Positions 1 to 64,000 of a DNA stretch of 64,000 bases are shown in pieces (the stretch's first letter is position 1; every line of letters starts with the position of its first letter). Under the pieces are notes generated by a model. It worked only from the letters and a program-made list of their open reading frames with translations. It searched no databases and was not told the origin of the DNA. Source of the stretch: Amyelois transitella (Eukaryota; Arthropoda; Insecta; Lepidoptera; Pyralidae); contig NC_083532.1 of the NCBI RefSeq assembly GCF_032362555.1, positions 261,001-325,000 of the forward strand, read 5' to 3'. The translations under genes and the position numbers were made by a program.

Positions 1-830
1 AGTCTGTTGGTTCTGTCTACCCCGCAAGGGATATAGACGTGACCATATTTACGTATGTATGTTCAATACAAATTGTGAGTGCATGTTGATATGTCAATCA
101 GTGCCTTCTATTGATATTTAGAATTATTGGTGTCAGCGGTGGGATGCCGATCCACGTCTTTTCAAATAAAACCTACAAATACTAACCTGCCATCTCAGAT
201 ATTTGTAATCGGTGTGGCCCACATACAAACTCTTTGTTGTGAAAGCGTAAGGCTGGACTTCTACATCTGCTCGGGTTATCTGAAAAGAAATATAGAATTA
301 AGCATCGCCTCATTATATTAACTTTGTACCCAGCTATTACAATTGTTATTTCTTTCTTTATTTCCTAATGGTGGTCCACGGCACTAATAAAGAAAGAAAA
401 GGATCACTCTTTCCCTTTCCCATGTATGTTGTAAAAGGCGACTAAGGGATAGGCTTATAAACTAGGGATTCTTCTTTTAGGCGATGGGCTAGCAACCTAT
501 CATTATTTGAATCTCAATTCTATCTTAAAGCCAAATAGCTGAACGTGGCCTATCAGTCTTTTCAAGATGGCTAAAGGCGTGATTTATGTATGTTTAATGT
601 TATTTGTTCTATCTCGTATGATTAAGGTATTAGTTTTCTGTCAGACCAATTTGCCCGCGATTATCTCGCATTACGCTTAACCGATTTTGATACGGTTTTC
701 AAGAAAGCGCTTGTTACCCGTGGGACAAGGTTTGAGAAATTCAACTGACTTAAAAAAAGTAAGAAATCGATTGAAGAGGTTTCTCTGCTTTTAGAAAAGT
801 AAATTTACAACATGGATTTAATATAGTTAC
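1..830. other. NOG1 intron 5 (partial): A fragments and unassigned DNA
   Basis: 3' end of an A repeat at 1-64 and a degraded A copy at 373-594 (plus). Bases 600-830 show no family I know. No further NOG1 exon was found here. Confidence 0.6.
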
Positions 831-3800
831 CTTGTTTATAAAACTAGACTTTCCAACATTGGGGAATCCGCAAATTATGATGGTCCGAGTGTAAGGATCG
901 ATGGACGGCAACCGGGCCAGATGTTGACGGACCTGTTGTAGATAAATACAGATATTAGTTTATGTACTTACACAAAAAAAAAGCAAATTTATTATCATAG
1001 ATAACAAAATACAACTAAGTACATGTAATAAGATAAAAATAAATAGTAAAATTAGATCTATATTTGTAAATTGAAAATGCTGCAGTGTAGTTTGTTCCGC
1101 CGCTTCTTCCACACATGCGCTTCGGTAGCGGTTTTAGATATAATTAGATTTAAGTGATGTGACATCAATAAGTGATACCTTGTATCAAATTTTGAGAATA
1201 AATTTATTCTAATCTAGTAGGTTAAAAAGATATAGTAGAATCAGATCTGGGAGAAAGAATCAACTAAGGGATAGGTTAATTGGAGACGGCCTCTGTGGCG
1301 CAGCGGTAGTGCGCTTGTCTGTGTCACCGGAGGTCTCGGGTTCGAATCCCGGCCAGGGCATGATGCGAAATGAACTTGTTTGTCTACATAAGTATTTATT
1401 ATAAAATATAGTATCGTTGAGTTAGTATCTCGTAACACAAGTTTCAAACTTACTTCGCGGCTAACTCAATCTGTGTAATTTGTCCCGTATATATTTATTT
1501 AAACGTACCGCCGATTTCTTTTTTGTTTATATACTTTTTTATCAGCATTGTGGATTGACTACAAGTTTTACGTCCGAGGTGTCCGTACCGTGTGATTCCC
1601 GGCACCAATACAAAAAGAATAGGACCTCTCCTTCCCATGGATGTCGTTAAAGGCGACTAAGGGAAAGGCTTACAAACTTGGGATTCTTCTTTTACGCGAC
1701 GGACTAGCAACCTGTCACTATTTGAATCTCAATTCTATCATTAAGCCAAATAACTTAATGTGGCCTATTAGTCTTTTCAAGACTGTTACCCGGTAATGGA
1801 TATAGACGTGATTATATGTATGTGTGTCCGCAAACACTGTATGAGTTTATCAAGTTCACCTGCTCCAGATAAGTGAGGTTTGCCGCCTGCCGCTTCATGA
1901 TGGTGGCCATGCGACCCAGAGCCGCTTTCTTGAGCTGCTTGCAGCGGTACAGAGAATCACCATACTTGAGGAGACGCACGTAATCTTTGGCGACGCTGCG
2001 AAAATGTTGTTTGTGTCGGAATTTTTTTTTAGTGACGATGTGCGGTTCCCGACACCAATACAAAAAAAAGAATAGGACCACTCCGTTTCTTTACCGTGGA
2101 TGTCGTAAAAGGCGACTAAGGGTTAAGGCTTACAAACTTGGGATTCTTTTTAAGGCGATGGGCTAGCAACCTGTCACTATTTGAATCTCAATTTTATCTT
2201 GAAGCCAAATAGCTGAACGTGGCCTATCAGTCTTTGGAAGACTGTTGGCTCTGTCTACCCCGCAAGGGATATAGACGTGATTATATGTATGTATATAGAT
2301 TTTTTTAAGTACAAAAGAGCCCTCCTCATTCATAACTCTGTGCTGTATTACAATATTATCTAGTTCCTTTATTGTTTGCCGGTCGACTGGAAGAGAACCC
2401 TTCACGGGATAAGCCTGCCATTGCAAGTGATTCGTTTCTTTTATAACTAAGTATGTACTATTTTCTTGTTACTGTGTAAATTTACATACATACAACACAA
2501 GAGAATCGGTCAAGCCGTTTCGGAGGAGTGCGGGAACGAACATTGTGACACGAGAATTTTATATATATACGACTAGCTGTGCCCGCGACTTCGTCCGCGT
2601 GGAATAGTTATTTTGGGCGTCATTGAAGGATAATTTTCCCCGTTTTTTTTTCACATGTTCCATTATTTCTTCGCTTCTAAAAGCGTGATGTTATATAGCC
2701 CAAAGCCTTCCTCGATCAATGATCTCAATGTAATCAAATCTATTTAGCACAAAAAGAATATTTCAATTCGAACCAGTAGTTCCTGATATTAGGGCGTTCA
2801 AACAAACTCTTCAGCTTTATAATATTAGTATAGATGCACTCACGTGTCAATAAGATGCCTGGCTGTGTTCAACTGGCCGAGACCCAACTTGTAATGGTCT
2901 TTGTCGTACAATACGTTCATCAGGTCCGCGTAGAACGGATGCACATCGTCCAGTTTTGGGAACTCCTGTTGGGCAAAAATTTGTTTAAAATCAATGATAC
3001 TTAAAATTAATGAGAGTTATGAATGTGGATGAAGCGAAGGAAGTATGCAGAGATCGTGGCAAGTGAAAAGAGGTAGTCTCTGCCAACCCCTCCGGGAAAG
3101 AGGCGTGATTTTATGAATGTATTAAAATTAATGATAATACAATCACGTCTATATCGCTGAACGTGGCCATTCAGTCATTTCAAGACTGTTGGCTCTGTCT
3201 GCCCCGCAAGGGATATAGACGTGACCATTTGTATGTATGTATGTATATCCCTGACAGGGGAAAGCAGAGTCAACGGTCTTAAAAAGATTGAACGGCCACG
3301 TTCACCTGTATGACTTAATAACGGAATTGAGAGATTCAAATAGTGACAGGTTGCTAGCCCATCGCCTGAAAGAAGAATCCCAAGTTCATAAGCCTATCCC
3401 TTAGTCGTCTTTTACGATATCCCTGGAAAAGAAATGGAGCGGTCCTATTCTCTTTTTTTTCATTAGTGCCGGAATCGCACGGCAAGAAAGAAGTCAAGAA
3501 AAGTTGTTACAAGTAAACATTACTAAGCAGGGCATAATACCTGTCATCTTGGAAAAATTACGGTTCCTTGTCTACAATAAACACACGCAAACACACAGTG
3601 ACTTGCCGCTTTTTACTGAATTATCTAGTTCCTTTATTGTTTGCCGGTTGATTGGAAGAGATCCCTTCATGGGATAAGTCCGCCGTTGCAAGTGATTTGT
3701 TTCTTTTATAACTATGTACTATTTTATTGTTAATGTGTAAATTTATATGCAATAAAGATATTATAATATTACAAAATTAACGCCGCACAACATTTTCTGC

Positions 3801-6286
3801 TCAACGTTGGAACACAACTGGTATATGTTCCCACGGGAAGAGGTTACACGACCGTCAATAATAAATTGTTTCAATTGAATAAGTGGATGGTAACAGGTCG
3901 AGAACCATTGTTGAATAGGAATGGATGTTATTAGCCAATATAAATAAATAAATAAATATATACGGGACAAATTACACTGATTGAGTTAGCCTCGAAGTAA
4001 GTTCGAGACTTGTGTTACGAGATACTAACTCAACGATACTATATTTTATAATAAATACTTATATAGATAAACATCCAAGACCCAGGCCAATCGGAGAAAG
4101 TTCGTTTCTCATCATGCCCTGGCCGGGATTCGAACCCGGGACCCCTGGTGTCACAGACAAGCGCGCTACCGCTGCGCCACAGAGGCCGTCAAAATATATC
4201 CTACTAATATTATAAGTGCCATGTGGTTCCCGGCACCAGTACAAAAAAGAATAGGAAAGCTCCATCTCTTTCCTATGGATGTCGTAAAAGGCGACTACGG
4301 GATAGGCTTACATACTTGGGATTCTTTTTTCAAGGCGATGTGCTAGCAACCTGTCACTATTTGAATCTCAATTCTATCATTAAGCCAAATAGTTGAGCGT
4401 GGCCTATCAGTCTTTTCAAGACTGTTGGCTCTGTCCCCACAAGGGATATAGACATGACCATATGTATGTATGTCATCCTGGAACAAAAAGGAATGTTCCC
4501 GCGGGATCGTTTATGAACGACTATGTTCCGGGCTACACCACGAGAAAAACTATTTGCTTGAAATATAATTATTGTTAAACTGGCATCTTTGTTTTTAAGA
4601 TAGTGTAGTGAATGACACTTATAGGACTCCCGATAATTGGGTTATTGTGCATACAAATTTGCAGGACAATAATAACTAAAACAATAATAAAGATAGCCAA
4701 TTAGTATTAGAAGTACTGAGAAGGTCACAAGTAGGTCATAGCTTCTATCTAGAAAAAATACTATTTTCCTAGGATCTGCGCTATACAACAATGTGCATGA
4801 GTGAAGCTGCGGGCAACGGCTAGTAATATATATTTTACATACATACATATAATGACGTCTATATCCCTTGCGGGGTAGACAGAGCCAACAGTCTTTAAAA
4901 ACTGATAAGCCACGTTCAGCTGTTTGACTAAATGATAGAATTGAGATTCAAATAGTGACAGGTATTCAAGTAGTGACAGGACTAATATAGACATTATCTT
5001 GACTTTATCCCTTACATAGCAGAGAGAGCCACATACATACATAAAATCAAGCCTCTTTCCTGGAGGGGCCAGAGGTAGCCAGAGACTACATCTTTCCACT
5101 TGCCACAATCCCTGCATACTACTTTCGCTTGATTTACAATCACAAGTCTCTTCTTGCAACCACATCAGCCCTTTTTATGATCCAACAGTCTCTAAGGATA
5201 ATTTGTCTCTTCATGATGATTACATGTGCCGTGTGGTTCCCGGCACCAATAAAAAAAAATGGGACCACTCCATCTCATTCTTATGGATGTCGAAAAAGGC
5301 GACTAAGGGAAAGGCTTATAAACTTGGTATTCAATGGGCTAGCAACCTGTCACTATTTGAATCTCAATTCTATTATTTAGCCAAATAGCTAAAGGTGGTC
5401 TTTCAACAGTCTTGAAGACTGTTGGCTCTGTCAATCCTGGAAGGGATACAGATGTGATCATATGTATGTATGTATGATGATTACATTTATTTGCAATAAA
5501 GTTTTAAATATATAAACATGAACTGATGATGAAAATCTTTGTTATTGAAGATACTTTTCAACATAATAGACAATCAATAACTCAACACCTACATACATCT
5601 TTGTCTTGCAAAGTAGGAAGAGAATATTATCTGTTTTTTCTTCTAAAATGAATAAATATATTGAGGATCTCGTTTACCTGGCTGGCTCATGACGGAACAG
5701 AGATACACAAATTTCAAACAACCAACATTTATGTAAAACTAAATGTTTAAGTACAGTACAATTTGCACAGTAACTTCTGTTGGGTGCTCTATAAATAGAG
5801 TAGTTACTTAGCAACGTGATGAACTCCTTTTGAGAAAATCAATAAAGTCTGATTCAGACGCCATCTATAAATCTTTCACAATTTTATGTAAATTTTATCT
5901 TAGTTAGATCTTTTTTTTATAAAATGTATATTAATAAAAATTGTATTGGAATGAAATTGTGTGATAATTAAAGCGAATAAACAGATAAATACCTGTATAA
6001 TCCGAGATAACCTGTCGTGGAAATTCTGTTGTGTAAATTTCACTTTTCTTATATAAAACGCACGTATTCTTGATATTTTGTAGTGTTTGTGCACTACTGT
6101 CGGTGTCTTCCTTTGAGTTTTAGACAATATTATATCAATAAAGTCCTGAAAACGAAAATAATACACGATATTTATAAGGGTCATAATTCGATGCAATACT
6201 CGTATTTCGGAGTATGATAATTAGTTAAAAATTAATACCTTGGCCGTAGGCACTACGGCTATTTTCTTAAAGTTGTATAAACTCAT
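831..6286 (-). CDS. GTPBP4: NOG1/GTPBP4 nucleolar GTPase, 5' part (exons 1-5)
   Basis: Nucleolar GTP-binding protein 1, a GTPase of 60S ribosomal subunit biogenesis (family knowledge). Exons read on the minus strand: 6286-6239 (ATG, 16 codons starting MSLYNFKK), 6145-5993, 2965-2844, 1995-1860 and 932-831. All have GT-AG borders and compatible phases (0, 0, 2, 0, 0). The 187 visible residues hold the N-terminal NOG1 domain, including [15 protein letters not shown] and [14 protein letters not shown], then [10 protein letters not shown] and the G1/P-loop GFPNVGKSS just before the last visible donor. The remaining G motifs and the C-terminal half lie beyond the left edge. The gene is divergent from the presequence protease. 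Its introns are almost wholly repeats: a Helitron-like element starts 9 nt after the exon-3 donor and an A-repeat tail lies about 35 nt after the exon-4 donor. Identity is sure; the start is likely because the family begins at a similar place. Confidence 0.93.
933..1859. other. NOG1 intron 4
   Basis: Besides the B SINE: an E-type LINE 3' end at 1075-1217 (CTGCAGTGTAGTTTGTTCCG ... AATAAATTTATTCTA) and an A repeat at 1585-1827 whose TATG tail ends about 33 nt from the exon-4 border. Confidence 0.7.
1282..1501 (+). mobile_element. B SINE (tRNA-derived), near full length
   Basis: Pol III promoter boxes GTGGCGCAGCGGTAG (A) and GGTTCGAATCC (B) are in the tRNA-like head. The body contains AGTATCGTTGAGTTAGTAT, and the element ends GTCCCGTATATATTTATTT. 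NOG1 intron 4. It lacks the GGCCTGGGTCTTGGATG part of the consensus. Confidence 0.88.
1996..2843. other. NOG1 intron 3
   Basis: A full A repeat (2032-2293, plus) starts about 36 nt from the exon-4 acceptor. A D fragment follows (2348-2500, TTATCTAGTTCCTTTATTGT), then the Helitron-like copy. Almost no unique sequence. Confidence 0.7.
2573..2834 (-). mobile_element. C repeat: Helitron-like, against the NOG1 exon-3 donor
   Basis: Read on the minus strand it begins TCTATACTAATATTATAAAG. It ends with a short GC stem (CGCGGACGAAGTCGCG, one bulge), a few bases and CTAG, inserted between A and T. These are Helitron end rules. Its 5' end lies only 9 nt past the exon-3 donor GTGAGTGCA. Confidence 0.78.
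3150..3484. repeat. Tail-to-tail pair of A repeats
   Basis: A 5'-truncated plus copy (3150-3242) joins a nearly full minus copy (3243-3484) through their (TATG)n/(CATA)n tails. It lies in NOG1 intron 2. Confidence 0.8.
3943..4190 (-). mobile_element. B SINE, full length
   Basis: Minus-strand copy with both promoter boxes and an (AAAT)n tail at its 3' end (3943-3960). NOG1 intron 2. It directly precedes an A repeat beginning at 4216. Confidence 0.9.
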
Positions 6287-7125
6287 TTTGTATTATTTTA
6301 ACACCTTTTTACAGTATGATAAATAATTTATGTGCATACATCACGTAAACACGTGTTTGAAAAGAATGACACAAGAAAGAAATCTGCCAATGTCATATTA
6401 TTCAAGGAACATGATAAAAAATCAAAATGCAAGGAAACGGTGTTTAAACGTTTCTCATAAATCGATCGATACACTATTAATAATAAATTCATATAGCCAT
6501 TTTCATGTTTAAAATTCATATATGGCCGTTCCTTTGGATCGAAATATTGGGCGTTATATATAAGTATATATAGAGCAATATAATCACTACGTTTAAACCA
6601 GAAATCGTATTACGTAAATATCTACATACACCACGCCTCTTTTCCGGAGGGGTAGGCAGAGACCCACAGATTTAAAAACATAACACATATTTATATGCCT
6701 GAGGAAGAGACCACATCTTTCAGAAATTGTGTTTGGTATATTTAGTAGATATATATGTAGAGTTAGCTGGTGCTAAGTGATTTTGCGGCTTTATCAAAGG
6801 ATCAAGGATGCCCCAAAATTCCCGCGGGATTTTTCGTATTACATGGTCATAGCCACGCACTAAGAGTAAAAATACTGCCATTTTTTTCAGTAATTCCATT
6901 TATTTATTCTGGCAACTTTGCTAGCGTACCGAACGATACTGTCAATGTCAAAAATTATGTGTCAATTTTCCCGTGTCGTGAGCCCATAAACATCTGCGAG
7001 GTTATTTTAATTGAACTTTTATAAAAATATGCCGGAAAACTAACAGATCGACAATCGAAATAGTAAACGCTTGAAGTGGTTGAATATCAAATATTTTAAG
7101 GAATTTAGATTCAATTTTTATCCAA
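6287..7125. other. NOG1-PITRM1 intergenic region
   Basis: It should contain both divergent promoters. A worn G fragment lies at about 6630-6735. The rest is AT-rich with no certain core element. A chance 84-codon frame at 6770-7024 is not supported. Confidence 0.5.
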
Positions 7126-7564
7126 GTAAGTAATAAAAATTGCATCATATTTGTCATTTGTTTCCGTAGGTGAACCATAGAAAAATTTATACTAATTTAT
7201 TCTGTTAAACAAAATACATTTTGGTATAACAGTTGGAAAACTTAATTTATGATTAATTACTAAACTTAGATTTATCATAAAATTTCAACCCTATTTTTTG
7301 GCGACCAAATCTTTTCTTGCTCTCCAAAAAAATCTTTGAACTACCTACTTCTTGGACCTTTTGTATAAATTGCAACTTATTCTAATTAGTTCCCATCGAA
7401 GGAATTAGCATAAAATTTTAAATTATTCCTTGCTTTATAATTACTTAAATTTCCCATAGAATAATAAATGGACCTTGATTTTGACTTTAAAATCATTTCA
7501 TTAGTTGAATTTGGGATACACTAGTGAGAATTATTAAAACAGTGAGTGCTATGTGTCCTTGCAG
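7126..7564 (+). other. Putative 5' UTR intron of PITRM1
   Basis: GTAAGTAATA at 7126 is a strong donor, and a pyrimidine-containing acceptor ending in TTGCAG closes at 7564, just upstream of the PITRM1 start codon. The stretch is AT-rich and has no recognised repeat. This is inferred from splice consensus only; the upstream exon would lie between about 7030 and 7125. Confidence 0.4.
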
Positions 7565-7591
7565 GATAAGTGTGGCAATAAAAGCTGAAAA

Positions 7592-10500
7592 ATGTACGCA
7601 AGATTCCCCAAACACGGATGGAAACACTTCCGGACACGGTTCTCGTCCCAAAATGCTAGTCCATATAGCAATGGGATTTTAAAAAAGAAAGAAGCAGTCT
7701 CCAGGCCCGTTCAACAAGGAAAAGTGCTCCATGGCTTCCTCTGTTCTGAAGTCGAGTTTATTAAAGAATACAACATGACAGCGTACTTCTTAACTCATGA
7801 GAAAACTAAAACAGAATACTTGCATTTAGAAAGAGAAGATGCTAATAACGTATTTTCTGTAGGCTTCCGGACCACCCCCTTGGACTCCATGGGAACTCCA
7901 CATATCCTGGAACATACAGTGTTGTGCGGTTCAGAGAAATATCCTGTCCGTGATCCGTTTTTCAAAATGCTGAATCGGTCTTTAGCAACTTTTATGAACG
8001 CTTTGACGGGCCCAGATTATACGTTCTACCCGTTTTCGTCTCAGAATGAAGTGGATTATAGGAATCTGCAAAAAGTTTATTTGGATGCTGTTTTCAAACC
8101 AAACTTGTCTAGAATGGACTTTCTTCAAGAAGGCTGGAGACTGGAGCATACAAAATTAGAGGATAAGAAGTCTGATCTAATGTTTAAGGGAGTAGTGTAC
8201 AATGAAATGAAAGGAGCATTTTCTGAAACAAATTCCCTGTTTGGACAAAAGTTTATTAACACTATCTTACCAAAAGGCACTTATGGCTACGTCTCAGGAG
8301 GTGACCCATTGCACATTCCAGAATTGACACATGAGCATTTAAAGAAATTCCATGCTACGCACTACCACCCCAGTAACGCTAGAATCTATTCATACGGTAA
8401 CTTCCCTCTAGAAGCTAATCTAAAATTTGTAAATGAGGCATATTTAAGCAAATACACTTATTTAGATCCCAAAAACACTATAGTAGCAAAACAAGAGAGA
8501 TGGAAGATGCCAAAAAAGGCAGAAATTTCTTGCAGGGTTGACCAGTTTGGTGGCCCAATAGAAAAACAGAACCAAATAGCTATAGGTCTTGTCATGTCTG
8601 ATTTAACAGACATCTATGAGACATTCATGCTTTCAGCATTAGCTGAACTTATGATCCTAGGCCCAAATTCAGCTTTTTATAAAAGCCTGATAGAGAAAAA
8701 CATTTCAGGAGGATACAATGGGCTAACTGGTTATGATAATCAAATTAGAGATACATTGTTTGTGGTGGGACTAAAAGATGTTGAGACTAACAAATTTGAG
8801 ATGGTAGAAAACATTTTTGGTAAAACGATTGAGGAGATATTCGAAAAGGGCTTCGAGAAAGATCATATTGAAAGTGTGCTTCATGGATTTGAGCTTTCCA
8901 TCAAACACCAATCGCCAAAATTCGGATTGAATGTACTTTTCAATTTAATGTCCCTTTGGAACCACAACGGGCCAATATTGGGCGCTCTAAAAGTAAATGA
9001 TCTGCTCACTAGGCTAAAACAGGACTTGATGAACCCAGCTTATGTTAAAGACGCCATAGAAAAACATTTTATTTTAAATAATCACAAACTTACAATGACA
9101 ATGACGCCTGATCCCAAATTCGATGATATTTTCACTGATGCTGAAGCAAAGCTTCTAAAGTCTAAGACTAAAGCTTTAACTGAAGAAGATAGAGAAAGGA
9201 TATATAAAGAAGGAATAGAGCTGTCTAAAGCACAAAAGAAAGAAGAGAATTTAGATGTACTGCCATGTCTAAAATTAGAAGAGATTGCTCTTACTAAAAC
9301 TGCGCCGCCTCTGAAACACACAGTATCGGGCACTATTCCATTACAAATGTGCGAATCTAATACAAATGGTGTCACATATTTCAAAGGAGTATTAGGCACA
9401 GAAAGCCTTAATGAAACTCAAAGACCTTTGCTACCATTTTTCAACTACATTTTAGGCAAATTCGATACGAAGAAGTACAACTATAGAGATTTCGATAAAT
9501 ACGTCAGTAAAACTACGTCGGGATTGGCCGTTCTTACTCACGTCACCCAGCATATTGACGAGAAAGACGCTTACGAACAGGGAATAGTCATTGACAGTCA
9601 TTGTCTCGACGAAAATCTCCCGAAAATGTTGGATATCTGGCGTCAGATCTTCGATAAGCCTAATTTCCAAAACACCGAAAGAATGTCGATGCTTTTAACG
9701 AACTATTGCTCGTCACTATCAAATGGTGTTGTTGATAGCGGTCACACGTACGCGATGCAAGCTGCTAGGTCGCTTGTGTCTGCTGTAGACGAATGCAGAG
9801 AAAACCTCCTTGGTATCCATCACGTGATTAAAATGCAGTCAATACAAAAGAATAACATATCTGAAATCCAAAGTACTATAGATGAAATAGCTGAAGAAGT
9901 TCTCAAAGGTTCTAATTTACGTGCTGCATTCCACTATTGTAATACAAATAAGGATATAGAAAAAGAGGTCGACGCGTTTTGCAAGGATCTATGCGAAGAC
10001 GAAGGGAACGATTTGAATCGTATTAATTGGACAGATTGTAAACCTATGCCAAAAGAGAATCGCGGCTTGCAGATCGCAATGAATATACCAGTAAATTTCT
10101 GCGCTAAAGTTGTACCAACAGTATCTTATACTGATCCAGATTTCGCTAAGTTGAGGGTACTTTCACGTCTATTAACTTCCAAATATCTTCATCCTATAGT
10201 TCGGGAACAAAATGGGGCGTACGGTGGAGGGGCGTCGCTGTCTATCGACGGGAATTTCAACTTTTATTCATATAGAGATCCAAATACGCGATTAACTTTA
10301 GACATTTACGATAACGCGTCCAATTGGCTAGCTAATAACACCAAAATCATCGACGACCAAAACCTATTCGAATCGAAATTATCCATTTTGCAGCAAATGG
10401 ACCAACCGGTAGCAGAATACATGAAAGGAATTGATCTATTTTTAAACGGACTCTCGTATGATATTTGGAAGACTCAGCGTGAAAGAGTATTAGCTGTTAA

Positions 10501-10642
10501 AAAGGATGATTTAGTTGAAGTCTGTGTAAAATATTTACGCCCAGATAAATGGTCGGGGAAGTGCGTTATTGGGGACATTGATATTAACGTCTTGAAGAAA
10601 GGAGATGAAGTTTGGAGCAGAATCAGTGGCCCTCAGCAATAG
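7592..10642 (+). CDS. PITRM1: Presequence protease, mitochondrial (M16C metallopeptidase)
   Basis: Zinc metalloprotease of the mitochondrial matrix that degrades cleaved targeting peptides and other unfolded peptides. The frame gives 1016 residues, the usual length. The N terminus (about residues 1-40) is rich in Arg/Lys/Ser and lacks acidic residues, as expected for a targeting presequence. The inverted zinc motif HILEH is at 104-108 (ligands H104, H108; catalytic E107), with the distal glutamate in VVYNEMKGAF (E205). The C-terminal half has the M16C Arg/Tyr pair in REQNGAYGGG (R871, Y877). The coding region has no intron. A 5' UTR intron is likely: donor CCAA/GTAAGT at 7126 and acceptor TTGCAG ending at 7564, 27 nt before the ATG. 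AATAAATAAATAA lies about 115 nt after the stop. All key residues are present, so it should be active. Confidence 0.96.
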   Translation: MYARFPKHGWKHFRTRFSSQNASPYSNGILKKKEAVSRPVQQGKVLHGFLCSEVEFIKEYNMTAYFLTHEKTKTEYLHLEREDANNVFSVGFRTTPLDSMGTPHILEHTVLCGSEKYPVRDPFFKMLNRSLATFMNALTGPDYTFYPFSSQNEVDYRNLQKVYLDAVFKPNLSRMDFLQEGWRLEHTKLEDKKSDLMFKGVVYNEMKGAFSETNSLFGQKFINTILPKGTYGYVSGGDPLHIPELTHEHLKKFHATHYHPSNARIYSYGNFPLEANLKFVNEAYLSKYTYLDPKNTIVAKQERWKMPKKAEISCRVDQFGGPIEKQNQIAIGLVMSDLTDIYETFMLSALAELMILGPNSAFYKSLIEKNISGGYNGLTGYDNQIRDTLFVVGLKDVETNKFEMVENIFGKTIEEIFEKGFEKDHIESVLHGFELSIKHQSPKFGLNVLFNLMSLWNHNGPILGALKVNDLLTRLKQDLMNPAYVKDAIEKHFILNNHKLTMTMTPDPKFDDIFTDAEAKLLKSKTKALTEEDRERIYKEGIELSKAQKKEENLDVLPCLKLEEIALTKTAPPLKHTVSGTIPLQMCESNTNGVTYFKGVLGTESLNETQRPLLPFFNYILGKFDTKKYNYRDFDKYVSKTTSGLAVLTHVTQHIDEKDAYEQGIVIDSHCLDENLPKMLDIWRQIFDKPNFQNTERMSMLLTNYCSSLSNGVVDSGHTYAMQAARSLVSAVDECRENLLGIHHVIKMQSIQKNNISEIQSTIDEIAEEVLKGSNLRAAFHYCNTNKDIEKEVDAFCKDLCEDEGNDLNRINWTDCKPMPKENRGLQIAMNIPVNFCAKVVPTVSYTDPDFAKLRVLSRLLTSKYLHPIVREQNGAYGGGASLSIDGNFNFYSYRDPNTRLTLDIYDNASNWLANNTKIIDDQNLFESKLSILQQMDQPVAEYMKGIDLFLNGLSYDIWKTQRERVLAVKKDDLVEVCVKYLRPDKWSGKCVIGDIDINVLKKGDEVWSRISGPQQ

Positions 10643-11751
10643 ACAACTGTGATACAAAATTTAACTTTTTAGACGGAGCATTTAATTTTAAAACGCGGGT
10701 AGTGCGAAAGATAATGTAACATCAGAATAGTTAATTTTGTCTCAAATGAAGAAAAATAAATAAATAAGGGAATATCTGTGAAGATATCCGAGTTAATAAG
10801 AAATTGATCTGTTGCAATACTGAGAGTTTGTGGTACATTTATTAGACGAGAAAAAAGGCGGTCGTGCGCTTAGAATATAAAAATTTTTATCAAAAGAGTT
10901 ATCGAGATATGATCACGAGCAAGTATAGAATATGTTAATTCACTAAAGTGAAACTTTAATTATATTCGTTGAATAAATAACCTTTTGCAAAGCAGTAGCT
11001 TTCTTCAAAAGTAGGTCATAGCTCTTTCTCGGAAAGGTAGGCAGAGGCTTCATATTGCTTGTAAAATTAATCGCTGTAAAATCGCCAAAAGCGGAGCTAA
11101 TGAAAACTAAAGACAAAAGCACAATTTTGTCATAATAAGCACAAGTTTGAGTTGGTTCTATTCCAAAATTCAGAAAGGGGACTTACAACACAAACATGCG
11201 TATAATTTTTACCCGCCTGCCTATGCCAGTATAAATGGTTCTAGGTAGAATGGCTCTAGCTTCGTGGTAGCGTGGGGCGAAGCCTCATTAAAATGCTCTT
11301 GGCAATACTTATTTATTTGATGTAGAAAGTCTAGTATGTTAATAAAGAAAACTTATATCTCACCATTTGTTTTATTCAGAAAATTAATTTCAACTTTCTT
11401 ACGATTTAGAGGCAGGAACACTATATCAATGCGCCAAACAGGCTGTCTGCCAAACAGTGAGATGGCCACTTAACTCGATAATGAGGAAATGCCTGAATGA
11501 AGGAGTATTTGTTATGTTAACAAGAACATTACAAGACAAATTGAGATTCTTCATTTAGACGATGGGCTTTCAGAAGAGAAGTCTTTCACTATTTGAATCG
11601 CAATTCCATCATTAAGCCGTGGCCTTTCAGTCTTTTCAAGACTGTTGGCTTTGTTTCCCGTTCAAGGGATATAGACGTGGCTATATGTATGCATGTACAA
11701 GGCATTGTTTTATTAAACTGGGAATGATTTTCTTTTTACAGAACTTGCCCA
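10643..11751. other. PITRM1-METTL25 intergenic region
   Basis: PITRM1 3' UTR with AATAAATAAATAA near 10756, unassigned AT-rich DNA, then a 5'-truncated A repeat (11545-11697). Its tail ends about 45 nt before the acceptor that closes at 11741. Confidence 0.55.
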
Positions 11752-13725
11752 ATGTCTCTACCTCCTAACAAGACATGCGAAGAATACTTTGAAGAATCCA
11801 TATCATTTTTCGAAACTTATCAATTTCTATATAACTCTCCTAACACAGATGTACTGATAAATGGGTCTTTAGATAAAATAAATATAGATAATCTTGAAGA
11901 AAAAAATGTGTTCAACGAAAACTACAAAATAACAGAAGACCAAGATGAATTTTTGAAGACATTCTTTGATAAATCCTCCAAATTGATGGTAAATTATGGA
12001 GAATTTGAGGGTAGTTGCGAAGAAGTCGCAGACGTGCCGGTAAGCGACAAAAAGAGACATGAAATAACATATTTGACGAAAGAAATAATTGATGTTTGTA
12101 CAGCAAACGAATGCGATACAATCGTTGATTTTGGAGCCGGGCTGGTTAGTATTATAGGTTAGGTACCTATTCTACTCACTTTTTGCACCTACCCTTATTT
12201 TTTCTTGTCTTTTTCACGTGTGGTTTAAGAGTGTGGTACACGAAAAGTATTCTAAGATGAATAGTAAGTCCTGTCCTAGCCTGGTGCCCCCAAATTCCTC
12301 TGGGTCTGGCATTTTTTTCCTTCCCAGACCTAATTCTCATAATTTACACAAGTTCTCTTGGGAATTCAATAGTTCAATTGGGAAGAACACCAGATTTCAG
12401 GCTTGGACGCAAAACACAAGGAAAACCAGCTTATTAAGTTGACGTTACCAATATCTATTTCAGGGATACTTAGACCAGTTTCTTCACCAGAAAACGAATT
12501 ACAAAGTTCTTGGAATAGAAAGCAATAGTAACCATTACATCGGGGCAAAGAAAAGGCAAAAGAAATACCATATGGACTCAGCGGATCGTGTAAAATATTT
12601 AAAACATACGATAAACGAAGATTCACATACAAAAATACAGGAATCTTTGGTAGAAAAGTTTCCGGAAGCAAATAAAGTCTGCATAACTGGCCTCCATGCT
12701 TGCGCGGATTTAACTGTTACCGCCATAAATTTATTTTCAAAAATGGCCGCCGCGAAATCTATGGTTTTGATACCGTGTTGCTATCATTTGATGTCGAAAG
12801 AAAACGGTAGATTTAAAAACTTCCCGCTGAGTCGGAGTTTGAAAAAGATTGTGGAAGAAAGAAATTGTTATGGTTACTTCGGAATTCCGTTTTTGAGATT
12901 AGGCGCTCATCCTCAAGATTTGAATGGGAGCTTGGAAGACATGGTTTTCAATTTGCTTGTGAGAGCTGTGTTGCAACTTTATGCAAATAATCGTAAGTTC
13001 ATTGTCGATTCTGGTAGATATTTGCGATCCTAGGATCCTTCAGTATGTAGGTGGACAAGATGGAAGTGCTCCACAGCCTGAAGGTAAACGCCACACGGGT
13101 GAGGCATATCCTAGCTGGAGCCTCATTTGAATATGTTTCTTACAGTTCATAGCAATGGCAGACTACTACCTACCGAGGCTATAGGAATCAATATCGGTCA
13201 TGGTTGATCGTGTTCAGGAGAAACTGCTACCCAACTTATCTGTTTTTTTCTTGACTGTAAATATTTGTTATATGAGCTCATTTTAACTAGAACGTTATAT
13301 CTTAAATCAGGACATGAGTATGATACAATAACAATGTGTTCTTAATTTCAGATAATTGCAAATTGAGAAGAAACAAAAGAAAAGCTGTCAATGTTAAAAA
13401 CACGGACCACAATTTTGAATCTTACATACAAGACGCGATCACCACTGGTTTCTCTTTAATATCCATACAAAACGATGAAAATATAGTTAACTTCGAGTTG
13501 GAAGAACTTAGAGCAATTTGGCGGGAAACCTGTCGAAACTCGACATTTAAAAAAGCCGCCATATTTGTGATGCTGCAAAATTATTTGCAAGTTATCGTTG
13601 AAAACTTTATTTTGTACGACAGATTGAAGTATCTGCAAGATATTGGGATAAAAAATTGTAGATTCAAAAAGATATTCAATCAAAGTGTGTCACCCAGATG
13701 TTTGGCTTTGATAGTTTGTAAATAA
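11752..13725 (+). CDS. METTL25: METTL25-like methyltransferase
   Basis: SAM-dependent methyltransferase-like protein of the METTL25/METTL25B (RRNAD1) family; its substrate cannot be told from the sequence. Exons: 11752-12144, 12464-12992 and 13352-13725, joined in phases 0 and 1, giving 431 residues. The first join restores the SAM-binding motif I as VDFGAGL/GYLDQFL. Family motifs follow: ITGLHACADLT, the IPCCYHLM cysteine motif with FPLS after it, and a C-terminal ENFILYDRLKYLQ ... SPRCLALIV block as in METTL25. A 3' splice acceptor (TTTTTACAG) ends at 11741 only 10 nt before the ATG, and the frame stays open between them, so an upstream exon (UTR or coding) probably exists. AATAAA overlaps the stop region. 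Human METTL25 is longer, so a missing N-terminal exon is possible. Confidence 0.88.
12145..12463 (+). other. METTL25 intron 1
   Basis: GTTAGT donor and TATTTCAG acceptor. No interspersed repeat recognised. Confidence 0.85.
12993..13351 (+). other. METTL25 intron 2
   Basis: GTAAGT donor and TTAATTTCAG acceptor. Unique-looking sequence. Confidence 0.85.
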
Positions 13726-14566
13726 AAAGTATATTAAGTTTAAGTATTCACATTTATTTTATTTCTAACCATGTTAGCTGTTGACTTTGTAATGTGATGT
13801 TTTTAATAGATATAAATTTTCTTGTCCAATAGTTGGACAATCAAAAAACATAATTTGGGCCTAATACTAGCAAGGAAACATAATAAATTAAAAAATACAA
13901 GACTGCATTACACTAAAAGTAGAAGTGTCTTTGCCCCTTAATAAAAAACATACAGTATACAATAAATGTTTCCAGTCTCATTTATTATACATTTTTAAGT
14001 TTAAGCTGCCAATTACAACAACAAACTTACATTAAAAATATTTTACAACAGATATAATATTAAACAATAAACATCAACATTAAATATAATATAATACATA
14101 CTATATCCAAAAAACAACTATATATCCTTGGGATTTATGTAACAAAAAAATTGTAAAATATTGCCAAAAACCTGAATTGCAATAGAAAGTTGAAAGGAAC
14201 ATATTAAATGAGATAAAATAGGTTCCTTAGTCATACAAAAAACAAAGTATGACAATAATTTCTGCCAGTAAATAAAGCTGCATACATAAAGTATGATTTG
14301 TGCTACAAATAGAAATATGAAAACAGACAAGACATTAAAATTATAATGTGGGTTGCATGGATATTGCAATTAAGCCCACATAATAATTAATTTTTGCATT
14401 TCATTTTAAACATTGGTCACTGAGTCTTAAATAATTTTAAGTAGGTGTATTTTCCTTTTTTACCCTGATTTACTAGTCAAGTTCAAGATTTTAACGACCT
14501 GAGTTTCCAACCCTACTTATTTTTACATTAATTTAAATCTTACAATCCTAAATTAATTCTTTTCAA
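13726..14566. other. Convergent 3' ends of METTL25 and ZAD1
   Basis: Very AT-rich, with no recognised repeat. It holds the 3' UTRs of both genes; no terminator-like element is defined. Confidence 0.5.
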
Positions 14567-16189
14567 TTAACTGATGCTTTGTCCTTCAACAACCTCTTGT
14601 TTATTCACTATATCAGAATTGATATTTTCTTCTAATTTGATATTCGCCTTGGGTCTACCAGGCCTTCTCTGCGTCATCATTTTTTTCTTCCATTCCAAAG
14701 TACTGTCAGTTTCCGGATAAATTATTATCTCGCCTGTCGTCGGATTTATTGGATATACCCCTTCAGGAGTATGCTTTTTCTTAGCCATGTCCATTCCATG
14801 GCGTCTTTTCATGTGTTTGTTGTAATTTGGCCAATTTGTGAAGTCTCGTTGACATAACTCGCACGAATAAGGTTTTACACCAGTGTGTTGCCGAATATGT
14901 TGGTTTAAAATAGTTTTGAAACGGAAACCTTTATTGCAGTACGAACAAACATAAGGCAGTAGGTCTGTGTGGATGATCTGGTGCGACGATAGCTGCTTCT
15001 GCAGGCGGAAACATCGCCCACATTGATCACAAGCAAACGGTTTATGACTATCATGTACTCCGACATGGTTACGTAACTGGCTCGCAGTTTTGAAGCTTGC
15101 TTTACATATTTCGCACTGATGCGGCCTTGTGTCCTCGTGTAAAATCATATGGCCGGCCAGATTCTGTTTATTTAGGAAACATTTACCGCATTTCTCGCAA
15201 GTGTGATCCCGTTTTCTTTCCGTGTGAATTAATAGATGTGTGCTTAGGCTGCCCTTGTGTTTGAATGTCTTTTTACATAATATGCAGGTTAGATTATCAT
15301 TCAGCGGCAAAGAAGGAACTCCTCTAGTTTTGTGATCCTTGTAAAACGAGTTTATATGCTCGGACATTTGGTCTGAACTCTCAAATAAACTATTGCATCC
15401 TTTGCACCAATATTCAGATGTTATATGAGTGGTTTTGTGCAAATTAACTTGATGTGGCGATGTAAATTTCAAAAAGCACTTATAACATGACAGTTTAAGG
15501 AATTTTCGATGTCTTTGAACATGCACTAGGAAACTGTCTAGCCGTAACTTTCTGATATTACAATCCGTACATCGATATGCATTACAACTGTTATGATATT
15601 GTATCGAGTGCATTTTCAGCTCTTCAATGGTTTGGAACTGAGTTTCGCAATACGAACAGGTCCAGCTGTAATCTTCCCAGGTCAGTTTTAATTGAGCTAA
15701 AGGCAGGTTATCTAAACTTGTGCGAGAACAATCTTTATGCTTCCGTTTTAACCGTTTCTTCGTTGCTTTCGGTAATAAATCTTTATTTTCTACGGATTCG
15801 TTTTTAAAATCTATTCGCATCTTCTCTGGTTCGGTTTTGATAATAGTTTCATCGCACTTAATATCTTCTGAAGCGTCGTAATCGAAATTTTCTGTGTCCG
15901 AAGAAGTAGATTCCTTTTTAATATGTTGAACTAAAACTATGTCGTGTAACACTGTTTGCGCCTGCTCCACACCGGAAACAAACTCGAAAGCCTTCTGTAA
16001 AGCATTGATACACACAAAACAAACTGTTTTCGGCAGTAATTCCTCAGTGAGATCCATCGAAATGTTGACTTTTGCAAGTTGGTCTAAAACGTCACGTCGT
16101 TTTTCGTCGTCCACGCTCAGATTTATCAGTTTTGAGTGTGTTTTTAGTTCAGCGCATAGTCGGCAAAAGCCAGGCTCTGATTTACTCAT
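14567..16189 (-). CDS. ZAD-C2H2 zinc-finger protein 1 (intronless)
   Basis: Likely nuclear DNA-binding transcription factor of the insect ZAD zinc-finger class, 540 residues in one exon. The ZAD (zinc-finger-associated dimerisation domain) uses C9, C12, C57 and C60. An acidic linker contains repeated I-K-x-E/IKTE motifs resembling SUMO-acceptor sites. Ten C2H2 fingers follow the leader W-x-x-Y-x-W-x-C (around residue 170), the last six as a regular array. The C-terminal tail TPEGVYPIN is nearly identical to that of the neighbouring paralogue. RRPGRPK near the end looks like an AT-hook. The paralogues have a phase-2 intron between fingers 2 and 3; here the equivalent site (HRKFLK/LSCYKC) is uninterrupted. 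The gene is convergent with METTL25 and divergent from paralogue 2. The target gene is unknown. Confidence 0.92.
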   Translation of the reverse strand: MSKSEPGFCRLCAELKTHSKLINLSVDDEKRRDVLDQLAKVNISMDLTEELLPKTVCFVCINALQKAFEFVSGVEQAQTVLHDIVLVQHIKKESTSSDTENFDYDASEDIKCDETIIKTEPEKMRIDFKNESVENKDLLPKATKKRLKRKHKDCSRTSLDNLPLAQLKLTWEDYSWTCSYCETQFQTIEELKMHSIQYHNSCNAYRCTDCNIRKLRLDSFLVHVQRHRKFLKLSCYKCFLKFTSPHQVNLHKTTHITSEYWCKGCNSLFESSDQMSEHINSFYKDHKTRGVPSLPLNDNLTCILCKKTFKHKGSLSTHLLIHTERKRDHTCEKCGKCFLNKQNLAGHMILHEDTRPHQCEICKASFKTASQLRNHVGVHDSHKPFACDQCGRCFRLQKQLSSHQIIHTDLLPYVCSYCNKGFRFKTILNQHIRQHTGVKPYSCELCQRDFTNWPNYNKHMKRRHGMDMAKKKHTPEGVYPINPTTGEIIIYPETDSTLEWKKKMMTQRRPGRPKANIKLEENINSDIVNKQEVVEGQSIS

Positions 16190-16588
16190 TGTGGAAATTC
16201 ACAGGAAATCGGGTTCTTATTAAAAGATTATTTTATTTCACGATCACAAAAAGACCCTTTCTTGGTTCCTTTTCCTTCAAAAAACCATTTGTTGACATTA
16301 GTTAGTTGACAGTAGCCATAGACTAAAAACAAAAAACAATAGTGTAGTAGTGAGCAGCCCATAAGGAAATTAAGTTTTTTTGATAAAGCTGGACATTCAA
16401 TGTGAACTTTTTTCTACCAAACTTAGTTTCTACTACATTTTCTATTCTGGCAATAGATATGCCAACTTACAGAAAATATTAAAATCAGGTGCTGTCACTC
16501 AACAAGCCGTTGTCAATATTTGTGTCAAACTTTGTTGTATGTTTATTTAATAACGAATGAGAAAATATCTAATTTAAATGGATTAATA
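16190..16588. promoter_or_regulatory. Shared divergent promoter of ZAD genes 1 and 2
   Basis: Only 399 bp separate the two divergent start codons, so both promoters and 5' UTRs must lie here unless there are unseen upstream exons. The stretch has no recognised interspersed repeat, unlike most intergenic DNA in the window. No clear TATA box was found. Confidence 0.55.
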
Positions 16589-18769
16589 ATGGAAAAGTTA
16601 GTAAATACTTACTGTCGCCTTTGTGCAGAACCCAAGAGCCCAGAGAAGCTGCTTAATTTGCGTGAAGACTGTTTAAAACACCAAGAAATCTTATTAAAGT
16701 TGACGTTCTTGAATGCACATTACGTCGAAATAAACTGCGACAATATTTTGCCTAAAACAGTCTGTTTCATTTGCTACGACTCTCTAAATAAAGCTTACGA
16801 CTTCCTCGACAAGGCGAAGAGAGCTCAGAATACATTAGCAGTATTATTTTTGAATAAAAATGCTGCGAAATACGATGACTTATCAGATGATGATCGCATG
16901 GTTTTCGACGATTTCCTATCCCAGGAACCCGCAGAAGACCTTAATATTGAAGTTAAACAAGAGAAAATCAGTCCAAAGTTAATAAAAAGTGCCTCGACAG
17001 CATTAGAAACTGTAATTGAAGTAAAAAATGAACCTAAAGAAGAATACCCGGAACAGCCTAATTTATCAGATATATTAAACGAAAATGTCACTAATAATTG
17101 CGAGCAGACGTTAGATGTCCAAGATATAATAGAAGCGGCAATATGCAATATACCGATGAACTCAAATGTTGAGATTTATGCGAAGGACTTACCAGATTTG
17201 GACAAAAGTGTCATAAAGACTTGGAAAGATTATCCATGGCTGTGTGCCTTATGTAACATTGAATTTTTAGATCTGGACACGTTGAGGTTGCACGCGAAGG
17301 CAGTACACGGCAAGTGTGCTACGTTCCTGTGTATCGACTGTAAGGTTGCAAGAAAAGATAAATTTACTTCCTTCGTTAAGCATGTTAGAAAACATTGGAA
17401 AAGTTTGAGGTAATAAAAATATAGTTTTCTTTAACTACCAACATTCAATCACGTCCTCATCCCGTACAGCATAGACAGGGCCAGCAGTCTTTAAAATATT
17501 AAAGGGAATTATGCCAGCTCTGTCTTCCCTGCAAGGGATACCACAATATTATGTGAATAAATGTTTAGATCTTGTGCTGACATCATTAAATGACATATGT
17601 ATAGTCACGTCTATATCCCTTGCTAGGTAGACAGAGCCGACAGTCTTGAAAAGACTGATAGGCCACATTCAGCCGTTTAGCTTGACAATAGTTGAGATTT
17701 AAAAAAAAAAATATGGGTTATTAGCCCATGGTCTAAAAGAAGAATGCCAAGTTTTTGCCTATCCCTTTGTCGCCTTTTACGACATCCATTGAAAAGAGAT
17801 GGAGCGCTCTTATTCTTTTTTTAAGATATACCTAAGCTCTTGGCAACTATTCTTAAACATTATTCAATATATTCCAGAAATTACTGTTACTATTGCAACG
17901 AAATAATCGACAAAACTGAATCATCTGGTACCCACTTGAAGCTACACTTCTTGAAGTCCCAACTGCCTTGCCCTCTATGCGGAGAAATAGTCCAGAACGA
18001 GGAAGAACTGAAACTACACCTCCAGGAGTACGGAGCTGTGAAAACTAAGCGAAAACCACGAAGAAAGCCTGGAACACCAATCACAGTCGAAGACCTGACG
18101 TGTTCGCTATGCAAAAAGGTCTACAAAAACCCCAACAGCCTGAGAGATCACATGAAACTTCACAAGATTGACAGGAAAAGGAATTACACGTGCGAACGTT
18201 GCGGCAAAATGTTTTATAACAAAGGTACTCTAACCTCTCATATAATGTCTCACGACAAGATCAGACCGCATGTTTGCAGGATATGCAACAAGTCGTTTCT
18301 CTATCCGAACATGTTGCGGAGACACGTTGAAATGCATTCCGGTGTTAAGCCGTTCTCGTGTGAACAATGTGGACGTTGCTTCAGATTGCAATATCAGTTG
18401 AATGCCCACAAAATTGTGCACACAAACTCGATGCCTCACATATGCCAGTATTGCAATAAGGCGTTCCGTTACAAGCAGATTTTGAAGAATCATGAACGGC
18501 AACATACGGGTGCGAAGCCTTATTCTTGCCAGCAGTGCGGTATGGAATTCACGAATTGGTCCAATTACAATAAGCATATGAAACGTAGACACAATACGGA
18601 CACATCGAAGAAGAAAATCACTCCGGAGGGAGTTTTTCCTATCAATTCGGAGACAGGACAGATAATACGGGTTGAGAACAGTTTGGGAATGGAAGAGTGG
18701 AAGAGTAAGATCATGATTCCGGCCAAGCGCGGGAAGAAGAGAGTGATAAAGCAAGAAAACAATGATTGA
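16589..18769 (+). CDS. ZAD-C2H2 zinc-finger protein 2 (two exons)
   Basis: Paralogue of the gene at 14567-16189. Exons 16589-17409 and 17878-18769 join in phase 2 (KSLR/NYCYYC), giving 570 residues. The start ATG is chosen because MEKLVNTYCRLC places the first ZAD cysteines as in the neighbour. ZAD: CRLC near residue 9 and VCFIC further on. The acidic linker again carries V-K-x-E motifs. Ten fingers: a block of four beginning W-x-x-Y-x-W-x-C, whose fourth finger (CPLCGEIV..HLQEYG) lacks its last histidine, then six canonical fingers. The tail has KKKITPEGVFPIN and then a basic stretch. The intron holds an inverted A repeat. Probably a nuclear DNA-binding regulator with unknown targets. Confidence 0.91.
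17410..17877 (+). other. ZAD2 intron, half filled by an A repeat
   Basis: GTAATA donor and ATATTCCAG acceptor. An inverted, degraded A copy spans 17586-17827, its head about 50 nt from the acceptor; a worn A-like fragment lies at 17455-17545. Confidence 0.8.
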
Positions 18770-20666
18770 ATTATCCCTTGGTAGACAGCCACGTTAAAAT
18801 TGAGATTCAAATAGTGTCAGGTTGCAAGCCCATCCCCTACAAGAAAAGTTTACGACATACAAGGGAAAGAGATGGAGTTGTCTGTATATATGTATGTATG
18901 TTTCACGAGTGAATGTTCAGTTGTAAAGTGCAGTATTTTTTTAATGTGTTAAATTTTATATAAAGACACTTGTACTAATGACGACATAATGTAAGTCTCG
19001 AACTTACACTAAGGCTAGCATAATCTGTGTAAATTGTTCCATATATGTATAATTGTATATATTTATTTGTAATATCTTTCTTGCACAGAAATTTACACAG
19101 TTACAAGAAATAGTACGTATTTATAAAAGTAATAAATCACTTGCAATGACGGAGTTATCCAGTGAAGGGATCTCTTCCAGTAAAACGGCAAACAATAAAG
19201 GAAATAGATAATTCATTTAAAAATTGTCGCATAATATATTAGGATACACTCTTCACGTCTATTCCTTACGGGTTAGACAGAGCCACGAGCCATTAGTTGG
19301 ATCTCATAAACATAGATTTGAGATCTAGACATGTCTAATGGTAAATATTGTTCTGTGGTTGTTTCATTTTTGGTCAAGATATACTAAACATTATTCTTAT
19401 TATATTCTGTTCTTTTATTTGTATAGTTGGTTTATAATTTTGTTTATATTTATAGGGTCTAGCAGATAAAACGGCAATATGTAAAATATTTTTTTAATAA
19501 TTAAGTTACGAATAAAATTATGCCATAATTTATTTTCATTAATTTGTCCTTCATTCATTCATTCATTTTGTAGCGGGAGCGATGATTCGGGCTCGACCGC
19601 CACCAAAGGGAAGATCTTCCGCCAGGTTGATATGTTATGCATACGCGGCTCCGACAAACTTTGCTTCCGCGATTTGGACTGCTGTTTTGGCTGATGGTGT
19701 CGCATGATTGGCTGTTGTGACTTTTAGCGTAGAGATGTCGCCACAGATATACAGAGTCAATAGTAACAACTAAGTACGTTTATCTGGAACATATTGGCGG
19801 GAATTAGGTGAACGAGTATATTCTTTTAGTCGCCTTGTTGGTCTGGAAGCAAAAAGAACATTTCAGCTATACATCCTACATATAATCTGTAGGTGATCTA
19901 AAGATGTCCACATTGACCGGAGAAGGAGTGCAAGAAGTTAAAATCGAGGCGTGCGAGCGTCTTCTAAGAAGGTAACTTACATACGTTATGTCAAGTCTAT
20001 ATCCCTTGCGGGGTAGACAGAGCCAACAGTCTTGAAAAGTTTGGCTTTATGATGGAATTGAGATTCAAATAGTGACAGGTTGCTAGCCCATCGCCTAAAA
20101 GAAGAATCCCAAGTTTATAAGCCTATCCCTTAGTCGCCTTTATTTCAGCTATATTAAAAGTTAATCTAGGGAAAGGTTTATAGTTAACTTAGATTCTACT
20201 AGGTAGTGAAGTAGTAACTTATCTGAATCTCATTAACATCATTAACCGACCCAGTTGAACGTGGTCTTTAAGTTTTTGACTTTGACCTCGTATTGCATTC
20301 ATGGTTGCGTGCTACACATACATGTGCGTGCATACACAAAAAAAAGGTTTTGTTAACTGTCAATACTGTCATTGTCAGGCAGTTTACCATGAAAAAAAAA
20401 GCGTAATGTCAACAAAGCCAAGCTACGCTAGAATTTTGTTAAAAACTTTATAATTTTGTTAAAAATATCAATTTAAATAACTTATTGTTTCAGTTCAAGC
20501 TTATGAATGATCTATGTGATTGTGTAAACGTTATCAAAACAGAGACAATAAGGCTACAAAGTAAAATAATGTAGGTACAAAATGGCCTTCCACAACTTAC
20601 GTTTCCCTTCAACACTACTCGCCTGAATGTTTCTTAAACTGATGCTTGTCTAAAACTGTAATAAGC
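18770..20666. other. ZAD2-ZAD3 intergenic region
   Basis: A remnants (18771-18882 minus, 19250-19280, 19990-20143 minus), a B tail fragment (18990-19072), a D fragment (19075-19212, minus) and a minus-strand F repeat (19571-19745). About 20300-20666 is repeat-free and is the likely ZAD3 promoter and 5' UTR. Confidence 0.6.
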
Positions 20667-23600
20667 ATGTCAGAAGCTACAGAATTTAACAAAAACGAAC
20701 AATCGTTCATACCTGTCACTGATTTAAATGATGTGAAAAACATGGATTATGGACAATCTATACGTGAGGAGTCGTCGACGGTGGTGTCCGCAGACACTGC
20801 AGGGGACAACGCCAATCCTGCTGAAACAAAATATAGGGAACCACACGACACAAGTCCCGTTTCGCGGGGCCACTGTCGTTTCTGCGCCACCGAAATGGCT
20901 TCTGGCGACCTCTTCGACTTGTCCACTGAAGACATCATAGAGAAATATCAAAAACTACTGGTGTACCTCAAGTTGGAGGTAGATTTCTCGCCAACCAACA
21001 AGTTGCCTAAACAAGCGTGCGGGTCATGCCACAATACGTGTTTAGAAACATATCGGTTCTTTTTAAAAGTGAAAAAAGCTCAGGACGAGTTGAACGCAAT
21101 ATATAATAATGTCACATATGTTCTGGAAGTGGAAGGAGCTGGCAATAAAGAGGTTCCAATGGAAATTGATGTGATACAGAATATGGTGGTCGGTAAAGGC
21201 GTAATAAAAACGGAAGTCGAAGATGGTTATGATGATGCGCACTTGGAGCAGAGCTCGTCCGATGAGGAGGTGCAATTGACAGGTACACAGCACATATTAT
21301 ATACCGTAGGTACACAAGACTTGGCTCTGTCTACCCTGCAAGAGTTGGTTACTCTTCCACGCAAATACTGCTGAACCAATAACGATGAAATTTGGTATGT
21401 AGGCAGATGAAGACCCAGGATAACATAGGCTACATTTTATCCCAGATTTCCGTCAAGATTGATTCAATGCGGACGAAGCGGCTGGCCTCTAGTAATATAA
21501 TCCTTTACTCTTGGTTTTCACAGATTTGGATGACTTAAAACTAAGCAAAGACACCATCACCCAAAAACCTGCATCAAAATCCCTTAAACAGCCAAAAACT
21601 GAAGCAACACACGACGTAAAGCCCAAAAGACGAGCCAAAAAGACAGCGTACAAAGTCAAGAAAGTGCCGATGAAAGTTTTGAAATCCGAGACGAATGTTA
21701 AGAATGTCAATTTCTCGTGGGCAAGTTATCTGTGGTCGTGTGACCATTGTAAAGCCGAGTTGGATACGATGGAGAACCTGAGGCTGCACAGCAGGTTCTC
21801 GCATAACTATTGCTACGGGTTCACTTGTGTGGACTGCAACGATGAGTTTAACACTTTCAACGCGTTCGTGGAGCACGTCCGTATGCACAGGGAGTATTTG
21901 AGGTAATTTTAACAGGTGAATGTGGCCTATTACTGACTGTTGGCTCTGTCTGCCCCTCAGGGGATATACCTAGACGTGATTATATATGATGGACTGGTAG
22001 CGTAGAGAAAATAGCTGGCAGCAGCTTTAAGTGCAGATCGTAAGAGTCAATCAAGGTATGGGCTTGAAATACTACAACGAGAGTTGTTGCTAGCCCAGGG
22101 AATCCCAAGTTAATAAGCCCTTAGTCACCTTTTACGACATCCATAGGAAAGAGATGGAGTGGACCTACTCTTTTTTCTTTTTTCAATTGGGCACAACACA
22201 AAAAAAAAATATATTGGGATATTATTAAAAAAGTCTTAAAAATAGAAAATATAAAAGGCGGACCTCCGGCCCCGAAACACTTCTGTGGTCCGGGAACAGG
22301 CAGAGATGAGAGAGAGATTTGAATAAAAAAAATCCATTCAAATTTTCAGACTGTACTGCCAGTATTGCAACAAGAAGTTTAGAACCAAAATGGAGTGTGT
22401 CGCCCACACTCTCACCCACTGGAGCGACGGTCAGAAGATATGCGAGCTGTGTGGTGAGATATTCCCCAGTCAGGGCGCTCTGACACAGCACAAGAGCTCT
22501 TACAGGTATGTGTGTAATTATTTATTTGGAAGACCTACGACTGTTTACAAAAAATAACGCTACGCATGTGAAACAAATGGTCCAATTACATGTTCTCACT
22601 GAAAGAAACACTAATATAAATAAAATAAAGTAACATCAATCTCTTTGTGCCGTGTGGTTCCCGGCACCAGTACAAAAAAGAATAGGACCACTCTATCTCT
22701 TTCCCATGGATGTCGTAGAAGGCGACTAAGGGATAGGCTTACAAAGTAAGGATTCTTTTTTAGGCGATGGGTAAGCAACCTGTCACTTTTATATGAATCT
22801 CAATTCTATCAGTAAACCAAACATCTGATCGTGGCCTATCAGTATTTTCAAGACTGGTGGATCTGTCTACCCCGCAAGGTATATAATCGTAATTATATAT
22901 TTGTATGAATGTATAATAAAATATAGTATCGTTGAGTATGTATCTCGTAACACAAATCTCCAACTTACTTCGAGGCTAACTCAATCTGTGTAATTTGTTC
23001 CTTATATATTTACTAGATGTGCCGGCAACTTCATCTGCGTGGAATAGTTATTTTGGGCATTATTGAAGCCGTCAAGGATGAATAATTTTCCCCGTTTTTT
23101 TTCACATTTTCCATTATTTTTTTTGCCTTATATTTGCAGCGTGATTTTATACTATTAGCACGGTCAAACAAACAAACTCTTCAGCTTTATAATATTATTA
23201 GTATAGATTTATTTATTTTACTTACAGAACGAAGCCGTTGACTCACAACACGAGGCGCAAAAGACCCAGACTGGTGGAGGGGCATTCGGGCTCGTGGGAC
23301 GATTACATTTACACGTGTCAAGACTGCTATCAGGTAACGTAATACTACGGCGGCCACTCCAATACGTCACATGCCATTAGCCAATGACAGCGAAGCGTGC
23401 GTCGCGGTTAACCAATAAATAAATAATACATACATACATACATAAAATCACGCCTCTTTCCCGTAGGCAGAGACTACCTCTTATAAATAAGTAATAAATA
23501 AATATATACAGGACAAATTACACATATTGAGTTAGCCTCGAAGTAAGTTCGAGACTTGTGTTACGAGATACTAACTCAACGATACTATATTTTATAATAA

Positions 23601-26459
23601 ATACTTATATAGATAAACATCCAAGACCCAGGCCAAATCAGAAAAAGTTCTTTTCATCATGCCCTGGCCGGGATTCGAACCCGGGACCTCCGGTGTCACA
23701 GACAAGCGTACTACCGCTGCGCCACAGCGGCCGTCAAATAATATAATACCAATAGCGGCAAATTCACGGATTGGAGAATTAATACAAACTTTGACCTAAC
23801 ATCGTCTGTCGCGCGGTTCCCCAGGCATCACACCGGCCTACAGGAAGATGCTCAGCTTATAAACAAAATATCCTGTTAATTGCCGTCTCGAATTCCCACG
23901 GGAATTATTTAAATTTTATATAAATCAATTAATTACAACGATGCATTCTCTCGTCCACATTTATTTTCTAAGTTTGGATAGTTGTGAAGTTGACGTTGTT
24001 AAAGAAAATGCTGCAGTGCAGTTTGTTACCGCTTCTTCTGGAAGCGGCAGTGAACTTGGTTTTAAGTAATTTATTTCACCAATGTTGTGAAACCAAATGA
24101 TATGAGAATTATTAAGTGATATGAAGTGTCCCATAATAATGAAAAAAAAATGTTAAATGAATATATTGATTAATATTTTTCAGGTGCCGTGTGGTGCCCG
24201 GCACCGATATAAAAAAGAATAGGACCACTCCATCTCTTTCCCATGTATGTCGTAAAAGTCGACTAAGGGATAGGCTTACAAACTTGGGATTCTTTTTAAG
24301 GCGATGGGCTAACAACCTGTCACTATTTGAATCTCAATTCTATCATTAAGCCAAATAGCTGAACGTGGCCATTCAGTCTTTTCAAGGCTGTTGGCTCTGT
24401 CTACCCCGCAAGGGATATAGACGTGACCATATGTATGTATTTTTCAGGTTATGCCCAACGTACATACATTAAGAAGTCACGTCAGAGAAATCCACATGAA
24501 ATGCTTTGCGATGAAGTGCGCAGACTGTCTGAGGGTGCATCGGTGTCACGGCGACCTGGTGAAACATGTACACGGACACAGGCCGGGCTTGAAGTGAGTG
24601 TAATTACGTTTGAAGTATGTGTAATTACGTTTGAAGTAAGTGTAATTACGTTTGATGTAAGTGTAATTACGTTTGAAGTAAGTGTAATTACGTTTGAAGT
24701 ATGTGTAATTACGTTTGAAGTAAGTGTAATTACGTTTGAAGTAAGTGTAATTACGTTTGAAGTAAGTGTAATTACGTTTGAAGTAAGTGTAATTACGTTT
24801 GATGTAAGTGTAATTACGTTTGAAGTAAGTGTAATTACGTTTGAAGTATGTGTAATTACGTTTGAAGTAGGTATAATTACGTTTGAAGTAAGTGTAATTA
24901 TGTTTGATGTAGGTGTAATTATGTATTATTATATAGTGCCGTGTGGTTAGCGGCACCAAAAAAAAAAAAAGAACAGGACTAATCCATCTCGTTCCCATGG
25001 ATGTCATAAAAGGCGACTAGGGATAGGCTTATAAACTTGGGATTCTTCTTTTAGGCGATAGGCTAGCAACCTGTCACTATTTGAATCTTAATTCTATTAT
25101 TGCATTACCAAACAGCTGAACGTAGCCTATCAGTCTCTTTAAGACTCCGTCTACCCCGCATGGGATATACGTGACTATTGTAGCATTAGTATTTGATCTT
25201 GTGGAACATATACACGGACACAGGCCGTGCTTGAAGTGAGTGTAATTATGTTTGTAGTTGGTATAATAATGTTTCATTCGACGGCCTCTGTGGCGCAGCG
25301 GTAGTACGCTTGCCTGCGACACCGGAGGACCCGGGTTCGAATCCCGGCCAGGGCATGACGAGAAAATAACTTTTTCTTATTGGCCTGGGTCTTGGATGTT
25401 TATCTATATTAAGTATTTATTATAAAATATAGTATCGTTGACTTAGTATCTCGTAACACATGTCTCGAACTTACTTCGAGGCTAAACTCAATCTGTGTAA
25501 TTTGTCCAAAAAAAAAAAAACATATTGTGAATGTGGATGAAGCGAAAGAAGTATTCAGGTATCTGCCTACCCCTCCGGAAAAGAAGCGTGACTAATAAAT
25601 TGCTATTCATTCTCATCCCAACAGGAATTACTGCCATTATTGCAACCAGCACTTCACCAACCCTGAGGATATGGACGCCCACGTGGAGGTCCACTTCTCA
25701 GGGCCACAAACCGACCGGCCTTGTTTCGGCTGCGGAGAGATATTCCAGAACGAGGACCAGCTCAGGAAGCACATCTTCGAATTCGGCGCTCTGAGGCGGC
25801 CGGGCCCTCACTCCGAAGACGAGGTCACTTGCGACATATGCTCCAAGAACTGTGTGACAGTTGGCAAATTGAAGATACACAGGAAAATACATGAATACAA
25901 GGAGAGGTGTTTTGTGTGTGATACGTGCGGTAACTCCTATTTCAACTACTGGACGTATCAGTCCCATATAAAAGTGCACGGGGAACGGACGGAGATATGC
26001 AAGATTTGCAAGAAAGGATTCCCGACCAAAGTCAAGTTGAAGAACCACGCTAAAACCCATTTGGTGGATAGGCCGTACTCGTGTGAGCAATGTGGCAGCG
26101 CTTTCAAAACGAAGACCAAGCTGACTCGTCACCAGATGATCCATACGGATGCTAAGCCGTACGTGTGTGTGATATGTGACAAGAGTTTCAGACAGAAGAA
26201 CGGTTTGAAAGTGCATTCGGCTCAGCACACCGGTGTCAGGCCGTATCAGTGTGAGTTTTGTGATAGGACGTTCACGAATAACCCTAACAGGGATAAACAT
26301 ATGAGACGGAGACATGGTGTGCCTCTGTACAAGGCTAAGGAGGCTCCCAAAGAGATAATGGACTCGAACGCCAAGGAGTGGTTGAATCAGGTGACAGCGA
26401 ATCAGAAGAAACGGAAGGATGTTAATGAGACTGTAGTTGAAATGAGTGGTGCAATGTAG
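20667..26459 (+). CDS. ZAD-C2H2 zinc-finger protein 3 (six exons, 14 fingers)
   Basis: Third ZAD zinc-finger paralogue. Exons: 20667-21282, 21524-21902, 22350-22505, 23228-23333, 24448-24593 and 25625-26459, with phases 1, 2, 2, 0 and 2, giving 745 residues and no internal stop. The ZAD is in exon 1 (HCRFC ... ACGSC). Exons 2-3 encode a four-finger block (SWASYLWSC ... CELCGEIF). Exons 4-6 encode a second block of the same plan (SWDDYIYTC ... CFGCGEIF), followed by six regular fingers ending HMRRRHG. The fourth finger of each block lacks its final histidine. There is a short basic tail and no TPEGVFPIN motif. AATAAA lies at 26496-26501, immediately before a Helitron-like repeat. Introns are repeat-filled and carry a duplicated acceptor (24174-24183) and a donor-bearing minisatellite (24591-24926). 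Exon borders rest on splice consensus, finger continuity and the paralogues; cDNA would settle exon 4. Confidence 0.88.
21903..22349 (+). other. ZAD3 intron 2
   Basis: Phase-2 intron (EYLR/LYCQYC). It carries an A fragment in each orientation (21908-21990 plus, 22085-22190 minus). Confidence 0.75.
22506..23227 (+). other. ZAD3 intron 3
   Basis: A full A repeat (22647-22914) joins directly to a headless B SINE tail (22915-23008), followed by the C repeat. Only about 140 bp at the 5' end and 20 bp at the 3' end are not repeats. Confidence 0.75.
23013..23207 (-). mobile_element. C repeat 20 nt before the ZAD3 exon-4 acceptor
   Basis: CTAG end at 23013 and TC end at 23207, with an internal deletion compared with the 260-bp copies. 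It leaves only the tract TTTATTTATTTTACTTACAG between itself and exon 4. Confidence 0.75.
23494..23737 (-). mobile_element. B SINE inside an F repeat, ZAD3 intron 4
   Basis: Complete minus-strand copy with intact A and B boxes. It sits, with a G tail fragment (23440-23482), between two pieces of one F repeat (23340-23420 and 23745-23850), so both arrived after F. Confidence 0.88.
24174..24183 (+). repeat. Target-site duplication containing a copied 3' splice site
   Basis: TATTTTTCAG, identical to 24438-24447, which is the acceptor of ZAD3 exon 5. GT follows both copies. Confidence 0.88.
24184..24437 (+). mobile_element. A repeat inserted at the ZAD3 exon-5 splice acceptor
   Basis: Full-length A element of 254 bp from GTGCCGTGTGG to the TATG tail. 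It is flanked by direct repeats TATTTTTCAG (24174-24183 and 24438-24447). The right copy is the 3' splice site used by exon 5, so the insertion duplicated the acceptor. A branch-point-like GTGAC lies near the element's 3' end. Confidence 0.9.
24591..24926 (+). repeat. 16 x 21-bp minisatellite made of splice-donor sequences
   Basis: Sixteen exact-length 21-bp units starting at the last codon of ZAD3 exon 5. Consensus GAAGTAAGTGTAATTACGTTT. Unit 1 (GAAGTGAGTG) is the exon end plus its real donor. Ten units have GTAAGT, three GTATGT, two GTAGGT and one GTGAGT, so every unit keeps a usable-looking donor. Single-base variants are scattered and there is no spacer. Confidence 0.97.
25188..25262 (+). 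repeat. Partial duplicate of ZAD3 exon 5 end with its donor
   Basis: Reads DLVEHIHGHRPCLK and then GTGAGTGTAATTATG. It matches the end of exon 5 (DLVKHVHGHRPGLK plus GTGAGTGTAATTACG) with a few substitutions, followed by remnants of the same 21-bp unit. It lies about 600 bp downstream of the true exon end, between an A repeat and a B SINE. It has no upstream acceptor that I can see, so it is probably not spliced. Confidence 0.85.
25277..25508 (+). mobile_element. B SINE, full length, ZAD3 intron 5
   Basis: Head with GTGGCGCAGCGGTAG and GGTTCGAATCC, body TTGGCCTGGGTCTTGGATG, ending TGTAATTTGTCC. It is followed by poly-A and a G tail fragment (25524-25592) close to the exon-6 acceptor. Confidence 0.9.
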
Positions 26460-26501
26460 TGTTATATTGTCTGTGGTGTGTTTATATCAGTTGTAAATAA
26501 A

Positions 26502-26757
26502 CGAGCTGTGCCCGCGACTTCGTCCGCGTGGAATAGTTATTTTGGGCATCATTGAAGCCCTCAAGGATGAATAATTTACCCCGTTTCACATTTTCCATTA
26601 TTTCACCTAATAGTTGCAGCGTGATGTTATATAGCCTAAAGCCTTCCTCGATAAATGATCTATTCAACGCAAAAAGTATTTATTTTTATATTTTTTTTCA
26701 TTACCATTTATTTTTCAAATATAAACAAACTTTTCAGTTTTATAATATTAGTAAAGA
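26502..26757 (-). mobile_element. C repeat immediately after the ZAD3 poly(A) signal
   Basis: It starts right after AATAAA (26496-26501); CTAG is mutated to CGAG. It probably lies at or beyond the mRNA cleavage site and may form the end of the 3' UTR. Confidence 0.75.
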
Positions 26758-27676
26758 TTAATGTGAAATACAATTAAATGATTTAAGATTAATTATTTTA
26801 GCAAACTGTTTTTACTTAATAATTGTATTAACTTACATTTAAACTTTTGTACGTTTACTTGACGGGGTAGGCAGAGTCTTCAATGTTGATAGCAGAATAC
26901 AGTTTTATTTTATTATATTGTTATAATTATATTTTTATTAAGTATGTACAAAAAAAAAAGTTGTAAACTCTGTTTTTGTCATAGGAATTTGTCATTTGAG
27001 GGTAAGAAGTAATCTGTCGGAATGTTTGTTCATGCGTCGTGCAAAAACTATGTTTCGATTTTTATTTTGTTTATAAATAAACTATGAACAAACAATTGCC
27101 GTGTGGTTCTCAGAACTATAGACTAGGACCACTCCATATTCTTTCCTTTGGTAACCGTTAGTTGCGACTAAGAGAGATTAATAAATAAACTTGGGATTCA
27201 TATAATCACGTCGATATCCCTTGCAGGGTAGACAGAGCCAGTAGACTTGAAAGACTGACAGGCCAAGTTCAGTTGTTTGATTTGTGATGAACTGAGATTC
27301 AAATAGTGACAGGTTGCTAGCCCATCGCCTGAAAGCAGAATCCCAAGTTTATAAGCCTATCCCTTAGCCGCCTTTTACGGATGTTATGGAGTGATCCTAT
27401 TCTTTCTTTTTTCGTGACGGGAACCAACACAACAAACTATTCTGCTGAAAAGTTACTAGTTGTAATGTCTGTGTACTTTAAAAATCTTATGTATTTTGTG
27501 CAATAAAATGTTTTTCTTAAAATACATGCCTATCTTAGTTTTATTTTTGACGGCCTCTTGTGGCGCAGCGGTAGTGCGCTTGTCTGTGACGCCGGAGATC
27601 CTGGATTCTAATCCCGGCCAGGGCATGATGGGAGACGAACTTTCTCTGATTGGCCTTGGTCTTGGATGTTTATCTA

Positions 27677-27689
27677 TATAAGTATTTAT
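27677..27689 (+). repeat. Target-site duplication of the nested A repeat, left copy
   Basis: TATAAGTATTTAT; the identical right copy is at 27947-27959. Confidence 0.9.
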
Positions 27690-27946
27690 GCGCTGTGTGG
27701 TTCCCGGCATCTAGAAAAAAGAATAGGACCACTCCATCTCTCTCCCATGAATGTCGTAAAAGGCGACTATGGGGTAGGCTTATAAACATGGGATTCTTCT
27801 TTTAGGCGATGGGCTAGCAACCTGTCACTACATATTTGAATCTCAATTCAATCTTTAAGCTAAATAGTTGAACGTGGCCTATCAGTCTTTTCAAGATTGT
27901 TGGCTCTGTCTGCCTTGCACGGGATATAGACGTGATTATATGTATG
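27690..27946 (+). mobile_element. A repeat nested in a B SINE
   Basis: A 257-bp element between two copies of TATAAGTATTTAT (27677-27689 and 27947-27959). It interrupts a tRNA-derived SINE whose halves are 27548-27689 and 27947-28060. The 13-bp target-site duplication marks retroposition. Confidence 0.92.
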
Positions 27947-28430
27947 TATAAGTATTTATTATATAGTATCGTTGAGTTAGTATCTCGTAACACAAGTCCC
28001 GAACTTGCTTCGAGGCTAACTCAATCTGTGTAATGTTTTCCGTGTATATTCATTAATTTTATTTATTTTCTCTCGTAGTCAGCCTACTGGCGTTAGTTCC
28101 GATTGCGTCCCTACCTCTCAAGAGGAGCCCGGGGTCCGCCCGTTAACACTGGATTGGGTGAGTCAGGTTTTTACACGAAGCGTCGAACTACCGTCTTACC
28201 TCCGCAAAAAGCAAAGATTTCACGGATTGGAGCATATATACGACCTCCGACACAACATCGTCTGTCGCGCGGTTCCCCAGGCGTCACACCAGCCTGGCGG
28301 GAGATCTTCCCTTTGGTGGAGGTCGAGCCGAATCATCGCTCCCGCTACAAATTGTCAAAACACCGACGCCCATCTCTCTATTATAAATTTATACATACAT
28401 AGTTACGTCTAATTCTCTCGTGGGGTAGCA

Positions 28431-31400
28431 GAGTAAACATTTTTGAAGATATCAAAGATCTCAAAACTTTTTTATAATTAGGTAAGATGTAGATGATTTA
28501 TATTAAAAATAGTAAATTTAATCATTGTGAATTGACAAACTAACAATTAATGGAAATAAAACGAGTTTATTATGCATATTTTTTATTTTTATTTCAGTAC
28601 AACAACCTAACATGAATCTACTATATAAATTATCAACATTTAACTACGCGCATTTCTATAAATAACATTCATAAAATCACGTCTATATCCCTTGGGGGGT
28701 AGACAGAGGTAACAGTCCTGGAAAGACTGAAAGGCCACGTTCAGCTGTATGGCTTTATGATAGTATTGAGATTCAAATAGTGACAGGTTGCTAGCACATC
28801 GTCTATAAGAAGAATACAAAGTTTTTTAGCATATCCCTTAGTCTTCATTATATAATTATATAAATTTATTAAAAATATACCTACAAATAAAAAAATAACA
28901 GTATGTAGGACGCGTCACTTAAATCCACTGATACACAGAGAAAACTATTAAATTTAAGAAAAAAAAAACAATTTTGACATTTCGTAAGTAGTGATGTGTC
29001 TAGATGGCCCATCGCCTACTAGAAGAATCCATAGTTTAATCACAACATAGTATAAAGCAACGTCGCTTCTCGCGTCTGTCCCTATCTCTAAGTATGTCTG
29101 TATGTATACATCTTAGATCTTTTAAACTACACAACGAATTTTGATGAAGATTTTCTAATATATAGTGATTCAAGAGGAACATACAGGTGAACATGGCCTT
29201 TCAGTCGTTTCAAGACTGTTGGCTATGTCTACCCCGCAAGGGATTTAGACGTAACTATAAGTATGCCTGTATGTATTCAATAGGAAGGTTTATATTTTAG
29301 CGGGAGCTATTTTTGTGAATTGTGGCGTAGAGATATCGCCATCTTATGTAAAAATGCTACCCGTGGTAAGCCGCGGCGGGTCGCTAGTAAATTTAAATGC
29401 AAATCTCTTATCTGTCCATTAACATTTCAAAGCTAAACAGCTGAATCAATTTTTATGAAAATGTTGAATAGAGCAATTATATCTATACTAATATTATAAA
29501 GCTGAAGAGTTTGTTTGTTTGAACGCGCTAATCTCAGGAACTACTGGTTCGAATTGAAAAGTTATTTTTGCGTTGAATAGACATTTATCGAGGAAGGCTT
29601 TAGGCTGTATAACATCACGCTGCAACACTAAGGAGCTAAGAAATAATGGAAAATGTGAAAAAAACTGAAAGAAAATTATTCAATGATGCCCAAAATAACT
29701 ATTCCACGCGCACGATGTTGCGGGCACAGCTAGTCAATTAGGTACTGCTGGCCTTTCAGTGTTTGCCAGACTGTTGGTTTTGTCTACCCGGCAAAGGAAA
29801 AAGACGTTATTAAATGAAGATGTCTTTTTGCTACCTACATAACTGCTGTATTATAAGCTAGCGAAATGGCGAGAACTCTTCACAAGATAATAAACTAAAC
29901 AAGAAAATCACAGACAAAGTATCCTATGCGCCTACGCCTACACACTAAACATTTATAATATCTTTTTACAGAAGCATTGCTAAAACACGTAGATATATGT
30001 ATGTATATTTACATAATTTTCGCTTATTTTTATTAAATAAGTAGGTATAATATTTTTTTAATTAAGAAAACCTTGATTTTTATGTAAATTTACGTAAGTA
30101 GCTAAAAAAATAAGTAAATAAAAAAAATATTAACATTTGGAGACGAGAAGATCTAAGTAAAAAATGAATAAAAATATATACAGGTCAAAGTTAAACCCAA
30201 AATGTCCTTCCAAAGATTTAAACTTAATGATAATAACATTATTTTTTGAGGTTCATTTCATACCTATGTATTTTTATTCAATGTAGGTAATTTTTAATCT
30301 TAACACTAAAATCCTTAAAATCTAGAAACTTATGATATTTTTCTTTGATATGGAAACGATAAACGCAATGTATTCTGATTTAAAATTATCACTATATACC
30401 AACATTATTTTAATCAACGATTATTTACTAAGGTATGATAGGAGCGCATAAAAGCGGAGATGTGGATTATTTGTCAATGTAAATTGACCAACATCGAAGT
30501 GAAATCTGGAAACCTTTTAATTACATTTTTAAAATTTTAACTTCATTTGAAGTCTGTGAACTTTATTCTATATTTAAGTTTTATAATATGTAGGTACTTT
30601 TAATTGGTTTATTTTCATACTTACTTACCTAGCTTCAATATTATTTTGGCGCTAAAGTACACCAGTAGGTATTTATCTATTTACACTATATCTTATTATT
30701 TACTAACGAGTATTTTACCTTAAGCTATTGGAAGACTTTCGTGATATTGTTTGTTGCGATTATTCTTGGTTGGCACCATGCAGGTAGAAAAATAGATTTT
30801 CTTACATCAAAATGTCAATAAAAACTATAGATTCTTAGGTATATACATTCTTGCGTTAATGAGGTAACTGATAGACAATGTGTATTCAAAACTACTGAGT
30901 GTAGGAAGATGGATGGTAGGTAAATTATTTAAGAAAAAGGGAGCACTAAAATTAAATTAAAATATTTATATCCCAAATTCTAACGGGAACGGCAAATAAT
31001 CGAGATTTAGTTCTGAATTGAATGACACAATTCCCGCCAAAATCTTGTTGATAAGATTCGTGTCACAAGTTCTTTCTTTTTTTTAATGATGTCAGAATAT
31101 TTTTTTTTCTACCTATTTGGTTCACTACACTATGTTAACCATACACATACATACATCGCACTTTTATACATACACTCGTAATTAAATAAATATAAACCAA
31201 ATATATTAAAAAATTAGGTTTATGAAATAAAATATAAAAAAAATATTTAAATCGATTACTTATCCGTCATCTTTGATTCATGCAAAGATAAAACATATCT
31301 AGTAATGTTTGGTATTACAGCGAAAGTAGGTAAGTTTGCTTAAAATAACGTCATAGTTTGATTAAACTGAACAGCGACTCAACAGCTGACAATACCTAAT

Positions 31401-34400
31401 CAAAGAATGGTGGCAATCCTTAATTGCTGTATTTAGTCAATGTAGAGTTTATACGGCAACAGACATGTCAAAATTTTATTTGCCCGCCGAGCTAAAAAAA
31501 AACTGATAACTCTGATTATTAAGGAATTAGCTTACATGTGGAAACTTGAATATTTCCAGAATGTCTTCACTGTTGCGTCGCCTGGTAATTACTTATTTCT
31601 AAATAAGAACGAAATTATGATGAAAAGACAAAAACTTAATCGATTAAATAAAATCACAATCATTATTTCACTTTCCCATACATACCTCGTCAAAAATATA
31701 ATATTCTCTCTTACAATATACTTGCCTATAATGTTTATTTAAGTACATATAATTATATCTTAAGTACTTACCTAGTAATACTTAGGTATTGGATATTAAA
31801 ATTATGTTACTAATTATGCATATTCTATAACTTTGGGGCACAATCTGGTTCGCATATTTTATAGGGATTCTAATTTTGCAGTGTTATTGTTATGTAAGGC
31901 TAATCGATTAAAGAAATTAACTACAAAACTTATATTACATGCTTTTTCACGCGGGATCAAAAGTGCCCACATTTTCATAACTGTTAAATTTAAAAGGTGG
32001 TGCTTTTTAACATTTACGATTTATTTTTTAGTATTTTCGACAACTAAACTCAACTGCACTAAACGGTTGCGTCATAAATTTTATTCATGTTTAATAAATT
32101 TTTTTTTATGTGTATTAAGTATACTGTTTATAAAAAGTTACGATTATAGACCTGGTCCAAGCCCTTTTGACCCCGACAAGGCTATGTCTCTGTTTCTTAT
32201 TTACTATTAAGAGAAGTAATTTCTGTCGATTCTATAACTCTATATTTTTAATAAATGGCTAGATCTAGATCATTAGTCTCGAGTGATTTAGAAACATGTG
32301 AAATTGTGCGTTGGTTGAACTGGGATTTATTTTGAGGGGTAAGTACTAACTAATTCAATTTTAATTACTTATTTTTAAAAATTTGTAGCACAGGGAATCT
32401 ATTTGCTTACTTTGATTATGCTTTATTATTGTCCTATCGTTTATTTAATGTGGTTTTGATGAAGAGATCTTGGAGAACCGACTAAAAATGAAGTGAGTCA
32501 AGGCAAAGAGACTTTATCTTTACTCTTAATTATTATAAATCGCCTTATCACCTGCATGCAGCAAATTTTTTGAATTAAGTTATATGAAAATTTTGCCTTA
32601 CAGGAGACTCATAATTTGTATTATTGTGTGTTTCTTATATTTTCGTATCTAATTTATTTATTTAAAGATGCAGTATTTTCAACCGTTATGATCACATCAA
32701 TAAAAAATATTACGAAATATTCAATGCAAACCAATTTTGAGATACAGAATATAATCGTCAGCTAATTATAGGATTTTTTTTTATTTGTGAACTCGATTTA
32801 AAAGTGCACGCTATTTACAATGCGTATAATACAGTTTAAACAGATATTGCACCACCCAATTTTAGGGAAAATTTAGGGAATCGTTGTAAAATTTTCTATA
32901 TATTATATTGTTACATTGTAAATTTAAGGTACAATATTTGAGAAGAAATTAATATTAACTTAAATAAAACGAAAACTTTTTTATTGTAAAATCCAACGAC
33001 GTGGTTAAGAAATATATACGAGATCACTTTGGGAATTATCACATTTATCAAAATGTAAACTTAGGAAATGAAAGCAAAATTACTTTGTATAAACATTTAA
33101 CTTGCAGACGCCTCTTTAAACTAGAGTTTCCTAAATATATTCCTTAAAATTGGTCGGTGTAATTCTTTACCTGAATATTATTATTAATTACCTATAGAAA
33201 TTGACAAAAACACCAAAACTACAAAACACCTATTTTTTCACTATGACAAATTCGTAAAATTGAAAAATTTAGGGAGTCAAACGAATTTTGTAATTGACTG
33301 GTAGGTGAAAATCAAAGGATAAATAAAAAAAAGAAACTAAATGAAAATAAATTTTAATAAGTAAATAAAAAAAAAATGCCTAATTCACATTTAAAATACA
33401 GTTTGACACTGATATTTATAAATATAACGATTATATTGTCATTCACACAGTATCTTTTGAAATTACAATTTATACACTTATTTTATGGAATAAACATGAT
33501 TACTTATTACTTAATTTAATACAAAATATTTTAAGCCATATACATACTTTACCTAGTTTTATTACACTTAAATTGCAATTTTTACTTAATAAAAATAAAC
33601 GTCTGCTTAATCTAGATAACTTACTTACAACTTGATAAAAAATACTTAAATAAAGTAAATAATATTCAAAAGAATATGCCGGGATAAAATAAAATTAATA
33701 ACGTACAAATGTATTTTTTACAATTTGGATTTATTAATTTAAAAAATAGTAGATAGTATTTCAAATTCTGAAATGCCTATGTTGGTTTGGTAACGAAATA
33801 TTTATTCAAGAATATTTTTTATCAAGTGAAAGTAATAAACATAATGTTAACATTGTGTATTATTAACAATATTTTATTAAAACTTTCATATATTTTACTT
33901 TTATTGAAAAAGTTTACTAATAAAATCATTTAAAATCGCGGTAAATTAAGATATTTTTTAACATAAAGCAATTAAATTAGAATTATAACAGACAGTATTT
34001 CTTTTGAAAAATCGATAAAAGTACAACAATCGTCTTTGTTTCCAGCGGTTAGAACAAATATTTCTTAAACGATAATCAAATCATATTTTTTTTAAACTGT
34101 ATGAATAAATAAATACACGCAATAGCAATTTAGCCCGACCGTTTCACCCCAATTTTACTGACACAGTCAATGGATGCTTATTTTTTAATTATATAAAAAA
34201 ATATATTGTACCAATAAAAACAACAGATGTTGGTTCCAGTAATTTAGCCAGACTATTCACACTACATATCTAACCGAAATATGTAGTCACAAAATAGATT
34301 TATTTACACCAATAAAAATAATCTGAACGTGGCCTTTCAGTTCAACAATGTTGGATCTATTTACCCCCTGAGGGCTCAAGACGTTATTATTTCTAATAAA

Positions 34401-34520
34401 AAATGTAAATAAAAAAATGAAAGCTGTGAGTTTAAGTAATTTAGCCGTTATGATATGTTAGTAATAAAAACAATAGGTAGTTGTAGTCTTTAGAAATGAA
34501 ACCAGATCGATTGACCCCTG
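28431..34520. other. AT-rich gene desert before the tetracysteine gene
   Basis: A copies at 28668-28850 (-), 29181-29275 (+) and 34323-34392 (+), the plus-strand C repeat and a worn F piece near 29300-29390. From about 29800 to 34300 no repeat family, gene or exon was recognised; frames there are short and AT-driven. Candidate regulatory or simply unconstrained DNA. Confidence 0.55.
29482..29733 (+). mobile_element. C repeat, plus orientation
   Basis: TCTATACTAATATTATAAAG at the 5' end and GGGCACAGCTAG at the 3' end; the terminal stem is eroded. Intergenic between ZAD3 and the tetracysteine gene. Confidence 0.78.
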
Positions 34521-37500
34521 TTACTGGAAAGGTGCGCGATCGCAGTTACACGCCGCCCCGCCTTGGCCCTGTCGACATTGCACGTCACACCAAGCTGCCC
34601 ACCCTTCCGCTGTATCCAACGTCCTGGTCAGAGCCTGTCGGGGCGAAGCGGAAACTTGGTCGCAAACTGGACATCCTATTAAGGAGATAATTATTAATTT
34701 AGTATTTATTGCATTATTAAATATTAAGACCATTGATATAAAAAATACAATAGGTGACCTTATCAGGATCTTTTCACGACAGATTTTACGACATCCATGA
34801 GAAAAAGATGGAGAGGTTTTGTTCTTTTTCCTATTGGTGTCGGGAACCACACGGCACCATTGTAATTAAGCTCAATATGTATGTTACTACTTACCAAATT
34901 TCTATTTGTTTTGAACTATATTTTTTATCAGTAAACGTTTACGACTTAGAAACAATGTACTTACCACCGAGCACATATAGGTCAGAAATGCAAAATGCAC
35001 TACAGATGGCGCTCCAGTCAATAGTTCCATTGTTTTCCGCGCCCCCCATTAAGGCAGCACAGTGGCATAAGGGGTCACCTGCAACAATATGTATACATAC
35101 ATAATAACGTCTTAATACCTTACGGGGTAAACAGGGCCAACGGTCTTGAAAAGACTGAAAGGCCACGTTCAGCTGTAGGGCTGAAAGATAGAATTGAGAC
35201 AGGTTGCTAACCCATCGCCTATAGTTATTTTATTATATTAACTTGATGAATTTACCCGACTCGCCTACTTTTGGAAAATGGACATAGATGGACCCCGGGT
35301 TCTCGTCCCATTATCATTATCTTTGTAATAGTTTAAATTGCGTTCACAACTCAGAAATCAGAAACATTTATTTTTCAGAATACATTAGATATAAGACCAC
35401 CGTCCCGGCCACGGTCTTGGCTTGGGTTAGTCAGGTTTTTACACGAAACGAAAACGCAACTATGTTGAATCATGGTTACCTACGGATTCAATTGCAAGAA
35501 TGTGCAAAACACTAATTAATGCAAGTACAGAAACGTACGCAACTTCGCGGTAGGATTTAACCATTGAGTCACGTTTTTTCGAGTTTCCCGCTTGAACCCA
35601 GGCTCTTCTATAGGCCCCGAAAATTTACATACATACATATGGTCATGTCTATATCCCTTGCGGGGTTGACAGAGCCAACAGTCTTGAAGAGACTGAATGG
35701 CCACGTTCAGCTATTTGGCTTAATTATAGAATTGAGATTCAAATAGTGACAGGTTGCTCGCCCATCGCCTAAAAGAAGAAACCCAAGTTTTTAAGCCTAT
35801 CCCTTAGTCGCCTTTTACGACATCCATGGGAAAGAGATGGAGTGGTCCTATTCTTATTCCTATTGGTGCCGGAAACCACACGGCACTTATTATATTAAGC
35901 TTTAGTTTTAATTTGAGTTAATTTTAAAGTTAATTAATGATTCATAATAAAAACGTTAAAATGTTTTAACTGGATATGATGAGTTCAAAAAGATTCTTTT
36001 AGTATCTTCAAATTGGTGCAGACCCGTTTTCAAACAGCGCCGCTGTTGATGTGCCTCGGGCCTTAAGAACGCCTCTCTTTACCATATACATTAAATTTAA
36101 AGATAAAGACACACTCACCCAATTTGTTTTGACAGAGCGTAGGGCACACTGCGTACCGCGGTTGTCCGTAAGCCGAATGGGTTTCATTGGCTGATGATAG
36201 AGCTGATTTGAGACCCACGGGCACCAGGTCCTTGCAGGTAGCTCCGCAACCCTCGCCTCCAAGACCTGGGTAGAATATACACACATATGGTCACGTCTAT
36301 ATCCCTTGTGGGGTAGAGCCAACAGTCTTGAAAAGACTGATAGGCCACGCTCTAGCTATTTGGCTTAATGATAGAATTGAGATTCGAATAGTGACAGGTT
36401 GCTAGCCCATCGCCTGAAAAAAGAATCCAAAGTTTGTAAGCGTATCCTTTAGTCGCCTTTTACGACATCCATGGGAAAGAGATGGAGTGGTCCTATTCTT
36501 TTTTGTACTGGTGCCGCGAACCACACGGCACTAGATATTATTACGGGTAGAATATTTTTATCTTTAATGTAACACTAGCTGTGACTTCGTCCGCGTGGAA
36601 TAGTTATTTTGGGCACCACTGAAGCTCTCAAGAACTGATCGTTTTAGTGGTAGAATTTATCCACTCTAAAAAAAGGTTGACGACAATGCTTTATAAATGA
36701 TAACCAGTAAATACACTTTAAAAAATTAGTGTAAAAAATTATATATAATTATTTAATTGTTTTGTTTTTTTAAAATGGGTTTTATTAATTTTGTACTCAT
36801 TAAATTGAAAAAATAAAAACATAAATCAGAAAAGCCGTCTTCTTAAAAATAAACTGTTAATTTATCTTAATAAAGGTATTTTATAGGCAAATTATAAAAT
36901 AGTTTTATGTTATTTTTTTGCATGGTTTTCCAATGGCTTAGTTATCGAAACTTTTAAATATTTAAATTAGTTTTTACTATAGAATTAGTTCATTATGTTT
37001 ATATTTAGTAAGTACATACCAATTTTGTTATATTTTTATTTTTGTTATATTTTAATTGTTTATTTAAAATTTATTGTACAAAATAAAATGTGCTATACCT
37101 ACAATTTTATCTGACATGCAACCAATGGGTCTGACAGAGTTTTAAAAATTAGAAAAATTAAGATCTAAATTTTTTTAGTTGTGTTTAAACTTATTAATTA
37201 TTTATATTGAATTTAAATCGTAGGTACCTAAGTTTATGCGATAAACTTTTTTCGGGAACTCTTTTTAATAACTTATGAGGTTGTTTAAAATTTATGTTAG
37301 TAGGTATATACAATAAAATATTTGTAAGTATTTTATATCTTCGGTATAGCTAATATTATTAAGATAAATTAACATCTAATCGAAAAATTTAATTATTTTG
37401 CAACATCACTTAGAACAAAGAAAATAATTTTATGAAAGATTCTGAATAGGTACCTAATAAAATATCAGGCGTTATTTAACTATGTAGGTAAAATTTATTA

Positions 37501-38211
37501 TACGTGTGCGTGCCTTTTATTTTTGGTGCGTTCTATTCTGCGTAGTATTCTAAGTCCACTTTTTAACCTTAATAATTTCCGTAAGTGTATTATTAATAAA
37601 TTAATTTAAAGCGAAGTGATTTAAAAATAATTAAAGAGGTTGAAAAAGCATGAATAGAATCAAAATGATTGAGCAGTCGTTGGTAGGTAAAGTGGTTTCA
37701 CTTATCGTTGTTAATCGTCAGAACCATATATAAATTGAAGTAAAAATACAATACAAATTTCTTAAAAATTACACTGTGTTTCCAAAAATAGTACTTATAT
37801 ATCTTAAATAGAGACTTACCTCCAAAATAAACAAACACATAGGCACACAAAAATTTACACAAGCTTCACAAAACCACAAACGAAAAAGAAAAAAAAAACA
37901 AACAAAAACAAAACCAGACCGGCGTGACAGAGGTCCGCACACAAATTCGTCCGCGCGGGCACTGAAGGGACCCACTGCTTCGCGCCCTTTCTAAACTGCG
38001 CCAAATATATCCTATTCAGTTCCCCGCCATTATATTTCAATTGCAGAACAACCTCCGGCGTCTCTATCTGACGTTTGTCGATATTTGAATCAGGCGATCC
38101 TATTGGATCGTCTCCGGTGATGGCCGTTTCTGATTGGTCGGCGCCGCATGACGCAACCCCTAATAGCGCCACGCCCAAGGCAAAGAAAATAAGAGTTTTC
38201 AATCCAGCCAT
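34521..38211 (-). CDS. Secreted protein with four tandem tetracysteine modules
   Basis: I do not recognise this family. Minus-strand exons: 38211-37920, 36265-36119, 35078-34965 and 34675-34521, all joined in phase 1, giving 235 residues. The N terminus is a signal peptide (MAGLKTLIFFALGVALLG, cleavage near residues 22-25). Next comes an acidic stretch, a possible convertase site DKR (46-48) and a linker. Four modules of C-x3-C-x8/9-C-x1-3-C follow: C91/95/104/108, C138/142/151/153, C172/176/186/189 and C214/218/227/229. N-glycosylation sequons are at NET and NGT. Sixteen module cysteines suggest two disulfides per module. An acceptor (TTGTTTTCAG) lies 2 nt upstream of the ATG, so a non-coding first exon is likely. 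The exon-1 donor is weak (G/GTCTGG). It is probably secreted; role unknown. It could be a small matrix, signalling or immune peptide precursor. Confidence 0.82.
34676..36118 (-). other. Introns 3 and 2 of the tetracysteine gene
   Basis: Intron 3 (34676-34964) has an A fragment at 34782-34857. Intron 2 (35079-36118) has A copies at 35092-35222 and 35627-35887, all in the same orientation as the gene. The first ends about 15 nt before the exon-3 acceptor. The segment 35395-35450 looks F-like. Confidence 0.7.
36266..37919 (-). other. Intron 1 of the tetracysteine gene
   Basis: An A repeat (36278-36531, same strand as the gene) lies about 12 nt before the exon-2 acceptor and a C fragment at 36573-36640. 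The remaining 1.2 kb is AT-rich and unassigned. Confidence 0.7.
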
Positions 38212-40780
38212 TTCTGAAAACAAAGATTTTCATCTTAGTTCGTGATTAAAAATTGTTGATGGCGAAATCTTACTACTTGATAAAGACTTTGGAGGTAAAT
38301 GAGTCTGCGCTCCAATTTATTCCGAACTGAAAACGTTTTAAGATTATTTTTTCAGTGAAGGATTTGTTATTCTGAGTTCCGTAGATGGTATTAATTCTCT
38401 GAAAATAAGATTGTTTTTTTAAATACGATCCCTATTTTTCAGATAAGTACCTATTTATTTACTACTTACATACTTGCTGCATGAAATATAATAGGTATAA
38501 GATGTACCTATTCTAGAATAAAATCACTGCTTGAATAAAGTTACTTTACTCATAAGTAGTAAGATAGGAAAAAATAAAAAAATATAAATTACGAAATTTT
38601 AGTGAATTGCTTCAGGATACTGAGAAAAAGGTGCAAAAGTTGAAATGCTGCTGTCTACCTATAGATACGTATAGGTCTGTCTGTAAAATTGGTCTTCTTC
38701 CTAGCCTTAGTCCCGGTTAGGTAATCCTCACCACTCTGGAGAAGAGCCCGGGGCATGCCTTTGACCATGGGTATATAATACTAGATTGGGTGAGTCAGGT
38801 TTCTAAACGAAGCGACTCCCATCCGAACTTCCCAACCTTTGCAGGGAAACCTAACCCGTATTGACATGGTGACATTGTTGTCTGTCAGTTCATTAAAAAC
38901 AAAAATAAATATATACGGGACAGATTACCCACTTTGAATTAGCCTCGATGTAAGTAAGAGACTTGTGTTACGAGATGCTAACTCAACGATACAATATTTT
39001 GTAATAAATGTTATAGGTATGGATAAACATCCAAGACCCAGGCCAATCAGAGGAAGTTCGTTTCTCATCATGCCCTGGCCAGGATTCAAACCTTGGACCT
39101 CCGGTATTTTAATCTCTCCTTTTCACAACGGAACCCTAAAAGTCCCTTTGACATTTCATTTTATGCAACTTCCCGCCAATATTGCAAATGACAACCTGTC
39201 AAAATACACTAAAGTTCGCGTGAAGATTGAAAAATTTATGGTCGTATGCTCTCGAATTATTGATAAGTCTACGTATCGACTTGGAGGCAGACGTACATAT
39301 GATACGTATAGTCACGTCTGTATCCCTTGCGGGGTAGACAGAGCCAACAGTGTTGAGAAGACAGATAGGCCACGTTCAGCTCTGTGGTTTGATGATAGAA
39401 TTGAGATTCAAATAGTGACAGGGCAAAAATATTTTTATTGTATGTATGTATGTTTGTAACGCGATAACTTTCGAACCGTTGGCTTGATTTTGAAGAAATT
39501 TTCATTTTTTCACGATATATTACATTTGTATAGATAAAATAATTTTATTTTAAGCCTAATAAGTATGTTGGTACTTATTTGTCAAAAATTGCCGTGTCGT
39601 TTCCGGCACCGTTAGAAAAAAGAATAGGACCACACTATCTCTTTCCCATGGATGTCGTAAAAGGCGTGTATGGTTTATAAACTTGAGATCTGGCTCTGTC
39701 TACCCTTAGAGGTAACTAAGGAACCCTAAAACATAAGTACAATTGCACACAAAAGGAATTATTTGATAAAACTTTCCAATAAAAAACTCAAGCTGTCAAA
39801 GTTAGAACAAAGCTTTTGTAAATCGAAATTATTTCATAAAAAGAATTGGATTTTTTTCATCATGTTCACAGATATGAGAATGAAAAAAAAAATTGTTGTA
39901 AAAGGCAAATAAAATTGTGATTATTCTTTTAGGCAATGGGCTAGCAACCTGTCACTATTTGAATCTCAATTCCATCATTAAGACAAACAGCTAAACGTGG
40001 CCTGTCAGTCTTAGCGAGACCTGTTTGACTCTGTCTAACCCGTAATGAAGACGTGAATATATGTAAGTATGTATGTTAACACCAAATGCGTCACGCCAAA
40101 GCTTTTCAAAGAAAGAGAGAGCCTACGCGCGGGAAAGGGACAGTAATATCCGGTATTGATCCAAGTTATTAGGTATGTTATGTTACTTATGTAAGTTTAC
40201 ATTATGTAATACCTATGTAGGTATACCTAGTTAACAGGTGAAAAGTTTAAGGTAAATAGATTTTGTTGAAACTAGAGTGTATTTTTCAAACCGACTTCAA
40301 AAAAGTCCGTGTGATACATACATACATTTAATCATGTCTATATTTCTTGCGGGGTAGACAGAGCCAACAGTCTTGAAACGACTGATAGACCACGTTCAGC
40401 TGTTTGGCTTTATGATAGAATTGAGATTCAAATAGTGACAGGTAGCTAGCCCATTGCATATAAAATAAGAATCCCAAGTTACCCCTTAGCCGCCTTTTAC
40501 CACATCCGTGGAAACGAGATGGAGTGGTCCTATTCTTTTTCTTCATTTTTGCCGGGAACCACACGACACGCCCGGCACGGCAGGGTCGTGTGATTCTCGG
40601 CACTTTTGAGCCCATCGCGTACAAGAAGAATCCCAAGCTTATTTTGACATTTCAGACCCTCCCTCGTCCCTCGGTCACATTTTACGACATCCGTTGGAAA
40701 GATGGCCTAAATTATATTTAATTTTTTATTATAAATAGAAAACTTAATTAAAATGACCTCAAATTATTACCATTTAAAAT
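38212..40780. other. Upstream of the tetracysteine gene
   Basis: 38212-38690 is unique AT-rich DNA and should include the upstream exon or promoter of the minus-strand gene. Then an F repeat (38693-38850), a truncated B SINE, and A copies at 39299-39421 (-), 39588-39715 (+), 39893-40075 (+) and 40316-40566 (-), with a degraded A-like piece at 40585-40705. Confidence 0.6.
38905..39108 (-). mobile_element. B SINE, head truncated
   Basis: The tail and body are present and the B box is degraded (GGATTCAAACC). The A box is missing, the sequence changing at about 39108. Confidence 0.75.
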
Positions 40781-40990
40781 TTAATTTACAAATTGTAGGT
40801 ACAGTCCCTGCATTGCATCAACATGCTGGAGTGTGCCCAGAAGGCTGGCAGCGTTTCCATTTTGAATGGCAATGCTGATTCTCTGAGCCAGATAATTTCC
40901 AGCCCTCCGGTCACGAGATACCTCAATCAGCTTTTTCGAAAAGTGTCGGAAAAGCTGATGGGCAGTTGGGTTCAAAGGTCTCAGAGTTTC
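40781..40990 (-). pseudogene. Remnant of a non-LTR retrotransposon ORF C-terminus
   Basis: A 64-codon minus-strand frame extends upstream to about 40990 before a stop. It contains SRDRRAGNYLAQRISIAIQ and GNAASLLGT, a motif I associate with the C-terminal end of some non-LTR reverse-transcriptase proteins. No start, no upstream RT domain and no splice signals are seen, so it looks like a 5'-truncated remnant. An exon of an unknown gene is the alternative. Confidence 0.4.
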
Positions 40991-41026
40991 TACCCCAAAG
41001 GTTCAAATATATAGGTACTTCCTACA

Positions 41027-41424
41027 CCCGCGACTTCGTCCGCGTGGAATAGTTATTTTAGGCATCATTGAAGCCCTCAAGGATTTACAATTTTCCCCGT
41101 TTTTTTTTTCACAATTTCCATTATTTCTTTACTCCTTATAGTTGCAGCGTGATGTTATATAGCCTAAAGCCGTCCTCGATAAATGGTCTATTCCTCGCAA
41201 AAAGATTTTATCAATTCGAGCAAAAAAATTACGAATTTCCATACAAACTTGCACCCCCTATTTCATCCCCTTGGGATAGAATTTCAGGATAAAAAGTAGC
41301 CTAAAGCTTTCTTCGATAAATAGGTTATTCAACGCAAAAATAATTTTTCAATTTGAACCAGTAGTTCCTGAGATTAGCGCGTTCAAACAAACAAACTCTT
41401 CAGCTTTATAATATTAGTTTAGAT
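41027..41424 (-). mobile_element. C repeat, long form (about 400 bp)
   Basis: Same termini as the 260-bp copies but with about 140 bp more inside, including a second copy of the GATAAAT..TATTCAACGCAAAAA stretch. Either this is the parent form and the others are internally deleted, or it grew by internal duplication. Confidence 0.7.
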
Positions 41425-43325
41425 TACTGATACCTACATAAACTATTATTTAAATAATATTTACAAAAAACTTACCTACGTAATATCTTCCGCACTGTGC
41501 TGATGTGAATGAGTAAGGAAATTGTTTTGGCGGGCTACCTAAATTTTTCACTTAAATGAATACAGAGTATTATAAATATACAGAGCGGATTCGCAAAACC
41601 CGTCTCCCAATCCCAACTTTAACTGATTTTTTTTAGATTAGGTTTAATTGTATTTAGTTTTAGTATATTTTAAATTAGTATGAACTTAACTTACGTATAC
41701 ATACGTTAAATCACGTCTGTATCCTTTGCGAGGTAGACAGAGCTAACAGTCTTGAAAATACTGTGGTCACGTTCAGCTGTTTCGCTAAATGATGCAATCG
41801 AGATTCAAATAGTGACAGGTTTCTAGCCCATCGCCTAAAAAAATAGAATCCCAAGTTTGTAAGCCTATCACTTAGTCGCCGTTTACGACATCCATGGGAA
41901 AGAGATGGAGTGGTCCTATTCTTTTGTATTGGTGCCGGAAACCACACGGCATCGGCATATAATTTTGAAAGTAAGTGAAGTAAGTGAAAGTTGAAAGTAA
42001 ATGAAGTAAGTGATTAATATTTGAAATGCTTTTTGTTTGTTTGTTACCTCATTACAGATTATGTACTGATTTATTCTTCTTGAAATATAACTTATACCTA
42101 TTAAAATTAAGTGTCTGGAGCAGCACATAGGGTGCCTTTCATCCAGGTAAAAGCTGAACCGTGGCCTTTCAGTCTTTCAGAGATTATTGGCTCTGTCTAC
42201 CCCGTAAATAGGGGGATGAAGACGTGATTATATGTTTGTATGTGTAAAAAAAAGAACAGGCTCTAGATTTTCCCCCTACACTATGTTTAATCTAAGCTTT
42301 TTAGCGAAGCTTTCAGCTGATAAGTTATCAGTCACAGCCACTCTTTGATAACGCTGTCATTGATACCGGCCGTGTTAATGCATTCTATCACGTCTATATC
42401 CCATGCGGGGTGGACAGAGCCAATTGTGTCGAAAGGGCTGTAAGGCCACGTTTAGCCTGAATGGTTTAATGATGGAATTGAGATTCAAATAGTGACAGGT
42501 TGCTAGCCCATCGCCTGTAAGAGGAATCCCATGCAAGTTAATAAGTATTTCCCTTTTTTGGCTTTTACAATATGCATGACATGAAAAGCAGCTGGTACAC
42601 ACTAGTTATGTTTTTGTGGGTGATAGAAATACTTATCCAATTTCTAAGTTTTATATTAAAATAATTTGTAATTATTGAGGTCTTTCATATCTTTCGACAC
42701 TGTTGGCTCTGCCGACCCCGTAAGGAGTAAAGACGTTATTATATATATGTACATATATATATATACATAGTCACGTTTATATTGTGGGGTAGACATAGCA
42801 GTCTTGAAAAAGTGAAAGGCCACGTTCAGCTGTTTGGCTTAATGATAGAATTGAGACTCAAATAGTGACAGGTTGCTAGTCCATCGCCTAAATGAAGAAT
42901 CCCAAATTTATAAGCCTATCCTTTAGTCGCCTTTTACGACATCCATGGGAACGAGATGGAGTGATCCTATTCTTTTTTATATTAGTACCGGGAATCACAC
43001 GGCACAAATATATATTTTTTATATGTTGTATGTTATTTAAATTAAGATAAGGAACCTAGTTAGTACCATAATGAGTACTTATTAATTTTGTAGTACTATG
43101 ACGTACTTACGTTCAAATCAAAGATGGCGTCGGGGGCGTGTCCACGTCACGCCCCCTCAGATCCAGGGGGTGAAACTCCCCCGAGGGTGGTCTAACACGG
43201 ACTTTCCGTTATTGTAACAAGTTAGAAAGATTTATCATTTAAGTGTAAGTACTATCTTTAACACGATGGTTCGTCCGCGTGGGAATTTTAGGAATTGTTA
43301 GGATTCAATTTTGTATTGAATGTTA

Positions 43326-43864
43326 CATACATACATACATATGGTCACGTCTATATCCCTTGCGGGGTAGACAGAGCCAACAGTCTTGAAAAGACTGATT
43401 GGCCACGTTCAGCTATTTGGCTTAATGATAGAATTGAGATTCAAATAGTGACAGGTTGCTAGCCTATCGCCTAGAAAAGGATCCCAAGTTTGTAAGCCTA
43501 TCCCTTAGTCGCCTTTTACAACATCCATGGGAAAGAGATGGAGTGGTCCTATTCTTTTTTGTATTGGTGCCGGGAACCACACGGCTTTGAATGTTTTCAG
43601 TGTGCTGTGTGGTTCCCGGCACCAATAGAAAAAATAATAGGACCATTCCATCTCTCTTCCGTGGATGCCGTTAAAGGCGACTTAGGGGTAGGCTTATAAA
43701 TTTGGGATTCTTCTTTTAGGCGAAAGGCTAGCAACCTGTCACTATTTGAATCTCAATTCTATCATTAAGCAAAATAGCTGAACGTGGCCATTCAGTCTTT
43801 TCAAGGCTGTTGGCTCTGTCTACCCCGCAAGGGATATAGACGTGACCATATGTATGTATGTATA
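43326..43864. repeat. Head-to-head pair of A repeats (540-bp inverted repeat)
   Basis: A minus-strand copy (43326-43587) and a plus-strand copy (43600-43864) meet at their GTGCCG heads with about 12 bp between. The outer ends are (CATA)n and (TATG)n. The arms are about 255 bp and closely similar, so the locus can fold into a long hairpin. Confidence 0.88.
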
Positions 43865-43985
43865 ATTTTTTATAGCAAAAAAACGTGAAAAATTCTTTTC
43901 AACTGAAAAGGTCAAATGTTAAAACACATTTTCCCTACATATTTCCAATTAATAACAACATCTAAAGCTTAAAAAAAGGGTCTCT

Positions 43986-44430
43986 TAAAGGCACCGGTTC
44001 GAACCCCACCTCGGCCATGTACCATACATGTCTATATTCCTTGCGGGGTAGTCAGAGCCAATAGTCTTGTAAAGGCTGATAGGCCAAGTTCAGCTATTTA
44101 GCTTTAAGATAGAATTGACATTCAAATAGTGACAGGTTGCTAGCCCATCGCCTAAAAAAGAATCCCATGTTTGTAAGCCTATCCCTTAGTCGCCTTTTAC
44201 GACATCCATGGGAAAGAGATGGAGTAGTCCTATTCTTTTTTGTACTGGTGCCGGGAACCACACGGCCATGTACCAATGACTATTTTCGAAGTTATGTACA
44301 TTAGTGAGGTAAAACATCGTGAGAAAACCTGCACATTCAGGCAACTGAATGTGTTACCATGATCCAATATGTGTTAGGTTCCCCTGCAAATGGTGCTGAG
44401 GTTAGACGGGAGTCCCTTCCTCTAAAAATC
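43986..44430 (+). mobile_element. H repeat: tRNA-like SINE, split by an A repeat
   Basis: Left part 43986-44024 with the B-box-like GGTTCGAACCCC, right part 44263-44430. A second, shorter copy at about 60520-60650 has the same order (GGTTCAAATCC, then ACCAATGACT and TTATGTACATTAG). The A box is not clear in either copy. Confidence 0.6.
44025..44262 (-). mobile_element. A repeat nested in an H SINE
   Basis: Flanked by CGGCCATGTACCA at 44012-44024 and 44263-44275 (up to 13 bp, partly overlapping the element's own end). It splits a second tRNA-like SINE: the B-box half GGTTCGAACCCC is to the left, and CAATGACTATTTTCG...GTGAGAAAACCTGC to the right. Confidence 0.85.
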
Positions 44431-45511
44431 TGATTTTTGAAAAAGCGGACCTAGCTTGGGTATTTTTGTTGTAGATGCATACTACATATAGATACATACT
44501 CATACATATTCACATAAAATCACGTCTATATCCCTTGCGGGGTAGACAGAGCCAACAGTCTTGAAAAGATATGAATGAAAAGAATGATAGAATTGATAAA
44601 CGTATCACGTCTTCATCCATTACAGGGTAGGTAGGAGCATACAGCCATATTAGAGAATTCTCCAATTACAAAATTTGAGCTGCTGCCAAATGTGGTGACC
44701 TGTTTTCATGTATTGACCATCCCCCTCCGGCCTATATTCACCCCCTTTCACCCCCCATCGACCTTTTAAGCCCGCATGCGCAAACTTACCCCCTGAAAAC
44801 CTATCCTGAACATCCAGTCTACCTCCAACTGGCTTGGAGTAGGGTGTAGCTTCCAAAGCAAAAATAATTTAACATTACATAACATTTTCCCATTATATAT
44901 ATGAAAAACATATATAAAATTTCCGAATACAGATATCATAGTCTCATTATATATAAATTTATTAACGACCCTCTACGTCACATACTAATCTGTTTTTCAA
45001 CAAAGAATATATCTTACAAGTAGTGTTAACATTTAATTAGTATATCAAATTAATTGTATATATATAAGTGATTTTTAATAAGGTTGGTATTAATATTGTT
45101 CGTTAGATGTAGTTTTGTTTTTTTCCATTGTCACAATTCATTCATTCATGTGTTTATTTAATCAATCATTCATTTTTGAAGCTTAAATTCATTATAGTTA
45201 CCATAAGAAAATTATATTTTATAAATATCATGCATTAAAAATTTTAATTACTTTTAAGCAAAGAAAAATTCCTTTAAAAAGAAAAACATATTTCATCAAA
45301 AAAAGACTAAATGTTTATTCGAAGGTCATTCCCAAATTAATGCTTTTTTCTTTCGAAATAGCGAATTTCCCAAAGATTAACACATTTTTTTTTCTTTTTC
45401 CAGACTAGACGTAGAGGTTAGAGAATGTCAAAATTGAATCTGGACGGATTCTTTTCTTACTGCAAGCAAATTGCAGGACAGATACAGTTGGTTAGTTCCC
45501 ATTCGCTTTGT

Positions 45512-45554
45512 CCGCCATTTTGAGACGCCATCTTGATATTCGGCCGCCATCTTG
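45512..45554 (-). promoter_or_regulatory. Three YY1/Pho-like motifs upstream of Gad1
   Basis: CCGCCATTTTG (45512), ACGCCATCTTG (45525) and CCGCCATCTTG (45544) are three near-identical 11-mers in 43 bp. Read on the minus strand they are AAnATGGCGG, the YY1/Pleiohomeotic core. They lie about 1.3 kb before the first coding exon of Gad1, in AT-rich DNA free of the common repeats, and the Gad1 ATG exon has its own 3' splice site. A promoter or Polycomb-type element is therefore plausible. Function is inferred. Confidence 0.45.
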
Positions 45555-46882
45555 TTTTACATCTCTTTGTGCGCTTCGCATGTTAAAATATCTTTTTATT
45601 TTATTAATCATGTAGATTTTGGATATCATGTTTATGATAAAGTTATCAGATTAAATGATTTTTTTTATTAATTTTACATCATTATCATTTATCACAGATG
45701 GTATTTTCATATTAATTAAGTTAAATAGTTTAATAAATTGTGCAAATTATTGATCAAACTTGTGTAGTTCGGGGCATTTAAGATCAGGACCACTCCATGA
45801 TATCTCTTTCGTAATCGTAAAAGGGGAATACGGAAAAGTCTATAAATGTGGGATTCTACTTTTAGGCGATGAGCTAGCTTGCCACTATCTTCAGCTCAAT
45901 CCCATAATGCCATACAGCTGAACGGCTCTGTCTACCCTGTAAGAGAGAAAGACGTTACTTTAACCAGAAAATCCTTGAATCTTACCAGGGAATTTTCAGA
46001 TGTTTTTAATAAAACAGGTTGTCTATTTAAACCGTGTGGTTCCCGGCACAAATAGAAAAAATTATAAGACCACTCCATCTCTTTACCATGGATGCCGTAA
46101 AAGGCGACTGGGAGGATGGGATAGCAACCTGTCACTATTCGAATATTAATTCTATCATTAAGCCAAACAGCTGAACCTGGCCTATCAGTGTTTTCAAGAT
46201 TGTTGGCTCTGCCTACCCCGCGAGGGATAAAGACGTGGCTATATGTATGTATGTATGTTGTCTATTTATGCCCACGGCCAGGGGAAATATCATAACGAGA
46301 CTAGCATATTTACCTACAATATACTTACCTGCGGGTTTGAGCGGCCTTATCCTTTTTTTGGAGCCAGGAACCACACGGCACACATAATATTAATACACTA
46401 TTTTAAAGGAATAAGAATGGAATAATATTAATTTGAAAAGCCGAACAGCTGAATGTGCCCTATAAGTCTTTAAAGACTGCTGGCTCTGTCTGACCCGCAA
46501 GGGATATAGACGTGATTATATAAATGAATGAATGAATAAAACAAACGAATGAATGAATGAACGAATTAATGACCTTTTACCATTTCCTCGGAAAAGAATA
46601 AAGAAAATGCAAGGTTTGAACAAGATAAATATACGCAAACTGAAGATAGATAAAGAGACTTTCCCGGAGGGGTAGGCAGAGATCACATCTTTCCACTTGC
46701 CACGATCCCTGCATACTTCTTTCGCTTCGTACACATTCATAACTCTTTTTGTGCAAGCTCGGCGGTTTCGGGTACTTTTAACCTGATCTCTTGTCAAAAA
46801 ACGTGTATCTTTATGTACTAGCTGACGTATGTATGTATGTCCGTGTATTAACAGTTTGTCTGTCTGTCCCTAGGGAGAGAGG

Positions 46883-49800
46883 ATGGCAGCGCTGTCGGGT
46901 CAAGGGACTCCCAAGCTGACTTCGGCAGTGGGGAACCTCTACTATGATTGTAAGTATAATGTAATAAATATACATACATGTAATCACGTCTGTATCCCTT
47001 GCGGGGTAGACAGAGTCAACAGTCTTAAAAATACTATAAGATCACGTTCAGCTGTTTGGCTTAATGATAGAATTGAGATTCAAATAGTGACATGTTGCTA
47101 GCCCATCGCCTAAAAAAGAATCCCATGTTTGTAAGCTTATCCCTTAGTCGCCTTTTACGACTTCCATAGCCAATCGTCTAAAAGAAGAATCGCAAGAATG
47201 TAGAATTATTCATGTTAATCAATGTCAATTATTCATTCATGTTTTTTAATGTAGACAATGTGCAAACAATGGTCCGATGGTCCATGATTTAGATTTAAGA
47301 GATCAATATTTGAATATTGACATCCGATGAAAATGCTGCAGTGTAGTTTGTTCCGCCGCTTCTTCTACACAAGCGCTTTGGAAGCGGTAGTAGTTATAAT
47401 TAGATTAAAGTGATGTGACGTCAATAAGTGATACCTTTTATCCAATTTTGAAAATAAATCTATTCTATTCTATTCTTTTCTTTAGTCGCCATTTACGACA
47501 TCCATGGGAACGAGACGGAGTGGTCTTGTTCTTTTTTTTATTAGTGCCGGGAACCACACGGCACGGCCATTTTTTTACATACCTACATACATACACACAT
47601 ATAATCGCGTCTATATCCCTTGCGGGGTAGACAGAGCCAACAGTCCTGAGCGGACTGATAGGCCACGTTCAGCTATTTGGCTTTAAGATAGAATTGAGAT
47701 TCAAATAGTGACAAGTTGCTAGCCAATCGTCTAAAAGAAGAATCGCAAGTTTATAACCCCATCCTTAGTCGCCTTTTACGACATCCATAGCAACGAGACG
47801 AGACGAGAACGAAAAACAGGACTTGTTCTTTTTTTATTAGTGCCGGGAACCACACGGCACGGACATTTTTTTTTTAAAGTTACGTTTATATCGTATCTCA
47901 GGCGTAGACGGTATACAGCGTAAGTACATTCTTACGTTTTAGACATCTACGCCGTAGACTGTCTACGACACGGAGCTAGTTTCACGCCTTTTTCCCGGAG
48001 TGGTAGGCAGAGACTACATCTTTCCACTTGCCACGATCCCTGCACACTTCTCTCGCTTCATCCACATTCATAACTCTCTTCATGCAAGCTCGGCGGTTTC
48101 GGGCACTCTTGACCTGACCTTTTGCTAGAACGTCTCCGATTTGATCAAGATATAGATCAAGATAGAATTGAGATTCAAATAGCGACAGGTTGCTAGCCCA
48201 TCGCCTAAAAAAAGAAGCTCAAGTTTGTAAGTCTATCCATTAGTCGCCTTTTACGACATCTATGGGAACGAGATGGAGTGGTTCTATTCATTTTTGTATT
48301 GGTGCCGGGAACCACACGGCAATACAACACAAATGATCATTATTGCCCATAAAAAAATACATATGTAGTAGAGGGAAGTATGCAGGGATCGTGGCAAGTG
48401 GAAAGAGGTAGTCTCTGCCTACCCCTCCGGGAAAGAGGCGTGATTTTATGTATGTATGTATGTAGTAGAAGCATACATTCTAACATACGAGTACATATAC
48501 ATATACTTCAGATTAAAGGATAAAAAAAATTACCTCATAATATACACTACTATAACCCATCTCTTTCGGCAAGTGGGTTCATATCTATATGTATATCTCC
48601 CCTACTTGTAACCTGATCCTAGTAATATCCTGAGTCAGGAAACAGATCTTGTCATAATGACAACTCGAATCCTTATCTTTAGGAACTGAAATAATAATGT
48701 ATATTTTTAGTTTGTATACATTCAGATATAACTATTGTATGCCGTGTGGTTCCCGGCATCAATGAAAAAAGAATAGGACCAATCCATCACTTTCCCATGG
48801 ATGTCGGAAAAGGCGACTAAGGGACAGGCTTACAAACTTGGGATTCTTCTTTAGGCGATGGGCTAGCAACCTGTCACTATTTCAATCTCAATTGTATCAT
48901 TAAGCCAAATAGCTGAACGTGGCCATTCAGTCTTTTCAAAACTGTTGGCTCTGTCTACTCCGAAGAGGATAAAGACGTTATTACAAGTATTAAGTAAATA
49001 TTTATAATATAAATCTTTATTTTTTTCTCTTCTTAAGTAACTCCTTTGACGGCCTCTGTGGCGCAGCGGTAGTACGCTTGTCTGTGACACCGGAGGTCCC
49101 GGGTTCGAATTCCGGCCAGGGCCTGGGTCTTGGATGTTTATCTATATAAGTATTTATTATAAAATATAGTATCGTTGAGTTAGTATCTATCGTAACACAA
49201 GTCTCGAAGTTACTTCGAGGCTAAGTCAATCTGTGTAATTTGTCCCGTATATATATAAAAAAAAAGTTGTTATTAGTATGAACAGAAGAAGTAATGTACA
49301 TACTACTCTGTCAAGAAAGTAGCAGGAAAAGATCAATAATACACAAACTGTTTGTTATTCATCCAAATTTATTTTATCACCTTCAAAATATGCTCCTTTA
49401 GAAACGATACACTTACGCCAACGAATAATCCAATCATCAAAACATTTTTTAAACGCTGTTTCCGGAATTGAGGTCAGTTCTCGCCGCGAATTCTCTTTTA
49501 TGTCTTCTACCGATTGAAAACGGGTGCCACGAAGTGGTAATTTGAGTTTAGGAAAAAGAAAAAAGTCGGCTGGAGCCATATCTGGTGAATATGGTGGTTG
49601 CTCGATGGTATTTGTTGAGTGTTTGGTTAAGAATTCGTTCACAATGATGGCCTTGTGCGAAGGTGCATTATCATGGTGCAAAATCCAAGAATTTTCTTTC
49701 CACAAATCTGGCCTTTTTCGTCGGATTTGCTCTCTTAAACGCCGCATAACACTCAAATAATATTCCTTATTTACCGTTTGACCTTCCGGCAAGAATTCCG

Positions 49801-52800
49801 AGTGCACAACACCGCGATAGTCAAAGAAAACAGTCAACATGACTTTGACTTTTGAACGACTTTGGCGTGGTTTTTTCGGTTTCGGTTCAGTTGGAAGGCG
49901 CCACTCCGAAGCTTGTTGACTAGTCTGCATGTCAAACTCGTAAACCCACGTCTCGTCACCAGTAACAATGCGTTTCATGAATGTTGGGTCGGAATTGACT
50001 CGTTCTAGCATGTCCTCAGCGACTCTCATGCGATTGAGTTTTTGAAAAAAATTCAGGTCTTTTGGGACTAGCCGAGCGGCAACATGTTTCATACCCAAAT
50101 TATTAGTTAAAATGGTACGGATCGACTCGTGAGATACAGAAAGTTCGGTGGATATCTCTCTCAAAGTTGAATGAGGATTTTCAGTCACTATTTCCTTCAC
50201 TTTTGCGATGTTAACTTCAGTTGCAGACGTTGATGGCCTACCAGAGCGAGGCAAATCTTCCATCACATCTCGACCGCTTTTGAACGCTTTGTACCACTCA
50301 TAAGCACGAGTTTTTGATAAAGTCGATTCACCGTAAGCCTTCTGTAACATTTTCAGTGACTCCGAACACGATATTCCATTGGCAATGCAAAATTTAAGAC
50401 AAACTCTTTGTTCGATGTTTTTATCCATTATGAAATTAGCAATACACACTAGATATGATATAACTAAAAATAGCACTGTATTTAATGTAAACAACAGATG
50501 CAACTCAAACTCCGCGCCAAAATGGAAAACAGTTGTGCCAATCTAACAACAACAAAAAAAACAAAAATTTGAATTTGGAACCATAAATAAATAATCCATT
50601 CCCGATACTTTTCTGACTGAATGTATATTTATGCAACTTCAAATTGAATTCCCTTGTACCTCTTTACAACTGTAATTAATCACATATTGTTTCGTGACAT
50701 TTCGCGGTTTACAGTGAACTGTGATTAATTAAAATGGGAATGAAAGTCAGGTGCAGAGGTTATAGCTAGCTGAGGGGCGCACTGACATATAAACTTATAA
50801 TTAGATTTAAGTGATGTGACGTCAATAAGTGATACCTTGTATCCAATTTTTAAAATAAATCTATATCCCACTACGGAAAAAGAGGGGTTGAGCAACTGAG
50901 ATCACTTTGTTTGAGGACAAAAGAAGTAAGATTTTTTTTGTTTGTGAGCTTTAGTTATATAGATACATATGTATAACCGCGTCTGTATACCTAACGGGGT
51001 AGACGTATTTAATAATCCTGGAAATACTGTAAGGCCACGTTCAGCTATTAGCGCATCGCCTAAAAAGGAACATACATACGTAAAATCATGCCTCTTTCCC
51101 GGAGGGGTAGGCAGAGACTACCTCTTTCCACTTGCCACGATCTCTGCATACTGCCATCGCTTCATCCACATTCATAACTCTCTTCATGCAAGCTCGGCGG
51201 TTTCGGGTACTCGTGACCTGACCCTTTACCAGGACGTCCTTAATTTGATCAAGACACGTTCGTCTAGGTCTTCCCACTCCGACCTTTCCCTCCACACTCC
51301 TTGTATATCTGCTTAGTCAACCTGCTTTCATTCATCCTCTTCACATGACCGAACCATCTTAACATACCCTTTTCTATTCCTGTAACTAAGTACATCTTCT
51401 TTCACATCACAACATTCCGTTATCACGCTGTTCCTTATCCGGTCACTCAATTTCACACCCATCATACTCCTTAACGCTCTCATTTCCACCACATTTATTC
51501 TGCTTTTGTGCTTCTTTTGCCATACCCAACTTTCACACCCATACATTAATGTCGAGACTAACAAAAAAGAAAAAAAAGAGAATCCTAAATTTGTTAACTT
51601 TTCCCTTAATTGACTTTTAAAATTCACAATGATTTTTCATCGGCACCAGCATGTAAGCTAGGAAATTTAATTCTGAAGCAAAATTCCACATATTTAATGA
51701 GAAACGACACATATTTAAGAGATTCAATCACCCCAGAATCAATTAATTCTTACGAGTCTATCTTCTCGGTATATCCGAGATATGTTTTACTCAAGTAATG
51801 CAAGGATTACGACGAAAGCTGGGGCAAATTGTTATGGGGTTTGGTTGTTCAAAGAGTAAGTAGGAATAGAGGTACATTTATTGAAAAAAGTAGTCGTTCC
51901 CCGCTTAGGTACCTACACAATTTTTTACAACATGCATATATTCACGTATGTATCCCTTGAAATGGCTGATAGGCCACGCCTAGGTTTTTGGCTTGATGAT
52001 AGACTTGAGATTTAATTAGTGATAGGTCGCTAGCCCATCGCCTAAAAGAAGAATCCCAAGTTTATAACCCTATCCCTTAGTCGCCTTTTTTTAAACTTTG
52101 TGATTAACCGCCGTGTGGTTCCCGGCACCAATACAAAAAAGACCACTCCATCTCTTTCCCATGAATGTAGTAAGAGGCGACTAAGGCGCTTTCAAACATG
52201 AAATTCTTTTTTTAAGGCGATGGGCTAGCAACCTGTCACTATTTGAATCTCAATTCCATAATTAAGCCTAATAGCTGGGCGTGGCCTGTCAGTCTTTTCG
52301 GGACTGTTGGCTCTGTCTACCCCGCAGGGGATGTGGACGTGACCATATGTATGTATGTATGTACAAAAATAAGATTATTATTTGAGTATGTAACTCTTGT
52401 GTAATGTGTCTCTTCTGCAAATTTTAAAACTATTCTGTGCCGCGTAATATATTCCAGGATTATTCGGCCATTGCGGCCTATAGACACGGATTGTTTTTTT
52501 TTTATTTACGACCATAGACTATCTGTTGGTCTCTGGAATTAGGGGGGGGGATACAGTTTGTTTTGATTATTTATTTTAAATAGACTGATTTTGGAGTCAG
52601 TGCGAATTTTATTTATGTTTGTAGGTAAAAATTATGCCAATAAGAATACATACTTACTATAAGACATACATACATATGGTCACGTCTATATGCCTTGTGG
52701 GGTAGACAGAGCCAACAGTCTTGAAAAGACTGAATGGCCACGTTCAGCTATTTGGCTTAATGATAGAATTGAGATTCAAATAGTGACAGGTTGCTAGCCC

Positions 52801-55800
52801 ATCGCCTAAAAAAATAATCCCAAGTTTGTAAGCATATCCCCTAGTCGCCTTTTACGACATCCATGGGAAAGACATGGAGTGGTCCTAATCCTTTTTTTTG
52901 TATTGGTGCCGGGAACCACACGGGACTCTAGAAGCTTGCCATAAGAATCTTTTATTATTAAATCTAAATTGATTATTATAACGCATCCTCAATGTTTATT
53001 ATGTGCGCTGCCTCTCTGATAGGTTACGAATAAGATTCGAGATCACAGGCTCTGTCTACCCCGCAAGGGATATAGACGTGAATAAATGTATGTATGTATG
53101 TATATATTTAATAATACATAACTACCAATATCACATTATTTCATTTCTATCCAATAGGCAACGAATTCTGCAGAGAATTTGTTTGCTTTTTTTTTTTACA
53201 CAAAAAACAATCGTTAATTAATCCTGCGTTTGCCGGGTTCGAACCCGGGTCTCGGGGTGGGACCCTCGGTCTCAGGGCTAATTGATAAGTTCTACAAGGG
53301 TAGTTGATGGTTTAAACTTTGTGCCGAGTAAGTTTGGTCGCTAGCTTTTCTCCCGGCATCGCTTCCCTTGAATTTTGAAATATAAACTTGTCTATATTAT
53401 GAAATCGTGGGTAATTAACTATATGAATGATATATGTACATAGTATGTTGTTGAAATGAGTCAATAAAACTCTTTTTCTTTTTACTATACCAACTTATAT
53501 TACATACATACATATAATCACGTTTATATCCATTGCGGGGTAGACAGAGCCAGTCTTGAAAAGACTGATAGGCCACGTTCAGCTGTTAAGCTCAATTATA
53601 GAATTGAGATTTAAAGTAGTAAAGGTTATAAGCCTATCCCTTAGTTGCCTTTTACGACATCCATGGGAAAGAGATGAATCTCAATTGTATCATGAAGCCT
53701 CACAGCTGAACGTGGCCTTTCAGTCTTTTCAACACTGTTGGCTCTGTCTACCCCGCAGGGGGTATAGACGTGATTATATATATATATATATATGTAAAAA
53801 AAAAACAGATAATAGTTTAACCGAGATTCTAGTCTCAAACCATAAATTCTGCATCCAATTTCACTTAAACCCACCCCGCAAATGAGGGGTTTAGCTCCGA
53901 GGTCGTTATAGAGGGGGCAGAGATCCTTAGGATCAAACTGTCTCGGGAATCGCTGTTTATGGTCCACTAGACTCCACGGAGTTTTAAAGTTGTATTTTAA
54001 GAATTTTTGGAAAAAACAGCAGAAAATTAAAATAAAATCCATACTAATGTTAGGACAAATAGGACCATTCCATATCTTTACCATGGATATCGTAAAAGGC
54101 GAATAAGGAAAGCTAGTTATTTGACGTTCATTCATGTCTTTTAATGTAGACAATGTGCATTCGTCCACGGTTTAGATTTAAGAGATCTATATTTGTAAAT
54201 TGACGTCCCGTAAAAACGCTGCAGTGTAGTTTGTTCCGCCGCTTCTTCTACACATGCGCTTTGGAAGCGGTAGTAGTTATAATAAGATTTAAGTGATGAA
54301 TGACGTCAATAAGTGATACCTTGTATCCAATTTGGAAAAATTAATCTATTATATTCTATTTCAGTAAACAAGGGATTCTTCTCGTAGGCGATGGGCTAAT
54401 TCAAACAACCAATCATCATCTCCCAATCTCAATTCAGCTAACGTGGCCTTTAATTTTCTAAAGAATTATTAGCTACTTATGTCTGTGAGAGATTTTAAAA
54501 TATTAACTCACACAAAACCGAAAAAAAAAACAATTTCAATTTACTCATATTGTCTATGCCTAACCCTATAACACCGCCGCTCTATCAGGGAAACAGATAA
54601 AAAATCCATTTCCCGCCAAATCCCATAATCCTCACTCCATCAATTCGCGGCCTAATAGAGGGCGCCACTATAAATGATCGGGCTTAGCGGCTGTACCTTA
54701 CTCAATAGATTTATGATTATTTTGATGAATATTCGCACTTGGAGTGATATTAATGTGTTTTGAAAGATAAAATTCTTGTTCGTCATAAATTTAATAAATT
54801 TTAATGAAGTATTGTCAAATAATCAACCCAGAAAGTTTTTTTCCTTTTTGTAGTTAGTTTGTGAGCATATCAAAACAAACCTTTATTATTTTTTCTTAGT
54901 AAAAATGTGTTTTTTTTACGATCTTTTAAACACCTGATGCAGAACATAAAGATGATTAACCTTTGAAAAATAAACCTAGCTGAAAAATTTTCTCGTGTGA
55001 TGGTGCGCATATAAGGAATTTAAAGTTAATTTGTAAGTTTAGTTTGAAATTTCATTAAGATATAGTAGATAATAATTGAGCTATGAAAATTATTCACGCC
55101 GAAATAAAATAAGAAAACTGTTTTATAAAGAAGACGAGCTACGCTGAAAAAATGTGGCATTACAAATTCAAATTTAAAACTTTTATTCATTATTATGAGA
55201 GACACTTCATATTAATTAATAATTGTCACATCTTTTGGTTTCACCACATTGTTTGTCGTGAAATAAACTACTTAAAACTAAGTTTACTGTCGCTTCCAAA
55301 GCGTCAGTGCTGAAGAAGCGGTAGAGAAAATTGCAGTTGAAGAATTTTAATTAAAGGGCCAATGCAGCTGCGTTGTATACGCTACGCCGCGTGGCGCTAG
55401 TGTGGCGAATAGCAAGGGTGGGGTGATTGACATTCTTGACATTACTTAGCTGTGTTTACTATAGCGGATATACCGTCCCTATATTTCTCAATTTTATTTT
55501 GAGAATTTCTTTAAATATTTATAAAACTATTTCTTACCACCTCTCCGTGTTATTCCCATGGATGTCGTAAAAGGCGATTAGGGGATAGGCTTATAACTTT
55601 TGCGATTCTTTTGTAGGCGACGGGCTAACAACCTCATAGTCCCTATTTGAATCTCAATTCTATCATTAAGCCAAACAGCTGAATGTGACCTTTCAGTCTT
55701 TTCAAGACTGTTGGCTCTGTCTACCTCGCAAGGGATATACATAGACGTGATTATATGTATGTATGTTAATTTTTTGTTCACCATCATAAGAAATTTATTT

Positions 55801-58800
55801 AAAAAAAAATAAGTAAATTAAGGAGATTATTCATACATAAATAATCACGATTTTACCTTTACGGGGTAGACAGAGCTAACAGTCTCAAAAAGACTAAAAG
55901 GCCACGTTCAGCTGCAATGGGATTGAGATTTAAATAGTGACAGGTTGCTAGCCCATCGCCTAAAGAAGAATCCCAACTTTACTAGCCTAACCCACTACTT
56001 ACTTTTGTCTAAATATATTACACACTAGCTGTGCCCGCGACTTCGTCCGCGTGGAATAGTTATTTTGGGCATCATTGAAGCCCTCAAGGATGAATAATTT
56101 TCCCCGTTTTTTTCACATTTTCCATTATTTCTTCACTCCTAATAGTTGTACCGTGATGTTATATAGCCTAAAGCCTTCCTCGATAAATGGTCTATTCAAC
56201 ATAAAAATATTTTTTCAACTCGAACCAGTAGTTCCTGAGATTAGCGCTTTAGCGATTAAACAAACAAAATCTTCAGCTTTTTAATACATACATACATAAA
56301 ATCACGCCTCTTTCCCGGAGGGAAAGCTTTAAGCTTTTTAATATAAGTATAAATTACACATTGATGATCATACAATTCAGACAGCAACTTATAACACCTT
56401 TCTTTTCAGTCATGACCCAAAAACACGAGGCTACACTGAAATCCATTTGTTTTATTTAGTTTTCTTCTCAAGAGCCACTCGGCCGGCCCCACACACTGCG
56501 TGTGACAGTAAACTGATAGTATTAACAGAGATTATAACACCCCTCCCCTTCGGAGGGAGTTAAAGTGAAGCTTGTGCACTTTGGAGCTTTTTATTGTTGG
56601 CAAATAGCGGCGGTGGAGATTAAGGATTACTGATAGAGGTTTAGAGGAATTTTGCTATTTAAAATTGCAATTAAGGATATTAAAAGTAGTGTCGTAAGGT
56701 TTTCAGCACTTAGAATAAAACCAATATGTAGTGGATAGCTTTGTGTCGTTAAAGGCGACTAGGAGATAGCCTTATAAACTTGGGATTCCTCTTCACGGCT
56801 AGCAACCTGTCAGTATATGAAACCCTCAACATTGTAAAACTAGTCCTAATAAACATATACATACACTAGCTATACCCGCGCCTTCGTTCGCGTGGAATAG
56901 TTATTTTGGGCATCATTGAAGCCCTCAAGGATGAATAATTTTCTCCGTTTTTTTTCACATTTTCCATTATTTTTTTGCTCCTTATTTAGTTGCAGCCTAA
57001 AGCCTTCCTCGATTAATGGTCTATTCAACGCAAAAAGATTCAACAATACGAACCAGTAGTTCCTGAGATTAACGCGTTCAAACAAACAAACAAACAAACT
57101 ATATAATTAGCGGGGCAGACATAGTCAACAGTCTTAAAAGTCACGTTCATACCACAGCTTCATAATGAAATCGAAATTCAAATTGCAACACAGAAACAAT
57201 AGTACCTAGTTTAAAAAAAAAAGGATAAGGTACTTGCATAGTCTGTGCTCATCCAAGTTTATGCTAACTCTCAGACAAAAGGGGTTAGCAATCTCTCAAA
57301 AAGACAATCCATTACATAGATAACAAACGAGTGTTTAATCAAAAATATATATTTTTGATGTAGGTGCATACATATAATCACGTCTATATCCCTTGCCTTG
57401 CTATCGGCTAAATTAAGGATCCCAAGTTTATAAGCCTATCCCTTAGTCGCCTTTTATGACATCCATGGGAAAGAGAAGGAGTGGCCTAATCCTTTTTCTA
57501 TTGCTGCCGGGAACCACAGGGTACACTGTTTTATAGATATACCTATAACATATTGTATATATATGATAACGCAGGCATTTTTTTGTCATTAGTATAAAAA
57601 ATATTTTACTAGTAGGTAGTAATGTGATATTAAAAAAATAACAAATAACATAAAATAGTACCCATTATTATTATTATTTTTTTCTACTAAAATGTCTTTC
57701 TCTATGGTTTGTTTATAAAAAAATAATGCTTGCTTTCAAATTTAGAAAAGCGAGTCCGTATTTAAATAATCTGTGTTTTATTAGAACATGAACATCTGTT
57801 TGTTATTCGAAAATCAAAACTATTGTTATGAAACTTGTAAGTCGCAAAAATATCTTTGGACACTCAATTTCAGCACCCACGAACTTTATTTCTTTCAGCT
57901 TAAGGGTCAAATTGAATTGGGTTTTGGTTTCCAAACTGCGTGTTGTGGTCCCCCTTGTAATTCGTGGCACGTATCAAAGACATCTGTGAGCGGATGTAGG
58001 CGCGATGTGTTGCGACTTCTGTTGTGGAAGTGAATATGATTTTAGGCAAAAAATTAAGGACTTTATTTATTTGTGTAACATCTAATATTAATCAATATAT
58101 GTATACGGGACAAATTACACTGATTGAGTTAGCCTCGAAGTAAGTTCGAGACTTGTGTTACGAGATACTAACTTAACGATACCATATTTTATAATAGATA
58201 TTTATATAGATAAACATCCAAGACCCAGACCAATCAAAAAAAAATCTTTTCTCATCATGCCCTCATCATTCAATTTTTTTTTGACATTTCAATATCACTT
58301 ACAAATTTTCATATCTTTTTGGTATCACAACATTGGTTGGAATTTAACTATGTTTTAATATTATCCAACACACTTATCATTTTTATTATTTTGTATTCCT
58401 TTTGTTTTTATTCGTTGATTTGTAAATTTTAAATACTTGGCAAAATAAAAATGAAATAACAAAATACAATCAAAAACAATTTTTAAATGTTTCTTATCTA
58501 ATTAAATTTTTATTTAATTTAAGGTTAATGTATCGTATGCTCGTACCTATTATCGGCCAAAAAAATAAATTTTATCTTGAATGTAATTTTTTGACATAAA
58601 TTTTATGTCAATGTTCACTGCCTAATATATTTTGTAATTAAAAAAAACTGACATTATTAAGCATCATTTTCCCGCTTTCATGGGCACCCCACGACACATT
58701 CCGACGTGGGATATTAAAAGCCGCTCAGTTTTTAATCTCGCCGGGCCTGTCGGGCCGCGCCGCTGCATGCGAGGGGTTGAGCGCAAATTGTGAGGGATTA

Positions 58801-61561
58801 TGTTCTTTGACTAAAAGGTACATTTTCGTACACTTACGCGACCTTGCGGTGCAGCGGTGTGCATTTCTCGTAGGGTTAGACAGCGGAATTGATTACTTGA
58901 ACTCTGCCTACACTTTCCAAGAGTCTAATCTGAATGAATTGTAATTTTAAAGTGAACTACATGTACGATTCCCGGCGCTTATGTGGCCACTCCGTCTTTT
59001 TCCATGGATGTCGTTAAAGGCGAGTGTAACTTTGAATATTTATTTAATATCAAGTCATACAGCTGAACGTGGCCGATCAGTCTTTGCGAGACAATTGACT
59101 CTGTTTACCTTTATAAGGGATAAAGACGTGATTATATGTATGTATTATAAACACCCAAGACCCAGACCAATCAGAAAAAAGTCCGTTTCTCATCATGCCC
59201 TGGCCGGGATCCACACCCGGGACTACTGAGTCATAGACAAGTGCATTTCCGCTAACTAGACGAGGATAATAGATAAAGACTGATATAGAAAGTTTGGTAA
59301 CAAATTAATAAACTTGGGATTCCTCTTTTAGCGATGGGCTAGCAACCTGTCACTATTTGAATCTCAATTCCATCATGAAACCAAACAGCTGAACGTGGCC
59401 TTTCAGTCTTTTAGAGACCGTTGGCTCTGTGACAGATGACGTGATGACATGTATGTGTGTAGCGATAGATTTAAAGCTTACTTAATTGAAGGTGAAGCGC
59501 AGTCAGAGTAAGAGAAGAGGGGAATGGATATAAGATAAAATGAAAGATTTGAATTTGAATTTTGATCAAATATTGAAGAGTATAGAAACAAACGGGCAAA
59601 AACACAATGACATTGACACTTGTCAAACTGACATTTTAATTTTTTCTTGTCCGCCGAATTTATGGCGACGAAGGAGTTCCGCGTATGAGTTTTTATACAT
59701 ACGGTTGTCCGTTTGTTACTAAAATATAATTTTATTTGTTTATATTTTTATTATTTACAACTAATATTAAAATGTGAAAATCCCTACACATATGTATGTT
59801 TGTTTTAACAAAATACCGTTTGTTCCAGCGATTCTCCCCTACCGCGAGGATGCGAACGCGCAAACCCGGGAATTCCTGGCTCGAGTGGTCGACGTACTTT
59901 TGGACTACGTTCAGCAGGTCAATGACCGCAACGAGAAGGTAATTATGACCTCTTATTCCAGAACTTTCTTATTTTAAAAGAAAGAAGTGTGCGGCGACAT
60001 CTCTACGCCACAAGTGACAACAGTCAATCACGTGACGCTATCAGCCAATAACAGCGAAGAGTCTAAATCGCGCTAGCAAAGATTCCCGGATTGGAGCATA
60101 TATACAAACTCCGACACGACATCGTCGGAGAGAGGGCGGACGCATCATCGCACGTCCACCTGCGCGGCATCGCGCCGCTCCACGCCCGCCCTCCGGACCG
60201 TCGCGTGAAGCCCTCACCTCGCTGCCTTGCGGCAGACGTCGTCGCCCAGTGATGACGCCGCCGCCGATGGGAACTCCCAGAAGACAGAAGAAGATGACCC
60301 AGGCCGCCATGGCCGCCCCATTGACCTGCCTACAGCCGTAGGCAGCGATGAAGCCAATGAAGAGGGTAAAAAGACCCTGACCATTCACTCCAACTCCCAC
60401 GCAGGAGTTTGGGAAGACCCCTCGTCGTCATCGTCGGAGCTGCGGTTCCCCAGGCATCACACACCCTTTGTGGCGGTCGAGACCGAAACATCGCTCCCGC
60501 TATAAGTAGGTCAGGCGTCGGTGGTCAAATAGATGAGGTGCCAGATTACATTGCGTGCTGCACGTGGAAGCACAGGTTCAAATCCGTGTACCAATGACTC
60601 TTTCTGAGTTATGTACATTAGTTTAAGTGGTAGCTGATGCTTTACAGTGAGGGATTGTTGATTGACAGGTTGTTAGCCCATCGCCTTAATGAAGAATCCC
60701 AAGTTTATAAGCCAATCCCTTAGTCGCCTTTTACGACGTCCAATAGATGTAGTGGTACCTTTCTTTTTTCTATTGATACCGGGAACCACACGGGAGGGAG
60801 TTTATAATAGTTTAAGGGAAAATAAAATAATTAATTTTACATTCATTCATTTTTTTAATGTAGACAATGTGCATTCATCGACGATTTAGATTTAAGAGAT
60901 CTACATATATTTGTGAATTGATGTCCGGTGAAAATGCTGCAGTGTAGTTTGTTCCGCCGCTTCTTCTACTGGTACGCTTTGGAAGCGACAGTAGTATAAT
61001 AAGATATAAGTGATGTGACGTCAATACGTGTTACCTACTTGTGCCCAATTTTGAAAATAAAATTTGTCCTTTGGTTCCCGGCACCAATACAAAATAGAAT
61101 AGGACCACTCCATCTCTTTCCCATGGATGTCGTAAAAGGCGAGAAAGGGATAGGCTTACAAACATAAGATTCTTTTTTAGGCGATGGGTTAGCAACCTGT
61201 CACTATTTGAATCTCAATTCTATCATTAAGCCAAATAGCTGAACGTGGCCATTCAGTCTTTTCAAGACTGTTTGCTCTGTCTTCCCCGCATAGGATATAG
61301 ACGTATCCATATGTATGTATGTATGTATCCCCGATTAATAACAACATCTAAAGGTATATTGAAAATAAATCTATTCTATCAATACACTCATATTTTGAAT
61401 CAAAAACAATGCTAATTCCCAAACTTTATCTCAGATCCTGGAGTTCAAAATGCCGGAGGAGATGGAGAAGCTGCTGGACCTGCAACTCCGCGACGAGCCG
61501 CTCCCCCTGAAGCAGCTGCTGGAGGACTGCAAGACCACGCTCAAACACCAGGTCAAGACCG
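46883..61561 (+). CDS. Gad1: Glutamate decarboxylase, 5' part (exons 1-3)
   Basis: PLP-dependent enzyme that makes GABA from L-glutamate. Exons: 46883-46949 (ATG, 22 codons, MAALSGQGTPKL), 59829-59938 and 61435-61561, in phases 1, 0 and 1. The 101 complete residues match the insect GAD N-terminal region: TREFLARVVDVLLDYVQQ, NDRNEK, then LLDLQLRDEPLPL and LKHQVKTG ahead of the expected HPRFFNQLS exon. The PLP lysine and catalytic core lie past the right edge. A pyrimidine-rich acceptor (TGTCTGTCCCTAG, ending 46873) precedes the ATG by 9 nt, so the promoter is further upstream, perhaps near the YY1/Pho-like sites at 45512-45554. Intron 1 is 12.9 kb and full of repeats. The related aspartate/cysteine-sulfinate decarboxylases are the alternative; the NDRNEK and PLPL..L..DC pattern fits GAD better. 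Confidence 0.85.
49046..49255 (+). mobile_element. B SINE next to the mariner
   Basis: Both Pol III boxes are intact. The usual ATGATGAGAAAAGAAC segment between head and body is deleted (join at GGCCAGGGCCTGGG). It ends about 50 bp before the mariner. Confidence 0.85.
49306..50622 (-). mobile_element. mariner transposon with terminal inverted repeats
   Basis: About 1.3 kb inside Gad1 intron 1. The ends are imperfect inverted repeats: CTGTCAAGAAAGTAGCAGGA near the left end pairs with the reverse complement of the right end (CAGTCAGAAAAGTATCGGGA), about 17 of 22 positions. TA dinucleotides flank both ends (around 49304-49305 and 50624-50625). Exact ends are uncertain by 2-3 bp. The transposase gene inside is uninterrupted, which suggests a recent arrival compared with the degraded repeats around it. 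Confidence 0.88.
49355..50428 (-). CDS. mariner transposase (D,D34D)
   Basis: Cut-and-paste transposase of the Tc1/mariner superfamily, 357 residues from the internal ATG (MDKNIEQRVC). A 25-codon upstream extension of the frame is ignored because family members begin near this Met. The N-terminal paired helix-turn-helix region includes an SRSGRP-like hook (LPRSGRPS, 59-66) and SVSHESIRTIL. The linker VPKDLN corresponds to the family WVPHEL motif. The catalytic triad is D158 (VTGDETW), D253 (HHDNAPSH) and D288 (YSPDMAPADFF), with exactly 34 residues between the second and third Asp. No stop or frameshift is seen, so activity is possible. Confidence 0.95.
   Translation of the reverse strand: MDKNIEQRVCLKFCIANGISCSESLKMLQKAYGESTLSKTRAYEWYKAFKSGRDVMEDLPRSGRPSTSATEVNIAKVKEIVTENPHSTLREISTELSVSHESIRTILTNNLGMKHVAARLVPKDLNFFQKLNRMRVAEDMLERVNSDPTFMKRIVTGDETWVYEFDMQTSQQASEWRLPTEPKPKKPRQSRSKVKVMLTVFFDYRGVVHSEFLPEGQTVNKEYYLSVMRRLREQIRRKRPDLWKENSWILHHDNAPSHKAIIVNEFLTKHSTNTIEQPPYSPDMAPADFFLFPKLKLPLRGTRFQSVEDIKENSRRELTSIPETAFKKCFDDWIIRWRKCIVSKGAYFEGDKINLDE
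51066..51600 (-). mobile_element. G repeat: 3' end of an RTE-like non-LTR retrotransposon
   Basis: Degraded C-terminal end of a reverse-transcriptase ORF plus 3' tail. Minus-strand pieces read YGCESWVWQ...VEMRALRSMMGVKLSDRIRN and, after stops, GKVGVGRPRRT...[38 protein letters not shown]. This is the region that follows the RT domain in RTE/Jockey-like LINEs. It ends in AAAGAGGCATGATTTTACGTATG. It is the longest G copy in the window; others are only 3' tails. Confidence 0.75.
56025..56282 (-). mobile_element. C repeat in Gad1 intron 1
   Basis: Complete CTAG end with the GACTTCGTCCGCG stem; the other end runs into a G tail fragment (56283-56322), where TTTAATA occurs on both sides. Confidence 0.75.
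56866..57105 (-). mobile_element. C repeat in Gad1 intron 1, second copy
   Basis: CTAG at 56866. A small internal deletion removes GCGTGATGTTATATA, and (AAAC)n is expanded at the far end. Confidence 0.72.
58095..58263 (-). mobile_element. B SINE, 5'-truncated
   Basis: Tail and body only, breaking at CATCATGCCCT, where an E-like sequence begins. Gad1 intron 1. Confidence 0.75.
59939..61434 (+). other. Gad1 intron 2
   Basis: F repeat (about 60000-60129 and 60440-60505) split by a GC-rich block, an H fragment (60520-60650), A copies 60665-60797 (-) and 61073-61329 (+), and an E end (60836-61066). Confidence 0.7.
60120..60439 (+). repeat. GC-rich block inserted in an F repeat
   Basis: About 300 bp of GC-rich sequence between two copies of CATCGTCGGAG (60120-60130 and 60429-60439). 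Other F copies run straight across this point. One plus frame (60227-60505) reads acidic and Ser-rich, as in a retroelement ORF1, but no known domain is visible. Confidence 0.5.
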
Positions 61562-61943
61562 GTAAGTGCTTGGACGGCAGACGGTGTCAAATATGTATGT
61601 TGTGGTAACCAATTGTAGGGAACCTTCTTTATGTACGCCAAAGCAACGGTTGCCATTGTGGCGACATCTCTACGCCACTCGTCACAACATTCAATGAAAC
61701 AACTACTGTCAATCATCGCGTAGAAATTGACGCGTTCAGTCAATAGCAGCGAAGAACCCAAATCGCGATTTCAAAGATTTCACGGATTGGAGCTATATAT
61801 ACAACATCCGACATAACATCGTCTATCGCGCGGTTCCCCAGGCGTCACACCAGCCTGGCGGAAGATCTTCCCTTTGGTGGCGGTCGAGCCGAATCATCGC
61901 TCCCGCTACACCATGATAGATAGAAAGACACTTTATTGCACCA

Positions 61944-62114
61944 CTAGCTTCGGTTGTTCCCGCGACTTCGTTTGCGTGGAATAGTTATTTTGGGCATCAT
62001 TGAAGCCCTGAAGGATTATCATAGAAGGAAAATTATTCGTCCTTGAGGGCTTCAATGCCATGTCCCATGCCCAAAATAACTATTCCACGCGGACGAAGTC
62101 GCGGCCACAGCTAG
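61944..62114. repeat. Foldback pair of Helitron 3' ends
   Basis: CTAG at both 61944 and 62111. The two arms (61944-62017 and 62041-62114) are reverse complements of the same 3'-terminal 75 bp of C, with about 23 bp between them. No 5' (TC) end is present. Gad1 intron 3. Confidence 0.8.
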
Positions 62115-63551
62115 TTTAATAATATACAGTTTTAGTATCAACCACTGCTTGTAAAATCGAATAGGACACAATGCTACAATTAAAGATTAGGGTGGCGATC
62201 ATTTCGGACCATTTGTGGACATAATTGAATTGTTTGACGTAGGGTCACAATACATAGTTTCATTCCGTTACTGAGGGTTATATGAAATTGGTCGGATGAA
62301 AAATCACGAGACTACCTACGCGTTTGTCGTAAAAAGTGAGTGTTGTGTTTTTAAGCTTTTCCTTTCTGTCATTATTATTAGGTAATTGAATTTTATTTTT
62401 GTCTTATCATTAATTTTTTTTTTCAGTCTGTTATGTAAGCGCTAATCTCGGATAGTTGTGGACGGTTTTTGTTACTGTTTGAAATGTTGAAAAAAAAAAG
62501 AGTTTTCTGAAGAAAGTTTATATTTATAAATGTTATAAATTAATTACGTACAAATTTTAGTATCTTTGAATTAGTATGCCATAATACAAAAGAAAGAAAG
62601 ATAGAAAAATCGTTTATTTGGTACATTAACAAAATATAAATTGGAACTTACATCGAGGCTAGGTAATCTGTGTAATTTGCATCTTATATATTAATTATCA
62701 ATCGGTCAATGCCGTGTGGTTCCCAGCACCAATAGAAAAAAGAATAGGACCACTCCATCTCTTTCCCGTGGATGTAGTAAAAGGCGATGAAGGGATAAGC
62801 TTAGGTATATATTTGCGATTCCTCTTTTAGGCGATGGGCTAGCAACCTGTTACTATTTGAATCTCAATTCTATCATTAAGCCGAGCGTGGCCTTTCAGTC
62901 TTTTGGTGACTGTTGCCTCTGTCTACCCCGCAGAGACGTGTTTATATGTTATGTATATGCAGTCAATGTCCCCATATATGTAGGTACGTATATTAAGATA
63001 TCAAGATAGCTCCAATTTTACGACCTCGCTGCATTTAATGGCACTGCACATCAAAAATCCTAAAGCTTAAAACGAGACATCAAAATGCAAGCAATCATCC
63101 GCCGTCGTTCCCAGATACAAGCGATTATTCCAGGCTGCTGCTCTCCCGGAAAATTCGGGGTAATAGCTGCAAGGGGCCCGGAGTATAGGGGCATGAGTCA
63201 ATAGATTTCTGCTGAAGCACAGATCGTAATAAAAATAGCAGAGAAATGTTAGTTAATGCCGTGTGGTTCCCGGCACAAATGTAAGTAATAGGATCACTCC
63301 GTCTCTTTCCCATGGATGTCGTTAAAGGTGACTTAGCTCTGACTGAAAGGCTAGGTTCAGCTTTATGATGGTATTGAGATTCAAATAGTGACAGGTTGCT
63401 AGTCCATCGCCTACAAGAGGGAGTCCAAGGTTGTAAGCCTTTGCCTTAGTCGAATTTTACGACATCCACGAGATAGACACAAATTAACATACATTTTGGT
63501 CAAAGGGTTACATAAAATACGCTATCTTCTCTCTAGATACTCTGTAGATTT

Positions 63552-63800
63552 GAACGGCCTCTGTGGCGCAGCGGTAGTACGTAGTACACTGGGTCCCGGG
63601 TCCCGGGTTCGAATCCCGGTCAGGGCATGATGAGAAAAGAACTTTTTCTGATTGGCCTGGGTCTTGGATGTTTATCTATATAAGTATGTATTATAGAATA
63701 TAGTATCGTTGAGTAAGTATCTCGTAACACAAGTCTCGAACTTACTTCGAGGCTAACTCAATCTGTGTAATTTGTCCCGTATATATTTATTTATTTATTT
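63552..63800 (+). mobile_element. B SINE, full length, right edge
   Basis: Head with A and B boxes carrying a small local duplication (GTACGTAGTACAC and a doubled GGGTCCCGGG), complete body and (ATTT)n tail. A G-type LINE tail follows it at 63812. Confidence 0.9.
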
Positions 63801-64000
63801 ATACATTCTAAAGTACCCGAAACCGCCGAGCTTGCATGAAGAGAGTTATGAATGTGGATGAAGCGAAGGAAGTATGCAGGGATCGTGGCAAGTGGAAAGA
63901 GGTAGTCTCTGCCTACCCCTCCGGGAAAGAGGCGTGAGTTTATGTATGTGTATGTATGTATGAAGCGAAGGAAGTATGCAGAGATCGTGGCAAGTGGAAA

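What the first reader, a model, noticed from the sequence alone, without database searches (positions are those of the whole stretch)
34521..38211. Unrecognised secreted protein built of four tetracysteine modules
Four exons splice cleanly into a 235-residue protein with a signal peptide and 16 cysteines arranged as four copies of C-x3-C-x8/9-C-x1-3-C. Each module is preceded by an aromatic or aliphatic residue and has a Gly-rich loop. I know no named family with this spacing. The regular pattern across four separate exons, with open phases and splice sites, is hard to get by chance. It may be a new insect secreted-peptide family.
Basis: partly seen in the sequence, partly recalled or inferred. 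Interest (0 to 1): 0.85.

Follow-up and report, generated by a model that had tools for sequence, protein, structure and literature searches.

The report
Insect secreted protein, four cysteine modules
A single-copy gene, probably of a moth or butterfly, appears to encode a secreted protein with four copies of a small four-cysteine module; no catalogued family we could search matches it, but relatives in other insects could not be checked here.

Summary
On the minus strand four exons splice into an intact 235-residue protein with a hydrophobic N-terminus and 16 cysteines as four C-x3-C-x8/9-C-x1-3-C modules; 0 of 200,000 residue shuffles gave four. Pfam, NCBIfam and PDB sequences gave no credible match. 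The own genome shows one detectable copy. The nearest known design is the lepidopteran X-tox 'defensin rosary', whose six-cysteine consensus is not met. Most likely it is a secreted, disulfide-clamped multi-module protein; its role is inference. Against: the exon 1 donor is weak and codon use is only mildly coding-like. The decisive tests, transcripts and insect homologues, could not be run; unnamed orthologues are likely. Interest is moderate.

The parts
37920..38211 (-). coding exon 1: signal peptide, acidic propeptide, KR site, linker, first half (C-x3-C) of module 1
   Evidence: open frame; preceded by TTTTCAG|AA-ATG; donor CCG|GTCTGG is weak
38143..38211 (-). signal peptide, about residues 1-23; exact cleavage site not computed
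   Evidence: hydrophobic maximum 2.14 (19-residue Kyte-Doolittle) at residue 6; cleavage site inferred by eye
38071..38076 (-). dibasic Lys46-Arg47, possible propeptide cleavage site; next residue Gln48
   Evidence: KR at 46 and RK at 74 are the only dibasic pairs; none lies inside the module region
36119..36265 (-). coding exon 2 (phase 1-1): second half of module 1, linker, first half of module 2
   Evidence: one place in own genome
34965..35078 (-). coding exon 3 (phase 1-1): second half of module 2, linker, first half of module 3
   Evidence: one place in own genome
34521..34675 (-). coding exon 4: second half of module 3, linker, complete module 4, stop
   Evidence: one place in own genome
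36234..37941 (-). module 1 (residues 91-108, C-x3-C-x8-C-x3-C), split by intron 1 at Gly98
   Evidence: genomic ends worked out from the exon coordinates
35059..36146 (-). module 2 (residues 138-153, C-x3-C-x8-C-x1-C), split by intron 2 at Gly147
   Evidence: genomic ends worked out
34662..35004 (-). module 3 (residues 172-189, C-x3-C-x9-C-x2-C), split by intron 3 at Gly185
   Evidence: genomic ends worked out
34542..34589 (-). module 4 (residues 214-229, C-x3-C-x8-C-x1-C), uninterrupted
34299..34304 (-). first AATAAA after the stop, about 217 nt downstream; candidate polyadenylation signal
   Evidence: motif match only

Best explanation
A real single-copy insect gene for a secreted, disulfide-rich multi-module protein. 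Shown from sequence: intact spliced frame, hydrophobic N-terminus, four repeated four-cysteine modules, phase-1 introns in the C2-C3 loops. Inferred: signal peptidase, then cleavage after Arg47, removes an acidic propeptide and leaves a mature protein of 188 residues starting with Gln48 (able to form pyroglutamate). Each module folds as a short helix carrying C-x3-C, a Gly-containing turn and a C-x(1-3)-C clamp, held by two disulfides, so that the mature chain is a string of four small rigid beads joined by linkers of 18-29 residues with two N-glycosylation sequons. No dibasic site lies between the modules, so it probably acts as one multivalent binding protein in haemolymph or extracellular matrix rather than as a precursor of four peptides. 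The array arose by tandem duplication of a phase 1-1 exon.
For: Gene model and frame. Module repetition beyond chance, 0 of 200,000 shuffles. Introns 3 of 3 in phase 1 and 3 of 3 within C2-C3 loops; under uniform, independent placement the chance is about 1e-4, or about 0.003 ignoring phase. Annotated frame best of six in 4 of 4 exons by codon score. One detectable genomic place for each exon, so the exons are not part of the repeats in the introns. A helix over residues 22-34 of the exon 4 piece, containing the C-x3-C of module 4, in both low-confidence AlphaFold2 runs. KR site and sequons. Phase 1-1 units are the class described for shuffled extracellular modules (PMC8001218, passages).
Against: Donor 1 is weak, 5 of 9. 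Codon scores of exons 3 and 4 are negative, exon 4 is best of frame by only 0.2 bits, and 6 of 10 sliding windows of the spliced frame lie within the 95% range of non-coding open windows. Modules share only 19-30% identity with module 1, with three Cys and one Gly the only invariant columns of the alignment, which did not line up the fourth Cys, so common descent rests mainly on spacing and intron positions. The introns are not at the same place relative to C3 (6, 4 and 1 residues before it). A 19-residue stretch from residue 171 reaches Kyte-Doolittle 1.62, near the usual membrane-segment threshold (recalled), though it holds four module cysteines. PMC8001218 says the widely used class 1-1 modules are mainly beta with few mainly alpha and describes introns at module boundaries; this one is predicted helical and has introns inside. 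No transcript and no homologue seen; function and tissue rest on no data.
Confidence: 0.62

Rival explanations
1. It is a diverged member of the lepidopteran X-tox family: a string of defensin-type CS-alpha-beta motifs in which each motif has lost two of its six cysteines.
For: Same design: signal peptide, imperfect tandem cysteine motifs, unconserved spacers without cleavage sites, and a probably lepidopteran host (PMC2728511, passages). C-x3-C and C-x-C are the core motifs of CS-alpha-beta (PMC5234102, passages).
Against: The X-tox consensus C-x4-C-x3-C-x7-G-x-C-x3-K/R-C-x-C has no match in the protein, nor has a loose C-x3-C-x7-10-C-x3-9-C-x-C. Pfam, which holds Defensin_2, gave no hit. X-tox domains are described as cationic; this module region has pI 4.9.
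Confidence: 0.1
2. The folding unit is the exon, not the reader's module: the C-x1/3-C at the start of each exon pairs with the C-x3-C near its end (an order like endothelin or apamin, recalled), leaving the C-x3-C of exon 1 to pair with the last C-x-C of exon 4.
For: Exons 2 and 3 are symmetrical phase 1-1 units, each with exactly four cysteines, as expected of a duplicated domain (PMC8001218, passages).
Confidence: 0.2
3. It is a tandem serine-protease inhibitor, each C2-C3 loop serving as a reactive loop.
For: Some alpha-hairpinins with two C-x3-C motifs inhibit trypsin through a site between the motifs (PMC7191063, passages); module 1 has this spacing, module 4 has Arg directly after C2 and module 2 has a Lys in its loop (sequence).
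Against: No Lys or Arg in the loops of modules 1 and 3; three of four modules lack the second C-x3-C; no match to any inhibitor family.
Confidence: 0.12
4. The gene is decaying or the model is wrong: repeats have invaded all three introns near the acceptors, donor 1 is poor, and no functional transcript is made.
For: Donor 1 scores 5 of 9. Matches to one SINE-like repeat begin about 15 and 29 nt upstream of the acceptors of exons 2 and 3, and a fragment 109 nt upstream of exon 4. Codon use is only mildly coding-like.
Against: 235 codons without a stop or frameshift, AG at all acceptors, good donors 2 and 3, module pattern intact. The repeat is common, 63 pieces in the 64 kb window, the query copy included, so nearby copies are expected.
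Confidence: 0.12
5. It is an ordinary orthologue of a conserved but unnamed insect protein already present in sequence databases as 'uncharacterized protein'. This is compatible with the best explanation.
For: Regular gene structure near recognisable genes (PreP-type M16 peptidase, Methyltransf_32, zf-AD zinc fingers); Pfam coverage of insect orphan proteins is incomplete (recalled).
Against: None from the calls; no insect database was available to look in.
Confidence: 0.75

Closest known systems
X-tox proteins of Lepidoptera (Spod-11-tox and relatives)
   Same: Secreted insect protein made of imperfect tandem cysteine motifs, each with a C-x3-C and a final C-x-C; spacers unconserved, no conserved processing sites between motifs (PMC2728511, passages).
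   Different: Four cysteines per module instead of six; no match to C-x4-C-x3-C-x7-G-x-C-x3-K/R-C-x-C; acidic instead of cationic; no Pfam Defensin_2 match.
Invertebrate defensins and scorpion toxins with the CS-alpha-beta motif
   Same: Pair of C-x3-C and C-x-C motifs (PMC5234102, passages).
   Different: C-x3-C and the closing C-x1-3-C are only 8-9 residues apart here, with no intervening cysteine; no match by pattern.
Alpha-hairpinins (plants) and kappa-hefutoxin type peptides (scorpions, cone snails)
   Same: Four-cysteine unit; precursors with tandem units after a signal peptide (PMC7191063, passages). Module 1 fits C-x3-C-xn-C-x3-C.
   Different: Modules 2, 3 and 4 end in C-x1-C, C-x2-C, C-x1-C; the wheat precursor genes are described as intronless, whereas this gene has introns inside the modules.
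Extracellular class 1-1 modules spread by exon shuffling (general kind)
   Same: Symmetrical phase 1-1 exons in a secreted protein (PMC8001218, passages).
   Different: Introns lie inside the cysteine module rather than at its boundary, and the predicted element is helical, rare among such modules according to the same passages.

Membership tests
X-tox (lepidopteran defensin rosary) | repeated C-x4-C-x3-C-x7-G-x-C-x3-K/R-C-x-C | tested here: not met
   no match in the 235 residues; consensus from PMC2728511 (passage)
X-tox (lepidopteran defensin rosary) | cationic domains | tested here: not met
   module region pI 4.89, charge -5.1 at pH 7
X-tox (lepidopteran defensin rosary) | immune-induced expression and secretion by haemocytes | not testable with these tools
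   hydrophobic N-terminus present; no expression data
CS-alpha-beta defensins | six-cysteine framework C...C-x3-C...C...C-x-C | tested here: not met
   loose pattern for its last five cysteines gives no match; Pfam scan gives no family
CS-alpha-beta defensins | helix clamped to a strand by C2-C5 and C3-C6 | tested here: inconclusive
   AlphaFold2 on exon 4 predicts the helix but no strand, mean pLDDT about 61
Alpha-hairpinin | C-x3-C-xn-C-x3-C | tested here: not met
   met by module 1 only, 1 of 4
Alpha-hairpinin | two antiparallel helices, C1-C4 and C2-C3 disulfides | tested here: inconclusive
   low-confidence models of exon 4 only
Any Pfam-A, NCBIfam or PDB sequence family | profile or sequence match | tested here: not met
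   Pfam none at E up to 10; NCBIfam one weak signal-region hit below its cut-off; PDB none at E up to 10. HMMER's filters drop most matches above about E 0.1
New insect secreted family | homologues with the same spacing in other insects | not testable with these tools
   no collection of insect genomes; viral contigs, prokaryote genomes and plasmids gave no credible relative

The most novel reading that the evidence does not exclude
A previously undescribed extracellular module: a two-disulfide helix-loop-clamp bead of about 16-18 residues, spread by duplication of phase 1-1 exons whose boundaries cut through the bead's own loop, so that each internal exon carries half of one bead and half of the next, and the disulfide-bonded units (three of four) are put together from two exons.
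Probability: 0.3. Interest if true: 0.6.

Novelty: new variant of a known kind. Interest (0 to 1): 0.4.

Why it matters
If real and conserved, it adds an unnamed cysteine module to the insect secretome and gives a four-copy natural array for finding how small a disulfide-clamped bead can be. The half-module exon layout would make it a clear example of exon duplication that works although exon and fold borders do not coincide. It would also be a second case, beside X-tox, of insects stringing small cysteine units into one secreted chain. If it is merely an unnamed conserved insect protein, it still deserves a family model, since no Pfam model searched here matches it.

Tried and rejected
Family look-ups: Pfam, NCBIfam, PDB sequences: nothing credible. 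NF050142 in NCBIfam is a lipoprotein-signal resemblance over residues 5-30 and was rejected. Relatives: viral contigs with the 147-residue module region (2 pattern hits) and with exon 4 (33), prokaryote genomes with exon 4 (593) and exon 2 (589): none confirmed by tblastn at E up to 1e-3. Plasmids by tblastn at E up to 1: one Pseudomonas place, E 0.8, 34.7% identity over 31% of the query, rejected as chance. The phage and E. coli collections were not searched. Paralogues: the own genome searched with the module region and with exon 1 gave only this gene's own exons at E up to 10. As a rough check that the genome search can see short cysteine-rich families, PF01097 (Defensin_2) gave one place on contig C1, 24.4 bits against a cut-off of 20.4, E 0.0136; 3 of 14 control genomes also rang, none over the cut-off. 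It was not followed beyond reading 300 bases of the locus that do not hold the match. Literature: five searches for peptide strings, spacing formulae or tetracysteine wording found no description of this protein; the papers listed (on the receptor PXR, polymorphic toxins and a stinkbug gut) were seen only as listings. Three more searches gave the comparison papers. The library is open-licence PMC only, so absence there is weak. PMC2999431 is held only as a stub and gave nothing. Considered and rejected on spacing from memory: EGF, Kazal, TIL, pacifastin, single VWC, chitin-binding peritrophin-A, odorant-binding protein. Structure: AlphaFold2 on exon 4 alone and with exons 3 and 2 as rows was too uncertain for a fold search, which was not run.

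Full report
What is there. The minus strand from 38211 to 34521 carries four open exons that join without a stop into 235 codons. Introns are 1654, 1040 and 289 nt, with GT-AG ends. Donors 2 and 3 match 7 of 9 consensus positions, donor 1 only 5 of 9. An acceptor-like TTTTCAG stands 2 nt before the ATG, so a non-coding first exon probably lies upstream; it was not looked for. The first AATAAA after the stop is about 217 nt downstream.

The protein. It starts with a hydrophobic stretch (Kyte-Doolittle 2.14), followed by an acidic piece (residues 24-47, pI 4.05) ending in KR, a basic linker (48-90, pI 9.8) and four cysteine modules at 91-108, 138-153, 172-189 and 214-229 with inner spacings 3-8-3, 3-8-1, 3-9-2 and 3-8-1 and linkers of 29, 18 and 24 residues. 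The only dibasic pairs are KR46 and RK74; none lies among the modules. Two N-glycosylation sequons lie in the linkers (124, 163). One other stretch, from residue 171 and holding module 3 cysteines, reaches Kyte-Doolittle 1.62; I take it for a buried, disulfide-bonded segment rather than a membrane segment, but that is inference.

Is it more than chance? Shuffling residues 24-235 gave four modules in 0 of 200,000 trials (three in 31). In six frames of the whole window the strict pattern occurs contiguously once, as module 4. Codon use was scored against seven open frames of neighbouring genes chosen by me. The annotated frame has the best score of six in 4 of 4 exons, but by only 0.2 bits in exon 4 and with negative scores in exons 3 and 4; the spliced total is +11.6 bits over 235 codons. 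Of 10 sliding 50-codon windows of the spliced frame, 4 exceed the 95% point and 1 the 99% point of 320 open windows from elsewhere in the region; none exceeds their maximum. So codon use favours the frame without being strong evidence alone.

The intron pattern is the most informative addition. All three introns are phase 1, each splits a glycine codon and each lies in the C2-C3 loop of a module (Gly98, Gly147, Gly185). Placed uniformly, three introns would all be phase 1 within these loops with probability about 1e-4, or 0.003 if phase is ignored; this treats the introns as independent and does not correct for known biases of introns. The glycine itself follows from G|G splice ends. Exons 2 and 3 are thus symmetrical phase 1-1 units, the class described for shuffled extracellular modules (PMC8001218, passages). 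But the exon borders cut the cysteine module, so that modules 1, 2 and 3 are each put together from two exons. The introns are not at exactly the same place relative to C3 (6, 4 and 1 residues before it), and the same paper describes such introns at module boundaries and such modules as mostly beta.

Copy number and surroundings. The window lies in contig C28 of a 327-Mb assembly of 33 contigs. Searches with the module region and with exon 1 found only the gene's own exons at E up to 10; the tool scores only its best candidates, so distant paralogues could be missed. Neighbours are an M16C (PreP-type) peptidase at 7592-10636, a Methyltransf_32 frame at 12443-13030, zf-AD zinc-finger frames and, at 49358-50542, a mariner-type transposase frame. 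No tool named the organism; that it is lepidopteran is my inference from gene content and repeats.

Relatives. No Pfam family at E up to 10, no credible NCBIfam model, no PDB sequence, no confirmed relative in viral contigs or prokaryote genomes, and one chance-level place in plasmids. None of these collections is one of insect genomes, so they say little about novelty among insects. Literature searches found no description of the spacing or peptides.

Structure. AlphaFold2 on the exon 4 piece, alone (mean pLDDT 61.4) or with exons 3 and 2 as two extra rows (60.8), gives a helix at piece residues 22-34 that contains the C-x3-C of module 4, shorter helical stretches before it and no strand. This agrees with a helix-borne C-x3-C but does not settle the disulfides.

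How it probably works. The reading I commit to is a secreted chain of four small disulfide-clamped beads on linkers, matured by removal of an acidic propeptide, acting whole as a multivalent binding protein in haemolymph or matrix. The hydrophobic N-terminus and the modules are shown by sequence; secretion, cleavage, fold, pairing and function are inferred. X-tox gives a precedent: Spod-11-tox is a string of cysteine motifs that is secreted into haemolymph without being processed and, by the paper's title, has lost the function of ancestral defensins (PMC2728511, start of abstract and passages). Its consensus is not met here, so this is 'works like', not 'is a'.

Verdict. It is a plausible unnamed insect secreted protein of a known general kind with an unusual cysteine spacing and exon layout. 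I expect that orthologues sit in insect databases as uncharacterized proteins; that expectation is not tested here and is the main reason for a moderate score.

Noticed in passing
36280-36535, 35107-35220, 34784-34857: All three introns hold pieces of one SINE-like repeat in the same orientation (antisense to the gene), their matches beginning about 15, 29 and 109 nt upstream of the acceptors of exons 2, 3 and 4; intron 2 holds a further copy at 35632-35887. The first start is the end of the query I cut, so the repeat may reach nearer. They might supply branch points or pyrimidine tract; chance is possible as the repeat is dense.
   Followed up: partly
1-64000: The SINE-like repeat has 63 BLAST pieces in the window at E up to 1e-5, the query copy included, and a 25-base core occurs 27 times with up to 3 mismatches against 0 on average in 100 shuffles.
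   Followed up: partly
49358-50542 (-): Uninterrupted 395-codon mariner/Mos1-type transposase frame (Transposase_1, HTH_48).
   Followed up: no
24363-25016: Tandem array in which three overlapping open frames read as short peptide repeats (for example VSVITFE), seen in the ORF list.
   Followed up: no
1289-1360, 4115-4186, 25284-25355, 49051-49124: ARAGORN calls three tRNA-His and one tRNA-Arg; I suspect tRNA-like repeats rather than real tRNA genes, untested.
   Followed up: no
L006 (own genome C1:8246968-8247042): A short Defensin_2 match, 24.4 bits, over the Pfam cut-off of 20.4: possible defensin or X-tox exon of this species.
   Followed up: no
14570-26456: Cluster of zinc-finger genes in both orientations; three of the frames were scanned and matched zf-AD, one of them (16574-17410) just under the Pfam cut-off; the others were judged by eye.
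   Followed up: no
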